DNA from: Terebella lapidaria
Taxonomy: Eukaryota > Annelida > Polychaeta > Terebellida > Terebellidae
Length of the DNA: 64,000 nt
Assembly: GCA_949152475.1 (NCBI GenBank)
Contig: OX424561.1
Location: 24,174,481-24,238,480 of the forward strand
Reading direction: 5' to 3'
Shown here: positions 1 through 64,000 of the stretch, piece by piece
Position numbering within the stretch: the first letter of the stretch is position 1
Layout of the letters: every line of letters starts with the position of its first letter
Translations under genes and position numbers: made by a program
The notes under the pieces: generated by a model
The model's input: only the letters and a program-made list of their open reading frames with translations
Database searches by the model: none
What the model was told of the DNA's origin: nothing

Positions 1-1261
1 TGTATGTTATATCGTAACGCTTCTTTCTAAAGTAGACATATTCTTTTTATTTATTTTTTCTTCAAATGTACATTCTTCAACTATATGCACATCCATCAGC
101 TGTTAATCCGCGAAAGTCGAGAATTGTTGCAGAAACTTGAATGGATACTTTGGGGTGGCACAGGGGGTACGTGCCCCCCTCCCCCTTTTTAGACAAAATC
201 ATGTCTTTTTGCCCCCTCTTTAGAGAGACTGTGCCCCTGTCCTTCCCTGCACCAATAATAAACATATCTTATAAACATTTGCTTTATCAAAATTACAAAA
301 CTTACCGAGCATTAAATTTGCTCAAAATTTTCTTGCGGAGATTTATAAAATTTGCCAGCCACTCCTGCCATATGAAGAGCCCCGTCGAACTTGCGGGGTC
401 CCCTCGTATTGGGTGACTGTATGTGATCCGTTGCTCACTCATCGTACGGCACAGGTGAAGTCGGGAGACAAACCAGCAAACGGCAACATCGTGTTTTCTA
501 CGAAATCTCAGCAGCTGTCTATTCAGCATTCCTTAACCTTCATTGTTTTTCAGAATGTGCTAGCGATGGTCGTTTCGTATTTCACTGAATCACTGTACCG
601 CTCTTAGTTTCATGCATTTCGGATACTCAATTTGGCGGAAAATACAAAAGCATGTTTTAACTTGTTTATAAATGACCATATACGTGTATGTTTTGTATTA
701 CTAAAATGGAGAGCCACCATTATTTCCAAGTAATCGAGAATAAATAGGCATGTCAGTATCTGTATACATAAGGAACAACATATTGTATTCTCTGATTATG
801 TTGGAAGAACTTCACATACAATTTTTACTCGCCCTTTGATAATTTATCTATGAAAATTAGTTGAATTTTCACATGCATATTTTATGGTTTATGTCAAGTT
901 ACAACTGAATGCATACTAGTCTATAAATATTTGATTGCAAAACTGGTTGTACTTGTAGTCATAACTGTTGAGTTGTCAAGGGTAATATGAACCCAAAAGA
1001 GGGCTAGAATGCACCAACAAACGTCAAAAGGCGATTGGCTTCTGGGACCCCAGACCCACCGCCGCTTGCGACTCGCTGCACTCGTGCCTCGCTTCGCTCG
1101 GACCATCCACTCAATTTAAATCACAATCATATTATGCCAAGAACACTACACATATCACGGTTTACTATATGGAATATTACTGTGAATCATATGCATGTAT
1201 CTAGCTTCTATCTGAGTTTATAACCTACATCATAAACATTACAATATTTTGGTCACTAAAG
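1..1261. other. Intergenic, no gene recognised
   Basis: AT-rich sequence with only short, non-conserved open frames. There are C-rich stretches near 170-185 and 220-230 but no recognisable coding, RNA or mobile-element signature. Confidence 0.5.
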
Positions 1262-1670
1262 GCAGTCCGCTCCAAACAGTGAGGGGAGGGGGTCAAAGGG
1301 TTTGTTAAAATAAATAACTGTGTCTACATAATCTAGAGCTTCAAAATGATATATTTTATAGAGCAACTGTTCAACATCCTGAAGCTAAATAGAGAATAGG
1401 GGGTCACCGTATCCGTTCGCATGGAAAACACGATGCAAGATGTGAATATGGACGAAAAAATGTGCAAAAATGCCATGATTTATGTCATATTAGGTAAATG
1501 TGTGTGATTTCGATCGGATATGTAGAAGAAACGAGCCCGGTGACCCCCTGTTTCCTTTCCAGTATTAGGATGCTGATCATATACTCTATGAAATATGTCA
1601 TTTTGAACAGATAATATTCAAGAAATGACATTTTGGCTCTTCGTAACCTCACTGTTTGTAGCGGAATACG
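1262..1670. repeat. Foldback (inverted-repeat) element of about 410 bp
   Basis: The left arm starts at a match to CCGCTCCAAACAGTGAGG. The right arm ends with the inverted counterpart CCTCACTGTTTGTAGCGG near 1647-1664. The arms stay alignable for about 160 bp, including GGGGGTCACC on the left and GGTGACCCCC on the right around 1400 and 1540. Identity is imperfect, so this is an old MITE-like foldback. No target duplication was identified and no ORF lies inside. Confidence 0.65.
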
Positions 1671-2872
1671 TTAATTATCAACTGTTCTATTGTGGCAGGT
1701 TACGGAGAAGCCAAGTGGTCCTGTTCGACCGTAAATTCTGCCAAGTGCATCGTGCTGTTTCTGTTGCACACCAGCATTCTCATAAGGGGATCTAATCTTT
1801 ACTATAATTTTCTCCAATCATACACACTATTTGATAAAGGAGACTGAGCAAAGCTAATTACGATCTATGTTAGTTTTCAGTTGCTGTTTATAGACTTAAA
1901 TCGCATAGTGTAATTTAGTTTAACTTCTGTGTTGTGAAAATTGTGAAATTTTGCACAAACGGAACATCATCGCGATCATAGGTTTTGGAGTCTACGGCCA
2001 GTCAGGTCGACACGAAGCGTTATGATGCCCGGTGTGTGTTATTCATCATTACGGTGCCATCGCGCACCTACAGACAGACACATATGGCATCACACCATTA
2101 GGTACAGGAAAGAGACTGCCGGCTTATCTAACCAGTGCATGATTCGAAGTCCTAGGGGTCCCGACAATTTCACTTGTCGACCATATATGGCGAAATAAAA
2201 TCCCATAATATCATGTCATTAGCAGGATCATTATGTTGTAATGAAGTAATATCGGATTCGTACAAATCTGTCTATGACATGTTTTCTAGCAAGCAATTTT
2301 TTTTTGTCTTTTAGCCAAACATGATAAATTCGCTGTGTCTGATTAATACGTGAACACATAACTCATGTCTTGGCAAAAAAATACTGACTTACACACATTA
2401 ACCCGGATATTTCTCACTTATTCCCAGCAGAATTACTTGCTTGAAAGTGGAATAATCGGTTTCTAAAATTTGTTTTCATTCAATTAGCTAGCATATATTA
2501 GTTGACATAGCACCGCTACACTTACAACCCCCAAAGTACGTTCGATGACCCTGCAGTGGAGTTTGAACATACCGTAAAAACGCACGATGTGAACGAATTG
2601 TTTACATTTGCGCTAACATGAACAAAGACAAAGACATTAATTTCCATTTATTGTCGTTGTTTGCAAAACAAAATAATCAAACTGAATATTTGGAGTTCTG
2701 TCACTATAATATTCCATACATAAACGAGTTTCAAGAGATAGGGTTGCGTGTTTTCCTTATTTTCAGCTTTTGCTGTTAATTTTGCATCACTGCATGGGAA
2801 CCATTCCGTGCAAAACTATTTTTAAAATGATAATGTATATATTTATGTACAGATATATAATAAAGGTTATTG
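1671..2872. other. Intergenic, nothing recognised
   Basis: AT-rich sequence without long open frames, tandem repeats or obvious inverted repeats. Confidence 0.45.
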
Positions 2873-2977
2873 GGTGATAACGGGTTTGGGGCACTCGTTC
2901 TTGTCGCACAAACTCCATTGCAAGCTCATCTGTAATATGGCGCGACAAGAACGCGTGCCTCAACCCGTTGTCACTTC
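2873..2977. repeat. Short foldback hairpin of about 100 bp
   Basis: Two arms of roughly 35 bp pair across a loop of about 35 bp. The left arm contains GTTCTTGTCGC (ending near 2908) and the right arm contains GCGACAAGAAC (from about 2940). Outside these are ATAACGGGTTTGGGGCAC and its inverted match TGCCTCAACCCGTTGTCAC. It is MITE-like, with no coding content. Confidence 0.6.
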
Positions 2978-3089
2978 ATAATGATATAGGTACAGATAGA
3001 ACCGTTGGCCTATACTATATTTGACTTCTTTCGTGTTCATTATCATGACCATAGGAAAAAAAAAACACTCTTGCTGATTTCGGTACTGA

Positions 3090-4200
3090 CAATGGTTTGG
3101 TCAAGAAGTGCTCGGTTGTATGGTTATATTCGCATATGATGTCCGTTGTACTTCAGCAAATCTCACAGGTAAGCTGGCTTCTGACCGTTTGATTATAAAG
3201 TTTTGTATGTTAGGCCTAATGTCAGTACAAGTTAGTATAAGTAAGTAGCAACTAACCAAAGCAAATCTGCAGAGGTGATCCGTGTTAATTGGATAGGTCC
3301 CAATTAGCTTTTTGTGAAAATAAAAGACAATGGCACGCTGAGGAAAACCTGCCCTTGAGACAGAGGAAATGAAATTAATGAGAGAAAAATGCTAATTATC
3401 AAAAAGGCGATGAACCTCATTATGATGAAACAATTAGATGTACTGATGACTGATTAACATTACAAGTCTGCCGTGCGGACAGACACTGACACTTATAGAC
3501 ATAAAATGGTAGCTCATCACATCAATGCGGACTACCAGATAACGTGACACACAACATCTCTGTGTTCCTCGGGCGATTAGCTCTCTTTGCAATGTATTCT
3601 GTATCAAGGTCATTGATCCCATTGGGGCCTGAGATGGACCTAAACAAGTTGACTCCAGTATTAGCGTCGTGCACTTTTCGTGATTAACCGTGTACGCTGG
3701 GACGTTCTCATTCTGTACTCCTGTCAGTGGGCTGTGTGAGTATCACTGGTTTATAGTCTCCTTTCCGTTTCCATTTGGAGACTGTGGGAATTAAATTGAA
3801 TACAATAAAGGGGGCGAATTGGCGAGCTTCGTATGCACTCACTGCAGTAAGTGACATGAATAATACAGCTGACACCATCATTAGCCTAAAAAAATAAATG
3901 ACCCTCATTCTAGGCATATTTACTCCTTTATTGTTAAATCACTATTATGTGTCCTACTGACATCATTGTATTGTAATCTCATACAACACACAGTGAAGAA
4001 AACTTTGAAACAAATCACACTGATGTTCCTGTGAGCGTCATGTCGTTGTTCTACATTGACATTTACACTGAGAATAGTTCCTTTTTTCCCAAGCGAAACT
4101 GACCCCAGTGCCTCACTTTTTATGGTGTGGAATCGAACTGTTGAGAAGTACATTGGTCTTCTAGGTCAATTCCAGCCTTGTAAGAATCTGAAGAAAAAGA
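3090..4200 (-). repeat. Inverted copy of a 1-kb repeated segment (pair with 9930-10940)
   Basis: The reverse complement of this interval aligns along nearly its whole length to 9930-10940 with many small differences. Shared landmarks include the GTAAATGTCAATGTAGAAC stretch (about 4050 here, about 10050 there), a TTGTGTGTCA stretch, and the end near ACCATACAACCGAG. Small open frames in it are not conserved between the copies, so I treat it as a non-coding duplicated segment or old element. Confidence 0.7.
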
Positions 4201-5669
4201 AACAATGCAAAAGCAACATGTGAGCTGACCCACGATACCAGAACAATTAATGGTAGCCTCAGGTGGGATGAGTGAAAATGAAGGGTAGGACAGAATAACT
4301 GGCATTATTGAACAGTCTGTGTTTGACTTGTCACTGCACATATCTCACTTCTGAAAACGTCAAATGGTAAGTTTCACAAGCCGCTCCATTTTAAAAAAAT
4401 GATAGATATAGCAGATAGCTAGATTTAATACTTCTATATAATTGTGGCTGCTGTGTAATTGTGAGCAATCATGATTTTCGGCAGCCAATCATTGACAATT
4501 CTTTCAAAATTGTTATATTAGGTGTTTTGGCATCATCAAATTTTGTTATACTAGTGGTGACATGTTAGTATTATAGTAATATAGTAATATAGTAATGACC
4601 TGTATTTACTAACCGGAAATCTACTACAAAAATCATCTTGGAACATTTTCATAATACCATGTGTGTTTGTTTTACGAGGTTCTTTACTGGGTCTATCATG
4701 AGAATAGAAGCACTGTATTTTACACCAGTGTAGATTCTGATTTACACATTGTAGAACGCTGTTTGTGTCATTATGTCTTGGGACCAAAAAGTATTTGGCC
4801 GGGCTGTTCCTTTCCGCATGTGTTTCATTTCGTTTTTTATTGTCCTCGACAAAGTCACGTGGTGTTGGTATAAATAGGCTGACACATACATTTAATTAGT
4901 TCCCGTAACAAGCATCTTGTATACCTCAGTATACACGTCATATATGAGACCAGTTTCAGATGTGTAGCATGTTACTCTGATGTTCCGGTGTTTTCTGATG
5001 TTCCAATGCATGGGTAGAAAATTGCCCCCTTTGACTGACGACCTTGAAGGACATTCTCCTTTGAAGAGATTCCGAGATTCCTCTTCCTCTCAGTGATGTT
5101 ATACATTGGCAATTACTCACCCTAACATGAACCAGTTATCAACGGGGTACAGCCAGGATGGCAGTTTTGTACTTCAGTGAGGATATATGTCCCAAATTGA
5201 GTCGTCTCTCTCTCTCATCCTCTGAAAATACAAGTAAATCATAAAGATACTCATGCAGAGTAGTGATCTTTTGATGTACTGAGCAAGACCGCCAACAAGG
5301 TGAATTGATGAATTGAAATATACATGCACTGTACATATTACACATATACATAGGTATGATCGCTCATCTTTCTTACACTCATCTCAGGCGCTACATGTTT
5401 TTGTTGCAGAATATTGAAATTAATTCACCACCATTCGATATGGTGGTTTACTCAGCTGGAATGATTAAATAGGATGAAGTTGTGGAAAGGAGCTGGATAG
5501 TTTCAATTATACCTGGATATAAACATGATAAATTGCGTGCGAGTGACCACCACAGACTATTTAGTTAGTAGAAAATCAGGTCAGCGACCTTGTCCAAAGC
5601 CATTAATAACCATTTTGTACTTACGTGAATCCAGACTTACAGATTCCAGGCCTTCAATTCTGTGTGTGT

Positions 5670-6707
5670 GTGATGTATGTATCAACCTATTACCGCTGCT
5701 AACCAAATTTTGATGATGCCAATACAAATTCTAATATCAAAAACTTTCAGAATAGAAACAAAGCCGAACCAAACATTCATATCTGAAGCCACACTGGCGT
5801 CATCAGGGGCAGACAGTGTGTAATTATAGTTGTTTCTACTGTACACCAGATGGAATCAGTGTACAGCTGCCCAACAACTTATCCAAACAATTTGAAAATC
5901 CGAAACAAACCCCGTGAGATAGGTGTATGACAAGTACATAAGTACCCAATCACAAGCCAAAAGGCTACTGAGTTGATGCTATCCTCGGGGACAGAATTAA
6001 AGTCCACCAGCATTGACACCGGCTCAGTGGTAGAAATGTATGTATCAACCTATTACCGCTGTTAACCAAATTTTGATGATGCCAATAAAAATTCTAATAT
6101 CAAAAACTTTCAGAATAGAAACAACGCCCAACCAAACATTCATATCTGAAGCCACACTGGCGTCATCAGGGGCAGACAGTGTGTAATTATAGTTGTTTCT
6201 ACTGCACACCAGATGGAATCAGTGTACAACTGCCCAACAACTTATCCAAACAATTTGAAAATCCGAAACAAACCCCATGAGATAGGTGTATGACAAGTAC
6301 CTAGTACCCAACCACAAGCCAAAAGGCTACTGAGTTGATGGTATCCTCGGGGACAGAATTAACGTCCACCAGCAGTGACACCGACTCAGTGGTAGAAATG
6401 TATGTATCAACCTATTACCGCTGTTAACCAAATTTTGATGATGCCAATAAAAATTCTAATATCAAAAACTTTCAGAATAGAAACAAAGCCCAACCAAACA
6501 TTCATATCTGAAGCCACACTGGCGTCATCAGGGGCAGACAGTGTGTAATTATAGTTGTTTCTACTGTACACCAGATGGAATCAGTGTACAACTGCCCAAC
6601 AACTTATCCAAACAATTTGAAAATCCGAAACAAACCCCCTTGAGATAGGTTTATGACAAGTACATAAGTACCCAATCACAAGCCAAAAGGCTACTGAGTT
6701 GATGGTA
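5670..6707 (-). repeat. Tandem array, about 2.8 units of 363 bp
   Basis: The marker ATCAACCTATTACCGCTG recurs at 5681, 6044 and 6406, giving periods of 363 and 362 bp. Units differ by only a few substitutions or single-base indels. The array is absent from the paralogous site in block B near 15540. Its reverse complement is homologous to the array at 54124-55252. It contains no coding frame. The identity of the mobile unit is unknown. Confidence 0.85.
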
Positions 6708-6978
6708 CATGTACATATTACACATTTATATATTACACATAAATGAGACATTTCAAAGATATATTATACATAAATGAGACATTTCAAAGATGTACTGGAA
6801 ACATTACATGTGCAGACACACGGCATCGTATAATCGTAGATTTGGGTGAAATGTGTTTGACGGTGAGACATGACACTAAACGGTATCCCCAGTTCCAGTC
6901 GTTGTACGTGTTATTATATTGATTCCCATAAGATTACTACCTCTGTATAAAATCAGTCTGTATTCATTGTGTCACTTA

Positions 6979-8193
6979 GGGGCCGGTCATTATTTATCAG
7001 GTGGGGGGGGGGGGGGGGTAAAAACTGGGGGGGTCACACTTTCATTTTCAACATTATTGGGGGGGTCATACTTTTATTTTCGATGGGACTGGGGGGGGGG
7101 GGGTCGGAGTTTGAAATTGAGTTATTTTGAGAAAATCTGAATAGTAAAATAGTTAAATAATTAGGTGGAAACAATCCACTCAATATCAGTACATGGACTG
7201 ATTGCAGTACGCGATGGAATTTCATAACATTTTCAGTAAAACCATAATCTCACTGAAACCGGATCACGCAGAAGACCATTCAGGAACACCAACATCGAAA
7301 GATGCCGCAATCCGTGTGCATCAGGGCTCAAAATTTCGCTCCGGGCTCAAAAAAGCCAAAGGCCCCTATTTCGCTCCAGTTTTTAGGAACCAATTGGCTT
7401 CTAGAAGCATATTTCAATATTACTTTACAGATTGTCATCAGCCAATTGGCTCGAGGGCTCTATTGCCTGAGAGCAAATCTGAAATGTTATGGGCTTATGG
7501 CTACCCACAAGTGGCAATTCTGAGCCCTGATGTGCATTGATCAACGCTCATCACTCAGATTGAAACATTGTCACCAAGAATCAACTTTGGACCTAACGGA
7601 GCAGCAATACAGCTGAACACGGTGCCAGCAAGGACGAACCCAGATCAGCAGGGTCCTGTCACAAACAAACCACGGATCAATCAGTCCATACCACCCTGAG
7701 CAACATATCATCCCTTCCGATGAACCCGAACTAGCATGTCAGAACCACAGACCGGTTTTCTACTCAAATTTTTGTCAACACATGACCCCACTGAGGATAT
7801 TCCCCGAAGACCTCAGGACTATCACAAACTACCATGTAAAAGACATGGACCTTTCCACACAGAATGCCAAAATAGTCCTGGATCGCCCCGGATGACCCGG
7901 GTAGTGAATCTGACTCACATGATTGTTTCAATAGAAATGTAAATAAAGCGTAAAAAGCATTCAAGTATCATATGATACTGGTGCGTTATAATTGTCACCA
8001 ATTGTGAAGCATATATAGTCTTATATTCATACATGGGGATTGGGGGGGTCATACTTTTATTTTGGATCTTGGTGGGGGGGGGGGGGGGGGGTCACAGATT
8101 GATTTTCGATATCGGTGGGAGGGTCAAACTTTGAAAACTCATTTCTCGGAAAAACCATCCAACCCCCCCACCCAGTAAATAATGACCGGCCCC
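6979..8193. mobile_element. Non-autonomous TIR DNA transposon, Harbinger-like
   Basis: The termini are perfect 18-bp inverted repeats: GGGGCCGGTCATTATTTA at 6979-6996 and its reverse complement at 8176-8193. The element is flanked by the 3-bp direct repeat TTA (6976-6978 and 8194-8196). A TWA-type 3-bp target duplication is typical of PIF/Harbinger elements. Inside the ends lie long G-tracts, on the + strand at both sides. No transposase is visible. The paralogous block B has an uninterrupted site near 15750. The superfamily assignment rests on the target size only. Confidence 0.75.
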
Positions 8194-8560
8194 TTAGTTC
8201 TCAGAAGTACTGCTTTACTTTTGTTCATTCGATCACACATTAGACTACTGGTTTACTTTCAGCAATCAACCTCTTGCGGCTGGGTTTCGCGTGTGTAATA
8301 TTGGTAAACAAGTTCGGTGACTTGTCCTATTCAAATCGCAAGACCAAACTCATGTCATAAGGATTGTGTTTTGTGTGTGTGTTTGGATTCCCACAGAGTT
8401 CTGACGGGGTGTTGCCCTCTGATGTTACCATACCCAGTAGAGAAAATCACCCATTTTAAGCTGATGACACAGTGCTCCTGATAGAGCATGACATGAGAAA
8501 AGAAATGAATTATTCACTCAATAGACAAACGCACATTCAATGTAATGTAATATGTATTGT

Positions 8561-9929
8561 TCCTTCAATTCAACATATCATTCACTCGATATAATTAATA
8601 ACTTGTTTGATTAAGTACATTGTTCACATGGTTCCACAACTGACGACAAGCTATCCACTCAATATTCCTTTTCCTAGATTTCTAGAGTTTGTATATTGAT
8701 TATACATTCGGTGAACTGATTCAACTATAAGATTAACTCAATTTATTAAATCTTTCTTTCAATTTATTAAATCGTTCTTTCAATTTTTATGTTCCCTAAA
8801 TTTATTGAATCATTGGGTCAATTTGTCAAATATATTTAGAAAATCCAAAAGGCTTTCAGGAGCTTGACAAATTGTGTTCTTCCTCTGAGAGAAAAATCAC
8901 ATCGGACAACACAAAAACAGTCTTTTCGAGCTGGCAAAAATTGGAGTTTTTATGACTATATTCATCCCAATGATAAGTCAGTTTGATGTCAGCAGATGAA
9001 TCTGAATTAATTTTCGGATTGCCTGTGGGCGAATAAATTCTTACGGAAGTCCAGAACGGCAAGCTAGTAGTTTTTAGGGTTTGTTTTCGTCCAGTTATTT
9101 TTTTCAAAATCCTGAGAAATATATTCAAAATCATGAGAAACTTTCACAATTTTGATTTTTTTTTTTAATATTTGACTTTTAGTTTTTTTCACTTTTTCGG
9201 GAATTTTTAATTTTCTTTTTGGACTTTTCGAATATTTCACTTTTCGTTTTAGCGTTTTAACTTTTTGACTTAAAAAACTTTTAACTTTTGTTTTTTTTTG
9301 CGACTTTTAATTTTCGAATTTGACTTTTGAAGTTTGTGTTTTTTATTACTTTTGTGTTTTTTTACTTTTAGAATTTTCTGGGGTTTTTTTACTTTTAGAA
9401 TTTTCGTTCTTTTTTCGACTTTTTGAATTTCCAAATTTTTACTTTTATTTTTTTTTCGACTCTATGACTTCTCTTGTGTAATTTTCGATTTTTGTTTGGG
9501 CGGGGTGGGGGGGGGGGTGGGGGGGGGGAGGTTGTTGGTGTTCAAATTTTCGACTTCTTCAATTTTGATCCTGAAACTTGTTCCAAGGAAGTGTAGCAGT
9601 GTGCATGTCTAGGTCTAAATGCATATCTACACTCACAGTCCTTAACAGACAAATGTTTCTTCAAACTCGACCAAACACAATACAACAATGTATCTACAGT
9701 GATATAGAGTTGACCAAAATATAATTATTGTAATGACATGCAGAGTTCTGAGCGTAATATGATTGTGATCATGATTATGTTACTGAATATCGCAAATAAG
9801 GCCTGAAAAAATTATTTTCTGTTTCTCGTCCTCCTAATTTTTTCGAAATTGGGTAGGAGGGGACTTTTTGCAAAAAAAAAAAATTCTCACCCTTAAGTAC
9901 ACAATCACAGGCCTATATAACACACAGCA
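8561..9929. other. Low-complexity, T-rich intergenic region
   Basis: From about 9140 to 9480 the + strand is a degenerate repetition of GACTTTT/AATTTTCG-type words. It ends in a long G-tract near 9500-9530. The flanks are AT-rich with no gene recognised. Confidence 0.6.
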
Positions 9930-10940
9930 TTATTATGTTATGTTTCTTTTCAGATTCTTGCAAGGCTGGAATTGACAAGAAAACCGGTGCACTTTTTAAC
10001 AGTTTCGATTCCAAACCACAAATAGTGTGGTTTAAAACAGGGACTATTCTCAGTGTAAATGTCAATGTAGAACAACAACAGAATCATCTCGGTCAATGCC
10101 CGCTCACACCAACATCAATGTGATTTGATTCAGGGTTTTCTTCACTATGTGTTGTATGAATTTACACTCCAATGATGTCAGTGTAAAACGTAATAGTTAT
10201 TTAACAATACGGGAGTAAATATATAGAGAATAAGGGTAATTTATTTCCTGCACATGATATATGGAACACAATTACACCATCACATTTCCAAGAGAAACCC
10301 ACCAATGCGTTCCCTTTATTGCATACAATTTAATTCCTACAGTGTCATACGGAATAGGAGACTATACCCAAAGAGCCCAAAGAGCATACTGGGGTCAACT
10401 TCTTCAGGTCGGTCTTGGTGGCCCTAATGGGATCAATTGATATAGAATACATTGCCAAGTGCACTAATCGCCAAAAGAACACAAAGATGTTGTGTGTCAT
10501 GGTATCTGGTAGACTGCATTGATGTGATAAGCTACCAGTTCATGTCTATACCATGTGTCAGTGTTAGTCGGCACGGCAGTAATGTTAATCAGTGAGCAGT
10601 TTCATCATATTGAGGTTTATTGACTTTTCGATAATTAGCTTTTTTATGTGAATAATTTCCTTTCCCCTGTCTCAAGGTCAGGTTTTTCTCAAAGTATCAT
10701 TGTTTTGAGGTATTTTGTCCTCTTACAAAAAGTTAATTGGGAGGTAGCTAATTAACAATTATCACCTCTGCATGCTTGCTTTGGCTAGTTGCACTGGCTG
10801 ATCTTAATTTGTACCAACATTAACATACAAAACTATGCAATTGAGCGGTCTGAAGCCAGCTTACCTATGAGATTTGCTAAAGTTAATCATATGTGGATAT
10901 AACCATACAACCGAGAACTTCTCGATCAAACCCTTGTTAT
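9930..10940 (+). repeat. Second copy of the 1-kb repeated segment
   Basis: This is the inverted partner of 3090-4200. It abuts the TIR transposon that begins at 10982. A pyrimidine-rich AG (near 9950) followed by a short open frame shared in part with the partner could be a relic exon. The frame breaks in both copies and is not annotated as coding. Confidence 0.65.
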
Positions 10941-10981
10941 AATTGTGGTTGCAGGCGTGCAAAACATAGTTTCATCTGTGC

Positions 10982-13760
10982 TTGACATGTGCCCCTCTGG
11001 GACAGGTCGCGCCGCTGACAACAATCGGCGGGTTGGTCGATTCTTACTTTATCTCCTCAAAATATCGCTGATTTAGGTGTATAATTCTATACCTCTGACA
11101 TTTATGTTGCTGTATGACATGTACTCTAAATGTCTCTTCGAAACATAACTGCGATACAACATCATTTATTCAAATCAAAGAAAATTCGAACAGCCCGCGG
11201 CCATTTTGCCTGTGTGGGTCGCACTAATAACCGTCCGAAACCGTCTTGGACCTTCCAGGGGGCAAATACCACTGTTCGGGACCCGAGAAAACCGCCTAGG
11301 AGTGTTTTTTTATATTTTTATTCAGATCTATCATATGATTCCGAACTATACATAAAAACGAGTTAGTCACAAGACATTGAAAGAAATATTTCAATGGGTG
11401 AAATTTTATAACATCTATAGGGAAATAATGTATAATAACTGATGGGGTTTTAACACCTCAGTCCTTGACTCATTTGACATTAATAATATTTATTTATCTC
11501 CAAGGCACGGAGAGAACACAGTAAACATACTTTTAACTGGTGCATAAAACATTTCAAGTGGTGCATTCAACTGGTGTGTTTCTTTACGTGCAATTGCAAT
11601 TACTACTGTTCAAACTTCAAAGGGTACCGATTGAAATATCAGCAAATTATTAACTTGGCTGTGATAGTGTGATCTATGAAATTATTTGAGACCGGCTTTG
11701 AGCGGTCTCCGGAATTTTAAAACCTATACTCTGAATTTTCATACTTGTTACATTGTTTCTTTGCTGATTATCTTGCGATTCCAAATGGTATCATTCTATA
11801 ACTTGGCATACTTGACCTGGGAGTCAAACAGCAAACCGAATTTCAAACTTGTATCGCGAAAATCTACTTGGCAATCTAACTCCTTGTTAAATTTGGCCCC
11901 ATCATGGACTTTGTGGGTCCGCACAGGAATTTGCATATTTGCTCGGTTGTCTTCCGGAATCAACATGTATACAAAAAGGCGAAAGATTAAAGTCCTCATA
12001 AGAAAATAACATAAAGCAGAATATATCAGTAAGACGTTCGCAACATATTTAAATGAATCTGGTAATTAGAATCATAAAACTGTAGAAGCTGTCTTGTGCT
12101 GTTCACCGTGGCTTCATCTACAGGACATTTCTCCAAAGTCTTACACACTCGATTGAATTAGGAGTCATCTCCGATACACTTGACTAGATTAAACTCATAT
12201 TCACGGCAGACCTCCAGAGGCAGAGATTGAAATAAAAGATTGAAGTTCGAATAAATATCTATCAGCAGATTTTCCTGATAAAATCGAACTCCACATATAG
12301 GAATGAAATCAAATACTTGTTGATGAGCTACATAAGGCAGTTTTGAGAAGTTGTGACAGGTAAGTCGAAGACGATACCTTCAAAATGCAGTAAGCGTCTA
12401 TATTTTCTTTTCAAAAGCATTTCAGAATAGAGGCATCGATTGGTATCTGAGCTGAATTTTTGTCTAAAACCGGCCATTAAGCTATTTCAGAATTCTGAAT
12501 TCTTGATCTGCCCCTGACATGTACATGTATAGTGTATATTATGTGGCAATGGAAAATCATCACACTTTTTTAAGTGTTGTTTAATATGCAGTATGGTTTT
12601 TTTTCATTTTGATGATGTTGAGTTGAAAGTATAGGGTTTCAAATGAAAAGACTGGTTGATACGGTATCACCGGAGAATTCACCGGAGAACATCTGCACGT
12701 AGAGGTCGTCTAGAGGTATTCGAACCAACTGCGCCACCTTTTTGCCAACATTCTGTATCCACCCATGTGATCTGCTGAAGCTTGAATAGTATTCAACTCA
12801 CTTTTGAGATAAAAAAACATGATAACCAATTGCTGGTAAGTCGATTTTCTCATTGCCAGTATGTTCATGAAATGCTGATGTTCTGGTTAGTTCAATAACA
12901 AATCTCGAACTGCATTGAAATCTGTAATCATTATGTAATTGGGACTATATTTACCGGTATGTGAAAGAATAACATTTTGCTCCTGTTTTTTCTTGCTTCA
13001 GCATTCTTTTTTGCTTCGGTGTTTTTGTTTTTTCAATGTAGATTATCTATAAAAGTCGAATTGAGGGAAGTTTGGTTATTCATTAATAGTTTAATATTTT
13101 ACTTTATATTATGATATTTTATTCATTTTTATGGTAAGTTTTAGTACTTTCGATTGTGGTTTTATTTCTATGCTTGTGACTAATTTATTTTATTTTGATC
13201 GTACTATTATCAGTATCACATTCCTATCTGAGTCAGAAAACATCTCGTCAATATTAAAACTAGTTCTTTAGTAATGTCTGTGATGAACAATGAACGCATT
13301 TCTCCTGTGGTTTTATGTTTGTATATCCACACATTATTAGTTATTAGCACAATGACATCACCCAAAAAGTTTTTCTATACAATACTGATTTTCAAACATT
13401 GATAATTACGTGCTCGTCGAGGCTGGCAATGCAATCCAGTTCCCGGGTGGTTTTCTCGGGTTCCGGACAGTGTTATTTGTTCCCTGATAGGTCCAGGACG
13501 GTTCCGGACGGTTTTTAGTGCGACCCGCACAGGCAAAATGGCCGCGCGCTGTTCGAATTTTCTTTGATTTGAATAAATAATGTTGTATTGCAGTTATGTT
13601 TCGAAGAGACATTTAGAGTACATGTCATACAGCAACATAAATGTCAGAGGTATAGAATTATACACCTAAATCAGCGATATTTTGGGGAGATAAAGTAAGA
13701 ATCGACCAACCCGCCAATTGTTGTCAGCGGCGCGACCTGTCCCAGAGGGGCACATGTCAA
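10982..13760. mobile_element. DNA transposon with about 320-bp terminal inverted repeats
   Basis: Left TIR 10982-11302 and right TIR 13440-13760 are inverted copies with high identity. Both start TTGACATGTGCCCCTCTGGG and contain the CGCGCCGCTGACAAC-type stretch. The outermost flanks are CATCTGTGC (10973-10981) and CATGTGTGC (13761-13769), an 8-of-9 match read as a 9-bp target duplication. Long TIRs with about 9-bp duplications suggest a Mutator-like element. The 2.1-kb interior has no recognisable transposase, so it looks non-autonomous. The superfamily is an inference. Confidence 0.75.
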
Positions 13761-13819
13761 CATGTGTGCAAGCATTTTACCTTTTACGAAAAATACTAGT
13801 GGCACAATCATAATATAAG

Positions 13820-15960
13820 TCAATCATTCACAATTCTTTCAAAATTGTTATATTAGGAATGTGATGTCATCATCAGAAATGTGTTATATTAGTGGTGATA
13901 TGTTGACATAGTGACTGAGAATATGCGATAATCGTCCTGGAACTTTTCATAATATCAACAATTCAGTAGTCTTTTTAGGCTCGTGATTGTGTACTTATAT
14001 AAACCTGCTTGCCTTGCTCTTGTTTTATGAGGTTCGTTTCTGAGTTCACAATTGTTACCCTCGCCCCAAAAGGGAAAGAAGGTACTACATTTGGGTGTGT
14101 CTGGCTCCCTGTCGGTTTGTTTATTTGTCTGTCCACACGCATAACTCGAAAACAAATGGGCCGATCGTCTTGGTCCTCAATTTTTGTCAAATTCGAATAA
14201 AGTGAAAATTGTATATTTGGCTATAACTCGTATTCTAATCAACATTAATTTTTCCAACTAATATTGTATTTTTCCCTGGCCAATTAACGATCGTATGATG
14301 TACGACCGATGGTCTTCAGTCCAAAACTCCCCATTATCGCCCGAGCTCGAAAATTTGGGGGTCACGATTTTACGACTTTTAAGTGTTCTGAGAAAATAGG
14401 CCATGTAGTGAAGACAGTTTTCAATCTTTCTAAACCGTTTTCGTACAGGAGATGTACCTTTATAATGGAAACAATTCTGTTAAATTTTACAGCTCAATAT
14501 CCGGCGACAAGGTCAAGGTCACAGAGAAGATCAAAATCAAAAAGTTGCAATAACTCTGTGTGTATTCAAGATTACTCTTCTCTGTTGATTTTGTATTTTT
14601 CTATAGTCAATTCCCCCATCATCTGCTCTATGACCAATGTGCGTAGATTCGAATTCCCTATCGCGGAAGGTCGAAAATGTAATGGTCATGACCTGAAATC
14701 ACAGATTAAAAATATTTCAAGTGGTAGTAATTCCAAAGCCACGGACGATTTTTTTTTTAGAATATTGGACATAAAATATGCTCTATAAATCTGAGATAGC
14801 TTGCAAAGTTTGAGATGTATTAATGAGAGGTATTATTGCTATCAAGAATTCAGGCCTTGTTCGAGGATATGGTCAAGATAGAAAAATCGCAGGAACTTTT
14901 ATTATTGATTACTTCTCGAAATTGTTTTTGTAATTTTGCTATGACCAATTCCGAACCATTTGATCGGGGATCCGACCAAAATCCCAGATTATCGCCCAGG
15001 TAGAAAATGTAAGGGTTATCATCTTTAATTTTAGTAACTAAATCTGAACGGGCGAGGGTCTGGAACTTCTGGTTGTCTCGCTTGAAAATACCGGTGAAGC
15101 ATAGAGACACTCATGCAGAGTAATGACCATTTGATGTACTGAGCAAGGAGGTGAATCGATGAATCGAAATATACATACACTGTGCATTATACATATTTAT
15201 GTAGATATGAACGCTCATCTTTATTACACTCATCTCAGGCGCTACATGTTTTTGCTGCAGAATATTGAAATTAATTCACCACCATTCGATAAGATGGTGA
15301 ACCAGCTGGAATTTACCCAGCTGGAATGAATAAATAGGATGAAATGGTGAAAAAAAAAAAAGTTTGGTAGTTTCAATGTTTCCTGGGTATGAAATTGATG
15401 TGAATGACCACCACAGACTATTTAGTTAGTAGTAAATCAGGTCAGTGACCTTGTCCTAGGACATTAATCACCATCTTGTACTTACGTGAATCCAGAGCTT
15501 TAGGGTGTTTTCCCAACAGCTAAGGCCTTCACTTCTGTGTGAGTGAGACATTACAAAGATGTACTGGAAGCATTACACCTGCAGACACACGGCACCGTCT
15601 AATCGTAGCTTTGGGTGAAATATGTCTGACGGTAAGACATATACGCTAAACAGTATCTCCAGTGCAAGTTGCTGTACGCTACTTGTTATATTGAGTCACA
15701 CAGCAGTACCCCCTCTGTCAAAAAATTACCAGTCGGTATTCATATTGCGTCATTTAATATTTCACAAATACCGATGTTTTTTTTCATTCGGTTACACATT
15801 AGTAATGAGTGTTTTGCTTCATTACCCTGGGCACTAGTTTATTTTCAGCAATTAACCTCTTGTGGTTGGGTTTCGCGTGTATAGTGTTGGTAGACGAGTT
15901 CGGGGACTGGTCCTTCTCAAACCGCAAGACCAAACTCTCATGCCCTCAAGTGTATGTTTT
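13820..15960. repeat. Segmental duplication block B
   Basis: This is the direct paralogue of block A. It lacks the 363-bp array and the Harbinger-like element but carries its own insertion, the dispersed repeat at 14055-15085. The rest of the block reappears at 29060-29280, so B was later split by about 13 kb of nested insertions, including the first Ty3/gypsy element. Confidence 0.65.
14055..15085 (+). repeat. Dispersed repeat of about 1 kb with three internal units
   Basis: It starts ACCCTCGCCCC and ends GGGCGAGGGT, short inverted ends. It has a CTGTCTG-type tract followed by CGCATAACTCGAAA, then three diverged copies of an approximately 315-bp unit (near 14285, 14620 and 14930). Each unit has a 'cgaccgatgg'-like word, 'ATTATCGCCC' and 'GTCACGA/GTCATGA'-like words. 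The same arrangement recurs at 15970-17600 plus 28259-29060. A 159-codon open frame inside (14309-14788) is not conserved between units or copies and is rejected as a gene. Confidence 0.65.
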
Positions 15961-15969
15961 TGTGTGAAA

Positions 15970-17600
15970 AAAAAACCCTCGCCGCCCTACCCTCGCCTAG
16001 GGTGGAGGTGGGGGGAGTTTTGCATTTGGGTCTGTCTGTCTCCCTGTCTGTCTGTCTGTCCGCGCGCATAACTCGAAACCAAATGGTCCGATGAATGTGA
16101 AATTTATAGGGATGAAGCGGTATGTAAGTGGCTCGGTCCGCCTCAAAGTAAAAACTAAAAACTAAAACAAAATAAAAAATATTTTTTTTTAATTTTTCTT
16201 CAGCCAATTCTCGATCGTGTGGTGTACGGCCGATGGTCGTACGACGAAAACTCCATAATCGCCCGATGTCGGGGGGCTTTACGATTATGATTATTTTTTG
16301 CCAGCGACTTTTCTGTGCAAGTGTCTGCGCTTATAACTCAAAAGACAAACATCCCAATCGATCCGAAATTTATAGGACTGAAGCGCTATGTTAGTGGCTC
16401 GGTCTCCTTTAAATTTTGTCAAAATCGAATGAAAACGGTTACCATGGCAACCAGTGGCGTACCTGATATTTTTTTCCAGGGGGGGGGGGGGGGGAGGGGC
16501 GAAACTTTCGAAATTTCCGAATATGGATATATTGTGATAGGTAGTGTTGTGATACATCATGGTGTGATGTATATTATGTGATCTCAATTATTTATGCTCA
16601 GTTATGTAGAAGGTACAGTAGAGAACATAAGTTTCTATCACTCATCAATTCCCTGAAAAGCAAAGGAGCAGCCTATACGGCGTGGGGCCCAGAAGCCAGA
16701 GCTTTTTTTCGTGTTCTGTGATTGATTCTGAGCTCTCCTCTGGCTCTGATTCTGAGCTCTCCTCTGGCTCTGGTTATTTTCACTCCCCACAAGCATGCAA
16801 TTATCTTGTCATGTTAAGTATATGTATCTCGAAACTATACATCCTGTCACTGTACATATTAGTACTTCATTTCACATCACATAATTAAAGGAAAATGACA
16901 CTCAATTGTCACCACACACGTGTGCTAAATCGACACACTCCAGTCGACGCTGAGAGATTCATTCCAGTATCTGTGAAATATATATTACGATCACTGACCT
17001 ATAAATGTTATGTAATGCTGTACAGTACTGCAACTTAATGGATTTCTTAATCAGGGATTTTAGAAAAAAAAATTGGGGAGGAGGCTGCAGCACACCCCCC
17101 CCCCCTCCCCTCCCAACATCACCACCCCAATCTAATCCCCTGGGTCTCACGCCCTTGATTTGAAACTTGAACTTAAGTCAGCAAAAAAGTATGATGATTC
17201 TGGTTGCAATCCCTGCACATCGCCTTCACACAACTTCTTCGGAATCCACGTATTGTTGTCAATACAGTTTTGGTGTTAGTGTCAACGCATCACGAAGCAT
17301 ATGCAACAAGAAGTTTCAAGCCGTATGATGCCAGTAAAAGAAACTCGAACTTCCATTCATGAATATAGACGATTTTGAGGTATAGAGATATTATATTTAT
17401 AACCCTGCGGCCTCGTGGATTATTGCTGGAGCCATTTTGATCAAAAATTCTCCTAATTACCTCCTTTTTTCATGTTTTCCGAGTTTCATTCACCTGCCGA
17501 TTTCCCGAATTTCCGCTAGAAATTATGCCGGGGGGGGGGGGGGGGGGGGGGGTGGGGCGCTGAAAATCACATAATCGGCTATAATTCTGGTTCTACTTGA
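15970..17600 (+). repeat. Second copy of the dispersed repeat, left part, with extra insertions
   Basis: It begins ACCCTCGCCG, runs through a CTGTCTGTCTGTC microsatellite and GCGCATAACTCGAAAC, then partial repeat units near 16200 and 16330. G-tracts lie at about 16480-16498 and 17528-17552. A 24-bp sequence (TCTGAGCTCTCCTCTGGCTC core) is tandemly doubled near 16727-16775. The sequence ends TTGA at the left edge of the LTR element and resumes at 28259. No coding gene is seen. Confidence 0.55.
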
Positions 17601-18336
17601 TGTGGCGATTTTGCCCTAAGCACGCGGCAGGTGATTGTAAACATAAATGCCATTTATGTGGCCTTTTCGTACTTGGCCTTGTTTTGACATGCTCCGTTCG
17701 AGCGTGCGTTGCCACGGCGACGTATTGTAATTTACGCTCCAGTAAACTATAACAATGGTTTGATTATACCTCGCGTGCGTCCTACAGCTTGTGGTGTATT
17801 ATATATACACGGGAAGCGACTCGATCGAGGAGATTGTCCGAGAGAAAGTGAACAGGACGCACGCAAGGCTCGCCATGAGCTTTGCGTTCCCTGGTCAGGA
17901 GTAGAGGGCTCCTAGAGCCCTGGGGACGATTTCCATGGGGAGGCCCGGGCTGGGAGAGACAAGTTGCTGACTCGGGGGCGTACGCCCTGTGGATCGCCAG
18001 TTCTCTCCCTTCCCGGGACGTGTGACAGAGGCTCTGGCCAGCATGTCGGACTGTACAGGGTTCCGTCCCCGAGGCAGACCGCGGCTCGCCAGGCCCCGCC
18101 AGTTAACACCGTAGGGATGAACTAGCTTCTGAACGGTGTCCGTAGGCCTGGGAGTGTCGGGTGGGCTGTTACCTGGTTACCGTTAATGCTGAAGTAGTTA
18201 CCGTGTCCGCAGCGACCTCCGGTGAGCGGCCCCGCCGCAAGGATCCGGAATAGCGGATGCGCGTCCGCAAGGACTCGGATGAGAGAGGACTATCCTCGAG
18301 GATCCCGAAGAGCGGACGGTAGTCAATAACTTTACA
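17601..18336 (+). repeat. 5' LTR of Ty3/gypsy copy 1
   Basis: It begins TGTGGCGATTTTGCCC and ends AATAACTTTACA. It is nearly identical to 27519-28254. An internal TATTATATATAC at 17797-17808 is the best candidate TATA element. The 3' part contains short repeats of CCGGA/GTCCGCA-type words. Confidence 0.95.
17797..17808 (+). promoter_or_regulatory. Candidate TATA box in the 5' LTR
   Basis: TATTATATATAC lies about 200 bp into the LTR and is repeated in all four LTRs. Its position is compatible with a U3 promoter. No transcription start can be seen from sequence alone. Confidence 0.4.
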
Positions 18337-18354
18337 TTGGTGCCGTGACCAGGA
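18337..18354 (+). other. Primer binding site, copy 1
   Basis: TGGTGCCGTGACCAGG begins one base after the LTR end. It starts with TGG, as expected for pairing with the CCA 3' end of a tRNA. The tRNA species was not determined. The site is absent from copy 2 because of a deletion. Confidence 0.75.
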
Positions 18355-18450
18355 TCAGTCCGACAGTGTTCCATCGCAGCCTACCGTCACAGTGTTGTAG
18401 CCTCCTTCGTCCCTGGGGATTGCTCGCTCCTCACGGACAACTCAAACAAA

Positions 18451-20624
18451 ATGAGTGAGAAAGACAATGGGAGGGAAAAGGGAGGAAACGTTGCGGACCG
18501 GACCCGGTCCCGCGACGGCCGGGAGCCGCTCCAGGGTGGCTCCGGCGATGGTGCGTGGAGCCGGACGTGGAGCCGAGCCCTGCGGGGCTGCAACATGTGT
18601 TGCCATCGAGGCCTAGTCTTGATGTGTTAGGTGCGGTTGACGGAGCTGGCAACGGCTCTTCACCGCGCCTGCCCTTGTCCGGACGACGTTCGTGGCAGGC
18701 GGCGCTCTTCCAGGGGATGTCTCCAGACGTCCGGAGATCCAGACATTCGGAGATCCGGACATCCGGAGGTCCGGACATCCGGAATAGAGTGCCAACTGCT
18801 GCAATCAACTCCGGATCTGCGGACCAACTCCTCCGGTTACCTAACCCGGCTGGGTGGACCCCCTCGAGGGTCTCCGGCCCGGATACCGGACGGTCCGCAC
18901 TGGGCGAGATGGACCAGCTCACCAACACACTGAGTGCGCTGGCTCCTCTAGGGCGCTACGGCCGCGCCCGGTCGCCCCAACAGGGACGATCAGATCGGCG
19001 GATCCGCTCACCCTCTCCGCGGCCACGGAGCCCTTCGGGACCCATGTCGGAGAGGGAGCAGCGGCTGATAAACGTGGCGCTTGACCAGTACAAGTGCAGT
19101 CAGCCAGTTCCGAGCGTGGATCCGACGATCCCTTACAGTCCGGGGATGACTGGGCCTATGGCTCCTCCCCATGTCCTGCCAAGTCCGCAGGCGCCAGTGG
19201 TCTCAGCAATGGGATCCGCGCCTGCTCCGCGGCTTGGAGGCACCACGCTGGCTACCGCTCTGACCGTTCCTGCGGCCGGAGTTAACGCCGCGTGGTCGAC
19301 TTACCCTGGTGCGCCAAGTGTGTTACGCGGGCAGTGGCAACCGGCGGCTCCGGCCCCGAGCTATGCTAGCTTTGCCGCCCCATCTGGAGCCTACCCCGTA
19401 GGTTCGATGGGAGCCCCGCCCGCACCTAGCCAGGGTGGGCTACAAGCGGGAATGTACCCAGCGGCGAGCGTGAGCTTTCCTGCTCCTATGTCCGCGGCGT
19501 CGATGTTTGCTCCGGCAGACTCCGTCGCAGGCGCGGGTAGCTCGCGGACCTTGCCGTCTTACACGGACGACCCCGGAGCCGGATCCGCACGTCGGGCGCG
19601 CAGCACGCGCGATAACGGGCCCGACCACTCTTCGTGGCGGAAAAGGTTCAACGGGGATAACGCCGACTTGGAGGATTACTTACTCCAAGTGTGGCGGACC
19701 GCCGTGTATGAAGGATGGACCCAGCAGGAGGCTGGGCATGTCCTCGCGGGGAGCTTGGAAGGGAAAGCTCTCGGCGTTATGCAGTGTCTGCCGGTGGGAA
19801 CGGTAACTTTCGGCGAGGTTGCCCGTCAACTTCGTTTGCTGTTCACGCCGACGACCAACAGGCGGCAGTTTGAACGGGAGTTCAAAGCACGGATCCGCCT
19901 ACCGACTGAGTCCGTGACAGAGTATGCGTTTAACCTGCGCATACTCGGCCGGAGAGCTTTTCCGGACATGGACCCCAGATGGTTTGAAACGATGCTGATC
20001 GATCAGTTCATCGATGGCCAGCCTTACCACTTAGCATACGGGCTGGCCACCCATGAAAAGCGATCGATGGAGGAGGCAATAGACTCCGCGATTGCGCTCG
20101 AGGTAGCTGTCCGCCCTAGACAGTTGCCTCCGGCCCCGGCTCCGGCCTCGGCTGTTCCCGCACAGGCGGCGACCCCTCCTCCGGCCAAAGCATCACAGGT
20201 AACCCCGTGGCAGGACCCAGTCGTCCGGGGACCCACCAGGGAACCTACCCCGCAGTGGGTTAGTGCGTCGGCACCCTTCACAGGGATGCCCGCACATGCG
20301 GCACCAGTCGCCGCGCCGTACTCGTCCTCAGACGAGTGCGACATGGAGGAATACGATTTCGGCGCCGCGCAGATGATTGCGCACTGCGTCGGGATCGAAG
20401 CTCCGGGACCCGCAGAGTGTTGCGTGTTCACCTCCGGACCAGCCCAGAACCGTCCCTGTTACTTCTGCGGAAAGCAGGGGCACTTTTGGCTGAAGTGTCC
20501 GGAGTTGTTGGAACGCCTGCGGTCGCGCGGATACCAGGGAGCCCTCCCTGGCCCGCAACGGAGGAATTCCTTCCGGTCTGGTCCTCCGGGACAGCAAGGT
20601 CGGAACCCGCGGCAGGGAAACTAG
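18451..20624 (+). pseudogene. gag: gag, Ty3/gypsy copy 1 (probable frameshift near the start)
   Basis: The structural polyprotein should form the particle shell and bind RNA. The likely start is the ATG at 18451, which parallels the start of copy 2. The frame then changes before about 18560, and the long open frame runs to TAG at 20622-20624. Visible parts are a proline/alanine-rich N-terminal half, a capsid-like region (about 19620-20110), and a CCHC zinc knuckle at 20457-20498 (C-x2-C-x4-H-x4-C). A decamer-like CATCCGGAGG repeat fills 18728-18785. The C-terminal codons overlap a frameshift signal leading into pol. Confidence 0.85.
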
Positions 20625-20658
20625 ATCCGGACGTGGTGGCGACCAACACTACGTCCGG
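20615..20658 (+). promoter_or_regulatory. Predicted -1 ribosomal frameshift signal, gag to pol
   Basis: The heptamer GGGAAAC (20615-20621) sits in the gag frame as G GGA AAC, immediately before the TAG stop. After a 5-nt spacer, CCGGACGT (20627-20634) pairs perfectly with ACGTCCGG (20651-20658) around a 16-nt loop. A -1 slip on the heptamer enters exactly the frame of pol. The heptamer is also present in copy 2 (36031-36037, minus), where the stem has one mismatch. Confidence 0.8.
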
Positions 20659-23600
20659 GGATAGTTGTTCCGTGGCAAAAGATGCCGCCCCACCCGCTGA
20701 TGAGCAGGACGAACCCCAAGTTGATATGACTTCTCCGGAAGTAGTCCTTGGAGATCAGTCTAGCTCCTCCGCGGCTGAGGCGGATGGTGAGGACTCCGTA
20801 GATGAGCCCAGCGCGTGCGAACGGTATCGCCTTACCTGCGCACTGGTGAGGGACCCCCGCTGGTACCTGCCCCTGTCCTTCGGACGGGAGCCGGTCCGGT
20901 TCCTCGTGGACTCTGGCTCGGAGGTGACCTTCGTTGCCGCAGGAACGTTTAAGAAAGAGCCCGCGCTCCGCAACCTAGAGTTGCGGGATCCCGGACCTTA
21001 CAAGCTCTATGGAGCGGGTAATGATCGCATCCGCATCCATGGCATCATCGATCTGCCTATTACCCTTGGGGACAAGGTGTACCTAACAAAGGCAATCGTT
21101 GCGGATGTCGGAGCGGCCGGGATTATTGGGATGAATTTTCTCCGGACCCACCGGGTGACCGCCAATTTCAATGCTGGCGAATTCCGGATGGGAGAGGACA
21201 CACATTTCCTCTTCCGCACGGGTCCGGCGCATTCATTTCAATTGCGGGCGGCGCGCACTACGGTTGTGCCGCCGATGAGCGAGATGATCATTGAGGCGAG
21301 GCCGCGTCGTCCCCGCATGCCCCTCGATGGTCGTCCGTGCATAGTGCAACCGGTGAGCAGTTTCGCCAAGGGAACTGGACTCGTGTTGGGTGGGGCTCTG
21401 GTCAAGTCCGACGCACGCTCGATGCCCATCCTTGTGGTGAATCCTACGGATGCTCCCGTTGTACTGCGGCGCGGCTGCGTGGCAGCTACTGCTACGCCCG
21501 CGTCGTCGAGTCGTGTCCTCCCCGACGATCCTGTCTGCCGCGCTGCGTGCACGGCGGCGGCCGCCGGAGATGACCCGTTCACCCTGCCGGACCATTTGGA
21601 ATCTCGGGTTCCGAAGGACAGGTTGGATGAAGAGCAGCGCCAAGCGCTCCGCAGACTGCTGCGGCAGTATGCGGATGTGTTCATGGGTCCTGATGGTGCG
21701 GTTGGCAAGACTGACGTCGCCAAACACCGCATCGACCTCGTGGACGAGCGTCCTCTCAAGCAGCGTCTTCGTCGGGCAGCGATAGTGCACCAAGAGGTCA
21801 TAGACCAGGAGGTGCAAAAGATGCTCGACTTGGACATCATCGAACCCAGTGACAGCCCTTGGGCCAGTCCTGTGGTTATGGTGAAGAAGAAGGACGGCTC
21901 GTGGAGGTTCTGCGTGGACTATCGGAAACTCAACGATGCCACGCGGAAGGACTCATACCCTCTCCCGCACATTGAAGATACCTTCGATGCCCTGGCCGGG
22001 TCGCACTATTTCTGTGCTTTGGATCTGGCCTCCGGGTATTGGCAGGTGGAGATGGAGGAGAGGGATCGGGCGAAGACTGCCTTCGTTACCAAGAACGGGC
22101 TCTACCAATTCAAGGTAATGGAGATGGTACTCAAAGGGTTCCTCTGGAAGCGATGTATGGTCTACATCGACGATGTCGTCGTGTATGGCCGGTCGTTCGA
22201 GGAAACCCTCACCAACCTCCAGATGGTGCTCCATCGCATCCGCGGAGCAGGGCTTAAATTGAAGCCAAGTAAGTGCGAACTATTCGCGCAGGAAACTTCA
22301 TGCACTTGGGCTTCATGGTAACGGGCACCGGAGTGAGACCAGACCCCGCAAAGGTGGCGGCCGTACAGAAATGGCCTCCGCCATGTAACGTGGCGGACGT
22401 GAGGTCCTTCTTGGGCTTCGCGAGCTACCACCGCAGGTTTATTCGCGGCTTTGCGGAGATCGCGCGTCCCCTTACTATCCTCACGGAAAAGGGCGCCGAT
22501 TTTGTTTGGTCCGCCGAGCAGGCTGACGCCTTCTCAGGACTCCGGCAGGCCTTGGTAGTGGCCCCGGTGCTGCGGCACCCTCGTCCGGACTGCGAGTTCA
22601 TCCTGGACACTGACGCGAGTAACTTTGCACTCGGCGGTGTCCTCTCGCAGATCGTGGACGGGCAAGAGCGGGTAGTAGCTTATGCGAGTGTGGCCTTGAG
22701 CCGCTCTCAAATGAACTACTGTACCACTCATCGCGAGTTGCTCGCGGTGGTTACGATGACCAAGCGCTTCCGGCACTATTTGTTGGGACGCCATTTCCGC
22801 TTGCGGACTGATCACAGTTCGCTGAGATGGCTCCTCAACTATAGTGAGGCCGATGGCTTGGTGGCGCGGTGGCTCGTCAAACTCCAGGAGTATGACATGC
22901 AGATAGAGCATCGCGCTGGTAAGTTGCACGGCAACGCGGACGGCCTGTCCCGTTGTCATAAGTGCAAGAATCCGGGTTGTGCAGGGATGGCGCCATTCCA
23001 GCAAGCCGCGGATTCGTCCTCAGACTCGGAATTGGACGTTCCGGGGAGACCGCAGGCTGCCGCCCCCTCTAACAACACGGCGGCCGGAGCGTCTAGGGCT
23101 CATCTCCGCGCGCGGACCCGCCGATATCGGCGAGGGCGTCCCGCATATGAAGCGGAGGTGCGGCTCAGCTCCAGCGAGTCTTCCTCGAGTCCGGCGGTGT
23201 ACTCCTCGTGGGTACCCTCGTCCTCTGGAGAGTCTGAGTATGAGCGGTCCTTGCCCCCTGTGGTGATGGCCGCTGCGGCGCAGCCGGACGCGACGGATGA
23301 GGAGCCTAATTACTTGGGTGGCTACTCTCCGGCGCAGATAGCTGCGACGCAAAGAGCTGACAGAGCTCTGGCACCGGTAATCACAGCCCTTGAGGCCGGC
23401 CAGAAGCCCTCGAAGGATGAGCGAAAGACCTACAGGGAGGAGACCTTGTCTCTAGTATCTCAGTGGGAACGACTCTCCTTGAGGGATGGCCTCTTATACC
23501 GGCGCTATGAGCCACCGACCCCACTCCTCCAATATGGCAGTTGGTGCTTCCGGCGGAGCTGCGGAAAGAAGTACTCCACCAGTTGCATGACCTCCGGGTG

Positions 23601-24887
23601 ACCGGTCACTTGGGAATCCGGAGGACCGTCCATAGGCTACAACAGCGCTTTCATTGGCCTGGTAGCAGCTTGGACGTGCAACGGTGGTGCGCAGCCTGCC
23701 CTCGGTGTCAAGCTCGCAAAGGAGTTCCGACTCCTGGCCGCCACCCCTTAACCACGGTTAAGGCGGGCGCGCCGTTTGATCGGATAGCTTTGGATATACT
23801 GGATACCCACCGGGTCACCCCGCGCGGTTTCCGGTACATCCTGGTGATTTCCGACTATTTTACCAAGTATACCGACGCCTACCCACTGCGCCGCCAGACT
23901 GCGGACGAGGTAGCTCGGTTATTGGTGAATAGATGGGTGGTGTACCATGGGGTACCTAAACAGGTACATTCGGATCAGGGCACGCAATTTGAGAGCAACC
24001 TGTTCCGAAACCTAGCACAGATGCTAGGCAGTACCAAGGTGCGGACCACCCCCTACAGGCCCCAGTCTGATGGCCAGGTCGAACGCTTTAATCGATCGGT
24101 CCTCAACATGCTGGCGGCCTTTGTGAATGATCGTGCGAATGATTGGGATGACCACCTCCCATATGTCTTAATGGCGTACAGGTCGTCGGTCCACTCTTCG
24201 ACCGGAGTTACTCCGCACGCGATGTTGTACGGCCGGGAGCTAAATTTGCCCGTGGATATTATGTATCCAACTGCGGCAGAGACCGGCGCAGTACCCCAGT
24301 GCGGTCCGGAATACGTGGAGTGGATTCGCCGCGCCCTGGCGAACGCCCATGATTTCGCGCGCGCGCGCCTGGACAAGTCTGCCATCCGGCAGAAGCGAGG
24401 CTATGACGCCCATGCTAAGGGTAGGCCAGCTTTTGCGGAGGGCGACAAGGTGCGCTACTATTATCCGCCGCTTAAGCAAGGCAATAAATTTGCTAAGCCG
24501 TGGATAGGCCCGTTTACGGTACTGAAACAGGTGACAGATGTGGACTACCGGATCCGGAGGGATTCCGATCCGGACAGGGTTCTGGTTGTCCATATCGATA
24601 ATCTGAAGAAGTACGAGGGCCCGCTTGTCATGGATCCGCTCGTTCAAGATGCGGAACCGGATGATGCTCCCGTATGGGATCCGTCTGGTCAGCATCCGCG
24701 GACTCCGGACGAGCGTGTGCGCCGTATGGTGGGCCTCCCGGACCTCTCTGACCCGTCAGATGATGGACTGGGCGGCTATCAGCCAGATGACGGCGATCCG
24801 CAGGTACCCCCACTACCTCCAGTACCTGCGGATGACGGGCGGCCACGCCGGAAACCACGTGCGCCAGCCCGGTATGGGTGGGAATAA
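20622..24887 (+). pseudogene. pol: pol, Ty3/gypsy copy 1 (protease-RT-RNase H-integrase), broken
   Basis: The polyprotein is read by -1 frameshift from gag. An aspartic protease D-S-G lies at 20909-20917. The RT has a Y-I-D-D active site at 22163-22174. RNase H with an ILDTDAS-like stretch lies near 22597. The integrase has an HHCC zinc module (about 23575-23715), core D, D and E (about 23794, 23969 and 24074) and a GPF/Y-type module near 24490-24530. There are three lesions relative to copy 2: an in-frame 45-bp deletion at 22120 flanked by ATG, removing a conserved RT block; a net 2-base gain at 22290-22302; and a 1-base loss near 23526. The product would be inactive. Confidence 0.9.
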
Positions 24888-27518
24888 CCTTCCGCCCATG
24901 CGGATGCGTCTGCGGTACCCGTCTATCATACTACGGATGGGTTTTAGGTCGTTCCGTGAGAGTCCGCACGACTTACCTCCGCGGGTGGCTGCTTTGTGGC
25001 TATCTTCGGAGTTGAGGTCTGCGGAGACTTTCACGTCGTAACGCCGCCGCTCCGCATCTGCCCTCCTATAGTTTCCAGCGCCAGAGACGTGCGGATGGCC
25101 TGTCCGCACATTGTGGACGGCTGTCCGGCGTAATCCGCACAACGGTTACGCTGGCCGGACGAATTTACTGATCCGGCCGGACGCCCCTGGTCCCGGGACA
25201 ACCTCTTATATGGCCAGACTGAGGTTGGGATTTACGTCCGCTACGGGAGAAGCGCCTTCCCACGGATTTGGGGAACTGGCTCTGGACGCGGGGATAGTGT
25301 CCGCACGTTAGGACTGACGTCCGCGGTTCGTCCGCGTGACTCGTCCGGCGTCCGCGGCGCTTTAAGATGACGCACTTCGGTGTAGTTATCCCCCGTGAGC
25401 CATTACTATAATTACGGTTATAGTAATTAAGGTTTCTTACGGCAGGAAACCGACTATCCATTATGATAATGGAGCGGTTGTTAAGTCCGCGTGTGCGGAC
25501 CAGCCGCGGCAGCGGGTGACGCTCGTTCTCGTCCGGATCGTACCTTACAATACGCGGTCCGGCCGGAATGACCGGAACCCCGGCCTCCTTCTAAGAAGGG
25601 GGTCGTATATTACATGCGCAACACTTGTGGTGGCTTTTAATTCCAATTTCATCTTCATTGGATAAGGGCAATACGCCGTACAATGGTAGGCGTCCGGCCT
25701 GGGCTCCGTCCGCGGGCAGCTCCGGACGTCCGCCGGCTATTGCTTTCACCATCTTTGGGCGCCTCTAGATAGGGCGCCGGTATGAAGGGTTCGCCCCCTA
25801 ACCATTGAGGTTATGGACCATGCCGGCTCCGCGTCTAATCTATTGGCTCCGCGCTCCGGTAGTCGTTTGTTTGGGCTCTAGGTTGGACCGGGCTTGCTCC
25901 GCGGCCGGGCTGTACGTTGGGGTTGCTAGTGGGCGCGTCATGAACGCCCACAGGGCGCCCAATTGTCTGTCCGCCTGTCATGGGCTTGTCCGATCGCCTT
26001 GTAAGCGTTCCAGCGGCTATGGGGAGTGATTTTGTTTATTTTCCATCTCAGTTATTATTTATTGGGAGGATTATAAGCCACAAGTGTGCGGCATGTCTCT
26101 GGAGAATTCTGTTCTTGCTCATTTACTGATACAAAGTGAGACAAGTATGTGAAATTTCCTTTCCGGTGCAAAAGAGAGTAAGAAATCGGGAGATTTCTGC
26201 TTTCGCTAGAGGGGTGTAAGGGATTGCGCTAATTTTGACAGTGACGGATTGCTGTGATATTTGAAAAGACTGGAGAATGACAATTTATTGTTGTTTTCGT
26301 CTGACATATTCGTACAAGCCACAAGTTAGTGGTTACTGTCAATTTTATGCCCAATTTCTACCTTGCTGGGGTGGTTAATTTTACGTCATTTACCGCCGGT
26401 GCGGACGCAAAAGCGAATGACTAATCTTAACTACTGTAAGATATTTGCAAGGTCCCCCGGGATAGAAATGTATTTTCTACCCGTATACATGGTTTGATTT
26501 GGAGTCACCGGAGGGAAATGATTGCACCCGCATGAGCTAATAGTGCATGTATTTTGGTCCGGGCGTGTGTCAGTATGACCGGGGACAGAGTTTTGCAGCG
26601 ACACCGCGTGCATTGCTGCACGTGTAGTATAGCTGTCATTTGTTACATGTATATATATGTAAAAATGTCGTTCTCGGATTTTTATTAATCTCCAGATGTG
26701 TAGCACATGTGTTTTGTGCCACTCGCATTTCGTCCGCTGATGCCGCGCTGGATCCCGCGGGATCCGCGTGTCCGGTGTTCGAGATGCGGGTGATTTTGCC
26801 AGTTGTAAATTCCCCAGGCGGGCCGTGCTGGAGATGTGCGGGCGGGCGGGCGGCTGCATGTTAGTGCAGACGTCCGTCCATCTGCGTGTCTTTACACAGG
26901 CCTGTGCGGGTTGCAGTATACAGGTACTGGCAGTCGATGCGGCTTGCCGCGTTGGCTTTGATAGCTGTCTGCGACAGCTGTCCGCAGGTGTATGTGTGTC
27001 TGTTAGATGCACATATGTCATGCGGGCGTGCCGGAGTCGCTCCCGCGGCTCCGCCCTGCCTCAGACCCGTTCTGCGGATCTGAGGAGCCGGCCGGCAGGG
27101 CGGTCGGCAACACTTTTTAGAGGTACTACCACTTTTGATCACTCGGTGTGTCGTTTTACAAAATTTCTAAATTTAAAGTCTAACCTTAAAGATATTCCAA
27201 AGACTCGACACACCGTCCTTTTATAACGATGACCTTCCAAGGTCATCACACGGTTTTGGACCACCTCGGTCAAAATTTTAGCTTGTTTATTAGGATTTAT
27301 TCAAAATTGCAAAGCGCGTTATAGTTTACTCCGTAAGTCCGGGGGTAGTTCCCCATTCTTCCAAAAGGGACTCTTAAAGTCCTAGTTTTGCGCCGTGACT
27401 TCCGGGTGTTGCCATCTTGCCTTCTTCCGGACCCCGCCATGCGAAGCCTTCGTCGGGTTTTGGCTGTTTTGGGCGCGGGCGGAACATGTTGGGGACCAAC
27501 ATTGTAAGAAGGGGGTAA
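24888..27518 (+). other. Long 3' non-coding region of Ty3/gypsy copy 1
   Basis: The first part (to about 26.0 kb) is GC-rich and dense in TCCG/CCGGA/GTCCGCA words. The second part is AT-richer. I find no envelope-like protein, as there is no credible signal peptide, furin-like site or long sense frame. Antisense frames such as 26431-27021 are not supported. Near the end, CGGTGTGTCG and CGACACACCG (about 27144-27212) can form a 10-bp stem, followed by ATGACCTTCCAAGGTCAT (about 27229-27246). Roughly 24835-27143 is missing in copy 2. Confidence 0.6.
27506..27518 (+). other. Polypurine tract, copy 1
   Basis: AAGAAGGGGGTAA directly precedes the 3' LTR. This is the expected position of the plus-strand primer. 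The same tract flanks the 3' LTR of copy 2. Confidence 0.75.
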
Positions 27519-28254
27519 TGTGGCGATTTTGCCCTAAGCACGCGGCAGGTGATTGTAAACATAAATGCCATTTATGTGGCCTTTTCGTACTTGGCCTTGT
27601 TTTGACATGCTCCGTTCGAGCGTGCGTTGCCACGGCGACGTATTTTAATTTACGCTCCAGTAAACTATAACAATGGTTTGATTATACCTCGCGTGCGTCC
27701 TACAGCTTGTGGTGTATTATATATACACGGGAAGCGACTCGATCGAGGAGATTGTCCGAGAGAGAGTGAACAGGACGCACGCAAGGCTCGCCATGAGCTT
27801 TGCGTTCCCTGGTCAGGAGTAGAGGGCTCCTAGAGCCCTGGGGACGATTTCCATGGGGAGGCCCGGGCTGGGAGAGACAAGTTGCTGACTCGGGGGCGTA
27901 CGCCCTGTGGATCGCCAGTTCTCTCCCTTCCCGGGACGTGTGACAGAGGCTCTGGCCAGCATGTCGGACTGTACGGGGTTCCGTCCCCGAGGCAGACCGC
28001 GGCTCGCCAGGCCCCGCCAGTTAACACCGTAGGGATGAACTAGCTTCTGAACGGTGTCCGTAGGCCTGGGAGTGTCGGGTGGGCTGTTACCTGGTTACCG
28101 TTAATGCTGAAGTAGTTACCGTGTCCGCAGCGACCTCCGGTGAGCGGACCCGCCGCAAGGATCCGGAATAGCGGATGCGCGTCCGCAAGGACTCGGATGA
28201 GAGAGGACTATCCTCGAGGATCCCGAAGAGCGGACGGTAGTCAATAACTTTACA
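27519..28254 (+). repeat. 3' LTR of Ty3/gypsy copy 1
   Basis: It is 736 bp, matching 17601-18336 with only a few substitutions, and is followed by the target duplication TTGA. Confidence 0.95.
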
Positions 28255-28258
28255 TTGA

Positions 28259-29060
28259 TATTAATTTTTCCAACTATTTCTTTATTTTTCTTTGGTCAAT
28301 TCCCGATCGTCTGGTGTATGGCCGATGGTCATACGACGAAAATTCTCTATTATCGCCCGATGTCGAAAAATTAGTGGTCACGATTTTAAGACGTTTGATT
28401 GTTCTGAGATTCAAGGCCATATGGTGAAGCTAGTATTCAATCGTTTTAACTCATTTTCGTTCAGGAGATGTGTTTGAATGACAGAAACAATACTGTGAAA
28501 TTTCACACTCGATATTGAGCGACATGGTCGGAATAAAGATCAAAATCGAAAATTTACAATAACTCTGCTTATATTAATGATTAATTTCCCCTATTAATTA
28601 TGTATCTTGCTGTACTCAATTTCCGTCATTTGCTGTATGACCGATGGTCCTGTGATCAAAATCCCCCACTATCGTCCAAGGTAGCAAGTGTAAGGGTCAT
28701 CAGCTGAAATCACTGATTTATAGTATTTCATGTAGTGGTAATTCCCAAACCACTAACGATATTCTATAGAATGTTGAATTTGTGAGAGCTGGCGGAGTTT
28801 GGGTTGTCAGTATCAAGAATTCAGGTTGTGGTCGACAGATCGAGAATATGTTCAAGATAGAAAAATCGCAAGAACTTTTACTAATGAATATTTCTCTCAT
28901 GATTTTTGTATTTTTATGGCCAATTTCCGATCATTTGATCTGACCAATGATAGTACGACCAAAATCCCCGATTATCGTCCAGGTAGAAAATGTAAGGGCC
29001 ATAAACTTTAGTAACTAAATGTGGAAGGACGAGGGTCTGCAATCTATGATTGTCTCGTTT
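28259..29060 (+). repeat. Second copy of the dispersed repeat, right part
   Basis: This continues the element interrupted by the LTR retrotransposon. Three diverged units lie near 28300, 28615 and 28920, and it ends GGACGAGGGTC. The part at 28848-28965 is the evident source of a 119-bp fragment found inside Ty3/gypsy copy 2 (31373-31491). Confidence 0.7.
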
Positions 29061-29807
29061 GTGTATGGATTGCAACAGTTCTGACGGGGTGTTCCTCTTT
29101 GATGTTACACTAAGAAAATCACTCATTTCTTGTGAGTTAACACACTTCCTCGAGTATACTTTCATCATCCCAGTGGGATACCTCTGTCATGGCGTTTCTG
29201 ATAGAACATGGCATGAGAGAAGCAATAAATTGTTCACTGAATGTACGAAGTTACGTTCAATGTGATGTAATATATAAATGGTGACTGGTTTGATGGGGAA
29301 CACGGCGAAATGTTCCCCCGAGGAGACAATGTTGCCCGAGGCGAAGCTGAGGGTAACAATGTCTTCGAGGGTAACATTGCCTATAATTGTATAGACAAAA
29401 GCTACATAATTATGGATTCAAAACATTGTACGTGGACTTGAGGGTCTACTGTCCTGCTAAACACACCAACTAGTATAACAGTAATATTAGAATAACGTGA
29501 TTTTGGTGTTGTAATATAAATTTGTGCGATTTCGCATAGTCTCCCATCAGGATGGTTTGGAAAGGAGTGGTTACCTCACAAAGCTCGGATGCAAGGTCAC
29601 GAGTTGGAAGTTTCGATGGTTCGTCCTCAAAATGGAGAACTCCTCTACTTTTTGAAGGCCCGCCTCAAGTTTGTTGAATGTCTGCCCGCCACTCTAAATA
29701 TTCTAAATAAATATTCTCCCTTACTAAACTGTCACATTGTGCACACCTGAGTATGGTTGCAAGTCTTGGTTCCGTCTGCTATCGGCATGAATATGATTGT
29801 AAACAAG
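29061..29807. other. End of block B duplication, then unassigned sequence
   Basis: 29061-29280 is the counterpart of 8390-8560. 29290-29807 holds no recognised gene or repeat and ends with the target duplication CAAG of the next element. Confidence 0.55.
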
Positions 29808-30543
29808 TGTAAAGTTATTGACTATCGTCCGCTCTTCGGGATCCTCGAGGATAGTCCTCTCACCGCGAGTCCTTGCGGACGCGCATCCGCTATTCCGGAT
29901 CCTTGCGGCGGCGCCGCTCACCGGAGGTCACTGCGAACACGGTAACCACTCTAGCATTTACGGTAACCAGGTAACAGCCCACCCGACACTCCCAGGCCTA
30001 CGGACACCGTTCAGAAACTGGTTCATCACCACGGTGTTAGCTGGAGGGGCCTGGCGAGCCGCGGTCTGCCTCGGGGACGGAACCCCGTACAGTCCGACAT
30101 GCTGGCCAGAGCCTATGTCACACCGTCCTGGGAAGGGAGAGAACTGGCGATCCACAGGGCTTGCGCCCCCGAGTGAGCAACTTATCTCTCCCAGCCCGGG
30201 CCTCCCCATGGAAATCGTCCCCACGGGCTCTAGGAGCCCACTACTCCTGACCAGGGAACTCAAAGCTCATGGCGAGCTCGGAGTGCATCCTGTCACTCGA
30301 CCTTGGACAATCTCCTCGACCGAGTCGCTTCCAGTGTATATATAATACACCAGAAACTAGAGGCTGCACGCGAAGCGTAATCAAACCATTGTTATAGTTT
30401 ACTGGAGCGTAAATTACAATGCGTTGCCGTAGCAACGCCCGCTCGAACGGAGCGTGTCAAAACAAGGCCAAGAACGAAAAGGCCACATAAATGGCATGTA
30501 TGTTTACAATCACCTACCGCGTGCTTAGGGCAAAATCGCCACA
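29808..30543 (-). repeat. 3' LTR of Ty3/gypsy copy 2
   Basis: 736 bp, TG...CA on the minus strand. It is homologous to the copy 1 LTRs but more diverged from them than they are from each other. It is flanked by the GGGGGTAA-type purine tract (plus-strand TTACCCCCTTCTT from 30544). Confidence 0.95.
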
Positions 30544-30627
30544 TTACCCCCTTCTTACAATGTTGGTCCCCAACATGTTCCGCCCGCGCCCAAAATGCCA
30601 GAAACCCGACGAAGGCTTCGCATGGCG

Positions 30628-32236
30628 GGGGCCGGAAGAAGGCAAGATGGCAACGCCCGGAAGTCACGGCGCAAAACTAGGACTTTAAGAGTCCCTTTTG
30701 GAAGAATGGGGAACTACCCCCGGACTTACGGAGTAAACTATAACGCGCTTTGTAATTTTGACTAAACCCTCATAAACAAGCTAAAATTTTGACCGAGGTG
30801 GTCCAAAACCGTGTGATGACCTTGGAAGGTCATCCGTTATAAAAGGACGGTGTGTCGAGTCTTTGGAATATCTTTAAGGTTAAACTTTAAATTTAGAAAT
30901 TTTGTAAAACGACACACCGTCATCCGCAGGTACTGGAGGGAGTGGGGGTACCTGCGGATCGCCGTCATCTGGCTGATAGCCGCCCAGTCCATCATCTGAC
31001 GGGTCAGAGAGGTCCGGGAGGCCCACCATACGGCGCACACGCTCGTCCGGAGTCCGCGGATGCTGACCGGACGGATCCCATACAGGAGCGTCATCCGGTT
31101 CCGCATCTTGAACGAGCGGATCCATGACTAGCGGGCCCTCGTACTTCTTCAGATTATCGATATGGACAACCAGAACCCTGTCCGGATCGGAATCCCTCCG
31201 GATCCGGTAGTCCACATCTGTCACCTGTTTCAGTACCGTAAACGGGCCTATCCACGGCTTAGCAAATTTGTTACCTTGCTTAAGCGGCGGATAATAGTAG
31301 CGCACCTTGTCTCCTTCCACAAAAGCTGGCCTGCCCTTAGCATGGGCGTCATAGCCTCGCTTCTGCCGGATGTTCAAGATAGAAAAATCGCAAGAACTTT
31401 TACTAATGGATATTTCTCTCATGATTTTTGTATTTTTATGGCCAATTTCCGATCATTTGATCTGACCAATGATAGTACGACCAAAATTCCAGGGGCCGGA
31501 AGAAGGCAAGATGGCAACGCCCGGAAGTCACGGCGCAAAACTAGGACTTTAAGAGTCCCTTTTGGAAGAATGGGGAACTACCCCCGGACTTACGGAGTAA
31601 ACTATAACGCGCTTTGTAATTTTGACTAAACCCTCATAAACAAGCTAAAATTTTGACCGAGGTGGTCCAAAACCGTGTGATGACCTTGGAAGGTCATCCG
31701 TTATAAAAGGACGGTGTGTCGAGTCTTTGGAATATCTTTAAGGTTAAACTTTAAATTTAGAAATTTTGTAAAACGACACACCGTCATCCGCAGGTACTGG
31801 AGGGAGTGGGGGTACCTGCGGATCGCCGTCATCTGGCTGATAGCCGCCCAGTCCATCATCTGACGGGTCAGAGAGGTCCGGGAGGCCCACCATACGGCGC
31901 ACACGCTCGTCCGGAGTCCGCGGATGCTGACCGGACGGATCCCATACAGGAGCGTCATCCGGTTCCGCATCTTGAACGAGCGGATCCATGACTAGCGGGC
32001 CCTCGTACTTCTTCAGATTATCGATATGGACAACCAGAACCCTGTCCGGATCGGAATCCCTCCGGATCCGGTAGTCCACATCTGTCACCTGTTTCAGTAC
32101 CGTAAACGGGCCTATCCACGGCTTAGCAAATTTGTTACCTTGCTTAAGCGGCGGATAATAGTAGCGCACCTTGTCTCCTTCCACAAAAGCTGGCCTGCCC
32201 TTAGCATGGGCGTCATAGCCTCGCTTCTGCCGGATG
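30628..32236 (-). repeat. Tandem duplication with templated insert inside copy 2
   Basis: 30628-31372 and 31492-32236 appear identical with a constant offset of 864 bp. They carry the end of pol plus the sequence next to the 3' LTR. Between them, 31373-31491 matches 28848-28965 with about one difference and in the same orientation. ATG/GGATG microhomology is visible at one junction. It is either a replication-based rearrangement or an assembly artefact. Confidence 0.85.
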
Positions 32237-35200
32237 GCAGACTTGTCCAGGCGCGCGCGCGCGAAATCATGGGCGTTCGCCAGGGCGCGGCGAACCCACT
32301 CCACGTACTCCGGACCGCAGTGGGGTACTGCGCCGGTCTCTGCCGCAGTTGGATACATGATATCCACGGGCAGATTCAGTTCCTGGCCGTACAACATCGC
32401 GTGCGGAGTAACTCCGGTCGAAGAGTGGACCGACGACCTGTACGCCATTAAGACATACAGGAGGTGGTCATCCCAATCATTCGCACGATCGTTCACAAAG
32501 GCCACCAGCATATTGAGGACCGATCCATTGAAGCGTTCGACCTGGCCATCAGACTGGGGCCTGTAGGGGGTGGTCCGCACCTTGGTACTGCCCAGCATCT
32601 GTGCTAGGTTCCGGAACAGGTTGCTCTCAAACTGCGTGCCCTGATCCGAATGTACCCCATGGTACACCACCCATCTATTCACCAGCAACTGAGCTACCTC
32701 GTCCGCAGTCTGGCGGCGCAGTGGGTAGGCATCGGTATATTTGGTGAAATAGTCGGAAATCACCAGGATGTACCGGAAACCGTGCGGGGTGACCCGGTGG
32801 GTATCCAGTATATCCAAAGCTATCCGATCGTATCCAGTATATCCAAAGCTATCTGCCTTAACCGTGGTTAAGGGGTGGCGGCCAGGAGCCGGAACTCCTT
32901 TGCGAGCTTGACACCGAGGGCAGGCTGCGCACCACCGTTGCACGTCCAAGCTGCTACCAGGCCAATGAAAGCGCTGTTGTAGCCTATGGACGGTCCTCCG
33001 GATTCCCAAGTGACCGGTCACCCGGAGGTCATGCAACTGGTGGAGTACTTCTTTCCGCAGCTCCGCCGGAAGCACCAACTGCCACATCGGAGGCAGTGGG
33101 GTCGGTGGCTCATAGCACCGGTACAAAAGGCCATCCCTCAAGGAGAGTCTTTCCCACTGGGATACTAGAGACAAAGTCTCCTCCCTGTAGGTTTTCCGCT
33201 CATCCTTAGAGGGTTTCTGGCCGGCCTCAAGGGCTGTGATTACCGGTGCCAGAGCACTGTCAGCTCTCTGCTTCGCAGCTATCTGCGCAGGAGAGTAGCC
33301 ACCCAAGTAATTAGGCTCCTCATCCGTCCGGCTGCGCCGCAGCGGCCATTACCACAGGGGGCAAGGACCGTTCATACTCAGACTCGCCAGAGGACGAGGG
33401 TACCCACGAGGAGTACACCGCTGGACTCGAGGAGGACTCGCTGGAGCTGAGCCGCACCTCCGCTTCATATGCGGGACGCCCTCGCCGATATCGGCGGGTC
33501 TGCGCGCGGAGATGAGCCCTAGACGCTCCGGCCGCCGTGTTGTTAGAGGGGGCGGTGGCCTGCGGTCTCCCCGGAACGTCCAATTCCGAGTCTGAGGACG
33601 AATCCGCGGCTTGCTGGAATGGAGCCATCCCTGCACAGCCAGGATTCTTGCACTTATGACAACGGGACAGGCCGTCCGCATGCAACTTACCAGCGCGATG
33701 CTCTATTTGCATGTCATACTCCTGGAGTTTGACGAGCCACCGCGCCACCAAGCCATCGGCCTCACTATAGTTGAGGAGCCATCTCAGCGAACTGTGATCA
33801 GTCCGCAAGCGGAAATGGCGTCCCAACAAGTAATGCCGGAACCGCTTGGTCATCGTAACCACCGCGAGCAACTCGCGATGAGTGGTGCAGTAATTCATTT
33901 GAGAGCGGCTCAAGGCCACACTCGCATAAGCTACTACCCGCTCTTGCCCGTCCACGATCTGCAAGAGGACACCGCCGAGTGCAAAGTTACTCGCGTCAGT
34001 GTCCAAGATGAACTCGCAGTCCGGACGAGGGTGCCGCAGCACCGGGGCCACTACCAAGGCCTGCTGGAGTCCCGAGAAGGCGTCAGCCTGCTCGGCCGAC
34101 CAAACAAAATCGGCGCCCTTTTCCGTGAGGATAGTAAGGGGACGCGCGATCTCCGCAAAGCCGCGAATAAACCTGCGGTGGTAGCTCGCGAAGCCCAAGA
34201 AGGACCTCACGTCCGCCACGTTACATGGCGGAGGCCATTTCTGTATGGCCGCCACCTTTGCGGGGTCTGGTCTCACTCCGGTGCCCGTTACCATGAAGCC
34301 CAAGTACAGGATTTCCTGCGCGAATAGTTCGCACTTACTTGGCTTCAATTTAAGCCCTGCTCCGCGGATGCGATGGAGCACCATTTGGAGGTTGGTGAGG
34401 GTTTCCTCGAACGACCGGCCATACACGACGACATCGTCGATGTAGACCATACATCGCTTCCAGAGGAAGCCTTTTAGAACCATCTCCATGAGGCGCTCGA
34501 ACGTCGCTGGTGCGTTACAGAGCCCGAACGGCATTACCTTGAATTGGTAGAGCCCGTTCTTGGTAACGAAGGCAGCCTTCGCCCGATCACTCTCCTCCAT
34601 CTCCACCTGCCAATACCCAGAGGCCAGATCCGAAGCACAGAAATAGTGCGACCCGGCCAGGGCATCGAAGGTGTCCTCAATGTGCGGGAGAGGATATGAG
34701 TCCTTCCGCGTGGCATCGATGAGTTTACGATAATCCACGCAGAACCTCCACGAGCCGTCCTTCTTCTTCACCATAACCACAGGGCTGGCCCAAGGGCTGT
34801 CACTGGGTTCGATGATGTCCAAGTCGAGCATCTTTTGCACCTCCTGGTCTATGACCTCTTGGTGCACTATCGCTGCCCGACGAAGACGCTGCTTGAGAGG
34901 ACGCTCGTCCACGAGGTCGATGTGGTGTTTGGCGACGTCAGTCTTGCCAACCGCACCATCTGGACCCATGAACACATCCGCATACTGCCGCAGCAGTTTA
35001 CGGGGCGCTTGGCGCAGCTCTTCATCCAGCCGGTCCTTCGGAACCCAAGACTCCAAATGGTCCGGCAGGGTGAACGGGTCATCCCCGGTGGCCGCCACCG
35101 CGCACACAGCGCGGCAGACAGGATCGTCGGGGAGGACACGACTCGATGACGCGGGAGTAGCAGTAGCTGCTATGCATCCGCGCAGCAGTATAATAGGAGC

Positions 35201-36037
35201 ATCCGTAGGATTCACCACAAGGATGGGCATCGCGCAGGGGTTGGACATGACCAGGGCCCCACCCAGCACCAGTCCGGTTCCTTCGGCGAAACTGCTCACT
35301 GGTTGCACTATACACGGCCGACCATCGAGGGGCATGCGGGGACGACGCGGCCTCGCCTCAATGATCATCTCACTCATTGGCGGCACTACCACAGTGCGCG
35401 CCGCCCGCATTTGGAATGAATGCATCGGGCCCGAGCAGAAGAGAAAGTGTATGTCCTCTCCCATCCGGAATTCGCCAGCACTAAAGTTGGCGGTCACCCG
35501 GTGGACCCGTAGAAAATTCATCCCAAAAATCCCGGCCGCTCCGATATCCGCAACGATTGCCTCTGTCATATACACCTTGTCCCCAAGGGTAATAGGCAGA
35601 TCGATGATACCGTGGATACGGATGCAGTTGTCACCCGCTCCGTAGAGCTTGTACGGTCCGGGATCCCGCAACTCAAGGTTGCGGAGCGCGGGCTCCTTCC
35701 TGAACGTTCCTGCGGCAACGAGGGTCACCTCCGAGCCAGAGTCCACGAGGAACCGGACCGGCTCCCGTCTGAAGGACAGGGGCAGGTACCAGCAGGGGTC
35801 CCTCACCAGCGCGCAGGTAGGGCGATACCGTTCGCACACGCTGGGCTCATCTACAGAGTCCTCACCATCCGCCTCAGCCGCGGAGGAGCCAGACTGATCC
35901 CCAAGGACTACTTCCGGAGAAGTCATATCTACTTGAGGTTCGTCCTGCCCATCAGGGGGTGGGGCGGCATCTGATGCCACGGAACAACTGTCCCCGGATG
36001 TAGTGTTGGTCGCCACCACGTCCGGATCTAGTTTCCC
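31744..36037 (-). pseudogene. pol: pol, Ty3/gypsy copy 2, frameshifted
   Basis: One long frame (36030 down to 33320) holds protease, an RT retaining the block deleted in copy 1 with its Y-I-D-D, and RNase H. A 5-bp deletion near 33322 shifts the frame. A second frame (33306 to 31744) holds the integrase with HHCC, D-D-E and the GPF/Y-type module. In the integrase, four residues just before the second catalytic Asp are missing and a short tandem duplication (plus-strand 32826-32850) adds residues near the first. The C-terminus runs out across the 2.3-kb deletion junction into non-coding sequence, so the last residues are not original. Confidence 0.9.
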
Positions 36038-38003
36038 TGCCGCGGGTTCAGGCCTTGCTGTCCCGGAGGACCACACCGGAAGGACTTCCTCCATTGTAGG
36101 CCATGGATGGCTCCCTGGTATCCGCGCGACCGCAGGCGTTCTAACAACTCCGGACACTTCAGCCAAAAGTGTCCCTGCTTTTCGCAGAAGTAACAGGGAT
36201 GGTTCTGGGCTGGTCCGGAGGTGAACGCGCAACATTCTGCGGGTCCCGGAGCTTCGATCCCGGCGCAGTACGCAATCATCTGCGCGGCGCCGAAATTGTA
36301 TTGCTCCATGTCGCACTCGTCCGAGGACGAGCACGGCGCGGCGACTGGTGCCGCATGTGCGGGCATCCCTGTGGAGGGTGCCGGCGCACTAACCCACTGC
36401 GGGGTAGGTTCCCTGGCGGGTTCCCGGACGACCGGGTCCTGCCACGGGGTTACCTGCGATGCTTTGGCTGGAGGAGGGGTCGCCGCCTGCGCGGGAACAG
36501 CCGAGGCCGGAGCCGGGGCCGGAGGCAACTGTCTAGGGCGGACAGCTACCTCGAGCGCAAGCGCGGAGTCAATCGCCTCCTCCATCAATCGCTTTTCATG
36601 GGTGGCCAGCCTCATGATAAGTGGTAAGGCTGGCCATCGATGAACTGATCGATCAGCATCGTCTCAAACCGTCTGGAGTCCATGTCCGGATAAGCTCTCC
36701 GACCGAGTATGCGCAGGTTGAACGCATAGTCTGTCACGGACTCAGTCGGTTGGCGGGTTCGCGCTTTGAACTCTCGTTCAAACTGCCGCCGGTTGGTCGT
36801 CGGCGTGAACAGCAAGCGAAGTTGACAGGCAACCTCGCCGAAGGTCACTGTTCCCACCGGCAGACACGGCATAACGCGGAGAGCTTTTCCTTCCAAGCTC
36901 CCCGCGAGGACATGCCCAGCTTCCTGCTGGGTCCATCCTTCGTACACGGCGATCCGCCACACTTGGAGCAAGTAGTCCTCCAAGTCGGCGTTATCCCCGT
37001 TGAACCGTTTCCGCCACGATGAGTGGTCGGGCCCGTCATCACGTTTGTTACGCGCCCGACGTGCGGTTCCGGCTCCGGGGTCGTCCGTGTACAGCGGCAA
37101 GGCCCGCGAGCTACCCGTGCCTGCGGCGGAGTCTGCCGGAGGGACGGTCGACGCGGTTGCCAACGTGGTGCCTCCGAGCCGCGGAGCAAGCGCGGATCCC
37201 ATTGCGGGGACCACTGTCGCCTGCATGCTCGGCAGGACTTGGGGAGGGGCCATGGGCCCAGTCATCCCCGGACTATCCACGGCCGAAGGATCGACGCTCG
37301 GAGGCGGCTGATTCTGCTTGAACTGTACAAGTGCCTCGGATATCAGCCACCTCTCCCTCTCCGTCAAAGGCCCCGAGTTGCCTTGTGACGGCGGAGAGGG
37401 TGAACGGTTCCGCCGGTCTGATCGTCCCTGGTGGGGCGACTGGGCGCGGTCGTAGCGCCCTAAAGGAGCCAGCGCACTTAGAGTGTTAGTGAGTTGGTCC
37501 ATTCCGCCTGATGCGGACCGCCTGGAATCCCCGCCGGGAGCCCTCGCAAAAGCTCCTCCGGCCGGAGGTGGCATCCAGTATCGCTGGTCCGCCTGTCCGG
37601 AGGTGCTCGCGCCGGCGTCCACTCGATCCCGGACATCCGGAGATGTCCCCTGAAAGAGCGTCGCCTGCCACGACCCCCGCCCGGACTTAGGCGGGCGCGG
37701 TGTAAAGCCGTTGCCAGCTCCACCTACCGCGCCTAACGGATCAGGGCTAGGCCCTGATCGCAACCTCGGTTGCGGCCCCACGGGGCGCGACTCTACGTCC
37801 GGAGACGGAGTCAGGGACACCGGAGTCGACTCTGTAGATGGGGTTTCGTCCACGGAGGTCTCCGCACGTACCTTACTACCGCCGGAGTCACCCGAAGATG
37901 TCTCACGGCGGTCGTCGCTCGACCGGGTGCGGTCCGCGACGTTACCACCCGTTTCCCTCCCCTTGGGTTCATTGTCTTTGTCTTTATCTCTTTCCTTCGC
38001 CAT
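36028..38003 (-). pseudogene. gag: gag, Ty3/gypsy copy 2, one frameshift
   Basis: It starts at ATG 38003 with a charged MAKERDKDKD-type N-terminus. This part is longer and more complete than in copy 1. The capsid-like region follows. A 1-base loss near 36612 shifts the frame. The second part contains the CCHC knuckle and ends with TAG at 36028-36030, directly after the slippery heptamer (36031-36037, read GGGAAAC on the minus strand). Confidence 0.88.
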
Positions 38004-38028
38004 TTCAGAATTGTCCTTGCAGAATTGT

Positions 38029-38664
38029 CCGGATCCTTGCGGCGGCGCCGCTCACCGGAGGTAACTGCGGACACGGTAACCACTCTAGCATTTACGGTAA
38101 CCAGGTAACAGCCCACCCGACACTCCACCCGTTCAGAAACTGGTTCATCACCACGGTGTTAGCTGGAGGGGCCTGGCGAGCCGCGGTCTGCCTCGGGGAC
38201 GGAACCCCATACAGTCCGACATGCTGGCCAGAGCCTATGTCACACCGTCCCGGGAAGGGAGAGAACTGGCGATCCACAGGGCTTGCGCCCCCGAGTCAGC
38301 AACTCATCTCTCCCAGCCCGGGCCTCCCCATGGAAATCGTCCCCAGGGCTCTAGGAGCCCACTACTCCTGACCAGGGAACTCAAAGCTCATGGCGAGCTC
38401 CGAGTGCATCCTGTCATTCGACCTTGGACAATCTCCTCGACCGAGTCGCTTCCAGTGTATATATAATACACCAGAAACTAGAGGCTGCACGCGAAGCGTA
38501 ATCAAACCATTGTTATAGTTTACTGGAGCGTAAATTACAATGCGTTGCCGTAGCAACGCCCGCTCGAACGGAGCGTGTCAAAACAAGGCCAAGAACGAAA
38601 AGGCCACATAAATGGCATGTATGTTTACAATCACCTGCCGCGTGCTTAGGGCAAAATCGCCACA
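38029..38664 (-). repeat. 5' LTR of Ty3/gypsy copy 2, truncated
   Basis: It matches the LTR from TGTGGCG at 38664 to about 38029, where it stops within the GGATCC-containing part. About 100 bp of LTR end, the PBS and the leader are missing. The junction carries a doubled CAGAATTGTCC (38005-38028), suggesting filler at a deletion breakpoint. Confidence 0.88.
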
Positions 38665-39462
38665 CAAGGTCACATGATCATTGCGAAACTAGATAAAGTG
38701 GCGGGCCAACATGCGTTGTCGGCCTGCCATATTCTCTTTGTCGGTTCGGCCTTTTTGACTCCTTTCAGATACACTGTTTTGCCGTCCAATCAAATGAGGA
38801 ACATCCTATAGGTAACGCCGTCGCTACTGATAATATTAAGGAACATTGGTGGAATGCGGTCAGTAACTTCCCTGGCCATTCGGGTGGTTTATGACTGACA
38901 AGAACACAAGGTATCGGAAAAGTTGATCCGACAATCCAAAACAAAGATATGGGCAAAAATTGATGATTTTTTTTCTTCTGGAAATGACTTGCGATTTCAA
39001 TATAGTGATACGACGTGTTCCACCCTGTTATTCACTCCTTGTCTCTCATTGGTTGATATTATGAAATCGTTTTAGAAGGGTACAAAATGGAGGCTTTGTC
39101 GAACGCGAGCCCGTGCAACAAAAACATCGAAACAGTCTTATATAGTTTATGCAGACTATCTGATATATTATAATATTATGCCTACGAAAATGTTACAATG
39201 GATCACACAGAGAGCAATCAGTCCGATATATTGCGGTATTGACTTCCTTCATATCGATCTGCGTCGCGCAAAGCAACCGACGGTCTTTCGAAGTTTACGT
39301 ATTCATGCGCTAGTGGAGTGACGCTTTTGGTTTCGTAGTAAATGAAAATTTCCATAAAATTCTTTGCTTTCAGGGTCTAAAATGGCTAGAACATGTCAGC
39401 ATTTGTAATCATATCTCTCCCGAGCGGTATGCATATCATGATGCGGCATATAATAGCAAAGT

Positions 39463-39583
39463 TAGTCGACTGGACACAGTGTTTGAGGCCATCGGTCATG
39501 TCTGTGCCGCGGACACACTCACAAGCTCGTGCGTGCTACGGCCCAGACACGACCTCGGGCCTCAAACACTGTATATAGTCAAT
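39463..39583. repeat. Foldback hairpin of about 120 bp
   Basis: CAGTGTTTGAGGCC (near 39477-39490) and GGCCTCAAACACTG (near 39558-39571) are perfect inverted repeats. The central sequence stays largely self-complementary towards the middle, so nearly the whole 120 bp folds back. Confidence 0.7.
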
Positions 39584-39639
39584 TAAATATAATAATGTTG
39601 TACATGTAACACTATACAAATATTGACCTTTGGTGAGAT

Positions 39640-39750
39640 GAATACGTGAAAATATGTACCTCTCGCAAAAGACATATTCACCGTACCTCTCGCAAAAGAC
39701 ATATTCACCGAGCTTGTCTTTTGCGAGAGGTACATATTTTCATGTATTCA
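39640..39750. repeat. Foldback hairpin with an internal 27-bp tandem copy
   Basis: GAATACGTGAAAATATGT then ACCTCTCGCAAAAGAC on the left pairs with GTCTTTTGCGAGAGGT then ACATATTTTCATGTATTC on the right. A 27-bp stretch containing CTCTCGCAAAAGAC occurs twice in tandem (39657-39683 and 39684-39710). Confidence 0.7.
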
Positions 39751-40119
39751 CCGAAACCAAAAATTAATAATTGTTTCATACATGTGAAAAATTTGGAAGT
39801 TCATGCAAATACTGAAGCAGAGTTTATTCATGACATGGATGTTATGATATAAACATAATACATCCAAAACTATCATGTGTTGATTCGAATGAGTACTGCG
39901 CCAGTCACGCCTTTAAATTCCAATTTGATGTCAATATTTCAGGAACACAAACGAGGAATGGTTCCTGAAACAAGCTTATTCAATTCACAATATCACTAGA
40001 TACGCAATACTAGTAACAGAAAAAAAATTAGCCCAAGGTCTAAGATAGGTTACCAGAAATTTTGGTTTTAAGCATTGTAGCTGACATATAACTTTGAGAA
40101 TTACCAGTCGAGATCATCG

Positions 40120-40640
40120 TTGTGAATTTCAATGTCTACATTAGGTGTGCTGCATATGACTCCATATATACTCATAATACAAACATATAAGCTTTATCAA
40201 CAAGTATTTTGTTTGTAGAGGCAAATTTCACATGCCAGGTCAGGCAAGATTTTGAGATTTGCCCTTTCAGGTCATTTAATTTCAAGGTCACTAAAAGATG
40301 TGCTATATATACATGACTTTTTATAGGCTTATACACAATCCTAACCTGTATGTGCAAGTTTTTAAGCCTCAGAGGCCACTTACAGATTTCAAGTCAGACA
40401 TTTAGCACTCCAGGTCATCCAAGATCAAGGTCATCACTAGTTGTTCCATATATGACTTCCTATATGTTCATAATGCAAACTTCAGCTTCAACTTCAGCGG
40501 GATCGGGGAAATCCCCTATGACCTTTCAAGGTCATCAAAGGTCAAATTCAAGCGCACCTCAGAAATCGCCGTATATGACTTCCTATTTGAAAGTGCTAAT
40601 ATAAAAGCTCTATCTTCAAGCGTGCTATGAGTACAGTCCT
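40120..40640 (+). repeat. Degenerate tandem repeat rich in AGGTCA words
   Basis: About three diverged units share ATATGACTTCCTAT-like and CATAATGCAAAC-like words, each preceded by AGGTCA/AAGGTCA words. It looks like decayed repeat DNA and no coding frame is seen. Confidence 0.45.
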
Positions 40641-42180
40641 GACAGCTCCCATTATGAAGGAAAAAAGTGCAGAAAAATTTCGAAGTCCAACATTTTTTTC
40701 AAAGGGTGAAATTTTTTTTTTGCCTAGAACTGGCCCAAAATGGATAGTAACGACTCGTCAAAAATTCAAAATGGCCGCCACACGAAGAACGGCGATTCAA
40801 GGTCAACCAAACTTATACACATCACAGAGGTACATAAGGGGAATTTTTTGAAACAAAAATCTCAAAACTGTCTGAACAGTTTTTGAGAAAATGGCCGTCA
40901 AAGTAAAAAATTGGGCATTTTTCAACGAAAATGGCCGCCATTCCGAGGAAAATGCGAAAATAAAAAAACGAAAAAAAAAACCTTTCCCGGGAATATTTTA
41001 AACTATTTTTGTGCAAAATTCCAGAAAGATTTGACTGTAAACTTTAAAGATAAAATGTGGGCGGACGACGGAAGGACGGACGCCGGACGCACTGCCATGC
41101 CAATAGGTTATCAGACCATAAGTCCGGTAACCTAAAAACATGAAAAAGCATTTGATTTGATCTTTGGCGAGAGATACATATATGTGATATGGACCGATCG
41201 GTGAATATCAAAGAAACTTCACTGGTTGGTCCGATAAATATGCACTTTTATGCATAGACACGTGACCAGTGTTCAACCAATGACAACGCGGGGATTCTTA
41301 GTAGTATATAATAATAGCGTTTGTTGTTTTCTTCGTATGTGAATGTGTAAGTGACAAAAATCCACAAACGAAATCCATTATAGATTTTGTCATCGACATT
41401 TCCTAGTTTCATACATGAAGGGGGCAGTAAGCCTAGCACCGAATCCCTGGTATATAAAGTTTTCAAAGATCTCCTACCACATGATCAGTTCGCCCCCGGC
41501 CTCCCAAATCATCTGATGTGACATCATATAGTTGATATTTTCACTCCTAGATATGATATCGAGTCGTACTTGTGCAGATACTCAGAATATCTAATGAACA
41601 TATAAAAACTTAATGTTTTCTGTCTTGGAAAGTCACTAATATAGGGCCTGAATAAACAAAACAGTAAATAGAAAGCAAATGAACGTGTCTGAGCTCTCCG
41701 ACAAGTAGGAAATTTGGCCAATATACCAAGCAATACAAAAGATAAACATGCTGTTTGTCTCATTGGAATACAATAATAGCAATAGCAAAACCTGAGAGAT
41801 CCACTCAAACAATGCCCTTGTGATTCTGGCGATTTGTTTTGGTATATGCCAGAATGGTGTTATTTCCTGTTACACGCTCGATTGGCTCGAACATATACGA
41901 GTAAGCTGGAATCGCACTGCATCAAGGGATACAAAGCACCGAGGATGGCGCTAATGTAAGCAAACTCAAAATATCTCCACCAGAAACTCGCAACGAAATC
42001 AATTAGAAAGGGGCGTCTGTTTGGGCATAGAAGTGCAGATATATGTATATACATATACATCCGGGCGGAGCCCGCACAACAAATCACGTGAAACTACACG
42101 GTGTTTAAATTGTAACATACCACTTTATTATGAGAATATATTTTGACAATAATTTAATATATACAGCCAATATTATGCCA

Positions 42181-42186
42181 TTTATT
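42181..42186 (-). terminator. Candidate poly(A) signal for the DUF268 gene
   Basis: AATAAA on the minus strand (plus-strand TTTATT), about 140 bp downstream of the stop codon. A second candidate is at 42124-42129. Confidence 0.4.
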
Positions 42187-42325
42187 ACTGTATTGAACAG
42201 ACATAGAAGCGCGGGTAAATAAACTCCTAAGAATGTCCAACATCGTGGATTTACCATGTATATGTAATTACAACGAAAAATACCAAACTTTTAGAGAATT
42301 ACTGTATCAGGGATAAATAAAAGGT

Positions 42326-43494
42326 CTAGTTTGGTTTTCTAAGCACCACCACAAGGTGTTTCGCATTATCAGGGCATTGTGTATGTTCTATTTGTTCCCA
42401 GTTTGCTAGAAGATGCTGCAGGCGTTTTGACCCGTACACTCGGTGAGCGTTCCATACGATGAAGCTGGAATCATCACTTGATCCAGGCACTCCAAGCACA
42501 AATATACCGCCCGGTTTGAGCACGCACCAGACTTGAGCTACGGCCTCCATGTCCCCGTACGGATTCATGGGATCGCCATATCTACCAAGACCGGAGTGCT
42601 CAAGGGAAGAAAACGATACTGCGAATGAGATGTCATGGACTGAACCCGCTAGGAACATTTCGGCAAAGTCGTACGGATTGTTGATTGTTAGCTTCGGATG
42701 GTGTACTCTTAGATTCCCATACTCCAGAGTCAAGACATGCGTCGCTTTGTGCATTACTAGCAAAGACTCTAACCATGGCTTCTTTGTACCTATGACGAGT
42801 GTGTTCGCACCGTCAATCTCTCTTCTGTACTTTGCTAACATATTCATCACACAGCCACCGTCGTCATATGAGTTGATATTTTCTCCTATTTTCGCCCTAG
42901 TAATGTAATTTTGAATTTTGTCGCTATTTTGTGTGTCTCTGCGGGTTCTATTTGGTTTTGGAGCGCTTCCAAAATAACGAAAACCTTTGATTGGGCTTTC
43001 ACCAAACTGCTCAAATTCCTCTAGGAGTTCGACTGGTGGTTCTCGCGGGTTTGGCCGAATTACTGTTTGGTTTTTGTAGGCCATCCGTCGCATGATATTG
43101 TCGCAATTGATTCGTTTCTTCAGTGAAGGGTAATAGCTGTCATCGCCATGAGTTCGTTCCACCTTATATGAACATATCTCACCACAAGGCGGATATGGAG
43201 CTGGAACAGTTGGGAAAGTGCAAGCAGTTCACAACAAGATGCTCATGGAAACGAATACATTGCCAGATACATACATCTACCCCTACCTTGTTGTCGCCAT
43301 GCTAAAATAGAGAGCCTGGAATCGGCGTTGTCAGGAATCGCTCGCAATCTATCCAGCAGAAATACCATCAACAACAGACTTGTTAGAACCAGGATCCATC
43401 TACAGCAGTTACGGCCTGACTTTCTTAAGTGGGAGTCGGTAAGTGACCTGTTGAAAGTAATAACACCCAGTTTCCACTGTTTGACTGATATCAT
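42326..43494 (-). CDS. Membrane-anchored DUF268 methyltransferase-like protein, two exons
   Basis: Exon 1 is 43494-43287, the intron 43286-43201 (86 bp), and exon 2 43200-42326, giving 360 residues. The donor is AAG|GTAGGG and the acceptor TTCCAG|CT after a pyrimidine run. The phase-1 junction keeps the frame and joins two open frames. Residues about 33-50 (WILVLTSLLLMVFLLDRL) form one membrane segment after a basic N-terminus, so a type II membrane protein, perhaps Golgi or ER, is likely. The DUF268 family (first described in Caenorhabditis) is seen in VIGTKKPWLESL and LTLEYGNL (about 205-232), SSLEHSGLGRYGDP (266-280), VLKPGG (296-301) and WNAHRVYG (319-326). The fold resembles SAM-dependent methyltransferases. 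The substrate is unknown. The frame looks intact, unlike the copy at 53626-55892. Confidence 0.88.
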
Positions 43495-43863
43495 TTACCA
43501 CGAATTAACACTGAAAAAGATAATAATATTTGCTTGTTTGATATATATACTGCACAATTTGGAATACATCAGGTAATCAAATATGATTACGTGATTGGAA
43601 AGTGTCCTAGAATGACATGAGTCGTTGTATTTGCATCATTAATAAATATTAGTTTTTGAATGTTTTGTTTTCAAAGGTAACACTGATTTTAGCTGCAATG
43701 TACAATTGTAAGATAATAGTGATTGTTGGTCAATGCATTTGTTTTGTTATTAGCTTTGTTATATTTATTCAAATTCAACATGATATCACTACAAAAGGTC
43801 ATCAAGTGTTTTATGTGCATTGCCAACATTTGCCAATATTTGGACACTCCAACGAATACATAT

Positions 43864-43987
43864 AGAATAGAATGTTTGAATATAATATAATTCATTTCAG
43901 CGCACCCATTGTTTCATATTATTTCATCTTACCACGTTATTATGTGGTATCATCTTTATATACTTTCTATCCTACTGGCCCTCTACT
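43864..43987. other. Intergenic spacer
   Basis: Short AT-rich stretch after the duplicated gene unit. Nothing recognised. Confidence 0.4.
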
Positions 43988-46445
43988 CAAAGCCCATGCA
44001 AGGGTCAATATAAAAAAAATAAGTAATACGAATTCCATCGTTTTTACATTACCCATGAGTTGACGCATTCTTATTCCTCTCCATTGTCATCATCACAGCA
44101 GATATTGTAGGGGTCGCCTGAATAAGATGTTTCACGTGATTGTTAGTCCACAGAATACACTCAAAAGTCGTAACAAAAACGAACAAATTGTGTCCTTGAC
44201 ATTTTGGCTCAATACGATGATTATGTTCAACCTGTTGTTTCATGAATTTACCCGAGACATAGCAACTTAATAGTTCTCGGACCCAGAGTTCTATTGATGT
44301 TTCAATATTGTTTATCATGATTTTTGTTCTTCCCCTTGTGATGCTAGCAATATTATTGAGCTTCCTTTATTCAATATTCTGCATATTGTAGAAGGGAAAT
44401 GAAACTGGGCAGGAAAAACATGTTACCAGGGACAAGCGTGCAATAGATCCACACAGTGTTAACCGCTGTTATATTTAAAGTTATATTTAAATTAACATGT
44501 TGAATATTTTCATATTTGTCTACATGAATATACACACACGTACGAGCATTTCGTTTGATCTGCACATTCGAAGTTATACATTATACTGAATTTTGTTCGG
44601 CCACAAATTGCGTAAAAAGTACAATGCAATATGAGCGACGTTTGCAAGAAAGCTTTCGTTCACTCGGAATAATATTTCGTTCTTTTGAAACAGATATCGT
44701 TCACTCAAAATAGATATTGTTCACTCAAAATGAGATTTCATTCATTCGAAATAAATTTCATCATGTGAAATAGTTTTGTTCAGCGTTTGCTTCAAATACT
44801 CCAGCACTGGTTAGAGGTTTTCTTGCACCATATGGGGCTGCGCCGCCAATCAATGAAGCGTCCCAATCGTGAGACATGCATGCAGTCTGAGGCATTCAAA
44901 GCCGATATGGTTAAGACGTGTACGCGAAAAAGTTTTCTTTGTTCTATTGTACAAATAGCGCTATACAAGCTTCTGTCCTGAACTGTACTCCCCCCCCCCT
45001 CAGGGAATGATATGCTATTACCAATATCGGAAATAAGAATCTGCATGTACCTATATTTGGCTGAAGAAATGCAATCACATATAGTCAGGTTCGTGTAATT
45101 CCATGAGATTTGCTTGCCAAAATAGATTTTTTTTTGTTTCATTGGGATCATGAGGCTATCAATAGTCGGAAAAAGATTGGTGGCAATTTTACTTTTGGGT
45201 TTTAAGGTTTTTGTGATGTCTATCGCATTTATGTACAAAATACCTGAAAACGGTGTGTCGGAAAATCGCCTATTTATTTATAATAAATTGAATATTTTCC
45301 AAAAAAAGGCCCATGCAAGGGTCAATATAAAAAATCATGCAAAAGAATTCCGTCTTTTTCACGTTACCCATGATTTGACGCATTCTTATTCCTCTCCATT
45401 GTCTTCACCACAGCCGATATTGTAGGGGGTCGCCTGAATGTGATTGTTAGTCCACAGGACACACTCAAAAGTCGTAACAGCAGAAAAATGATCAGTTAAA
45501 GGAAAAAAATCAAGTGTCCTCGATATTTTGGCTCAATATGATGATTATGTTCAATCTGTTGCTTCATTAATTTACCCAAGACATAGCAACTTGATAGTTC
45601 TCAGACCAGTGTTCTATTGATGTTTCAATTTTGTTTATTATGAATTTTGTTCTCCCCCTTTTGATGCTAGCAACATTTTCAAATATTTTCATATTTGTCT
45701 ACATTAATATACACACACGTACGAACATTTCGTTTGATCTGCACATTCGAAGTTATACATTATACTGAATTTTGTTTGGCCACAAATTGCGTAAGAAGTA
45801 CAATGCAATATGAGCGACGTTTGCAAGAAAGCTCTCGTTCACTCGGAATAATATTTCATTCTTTTGAAACAGATATCGTTCACTTGAAATAGATATTGTT
45901 CACTCAAAATGAGATTTCATTCATTCGAAATAAACTTCATCGCGTGAAATAGTTTTGTTCAGCTTTTGCTTCAAATACTCCAGCACCGGAGAGGTTTTCT
46001 TGTACCAAATGGGGCTGCGGTGCTAATCAATGAAGCATCCCAATCGTGAGACATGCATGCAGTCTGAGGCATTCAAAGCCGATATGGTTAAGACATGTAC
46101 GCGAAAAAGTTTTCTTTGTTCTATTGTACAAATAGCGCTATACAAGCTTCTGTCGCGAACTGTACGACCCCCCCCCCCCCCCCTCAGGGAATGATACGCT
46201 ATTAGCAATATCGGAAATAAGAATCTGCATGTACCTATACTTAGCTGAAGAAATGCAATCACATATAGTCAGGTTCGTGTAATCCCGTGAGATTTGCTTG
46301 ACAAAATTGATTTTTTTTTGTTTCATTGGGATCATGAGGCTATCAATAGTCGGAAAAAGATTGGTGGCAATTTTACTTTTGGGTTTTAAGGTTTTTGTGA
46401 TGCCTATCGCATTTATGTACAAAATACCTGAAAACGGTGTATATG
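43988..46445. repeat. Direct duplication of about 1.2 kb (43988-45255 and 45306-46445)
   Basis: Both halves start with CCCATGCAAGGGTCAATATA and end near CCTGAAAACGGTGT. They share a stretch of about 100 bp made of degenerate TTCACTCGAAATAGATAT-type words (44655-44760 and 45833-45950) and a C-tract (44990 and 46168). The second half has an approximately 100-bp deletion. No coding frame is conserved. Confidence 0.8.
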
Positions 46446-46851
46446 GTGTTATTTATGGAAAAATACATAACTTACTGCCAATATCACTTTAATATCTGTG
46501 TCGCATAAGTGGTCTATCAACTACGGCATGCTCATAATACATAGGCCTACACGCTAAAGGATAGTAGGATTGGAAAGCGTAAGAATATGTCCGAGAGACA
46601 CGCCGCATGGCACGTTTAGAATATATGCTGTTATTGAACTCATTGCTATAAAATGGTTTGTAATATTAAATTATTTGTAATTATAGGTACTGAGTCAGAG
46701 GTGATTCCCTATCGAATCTCGCAACCTAATCGGACGGATATACATCCGGGCGAAGCCCTCACAACAAATCACGTGAAACTACACGGTGTTTAAATTGTAA
46801 CATACCACTTTATTATGAGAATATATTATGACAATATTTCAATATATACAG
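46446..46851. other. Spacer, then left end of the duplicated DUF268 locus
   Basis: 46446-46736 holds nothing recognisable. 46737-46851 matches 42048-42165, the 3' flank of the DUF268 gene, and ends with the LINE target duplication CAATATATACAG (46840-46851). Confidence 0.6.
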
Positions 46852-47182
46852 ATAACTAACAGACAAACCAGAGGCGTGATGGCGTGATTCTAACTATGTG
46901 TTGCTCCTGAGGATGCCTGTGTTTTTAACCGTTACTGGCGCGAATTGATGGATAAATGTGTTCGCTAACGAATATAACATGTGTGAGAACATAGTGAGCA
47001 CGGATACACCAACTATATACTTGGATTTTATGTGAAAAAACATGTTGGAATAACGTTACTGGCAGTATACATGGGCGATAACTTGGACATTTTGTTCACG
47101 GTCGATTGAACTCATAGGTCAACCGGGCGGTCACACTCCACTTGCTACACAGGTTGTATAACAGGCTGTATAACTCAACACA

Positions 47183-48319
47183 ATGGCGTCTATTGACAAA
47201 AAACTCGACACTCTCTTAGAAAAAATTGACAATCTTCAAGCCACTGTGGATGAAAATGCTACCAAATTAACGGCGCTCCAAAACAAACTAACTGAAGTTG
47301 AATCGGAAAATACGATATTGAAACTGCAACTGAACGTTCTGAAACATAAACAAGAAATATTTGACAGTAGAGTGACGACACTGGAACAAGAGGACTGTAA
47401 GCGAAGCATCCAATTCCTTGGTGTCCCTGAGCAAAAAAATGAGAACGCAAAACAGCGTGTTACTTCAATCTTGAACTCTGTGGGGGTTCCGACTGACGAT
47501 AAGTCAATTCTGTCAGCGAATCGACTGGGGAGATACACCAAAAACAAAACACGACCGATAACAGTACGTTTTTCCCACCCGCACGATCGTAATTTTGCCT
47601 GGAAAACTCGTGACAAGCTGTCCGATCCGATTCGTATGAGGCAGCTCTTCCCACCGGCTGTACAGACCAAACGGAGAGTCCTCCAGCAAATCGTCAATCT
47701 CGCCTACACTCTGGATGATTTCAAGGAAGATACCTACCTTGTACAGGACCGCTTGCTCGTTAAGGGTCATACTTATACGATTGCAACCCTCCATCTACTT
47801 CCAGAGGCGCTACAAAAAGTAATCGGATGTACTGCAGATGAGGACCTATTGTACGTCTACGGGGTTCAAAGTCCATTCTCCAATTTCTATCCTGCTGACT
47901 TCGTCGTTGACGGAATTCAGTACAACTGTGCGGAGCAGGCGTACTTCCATAAGAAGTCTGTATATTACGGTGAAGCTACGTGCGGGGCTCGGATCCTAGC
48001 GGAGACCCAACCTGCGATCCAGAAACAAATCGGCGAATCGTTTGGGAAGCGAGACTGGGGGAACCCGATAAAGGCACTCACGTCCATGTCTTCTATCGTC
48101 CTGGAGAAGTTCCGGCAGAGCAAATATCTCTCGCGAATCCTTCTGGAGACCGGTGATAGGTCCCTGGTCGAAAGCAATCCTTTTGACTCGTACTGGGGAA
48201 CTGGTATAAGTGCGACGGATGCCATCCACCGAGGAAACACCTGGCCAGGGACTAATGTGATGGGCGACATCTTACGTGATGTTCGTAAGGCGATCCAACC
48301 CGTATCTGATTCCAAGTAA
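47183..48319 (+). CDS. LINE ORF1: coiled coil, RRM-like and CTD-like regions fused to a NADAR domain
   Basis: 378 residues. 1-72 is a heptad-rich coiled coil, probably for oligomerisation. 73-145 resembles the RRM of L1-type ORF1p (SIQFLGVPE, RPITVRF, KTRDKL) and 148-200 its C-terminal domain, so RNA binding and particle formation are expected. 222-372 is a NADAR (YbiA-like) domain: SPFSNFYP (230-237), C-A-E-Q-A-Y with Glu251, LEKFRQSKYLSRILLETGD (307-325), LVESNPFDSYWGTG (328-341) and GTNVMGDILRDVR (356-368). NADAR proteins act on ADP-ribose-linked substrates; some remove ADP-ribose from guanosine. The motif set looks complete, but activity is an inference. The stop TAA abuts the next ATG in the same frame. 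Confidence 0.9.
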   Translation: MASIDKKLDTLLEKIDNLQATVDENATKLTALQNKLTEVESENTILKLQLNVLKHKQEIFDSRVTTLEQEDCKRSIQFLGVPEQKNENAKQRVTSILNSVGVPTDDKSILSANRLGRYTKNKTRPITVRFSHPHDRNFAWKTRDKLSDPIRMRQLFPPAVQTKRRVLQQIVNLAYTLDDFKEDTYLVQDRLLVKGHTYTIATLHLLPEALQKVIGCTADEDLLYVYGVQSPFSNFYPADFVVDGIQYNCAEQAYFHKKSVYYGEATCGARILAETQPAIQKQIGESFGKRDWGNPIKALTSMSSIVLEKFRQSKYLSRILLETGDRSLVESNPFDSYWGTGISATDAIHRGNTWPGTNVMGDILRDVRKAIQPVSDSK

Positions 48320-48925
48320 ATGTCGTCAGAATCATCCATCATGTCTTCCAGACTCGTCATCGCCTCATCTCTTGTGAAAGATATTAAGTATATTAACGAT
48401 ACGGATATCTACTCTTTAAGAGGTGCGAGAGTCGAGGATGTCACGAATGTAGTGGCCAAAAGACATAATATCACTCAGCAATATGACGCAATATTTCTCC
48501 TGTGTGGAGGGAACAATATTGAAACTGACTCTCCAATGGATATTGTGTGTAAACTGCACGATTTAGCTAACCTAATCTTATCAATTAACCCACAATGTGT
48601 AGTCGTGATCTCATGTCTGATTCCTAGGCCTAGAATTGATGATCTGCGTAAAGAAAAGTTTTTGGAAACAAATAGGTTGATCAAAACAGAATGCGCCACC
48701 TGGGGCAAACATATTATGTCTGTCGCCACATACAAATTGTTCACTTCCGGTGGTAAAATTGACGAAAGATATTACTGTGCTGATGGAGTACATCTTAATT
48801 CAGATGGTAGCAAAAGGTTGAAGCAGCACATTTGTCAGGCGCTATCCAAGTTTGCCTTTAAAGCCCGTCGATTTGTCCACGGTGAAACGCACTGTTTCCC
48901 CAGACGTGAGTTGTCAAGGTTTTAA
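48320..48925 (+). CDS. LINE SGNH/GDSL-type hydrolase ORF
   Basis: 201 residues. The block I-like region is V-I-A-S-S-L with Ser16/Ser17 as candidate nucleophile. The block III-like region is C-G-G-N-N (62-66). The block V-like region is C-A-D-G-V-H-L-N, with Asp155 and His158 as the catalytic pair. Esterase domains of this type are known in ORF1 of CR1-like LINEs. The ATG follows the TAA of the NADAR ORF with no gap and in the same frame. The region may therefore be made by reinitiation or readthrough, or the stop may be a mutation in a single larger ORF1. The last 30 residues are basic. Confidence 0.82.
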   Translation: MSSESSIMSSRLVIASSLVKDIKYINDTDIYSLRGARVEDVTNVVAKRHNITQQYDAIFLLCGGNNIETDSPMDIVCKLHDLANLILSINPQCVVVISCLIPRPRIDDLRKEKFLETNRLIKTECATWGKHIMSVATYKLFTSGGKIDERYYCADGVHLNSDGSKRLKQHICQALSKFAFKARRFVHGETHCFPRRELSRF

Positions 48926-49841
48926 ATTAATACAACTTACTTTAAACATTCTGTGTGTAAATGCAACAGACGGTTCTCCACTAATTTCAATAATATCTCC
49001 ATTATCGCCTCATGTATACATGAACATGTGGTACTTATTGGTGTTGATAGATAACGTTACTGTAGGAGAAATATCACTGGCAGTAGGATAAGACTGAATG
49101 AGTACGTGTATCCGAAATCATTCCGATTTCGTGCTGGAAAGATATATTTCTGGATTATAAATGGTGTGTGAATATATTGTACTAGTACTGTACGAGTGTA
49201 TATAGTAGGTTGTATACCCATACCTAACCCATGTCCGTTCACAGTATTATTAACATGAGCACACATGTAGTGGTGTCCACAGTTCTCCTGAGGTGCTTGC
49301 TCTTGTTGCTTGAACATGAGGCTGCCCAGCCTGGCATGTTGGTTGCATGAGTGGGTATCAATGAAGAAAATTGTGAGCAGTGACCATTCTAATCGACTTC
49401 CGTGTAATCTAATGGCGCTTTTTCATGCTACTTGAACATGGGGCTGTCCAGCCCGGCATGTTAGTGGCCTATACAAACGTCAAACTATAACCGGTATTAC
49501 TGTGTTATACATACATCATCAACGATGACAAGCATTATTATGGTCACTGAGTTGTATATTTACCTGATAGTATATATTGTGTTTCTACGGTTGTCGGTGT
49601 GTCAAAAGTGTATGTTACAATTGCAAAGGCTTATGTTTTGTCAGTTATTTATGGTGCTCAGCTTGTTTTGACATCTATCCACGCGCAATATGTTAAATGT
49701 ATTTCTATATAATCAACTGAAATCCTCAAGCAACATGGTGTAACTTGTAATCACGCTAAAAGGGCGCGTTTTTCGTTTCTCCTTTCCGTTTTTGTAATTT
49801 TGTGAATGCATGTAAGCTTGTCAGTTAGTGTGTGAATCAGT
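48926..49841 (+). other. LINE inter-ORF region
   Basis: No open frame of note. A 37-bp sequence containing CTTGAACATG, GGCTG-CC-CAGCC and GGCATGTT occurs twice (49309-49345 and 49431-49467) with a 122-bp period. Each copy holds a short GC-rich inverted repeat, so it may be structured RNA. It could be a leader for the downstream ORF, but the function is unknown. Confidence 0.5.
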
Positions 49842-52800
49842 ATGTGTGACTTGATGCAATACCGACTATTTGTTGGACTTTTTCTTTGTATGATACGGGG
49901 AAACGCGAGAACATTTCGATCTGAGAAATTTTTCTGGTGCTTTATCTATCTGAACTATATCTTTAATATATATGTTTTACCGATCATAATTAGCACTTGT
50001 GGAGATGTAGAATCAAACCCAGGGCCTAACCTTGAGCAGAAAATAGTTATTGGTCATCTGAACGCGCGCAGCCTCCTGGCCCAAGGTCTTGATCGCTCTG
50101 TTTCGAAAATCGATGAAATAAAATCGTTTGTATTGTTGAATAACTTGTCAATATTAGCTGTGAGCGAAACCTGGCTTGACGGTTCAATTGAGAATGACGC
50201 TCTTACCTTTACCGGCTATTCGCAAGTCATACGTCGGGACCGAAATAGACGTGGCGGTGGTCTCTGTGTTTTTATTAAAGACGAATGTCCAGCAAAGCGT
50301 CGACTGCAGTTCGAACCTACAGATAGTGAGACTGTGTGTGTAGAACTGCAGTTAAAAAATGCTAAATTCTAAATTTACTTTCGCTACAAACCCCCCTCAT
50401 ATAACACGGCAGATTTTTTAAGTGGCCTTGAACGTTCGATTTCCAAAGTGAATGGTTACACATCATTGATGTTTATGGGAGATTTCAATTGTAAGCACTC
50501 TTCTTTCTGTCCACATGATCAAAACACGCCAGAAGGTGCACTATTGAAGCAATTTTTCGACTCTCTCGGATGTTCGCAGTTCATACATGAACCCACTCGA
50601 TTTCATGGCACAAATCAATCGTGCCTAGATTTGTTTTTTTGCAACAACCCATCACTGATTTGCAATCAAGTGGTGCATCCTCTGATAAATAACTGTGACC
50701 ATGCCCCAGTCTCTATTACTTTGACCAGCAAAGTCAATTATGTACATGCTTTTCAACGAAATGTTTGGAATTTTAGTCGTGGAGATTTCAACATGCTAAG
50801 AAATCTCTTGACCGCTTCACGCTGGGACAGCGTGTTTTCGAAAGATAATGTGAATGATTGTGTTGTCGAGTTCATGTCAATACTGAAGGAACTCTCTGAA
50901 TTTTGTATCCCTCATTATACAACTACTATTCGTCCACAAGATAAGCCCTTTATGAATGGGGAGCTTAGAAATCTAATGCGTAAGCGTGACCGATTACATA
51001 AAATATTTAAGCATGTTCCCAATGACTATAATAGGTTGAAATACAACGCGTCTAGAAACGAAGTAGTAAACTGCTTGCGAAAAACAAAACTGGAATTCGA
51101 ATCGGCGAGTTTACTTAATCTTCAAAGAGAAAAAGCTAAATCTAACCCTAAATCATACTGGAAATCCCTGCGATCATTCTTTCGACAGAATTGCGCACCC
51201 ACGAATGCACCCCTTTTCTTTAGTAATGCAATCATTGTTGATCCGATGGAAAAGGCCGAGCTATTTAACGATTATTTTGTGCGTCAAACATACCTGGAAG
51301 ATTCAGATGTCTTGCTTCCGGATCATATTTCCCCTAATTCGCAATCATCTCTTGATGTCCCTTGCATCAAAGAAATTGATGTTTACAAGATATTATACAA
51401 TTTGGACACCAGCAAGGCCACGGGCCCCGACGAGATTGGTAATCTCATATTGAAAGAAGTAGCTTACCCAATTGCGAAACCATTGTGTCGTATTTTCAAT
51501 ATGAGTCTACAGAAAGGAATATATCCTGATGTATGGAAAATTGCCCAAGTGATCCATCTGCACAAAAAATGTAGCATTAATTTGTGTGAAAATTTTCGCC
51601 CAATATCCTTATTATGCTGTGTATCCAAGGTTTTTGAGAGGTTAATACATAACCATGTGTATGAATATCTGTCACAATTTAAACTGCTGACGAGTTTTCA
51701 ATCAGGATTTTGTCCAGGAGACTCGACTGTGAGGCAGATCGTATCTATATGTCATAAAATTTACACCAGTCTCGACAATGGAGACGAAGTTATCTCCGTC
51801 TTTCTTGACTTTCGCAAAGCTTTCGATACGGTTTGGCATCGGGGATTACTTTGGAAAATGAAGAAGTTGGGGATATGCAATCATTTATTGCAATGGTTCC
51901 AAAGCTATCTATCCAACAGGTATCAATATGTCGCTCTCCAAGGCAAGTTTTCGTCACTAAGGCCAATTAATGCTGGTGTTCCACAGGGGTCAGTACTTGG
52001 TCCTCTTCTGTTCTTGATATTTATCAATGATATATGCGAAGGTATTTCTTCTAATATCCAGCTCTATGCTGATGACACCTCCCTTTTTAGAGCAGTAAAA
52101 AAGGGCAACATGATTAGAGCAGTGAACGACATGAATAAAGATCTTGATAAAATCTGCAAATGGTGCGCTCAGTGGCTCTTGCAGTTAAACACAGACAAAA
52201 GCATTGTCTTATTAATTTCCCGAAAGCTGACACCCACGCCCTTATTGCCCGTCCGAATTGGGAGCTCAATCCTGACCCAAACTGAAACGCATAAGCATCT
52301 TGGACTCACGATCAACTCTCGTTTCACTTGGTCTGATCATATCGCATGTATTCTGAGCAAGTCAAACAAACGTCTAAACATGCTTCAGTCATTGAAAAAG
52401 AGTCTTCCGCGTTCTTCTCTCGAGACATTGTATAAGTCTTACATCAGACCACTTCTGGAATATGCTGACATTGTTTGGGACAATTGTAGTTTAGCACTTC
52501 AAAAGTCTATCGAAGACATTCAATTAAGGGCAGCTCGGATAGTCACGGGGGCGAAGCGTCGAACGTCACATGAATCTCTTTACAAAGAACTTGGTTGGGA
52601 AAAGATGTCTAAACGACGGAACTCGCATAAATTGATCTTTCTTCATGAACTACAACTGAAGAAGGCCCCCAAACACCTGTTCGATATTCTTCCCACTGTA
52701 ACTAATACCACTCGTCCGCTTAGAAATTCCACTTTGCCTCAATTCCACTTCAAGACGGATTTATTTCGCAAGTCCACCTTACCCTCATCTATAGCGTTGT

Positions 52801-53240
52801 ACAACAGGCTGGATCAATCCTACAAATCTAGAACAAGTATATCAGCTTTTAAGAGTGCAATGAAAAGTACGAATGTGGACTCGAAACAAGAATTATATAA
52901 CCTCGGAACTCGTTACTTGCAGATATTAACCGCACAAATACGAATGAACTTCTCCGATCTGAAATATGATTTATTCTCTAAAGGCTGCATCGATAACGGT
53001 ACGTGTTTTTGCAATCAAGCCATGGAGACCAGTTATCACTATTTCTTTGAATGTGAGCTATATGAGAGCGAAAGGCACACTCTATTTGATACTTTATACG
53101 ACTGTCTTGAAAATGATGATGTGGAGTTCACAGTGGATACTCTGGTGTCAGGCTCACCTATATTGTCTCTTGATATGAACAAAATAATCCTCTATGCTAC
53201 ACATAATTTCATTCTATCATCGAAGAGATTTCTAAAGTAA
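49842..53240 (+). pseudogene. LINE ORF2: 2A peptide, APE endonuclease, reverse transcriptase; one in-frame stop
   Basis: ATG 49842 opens a frame that continues to 53240 except for a single TAA at 50370-50372 inside the endonuclease; both sides are in the same frame. Residues 1-50 contain hydrophobic runs resembling a signal peptide, then a 2A motif (53-62). APE signatures are HLNARS (Asn74), SETWLDG (Glu109), then GDFN and CDHAPVS in the second part. RT blocks are FLDFRKAFDTVWH, GVPQGSVLGPLLF and the Y-A-D-D active site at 52065-52076. The C-terminus has a C-x-C...H...C cluster near 53010-53055. Without the stop it would be a complete ORF2. I call it broken because the stop truncates the endonuclease. 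Confidence 0.9.
49998..50027 (+). other. 2A ribosome-skipping motif in LINE ORF2
   Basis: Residues C-G-D-V-E-S-N-P-G-P match the 2A consensus D-V/I-E-x-N-P-G-P exactly. Skipping is expected between Gly61 and Pro62, releasing a hydrophobic 61-residue leader from the endonuclease-RT. Such 2A sequences are known in APE-type LINEs of several invertebrates. Confidence 0.9.
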
Positions 53241-53436
53241 ATGTTCTCCGTTTCCTCGAATCGTTTGTATCGCGTATATACATGTTATTTGATTGGTGTT
53301 GCATTTATGTATCGCATTGTAAAGTACTGATGTGTATGAATGTGTGTGTGTGTATGTGTGTGTGTGCAGGGGTATGTGTGTACTGTATTTTGAAAAGCCG
53401 CATCATTAGCCAATTGTGCTATTTGGCAATTCATTC

Positions 53437-53442
53437 AATAAA
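53437..53442 (+). terminator. LINE poly(A) signal
   Basis: AATAAA lies 12 bp before the 3' end of the element, as expected for the retrotransposed transcript. Confidence 0.65.
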
Positions 53443-53466
53443 ATATGTTTAAACCAATATATACAG

Positions 53467-53625
53467 CCAATATTATGCCATTTATTACTGTATTGAACAG
53501 ACATAGAAGCGCGGGTAAATAAACTCCTAAAAATGTCCAACATCGTGGATTTACCATAAATTTGTAGTTACAACGAAAAATACCAAACTTTTAGAGAATT
53601 ACTGTATAAGGGATAAATAAAAGGT
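53467..53625. other. 3' flank of the second DUF268 copy
   Basis: This resumes the duplicated locus immediately after the LINE target duplication and matches 42170-42330. Confidence 0.7.
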
Positions 53626-55892
53626 CTAGTTACCAGGGCATTGTGTATGTTCTATTTGTTCCCAGTTTGCTAGCACATGCTGTAGGCGTTTTGACCCGTA
53701 CACTCGGTGAGCGTTCCATACGATAAAGCTGGAATCATCACTTGATACAGGTAACCCAAGCACGGAAATACCGCCGGGTTTGAGCACGCACCAGACTTGA
53801 GCTACAGCCTCCATGTCCCCGTACGGATTCATGGGGTCGCCATATCTACCCAAACCGGAGTGCTCAATGGAAGAAAACGATACCGCAAATGAGATGTCAT
53901 GGACTGAACCCGCTAGGAACATTTCGGCAAAGTCATACGGATTGCTGATTGTTAGCTTCGGGTGATGTACTCTTAGATTCCCATACTCCAGAGTCAAGAC
54001 ATGCGTCGCTTTGTGCATTACTAGCAAAGACTCTAACCATGGCTTATTTGTCCCTATGACGAGTGTGTTCGCACCATAAATCTCTCTTCTGTACTCTGCT
54101 AACATATTCATAACACATCCATCAAAATCTACTGTATTTGTGGTAATAGATTGATACCTACATTCATACCACTGAGTCGGTATCACTGCTGGCGGACGTT
54201 AAATCTGTCCCCGAGGATACCATCAACTCAGTAGCCTTCTGGCTATTGATTAGGTACTTATGTACTTGTCATATATCTGTTCCATGGGGTTTGTTTCGGA
54301 ATTCTAAAATATTTTCATAGGTTGTTGGGCAGTTGTATACTAATTCCATCAGGTGTACAGTAGAAACAACTACATTTAATACACTGTCTGCCCCTGATGA
54401 CGCCAGTGTGTCTTTGGATAAACTGTTTGGTCGGGCTTTGTTTCTATTGCAGAATGTTGTACTTTATGTTTGCTATTGGCATCTTCAAAATCTACTGTAT
54501 TTGTGGAAATAGATTGATACCTACATTCATACCACTGAGTCGGTATCACTGCTGGCGGACGTTAAATCTGTCCCCGAGGATACCATCCACTCAGTAGCCT
54601 TCTGGCTATTGATTAGGTACTTATGTACTTGTCATATATCTGTTCCATGGGGTTTTGTTTCGGATTTCTAAAATATTTTCATAGGTTGTTGGGCAGTTGT
54701 ATACTAATTCCATCAGGTGTACAGTAGAAACAACTACATTTAATACACTGTCTGCCCCTGATGACGCCGGTGTGTCTTTGGATAAACTGTTTGGTCGTGC
54801 TTTGTTTCTATTGCAGAATGTTGTACTTTATGTTTGCTATTGGCATCTTCAAAATCTACTGTATTTGTGGTAATAGATTGATACCTACATTCATACCACT
54901 GAGTCGGTATCACTGCTGGCGGACGTTAAATCTGTCCCCGAGGATACCATCAACTCAGTAGCCTTCTGGCTATTGATTAGGTACTTATGTACTTGTCATA
55001 TATCTGTTCCATGGGGTTTGTTTCGGATTTCTAAAATATTTTCATAGGTTGTTGAGCAGTTGTATACTAATTCCATCAGGTGTACAGTAGAAACAACTAC
55101 ATTTAATACACTGTCTGCCCCTGATGACGCCAGTGTGTCTTTGGATAAACTGTTTGGTCGGGCTTTGTTTCTATTGCAGAATGTTGTACTTTATGTTTGC
55201 TATTGGCATCTTCAAAATCTACTCTATTTGTGGTATAGATTGATACCTACATTCACCGTCGTCATATGAGTTGATATTTTCTCCCATTTTCGCCCTAGTA
55301 ATGTAATTTTGAATTTTGTCGCTATTTTGTGTGTCTCTGTGGGTTCTATTTGGTTTTGGAGCGCTTCCAAAATAACGAAAACCTTTGATTGGGCTTTCAC
55401 CAAACTGCTCGAATTCTTCTAGGAGTTCACCTGGTGGTTCACGTGGATTTGGCCGAATTACTGTTTGGTTTTTGTAGGCCATCCGTCGCATGATGTTTTC
55501 ACAGTTGATTCGTTTCTTCAGTGAAGGGTAATAGTTATCATCGCCATGAGTTCGTTCGACCTTATATGAACATATTTCACCACAAGGCGGATATGGATCT
55601 GGAATGGTTGGAAAAGTGCAAGCAGTTCACAACAAGATGCTCATGGAAACGAATATATTGCCAGATACATACATCTACCCCTACCTTGTTGTCGCCATGC
55701 TAAAATAGGGAGCCTGGAATCGGCGTTGTCAGGAATCGCTCTCAATCTATCCAGCAGAAATACCATCAACAACAGACTTGTTAGAAACAGGATCCATCTA
55801 CAGCTGTTATGGCCTGACTTTCTAAAGTGGGAGTCGGTATGTGACCTGTTGAAAGTAATAACACTCAGTTTCCACTGTTTGACTGATATCAT
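53626..55892 (-). pseudogene. DUF268 gene, second copy, disrupted
   Basis: Exon 1 (55892-55685) and the short intron are conserved with copy 1. Exon 2 starts normally and reads to about 55253, where a tandem array (54124-55252) interrupts it just after the residues ENINSYDDG. Coding similarity resumes at about 54123 and runs to 53626. A deletion of about 40 bp near 53634 removes the normal C-terminus. The remaining sequence is still highly similar to the intact copy, so duplication and inactivation are recent. No functional product is expected. Confidence 0.88.
54124..55252 (+). repeat. Tandem array, about 3.1 units of 363 bp, inside the DUF268 pseudogene
   Basis: The marker AAAATCTACT recurs at 54124, 54487, 54851 and 55213, giving periods of 363, 364 and 362 bp. 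It is homologous, in reverse orientation, to the array at 5670-6707. Both arrays stop at the same point in the unit (after TTGATAC[C/A]TACAT), while their other ends differ. Short open frames recur once per unit but are not evidence of coding. Confidence 0.88.
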
Positions 55893-57367
55893 TTACCACG
55901 AATTAACACTGAAAAAGATAATAATATTTGCTTGTTTGATATATATACTGCACAATATTATATGGAAGACATCAGGTAATCAAATATGATTACGTGATTG
56001 GAAAGTGTTCTAGAATGACATAAGTCGTTGTATTTGCATCATCAATAAATATTAGTTTTTGAATGTTTTGTTTTCAAAGGTAAAACTGATTTTAGCTGCA
56101 ATGTACAATTGTAAGATAATAAGATAGTGATTGTTGGTCAATGCATTTGTTTTGTTATTAGCTTTGTTATATTTATTCAAATTCAACATGATATCACCAC
56201 AAAAGGTCATCAAGTGTTTTATGTGCATTGCCAACATTTGCCAATATTTGGACACTCCAACGAATACATATGACACGAAATTCTCTGTCAGGGAATATTG
56301 GTTACGTCCAATTTAAGACAAAATCACAGAAAAAACTTCAACCAAATGGAAAACAGATCTTGCTCTTGCGACGAATATTATATTGCGCATTCAGAGTCAC
56401 ATCAGAAAGAATGTGATTCCATTGGATACTGAAAAAAATGAGTTTTTACAGTTCGACTTTCGGACGTAACTAGGACGCTAAGAGAAACTTTAGTTTGCTT
56501 TTTCTGATAAACTTCCATGCAAAAATAAGAAACAATCACTCCAAGTCCTTCATATGTCGGAGTTCTGTGTCAGTAATGCATCACTTTATATTAGTATAGG
56601 CCAGGGAGTCGTACAGCTGCGATTATTCATGCAGGACGTAACAAGACACATTTTTCTGTTTTGAATGTCCAGGATATTAACAATATTAGCACTTGCTCAC
56701 TAATTTCCTCACATATCTAAGAGAATACATGTCTATATTATTTTGAGATGCATTCCGTGGTATAATAGTAAGTATTATTTCTATAAATTGGAATAAAAAA
56801 TAATTGTGTCCATTGTTACGTCCAAACGAATTTTTAAAATTATTACCTAGGAAAATGTTCATAATTTGCAGACCGCGGGCTATCCTGGCTTGAAGTAGTG
56901 TTAATTCATTTCTGTATGGTTTATTTTACGTGTAAAAACTAGAAATGCCACAAATAATACAGACAGACCCCAAATTCTTCAGAAATTAACAGGTGTCACA
57001 TACACGATGACTGACATTACTGATCGTAAATCTGCGTTTTGAAGCTGTATTGAGACTCCGACACTTTGCGATGTGGTTTTATACACACCAGAATGTCGTG
57101 CAATAATTTGTGAGTCATTTTTCTTCTTTTTCAAACCTAATGTGAATATTATTGTCGTACTGCAAAAACTGAAATACTATTCACGAATCAAAACCAATTT
57201 TGGTTGATTTTTATCTCTTCGTGATCATTTTAAGAAAGGAGCATGTTTTACAATTCGACCTTTTGAGCGATTCAAGGTACATGAGCGTACATTCTGTTTA
57301 CACCGGTTGCAATATTCTTGTTTTCATTAATAAAGACGCAAGATAAGGACAAAGCATACACAACTAT
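55893..57367. other. Intergenic; start of it is duplicated 5' flank of the DUF268 copy
   Basis: 55893-56270 matches 43495-43863. 56271-57367 is AT-rich with no gene, repeat or RNA recognised. Confidence 0.55.
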
Positions 57368-57373
57368 TTTATT
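57368..57373 (-). terminator. Candidate poly(A) signal of the OTU gene
   Basis: AATAAA on the minus strand (plus-strand TTTATT), about 140 bp beyond the stop codon of the last exon at 57510. Confidence 0.45.
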
Positions 57374-57509
57374 CAATGAATTTTACATAACTCTTCTTCG
57401 AGTTTTCTTCAATCTTCAATCCACATCTGGCCAACTATTCAGATAAGGAATAAAATATATTAGGTATATAATACAACATATATTGCATGAGACAAAAGAT
57501 GCAAATCAG

Positions 57510-57710
57510 TCATTCCCAAAATGTGATTGAACTGAACCTGTAATATTCTCGTCTCCCTCTTTTGGTTGCTGTTGGTGGGGGCAGAGGCTGTAAGATATCA
57601 CCCCCGGGCACCAGGAAGGGCGCGTCCATCATAACCCAGGCAGTGCCCCACTTCTGTTTGACGCGTTTGTAAAAAAACAGCCAGTAATCTCCATCATGGT
57701 CAATTCCACT
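57510..57710 (-). CDS. Last coding exon of the transposase-like/OTU gene
   Basis: The acceptor CACTTTCAG|AG precedes the exon at 57710. The frame begins SGIDHDGDYWLFFYKRVKQ and ends with a stop at 57510. It is hydrophobic/aromatic then proline-rich and basic. It joins in phase to the 55-bp exon at 57818-57872. No domain recognised. Confidence 0.72.
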   Translation of the reverse strand, partial: SGIDHDGDYWLFFYKRVKQKWGTAWVMMDAPFLVPGGDILQPLPPPTATKRGRREYYRFSSITFWE

Positions 57711-57817
57711 CTGAAAGTGACATAATGGCAACATTAAGTACTCACCATAAAATATTAAGCAATCATCATGAATTCACCATGGTACGACAATCAAACATCA
57801 CCAGCATCTGAACTCAC

Positions 57818-57872
57818 CACAAGACCCGGCAATGTATTAGATCCATGTGAAACAAGAACATGAGTTCCATCT
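57818..57872 (-). CDS. Small internal exon of the transposase-like/OTU gene
   Basis: A 55-bp exon with acceptor TTTTTTTGCAG|AG and donor GTG|GTGAGT, encoding DGTHVLVSHGSNTLPGLV. Its phase (one base completing the codon from exon 58022, then 18 full codons) matches both neighbours, which is strong support for a real spliced gene. Confidence 0.75.
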
Positions 57873-58022
57873 CTGCAAAAAAATCAGATGACAATAGAAG
57901 TAAGCCCAAATGCATGTGATTAAAGCAAAATAATGTTGTTTCAGCTGATACAGTTGTCATGTCAATAGTAACATACAAAGCCCGAAATATGGTATCAATT
58001 ACTATTTCTGAAATCACTTACT

Positions 58023-61000
58023 CATATCTTTGTTCACCGGCCATCATGTTGGTCTCAGCGAGACTGTCTTCTGAGGTCTCGGGAAGCCCCTGGGGGACTG
58101 GCGTGTCCATGGTGCCGTTCTCGGGACTGTCTTCTGAGGTCTCGGGAAGCCCCTGGGGGACTGGCGTGTCCATGGTGCCGTTCTCGGGACTGTCTTGTAA
58201 GGTCTCTGGAAGCCCCTGGGGGACTGGCGTGTCCATGGTGCCGTTCTGGGGACTGTCTTCTGAGGTCTCGAGAAGCCCCTGGGGGACTGGCGTGTCCATG
58301 GTTCCGTTCTCGGGACTGTCTTGTAAGGTCTCGGGAAGCCCCTGGGGGACTGGCGTGTCCATGGTGCCGTTCTCGGGACTGTCTTCTGAGGTCTCGGGAA
58401 GCCCCTGGGGGACTGGCGTGTCCATGGTGCCGTTCTCGGGACTGTCTTCTGAGGTCTCGGGAAGCCCCTGGGGGACTGGCGTGTCCATGGTGCCGTTCTC
58501 GGGACTGTCTTGTAAGGTCTCGGGAAGCCCCTGGGGGACTGGCGTGTCCATGGTGCCGTTCTCGGGACTGTCTTCTGAGGTCTCGGGAAGCCCCTGGGGG
58601 ACTGGCGTGTCCATGGTGCCGTTCTCGGGACTGTCTTCTGAGGTCTCGGGAAGCCCCTGGGGGACTGGCGTGTACATTGTGCCGTTCTCGGGACTGTCTT
58701 CTGAGGTCTCGGGAAGCCCCTGGGGGACTGGCGTGTCCATGGTGCCATTCTCGGGACTGTGTTCTGAGGTCTCGGGAAGCCCCTGGGGGACTGGCGTGTA
58801 CATGCTGCCGTTCTGGGGACTCTCTTCTGAGGTCTCGGGCGTGTACATTGTGCCGTTCTCGGGACTGTCTTCTGAGGTCTCGGGAAGCCCCTGGGGGACT
58901 GGCGTGTCCATGGTGCCGTTCTCGGGACTGTGTTCTGAGGTCTCGGGAAGCCCCTGGGGGACTGGCGTGTACATGGTGCCGTTCTCGGGACTGTCTTCTG
59001 AGGTCTCGAGAAGCCCCTGGGGGACTGGCGTGTCCATGGTGCCGTTCTCGGGACTGTCTTCTGAGGTCTCGGGAAGCCCCTGGAGGACTGGCGTGTCCAT
59101 GGTGCCGTTCTCGGGACTGTCTTGTAAGGTCTCGTGAAGCCCCTGGGGGACTGGCGTGTCCATGGTGCCGTTCTCGGGACTGTCTTCTGAGGTCTCGGGA
59201 AGCCCCTGGGGGACTGGCGTGTCCATGGTGCCGTTCTCGGGACTGTCTTCTGAGGTCTCGGGAAGCCCCTGGGGGACTGGCGTGTCCATGGTGCCGTTCT
59301 CGGGACTGTCTTCTGAGGTCTCGGGAAGCCCCTGGGGGACTGGCGTGTCCATGGTGCCGTTCTCGGGACTGTCTTGTAAGGTCTCGGGAAGCCCCTGGGG
59401 AATGGCGTGTCCATGGTGCCGTTCTTGGGACTGTCTTCTGAGGTCTCGGGAAGCCCCTGGGGGACTGGCGTGTCCATGGTGCCGTTCTCGGGACTGTCTT
59501 CTGAGGTCTCGGGAAGCCCCTGGGGGACTGGCGTGTACATGGTGCCGTTCTCGGGACTGTCTTCTGAGGTCTCGGGAAGCCCCTGGGGGACTGGTGTGTC
59601 CATGGTGCCGTTCTCGGGACTGTCTTCTGAGGTCTCGGGAAGCCCCTGGGGGACTGGCGTGTACATGGTGCCGTTCTGGGGACTGTCTTCTGAGGTCTCG
59701 GGAAGCCCCTGGGGGACTGGCGTGTCCATGGTGCCGTTCTCGGGACTGTCTTCTGAGGTCTCGGGAAGCCCCTGGAGGACTGGCGTGTCCATGGTGCCGT
59801 TCTCGGGACTGTCTTGTAAGGTCTCGTGAAGCCCCTGGGGGACTGGCGTGTCCATGGTGCCGTTCTCGGGACTGTCTTCTGAGGTCTCGCGAAGCCCCTG
59901 GGGGACTGGCGTGTCCATGGTGCCGTTCTCGGGACTGTCTTCTGAGGTCTCGGGAAGCCCCTGGGGGACTGGCGTGTCCATGGTGCCGTTCTCGGGTCTG
60001 TCTTGTAAGGTCTCGGGAAGCCCCTGGGGGACTGGCGTGTCCATGGTGCCGTTCTCGGGACTGTCTTCTGAGGTCTCGGGAAGCCCCTGGGGGACTGGCG
60101 TGTCCATGGTGCCGTTCTCGGGACTGTCTTCTGAGGTCTCGGGAAGCCCTTGGGGGACTGGCGTGTCCATGGTGCCGTTCTCGGGACTGTCTTCTGAGGT
60201 CTCGGGAAGCCCCTGGGGGACTGGCGTGTCCATGGTGCCGTTCTCGGGACTGTGTTCCGAGGTCTCGGGAAGCCCCTGGGGGACTGGCGTGTACATGGTG
60301 CCGTTCTGGGGACTGTCTTCTGAGGTCTCGGGAAGCCCCTGTGGGACTGGCGTGTCCATGGTGCCGTTCTCGGGACTGTCTTCTGAGGTCTCGGGAAGCC
60401 CCTGGAGGACTGGCGTGTCCATGGTGCCGTTCTCGGGACTGTCTTGTAAGGTCTCGTGAAGCCCCTGGGGGACTGGCGTGTCCATGGTGCCGTTCTCGGG
60501 ACTGTCTTCTGAGGTCTCGGGAAGCCCCTGGGGGACTGGCGTGTCCATGGTGCCGTTCTCGGGACTGTCTTCTGAGGTCTCGGGAAGCCCCTGGGGGACT
60601 GGCGTGTACATGGTGCCGTTCTCGGGACTGTCTTCTGAGGTCTCGGGAAGCCCCTGGGGGACTGGCGTGTCCATGGTGCCGTTCTCGGGACTGTCTTCTG
60701 AGGTCATGTTGATGATTCCGGGAATCATTTTTTCATCAAATGTGTCATCTATAGCACACATGACATTGTCGTATGCATCAGGGTCAAGGATATCATGAAG
60801 GTTGAAGCTGCATTCGGTGCTTTCTGGTTCATCAACTGACTGACACTTTTGAGTTGCATTTACTGGCAACATCACCACAAAATGATTTGGAACCCATCGG
60901 GTTGCAGGGATTTTTCTGCCAGAAATATTTGTCCACATGATATATGCTGGTGACCTGTGGCTTTCGAGTCGTGGCTGGAAGGTGCGATGTGCATCCAATT

Positions 61001-63611
61001 TAACTGTGTGCCCCCCGTAGTCTGGATAGACCGAAACGATAGGTCTTTCTAACACACTCGCCAATGCTGCAATCTGCCATAAACCCATGTAGACACCAGG
61101 TCTGCAAAGTGACTTGACTTCGCTCTCGAATATGGCCTTGATGGTTCTTCTGTTAAGTTTTCTGTTCCCTTTGAACTCCTCAGAATACATCGCAAATTGT
61201 TTTGATGGGAGAAATTCATCATCTAAATACAAATCTTCATGTTTTATAAGTTCGAGAATAATGCGTAAACGTATTTCTAGGTGACCGTCTTCATTCCCTT
61301 GGCTTATCAGGGATCCGCATCTGGGCAAACAGTTCCCATCTGCACCGATGATCACTGGAAATCTCTCCACTGCGTTTGTGCTTTCAGGCTTCAATTCCAA
61401 GCTGTTTTTGTCAATCATTTTCTTTGTTGCACACAGCGAAAGCATGCCGTCATCTACATGTTTTAGAGGAGGTAGGCATATTGCATCTGCCACCGCCTTC
61501 AACTTTCGAAATGTGGGTGTCTCTCGCAGTTCACGAAGAATTTGATCTGGATCCGTCTCTCCTGATTCCATCGTTCTGTTCTCTAGGCTTCCAGTTTCTA
61601 CTTTGCGTTTGCTATCAGTTTCTGGTGAGGCACACGCAACCGTTTTGGTTGACCGGTCATCATTCTTGCCTTTCATTTTGCTAGCAGCACTCTTTCTTCC
61701 TGTGGTTTTGACAACTTCGACAGAGACACTATCTGCTCCCTCTTCTTTTGGGTGCTGTGGCTGCTTTACTGATGCACCAGGAGCCACTACCCCTTGCTTG
61801 CATCCTGTGTCAATGGCTTTCTCTGTTTTCTTTTTCTTTCGTGAACTTGCACTTCGAGTTTTCACTTTGGGTTTCTTGTTGTTGATGGCATCTTTTCTTG
61901 GCATTTTCTTCGGTCGTTTTTTCTCTGGTGTGTCATCCGAATCGTCTGTGGTCAGTTCACTTCCAGGTTGGGTGTTCATTGTAGTTTTCCTCTTTCGATT
62001 ACGGACCATTTGAGAAACTTTGCTCTTGAGTACAGAAGCTTCCTCCCAGTCATTGATATACCGGGTGTTTGGACAAGGTTCACCACCCAGTCCACGGCAT
62101 GAATGACAGAAACAGCTTAGATTCCTGGTTTCGATTTGACCCTTCTGTTTTTTGATACTGCTGCGAGCTGAATGAATCTTCCGGGTTCCCTTGATGGCAA
62201 TGATGTGTTTGGGAACATCACGCTTTTTCTCATCTTCGTAGAAGAAAGTTCGTTTCTTGTGCTGGCATCTTTTCCCATTTCCGTCTACTGTAAGGTTACT
62301 CACACAAAACTCATAAAGTTCTTGTGCATTTCTGATGTCTCCTTGACGACTCCGCACGTGTCGCTCCGCCGCCCTCTTCACCAGACCCCCAAGGCTATCA
62401 CAGGGATTTTTTCCATACCGGGAACCAAAATAGGCCTTTTCTACATCATCTTTCGTTGACAGATGATAGAACGGCAACTTGCTTTTATATTGCGCTGCAC
62501 ACCCATCGCTGAACTGAACTTGGTGCATGATGGTAATTCCCTGTTTGTGCAGGTGGTTTGTCAGTCGCTCACTGAACTGGTTAACAGCATGTGAGTCATG
62601 ACGAATATCTGGAGATATGAAGACCACAGATTCTTCCATAACTGCTTCGTTGCAGTCAGGGCATATGTAGTTTACCACGACAGGGTGAACTGTTGCCTGA
62701 TTGTAATGATAGAATGCTGACTGAACCTCGTCCTTGTGTGTACATTTGTAATTTTCTGAGAAGCCCAGCGTTGACAGAACCCATCCTGGTGTGAGATCCC
62801 GTTTCAGCTGGTTGTATTGGTCTCGCTGCCACTTAGCATTGAACAGATGCCTTGGGAGCAGCTTCACATCTTCATAGAGATCTACCAGATACTCCTTGAT
62901 AGAAGTTTCATGATCGATCAGCATTCTTTGCTTTCCGTTCTTCATGGTGTAGTTCTCCCATTTTTGCCACTTTATTTGATGTCCTGTTGTTTTGCGTCGG
63001 AGTGGCCCAAAGACTTCGTCAAGGATGCTGGGTCCACACTCTGGACATCTTCTGTCTATACAGACTGGATTACTTGGATCACAAATACTTCGGTTGCTCA
63101 GATCATATTTGTCTTTGATTTCAAGACTCAGTCCTTCTCTTGTGGCATGTACTTGAAGTTTCTTCAGTTTCATTTCTGCATTTGTGCACAGCTCACACAG
63201 GCAAGAGTTGAATCGGTGTGAATTTACTGAAAGACATTCTCTTGGTTTCAGTTTCTGGAAGGTGCTGAGAGATATTTTATTTTCGCCCTTGTCATACTCT
63301 GCATGCAGTTTCTTCACTGTCTTGTTTAGGAGTCTTTTCTGCACGTGCGATGTATCAACTGCAGACTTGTTTGGAACACAAGTCGATTCTGCTACATAAT
63401 GATCATGGATTTCTGTCTTGATGTCTGTGCTCAATGCATCACTTCGAGTGGGCTCAAGATCTTCATCTTCAAGCATGGAAGACTTTCTCCAAAAGTCATA
63501 CTTGATTTCAAGTGCTTTGCGAACTCGTTGATCTTTAGCATATTTGGCCGCGATGCAGTTGACAACGTATCTATACTTAGTTAAACCCTTCCTAGATCTG
63601 TTTTTCTTCAT
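58023..63611 (-). pseudogene. Large exon: transposase-like domain, OTU-like protease domain and 21-residue repeats; frameshifted in the array
   Basis: From ATG 63611. Residues 1-530 resemble uncharacterised metazoan transposase-like proteins: paired cysteines (138/141, 189/192, 317/320, 500/502/505), GFSENY (283-288), HDSHAV (338-343), FSDGCAAQYKS (367-377) and GKNPCDSLGG (400-409), suggesting an RNase H/DDE-type fold. 540-690 is lysine-rich. About 752-916 looks like an OTU cysteine protease: D-G-N-C (Cys761) and N-H-F-V-V (His910). Repeats start near 970. A one-base deletion at 59396-59403 shifts the frame. The downstream in-phase frame ends at donor TATGA|GTAAGT (58022) and joins the small exons. 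So the gene is broken in this allele, or the base is a sequencing error. Exon and domain limits are approximate. Confidence 0.75.
58054..60706 (-). repeat. 63-bp coding minisatellite, about 42 units
   Basis: Each unit encodes 21 residues starting MDTPVPQGLPETSED. Variants alternate SED/SEH/LQD, PEN/PQN, MDT/MYT and PVP/PVL. One unit near 58837 is 18 bp short but in frame. The VLQG variant recurs at 59081, 59773 and 60403, spaced about 11 and 10 units apart, showing block amplification. Because 63 is divisible by 3 and the unit lacks stops in several frames, long spurious ORFs appear on both strands. Confidence 0.95.
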
Positions 63612-64000
63612 GGTCTCTTGGTTTTCCCAATTTGGACGTCCTCTGCCCTTTGGCCCTCTCTCTTCTTCTTCTCCGAGGTTGGTAAGCTTTGGTCAGTCGT
63701 TTCACTCGTCGTTGGTGTTGAGGCAAAGCAGTTCCTTTCTTTCCTAGCACTTTGTCTCTTCTGTTTGTATAAATCTCTCCTTTTCTTCAGTTCCTTCTTC
63801 TTTTCGTCAGTGGACATTTTCGATCTATGTCCCTTTTTCTGTTCTCGCCACTGCTTTCTCAGCTTTTCTTTCTCATTTCTTGTATATCTTTTCCCAGATT
63901 TACCATCCTGTTCCTTCTTCTTCGACCTCATTTTACGCATCCGGAGCTTTGCTTTTTCTGCTGCCTTCTTCTTACGATCTGGTGACAAATTTGCCCTGTA
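63608..64000 (-). CDS. Basic N-terminal coding segment of the same gene, running off the window
   Basis: This lysine/arginine-rich frame (KKKAAEKAKLRMRKMRSKK at its beginning) is open to the right edge. No in-frame ATG marks its start inside the window before this stretch, so the gene begins beyond 64000. It ends with TGA overlapping the ATG at 63611 in another frame. Basic helical N-termini of this kind commonly precede the transposase-like domain seen next, so the two pieces probably belong together through a one-base indel or an unseen splice. Confidence 0.55.
   Translation of the reverse strand, partial: YRANLSPDRKKKAAEKAKLRMRKMRSKKKEQDGKSGKRYTRNEKEKLRKQWREQKKGHRSKMSTDEKKKELKKRRDLYKQKRQSARKERNCFASTPTTSETTDQSLPTSEKKKREGQRAEDVQIGKTKRP

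Follow-up and report, generated by a model that had tools for sequence, protein, structure and literature searches.

The Element and Its Limits

The stretch analyzed here (the window, 64,000 nucleotides of Terebella lapidaria DNA) holds a LINE in which the ORF1 protein (ORF1p) ends in a NADAR domain. To our knowledge, animal NADARs have hardly any known role. Guanine ADP-ribosylation of nucleic acids is known mainly from toxins and bacterial defense. The first-pass annotation had placed the domain in a LINE with a 12-bp target duplication, and that duplication, CAATATATACAG, was found on both flanks of an element with the following layout:

46840..46851, no strand, 5' target-site duplication CAATATATACAG, 12 bp
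46873..53457, + strand, LINE family A, window copy; limits common to eight copies
47183..48319, + strand, ORF1; coiled coil at about aa 2–72, RRM and CTD at about aa 70–216, NADAR at about aa 222–372
47867..48295, + strand, NADAR domain proper (Pfam stretch, aa 229–371)
48320..48925, + strand, SGNH/GDSL hydrolase ORF (PF13472); aligned with families B and C and with L034
49292..49346, + strand, conserved hairpin, copy 1
49414..49468, + strand, conserved hairpin, copy 2
49842..53240, + strand, ORF2; 2A-like GDVESNPGP near the start, endonuclease, reverse transcriptase
53455..53466, no strand, 3' target-site duplication CAATATATACAG; the first three bases overlap the element end

The element is identified as a LINE by the endonuclease and reverse transcriptase of ORF2, the target duplication and the existence of several copies with the same ends. 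Eight family A copies, 98.4–99.5% identical over aligned pieces, share the 5' end GGCGTGATGG (window 46873) and the 3' end TTTAAACCAA (53457, without poly-A), and the family may be young and still active. The 5' duplication lies ~21 nt from the shared 5' end; among random pairs of stretches of the same size, a match of 12 or more occurred in 12 of 2,000. Target duplications of 11–16 nt flank five of the seven other copies, the L012 site lying inside a tandem repeat, and no duplication of 9 nt or more was found in the stretches compared at L010 and L011.

Several features go beyond the first-pass annotation, namely the SGNH/GDSL ORF, the 2A-like motif of ORF2, the repeated hairpin between these two ORFs and an in-frame stop at 50370–50372 that breaks ORF2 in the window copy. 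An open ORF2 of 1134 codons was present in five of the eight copies first read, and in the genome search residues 1–1132 were matched without a stop in eight copies. The ATG of the SGNH ORF directly follows the ORF1 stop codon; its product matches PF13472 (E 5.7e-9; 37.2 bits against a cut-off of 32.9), and what we take to be the Ser, Gly, Asn, and Asp-His blocks of SGNH hydrolases are visible in the alignment. The pattern DxExNPGP occurs in all eight family A copies and in L025 and is absent from the other 17 of the 26 loci scanned; by this pattern, the ORF2 motif is a candidate translational recoding peptide.

Elsewhere in the window, two GC-rich stretches (~0.58–0.64) at 18555–24887 (+) and 31744–38003 (−) carry long ORFs that resemble Gypsy-type gag and pol by eye and represent two copies in opposite orientation. 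An ORF of 1855 codons at 58044–63611 (−) ends in a 63-bp tandem array (repeats at 58062–60705, open in several frames on both strands) and gave no Pfam hit at an E-value threshold of 0.01. The LINE is flanked by ORFs at 42326–43162 (−) and 53626–54186 (−) that encode almost identical pieces of protein, MLAKYRREIDGANTLVIGT... and MLAEYRREIYGANTLVIGT....

A YbiA-Family NADAR in the ORF1 Protein

The NADAR assignment had been made from motifs at 47846..48298, approximately aa 222–372 of ORF1p. Profile PF08719 matches aa 229–371 (E 1.4e-31; 110.4 bits against a cut-off of 35.1), and the expected motifs are in place: PFSNFYPADF at aa 231, CAEQAYFHKK at 249, LVESNPFDSYWG at 328, and GDILRDVRK at 361. 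In an AlphaFold2 model of ORF1p built on a 26-row alignment (pLDDT 92.3, pTM 0.81), approximately aa 215–375 match NADAR structures and approximately aa 28–216 match L1 ORF1p, which agrees with the coiled-coil and RRM/CTD parts described from the sequence. A Pfam search of the N-terminal half returned no L1 ORF1p family, and the assignment of this half comes from structure comparison; with the coiled coil, RRM, and CTD of the L1 ORF1p fold, the protein belongs to the Type II (L1-type) ORF1s. The profile match, the model and the structure match rule out chance similarity or an ORF artifact. Viral structures matching the model were phage and giant-virus entries and one RNA-virus polymerase entry. 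The model also weakly matches baculovirus FP25K (few polyhedra) proteins (E 1.5e-4 to 4e-4 over 176–185 columns), which are perhaps relatives of LINE ORF1 proteins.

A catalytic pocket missing from a structural model would have refuted the annotation, but residues important in NADARs studied so far are retained, and the predicted fold agrees with an ADP-ribose-bound structure. The tetrad E251-K258-E330-D335 corresponds to E43, K50, E125, and D130 of the P. nicotianae enzyme, in which E43 and K50 are described as ribose- and phosphate-binding residues (PMC11543638). Membership in the NADAR superfamily follows from the profile score, the YbiA fold and the presence of E251 and K258 at aligned places. 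The YbiA family is distinguished in PMC11125620 by a glutamate in the last strand (E125) rather than Asp or His, and the equivalent E330 occurs in 48 of 48 ORF1 rows. These rows come from an alignment of 49 ORF1s that were fetched from among the hits (46 from this genome, three metagenomic), less L023, in which the region is deleted. The tetrad is complete in 46 of the 48, both exceptions falling at the lysine (Gln in L034, Arg in P0003), and in 22 of 24 subfamilies represented by one row each at 80% identity. Across the 48 rows, 14 of 148 domain columns are invariant, including E251, E330, and D335. By sequence and model, the C terminus of ORF1p is a YbiA-family NADAR with a complete active site.

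A Putative Hydrolase on the Element RNP

We favor, at a probability of about 0.48, a reading of the sequence data in which the 5' part of the element is a portable module that spread among LINEs, and in which ORF1p would place a putative ADP-ribosyl-guanine hydrolase on the element RNP. ORF1p would coat the element RNA as a multimer, so that each RNP would carry many NADARs; these would remove ADP-ribose from guanine bases of the element RNA or nascent cDNA that host transferases had marked, by analogy with the NADARs of animal RNA viruses, which are thought to answer host ADP-ribosylation. Because such help would be independent of any given reverse transcriptase, the 5' module would have moved from one LINE lineage to another, probably when templates were switched in the course of reverse transcription. 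This module consists of ORF1, joined in three families by the SGNH ORF and the pair of hairpins between the ORFs. If the NADAR does protect retrotransposon RNA or cDNA, hosts must make such marks against transposons.

Published activities are compatible with this role. NADARs remove ADP-ribose in vitro from guanosine in RNA (PMC11833690) and in DNA (PMC11543638), and NADARs found in animal positive-strand RNA viruses have been proposed to act against host transferases (PMC9503650). However, E. coli YbiA and the T4 NADAR are weaker on RNA than a DarT1-linked NADAR (PMC11833690), and NADARs outside DarT operons rescue DarT1 toxicity inefficiently (PMC11125620).

A conserved active site would be compatible with any reaction of a NADAR, including those on small molecules. 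It is unlikely, but deserves weight, that the domain acts on small molecules near the RNP, either ADP-ribose-type signals or riboflavin intermediates like those of E. coli YbiA: the active site would be identical for either substrate, YbiA is cited in PMC9303266 as an N-glycosidase acting on unstable riboflavin intermediates, and phage NADARs have been proposed to prefer soluble derivatives (PMC9503650). Yet the examined ORF1 rows couple the domain to an RNA-binding multimer, an arrangement that argues for nucleic acid as the substrate. Riboflavin synthesis, moreover, is not known in animals. Decidedly unlikely, in our estimate, is a binding or docking function that tethers the RNP to ADP-ribosylated chromatin (for example, at nicked target DNA) or to RNA processing, with catalysis secondary. 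Such a function would have company in nematode SNA-3, whose NADAR domains are required in RNA trans-splicing (PMC9303266), and in the RNA processing proposed by the authors of the Ectocarpus study (PMC12477816), but conservation in 46 of 48 rows extends beyond the fold to the catalytic residues.

One ORF1 Upstream of Several ORF2 Lineages

The favored reading, a putative hydrolase on a portable module, can be set against the elements in which ORF1 occurs. Twenty-six loci of 5.5–10 kb each were read around ORF1 hits and grouped as follows, with identities relative to the window family:

A2 (L025): ORF1 35%, ORF2 56%; 2A present, no SGNH match
B (L016–L019, L021, L024): ORF1 ~61%, SGNH ~66% (L024 58%), ORF2 27%
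C (L020): ORF1 59%, SGNH 59%, ORF2 35%
F (L022): ORF1 49%, ORF2 35%, no SGNH match
D (L026–L030): ORF1 31–36%, ORF2 32–35%, no SGNH match
E (L031–L034): ORF1 27–32%; ORF2s 33–53% identical to the ORF2 of L034

L034 also has an SGNH ORF (E 2.8e-12), and its ORF2 aligns with human L1 ORF2p at 310 bits over aa 5–882. The window family ORF2 falls outside L1/Tx1, with 66 bits over the reverse transcriptase part only (aa 482–736), and the family B ORF2 scores 63 bits; the window ORF2 is presumably of CR1/Jockey type, judging from its reverse transcriptase motifs and from its non-L1 character. In all, at least four ORF2 lineages are preceded by NADAR-ORF1, and these include one of L1/Tx1 type.

Trees of 14 elements disagree between the two ORFs. 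The ORF1 tree separates A+B+C+F (100/99) from A2+D (99/99), whereas the ORF2 tree, which carries a long-branch warning for B and E, joins A+A2 (99/100) and C+F+D (100/99) and leaves B apart. AU tests on ORF1 reject A+A2 (p 2.6e-6) and C+F+D (3.7e-12), and those on ORF2 reject A+B (0.0017), A+B+C+F (2.7e-5), and A2+D (5.8e-4), p values that are optimistic because the groups were named after the trees had been inspected. The RRM/CTD alone recovers A+B+C+F, with P0001, at 99/96 and the NADAR alone recovers it at 100/100; since the two parts give this group separately, ORF1 moved whole. The NADAR tree also places L026 and L028, with weak attachment (81/90), beside the A+B+C+F clade.

The association was also followed from the ORF2 side by comparing 105 of the 110 ORF1 places, and 78 of the 150 NADAR places that were judged not already listed, with ORF2 hits reaching the N terminus. 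An ORF2 was counted as linked when a listed ORF1 or NADAR lay within 8 kb upstream on the same strand, for which chance is ~0.001 per ORF2. Linkage in the identity classes of ≥90%, 50–65%, and <50% was at least 8 of 11, 5 of 8, and 2 of 9 for A-type ORF2s (42 of 43 rows used) and at least 3 of 5, 0 of 6, and 3 of 25 for B-type ORF2s (all 44 rows). For L1/Tx1-type ORF2s the same classes gave at least 3 of 7, 17 of 28, and 0 of 3, using 41 of 51 ORF2 rows and 42 ORF1 or NADAR places picked by eye as near. The three family A misses, which have a complete ORF2 and no listed ORF1, were considered as possible sister copies with a NADAR-less ORF1; reading upstream revealed them to be 5'-truncated insertions. 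Many ORF2 relatives have no listed NADAR upstream (among B-type ORF2s below 50% identity at least 3 of 25 have one), and within the limits of the listed places these reverse transcriptases therefore do not appear to need the domain.

Paired Hairpins Accompany the ORF1-SGNH Module

A stretch of ~50 nt occurs twice between the SGNH ORF and ORF2 in families A, B, and C. The repeats outside family A, in ORF1-oriented coordinates, include:

L016: 3941–4006 and 4181–4245
L020: 3906–3987 and 4756–4835

This stretch is 83–88% identical between A and B/C, whereas coding DNA reaches only 63–67% where alignable. Both copies are present in 14 of the 15 A, B, and C loci read, and L013 has one. A 35-nt pattern drawn from the hairpin gave 47 matches in the whole genome at up to three mismatches, and the same pattern read backwards gave none. 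Forty-three of the 47, all in the same orientation, lie in 22 elements, where they either precede a listed ORF2 of type A or B or follow a listed ORF1 of family B or C. The hairpins accompany the ORF1-SGNH module and not ORF2. RNAalifold predicts a 20-pair hairpin (−21.5 kcal/mol), with a covariation score on six sequences that 54 of 500 shuffles reach; Rfam had no match up to E 1 in window 46800–53600 and none at the gathering score in L010, L016, and L020. A packaging or translation signal would be a plausible function. Four pattern matches lie outside listed elements, at C12:12623425–12623459 (+), C1:41067904, C13:32350953, and C5:717678; the C12 match departs from the pattern at three positions, and by eye two of these changes, C to T and G to A, lie opposite one another in the inner stem.

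The hairpins bear on the tree conflict, which could in principle reflect very unequal rates, with a fast ORF2 and a slow ORF1 in family B. The long-branch warning for B and E in the ORF2 tree, the post hoc choice of AU groups and the representation of L020 and L022 by one locus each leave some room for this. We consider it improbable, since the conflict runs both ways (A/A2 are 56% identical in ORF2 and 35% in ORF1, A/B 61% in ORF1 and 27% in ORF2), the SGNH ORF and the non-coding hairpins are common to A, B, and C and absent in A2 and D, and A and B are multi-copy families of constant layout. The same constancy rules out single-copy capture or an assembly chimera for A and B, whereas L020 and L022 leave room for a chimera or lone capture.

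That very different LINEs of one genome have the same fused protein suggests a benefit for these elements and a swapping of the protein among them. More specifically, a counter-defense cassette composed of NADAR-ORF1, joined in some families by an SGNH ORF and the paired hairpins, might have moved as a unit, perhaps between CR1-like and L1/Tx1-like elements, because it removes host ADP-ribose marks from element RNA or cDNA, with the hairpins as its packaging or translation signal. We regard this fuller proposal as doubtful; if true, it would bring reversible nucleic-acid ADP-ribosylation into the conflict between genome and retrotransposon. The genome offers multi-copy cases in which the whole 5' module is common to different LINE lineages, and such cases make testable what ORF1 brings to a foreign reverse transcriptase.

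Spread and Upkeep of the Domain

A six-frame search of the genome (761.6 Mb, 438 contigs) with ORF1 gave at least 110 matches, a lower bound because 109 of 1,086 candidates were scored; seven were 98–100% identical and the rest ranged down to 28%. Among the matches listed, 88 of 110 start at or before aa 50 and end at or beyond aa 369 and therefore span the protein from coiled coil to NADAR. A NADAR profile search gave at least 150 matches (150 of 973 candidates scored), all 150 above the cut-off. Loss of the domain from other family copies, which would have refuted the annotation, is not the pattern seen: seven of the eight copies with the common 5' end have a whole ORF1, and L023 has an internal deletion in it. 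A local tandem series at C6:12340190–12377586 (−) contains at least five NADAR matches in 37 kb; the open frame is 240 codons long in four of them and 426 codons long in another.

A dN/dS near 1 over the domain only would likewise have refuted the annotation; dN/dS over the NADAR is below 1 wherever changes suffice to tell. Distinct changes among seven family A copies comprised three synonymous and one nonsynonymous in the NADAR (p 0.04) and eight and nine in the coiled coil plus RRM/CTD (p 0.026); six copies had three and seven in SGNH (p 0.38) and 19 and 34, with one stop, in ORF2 (p 0.012). Changes in the NADAR were few in the young group B (one synonymous, two nonsynonymous; p 0.55) and in L030 with L041–L046 (four and six; p 0.14), as in the close pairs L026/L027 (dN/dS 0.55; one and two) and L051/L054 (0.83; one and three). 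Older pairs were informative: dN/dS was 0.21 for L035/L036 (p 2.6e-4) and 0.24 for L024/L016 (p 9e-4), the latter including the decayed copy L024. In L035/L036 no difference separated the NADAR from the remainder of ORF1 (Fisher p 0.30). For the comparison of A with B, NADAR dN is 0.24 and synonymous sites are saturated. A coiled-coil dN/dS for group B was discarded, the N terminus of L021 not being homologous. The NADAR is, on these sequence comparisons, under purifying selection across deeply diverged ORF1s. That it is a passenger without a role for the element is very improbable, for although the youngest groups have too few changes to reveal selection, the invariant columns described above and the synonymous excess in L035/L036 and L024/L016 argue against it.

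Origin of the LINE NADARs

Among the 120 hits listed of 458, all NADARs except P0004 are at most 39% identical to the window domain; P0004 (177 aa) is 68% identical and looks like a piece of ORF1 from another organism. Phage NADARs reach 38%. A quick tree was built from 68 rows, 23 from LINEs and 45 others taken first from the 63 left after thinning. Left free, it splits the LINE NADARs into several groups, with P0006 among them; a tree constrained to hold the LINE NADARs and P0004 in a single clade was not rejected (p 0.53). One NADAR fusion, rather than separate capture by each LINE type, is thus the simpler reading, which is not proof.

Comparison with Known Systems

Neither a NADAR in LINEs nor ORF1 exchange is new alone. 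Several Tx1 LINE families of Crassostrea gigas are reported to carry a NADAR in ORF1, and one is also reported in the Gypsy Pol of Ectocarpus; a role in processing the RNA intermediate was suggested (PMC12477816, Genome Biol 2025). Like the C. gigas elements, those described here have a YbiA-family NADAR in the LINE ORF1 protein, and L034 and its kin likewise pair an L1/Tx1-type ORF2 with NADAR-ORF1; what sets the window element apart is its 2A-bearing ORF2 of non-L1 type, together with the separate SGNH ORF and the pair of hairpins. The excerpts of PMC12477816 that deal with these elements give no anatomy, active-site, selection, or exchange analysis.

Reticulate evolution of Type II (L1-type) ORF1 is known in the CR1 and L2 lineages (PMC4120745). 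The present ORF1s resemble that type in their coiled coil, RRM, and CTD and in having been exchanged among ORF2 lineages; they differ in their NADAR, which is not among the domains listed in the relevant part of that paper, and in an exchange that reaches L1/Tx1-type ORF2s, or an old ancestor common with them. SGNH esterases occur in LINE ORF1ps, and the esterase-containing ORF1ps from RepBase are described as having no RRM (PMC3905857). An SGNH hydrolase is likewise encoded 5' of ORF2 here, but as a separate ORF beside an RRM-bearing ORF1p. 2A-like sequences are found in APE-type LINEs (Odon et al. 2013, as cited in PMC4981915), and the likeness to these is that of the motif alone, at the ORF2 N terminus. 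The NADARs of animal RNA viruses (PMC9503650) are also carried by RNA-based parasites of animals, but in polyproteins with an RNA polymerase, whereas here the domain belongs to a nucleocapsid-like protein.

Relative to the portion of the open-access literature consulted on NADARs with transposons or LINE ORF1, what appears to be new is the combination, with its conserved active site and accompanying hairpins: NADAR-ORF1 in non-L1 LINEs that have a 2A-bearing ORF2 and a separate SGNH ORF, strongly conflicting ORF1 and ORF2 trees for NADAR-ORF1 elements, and the reach of this ORF1 over both L1-type and non-L1 ORF2s in one genome.
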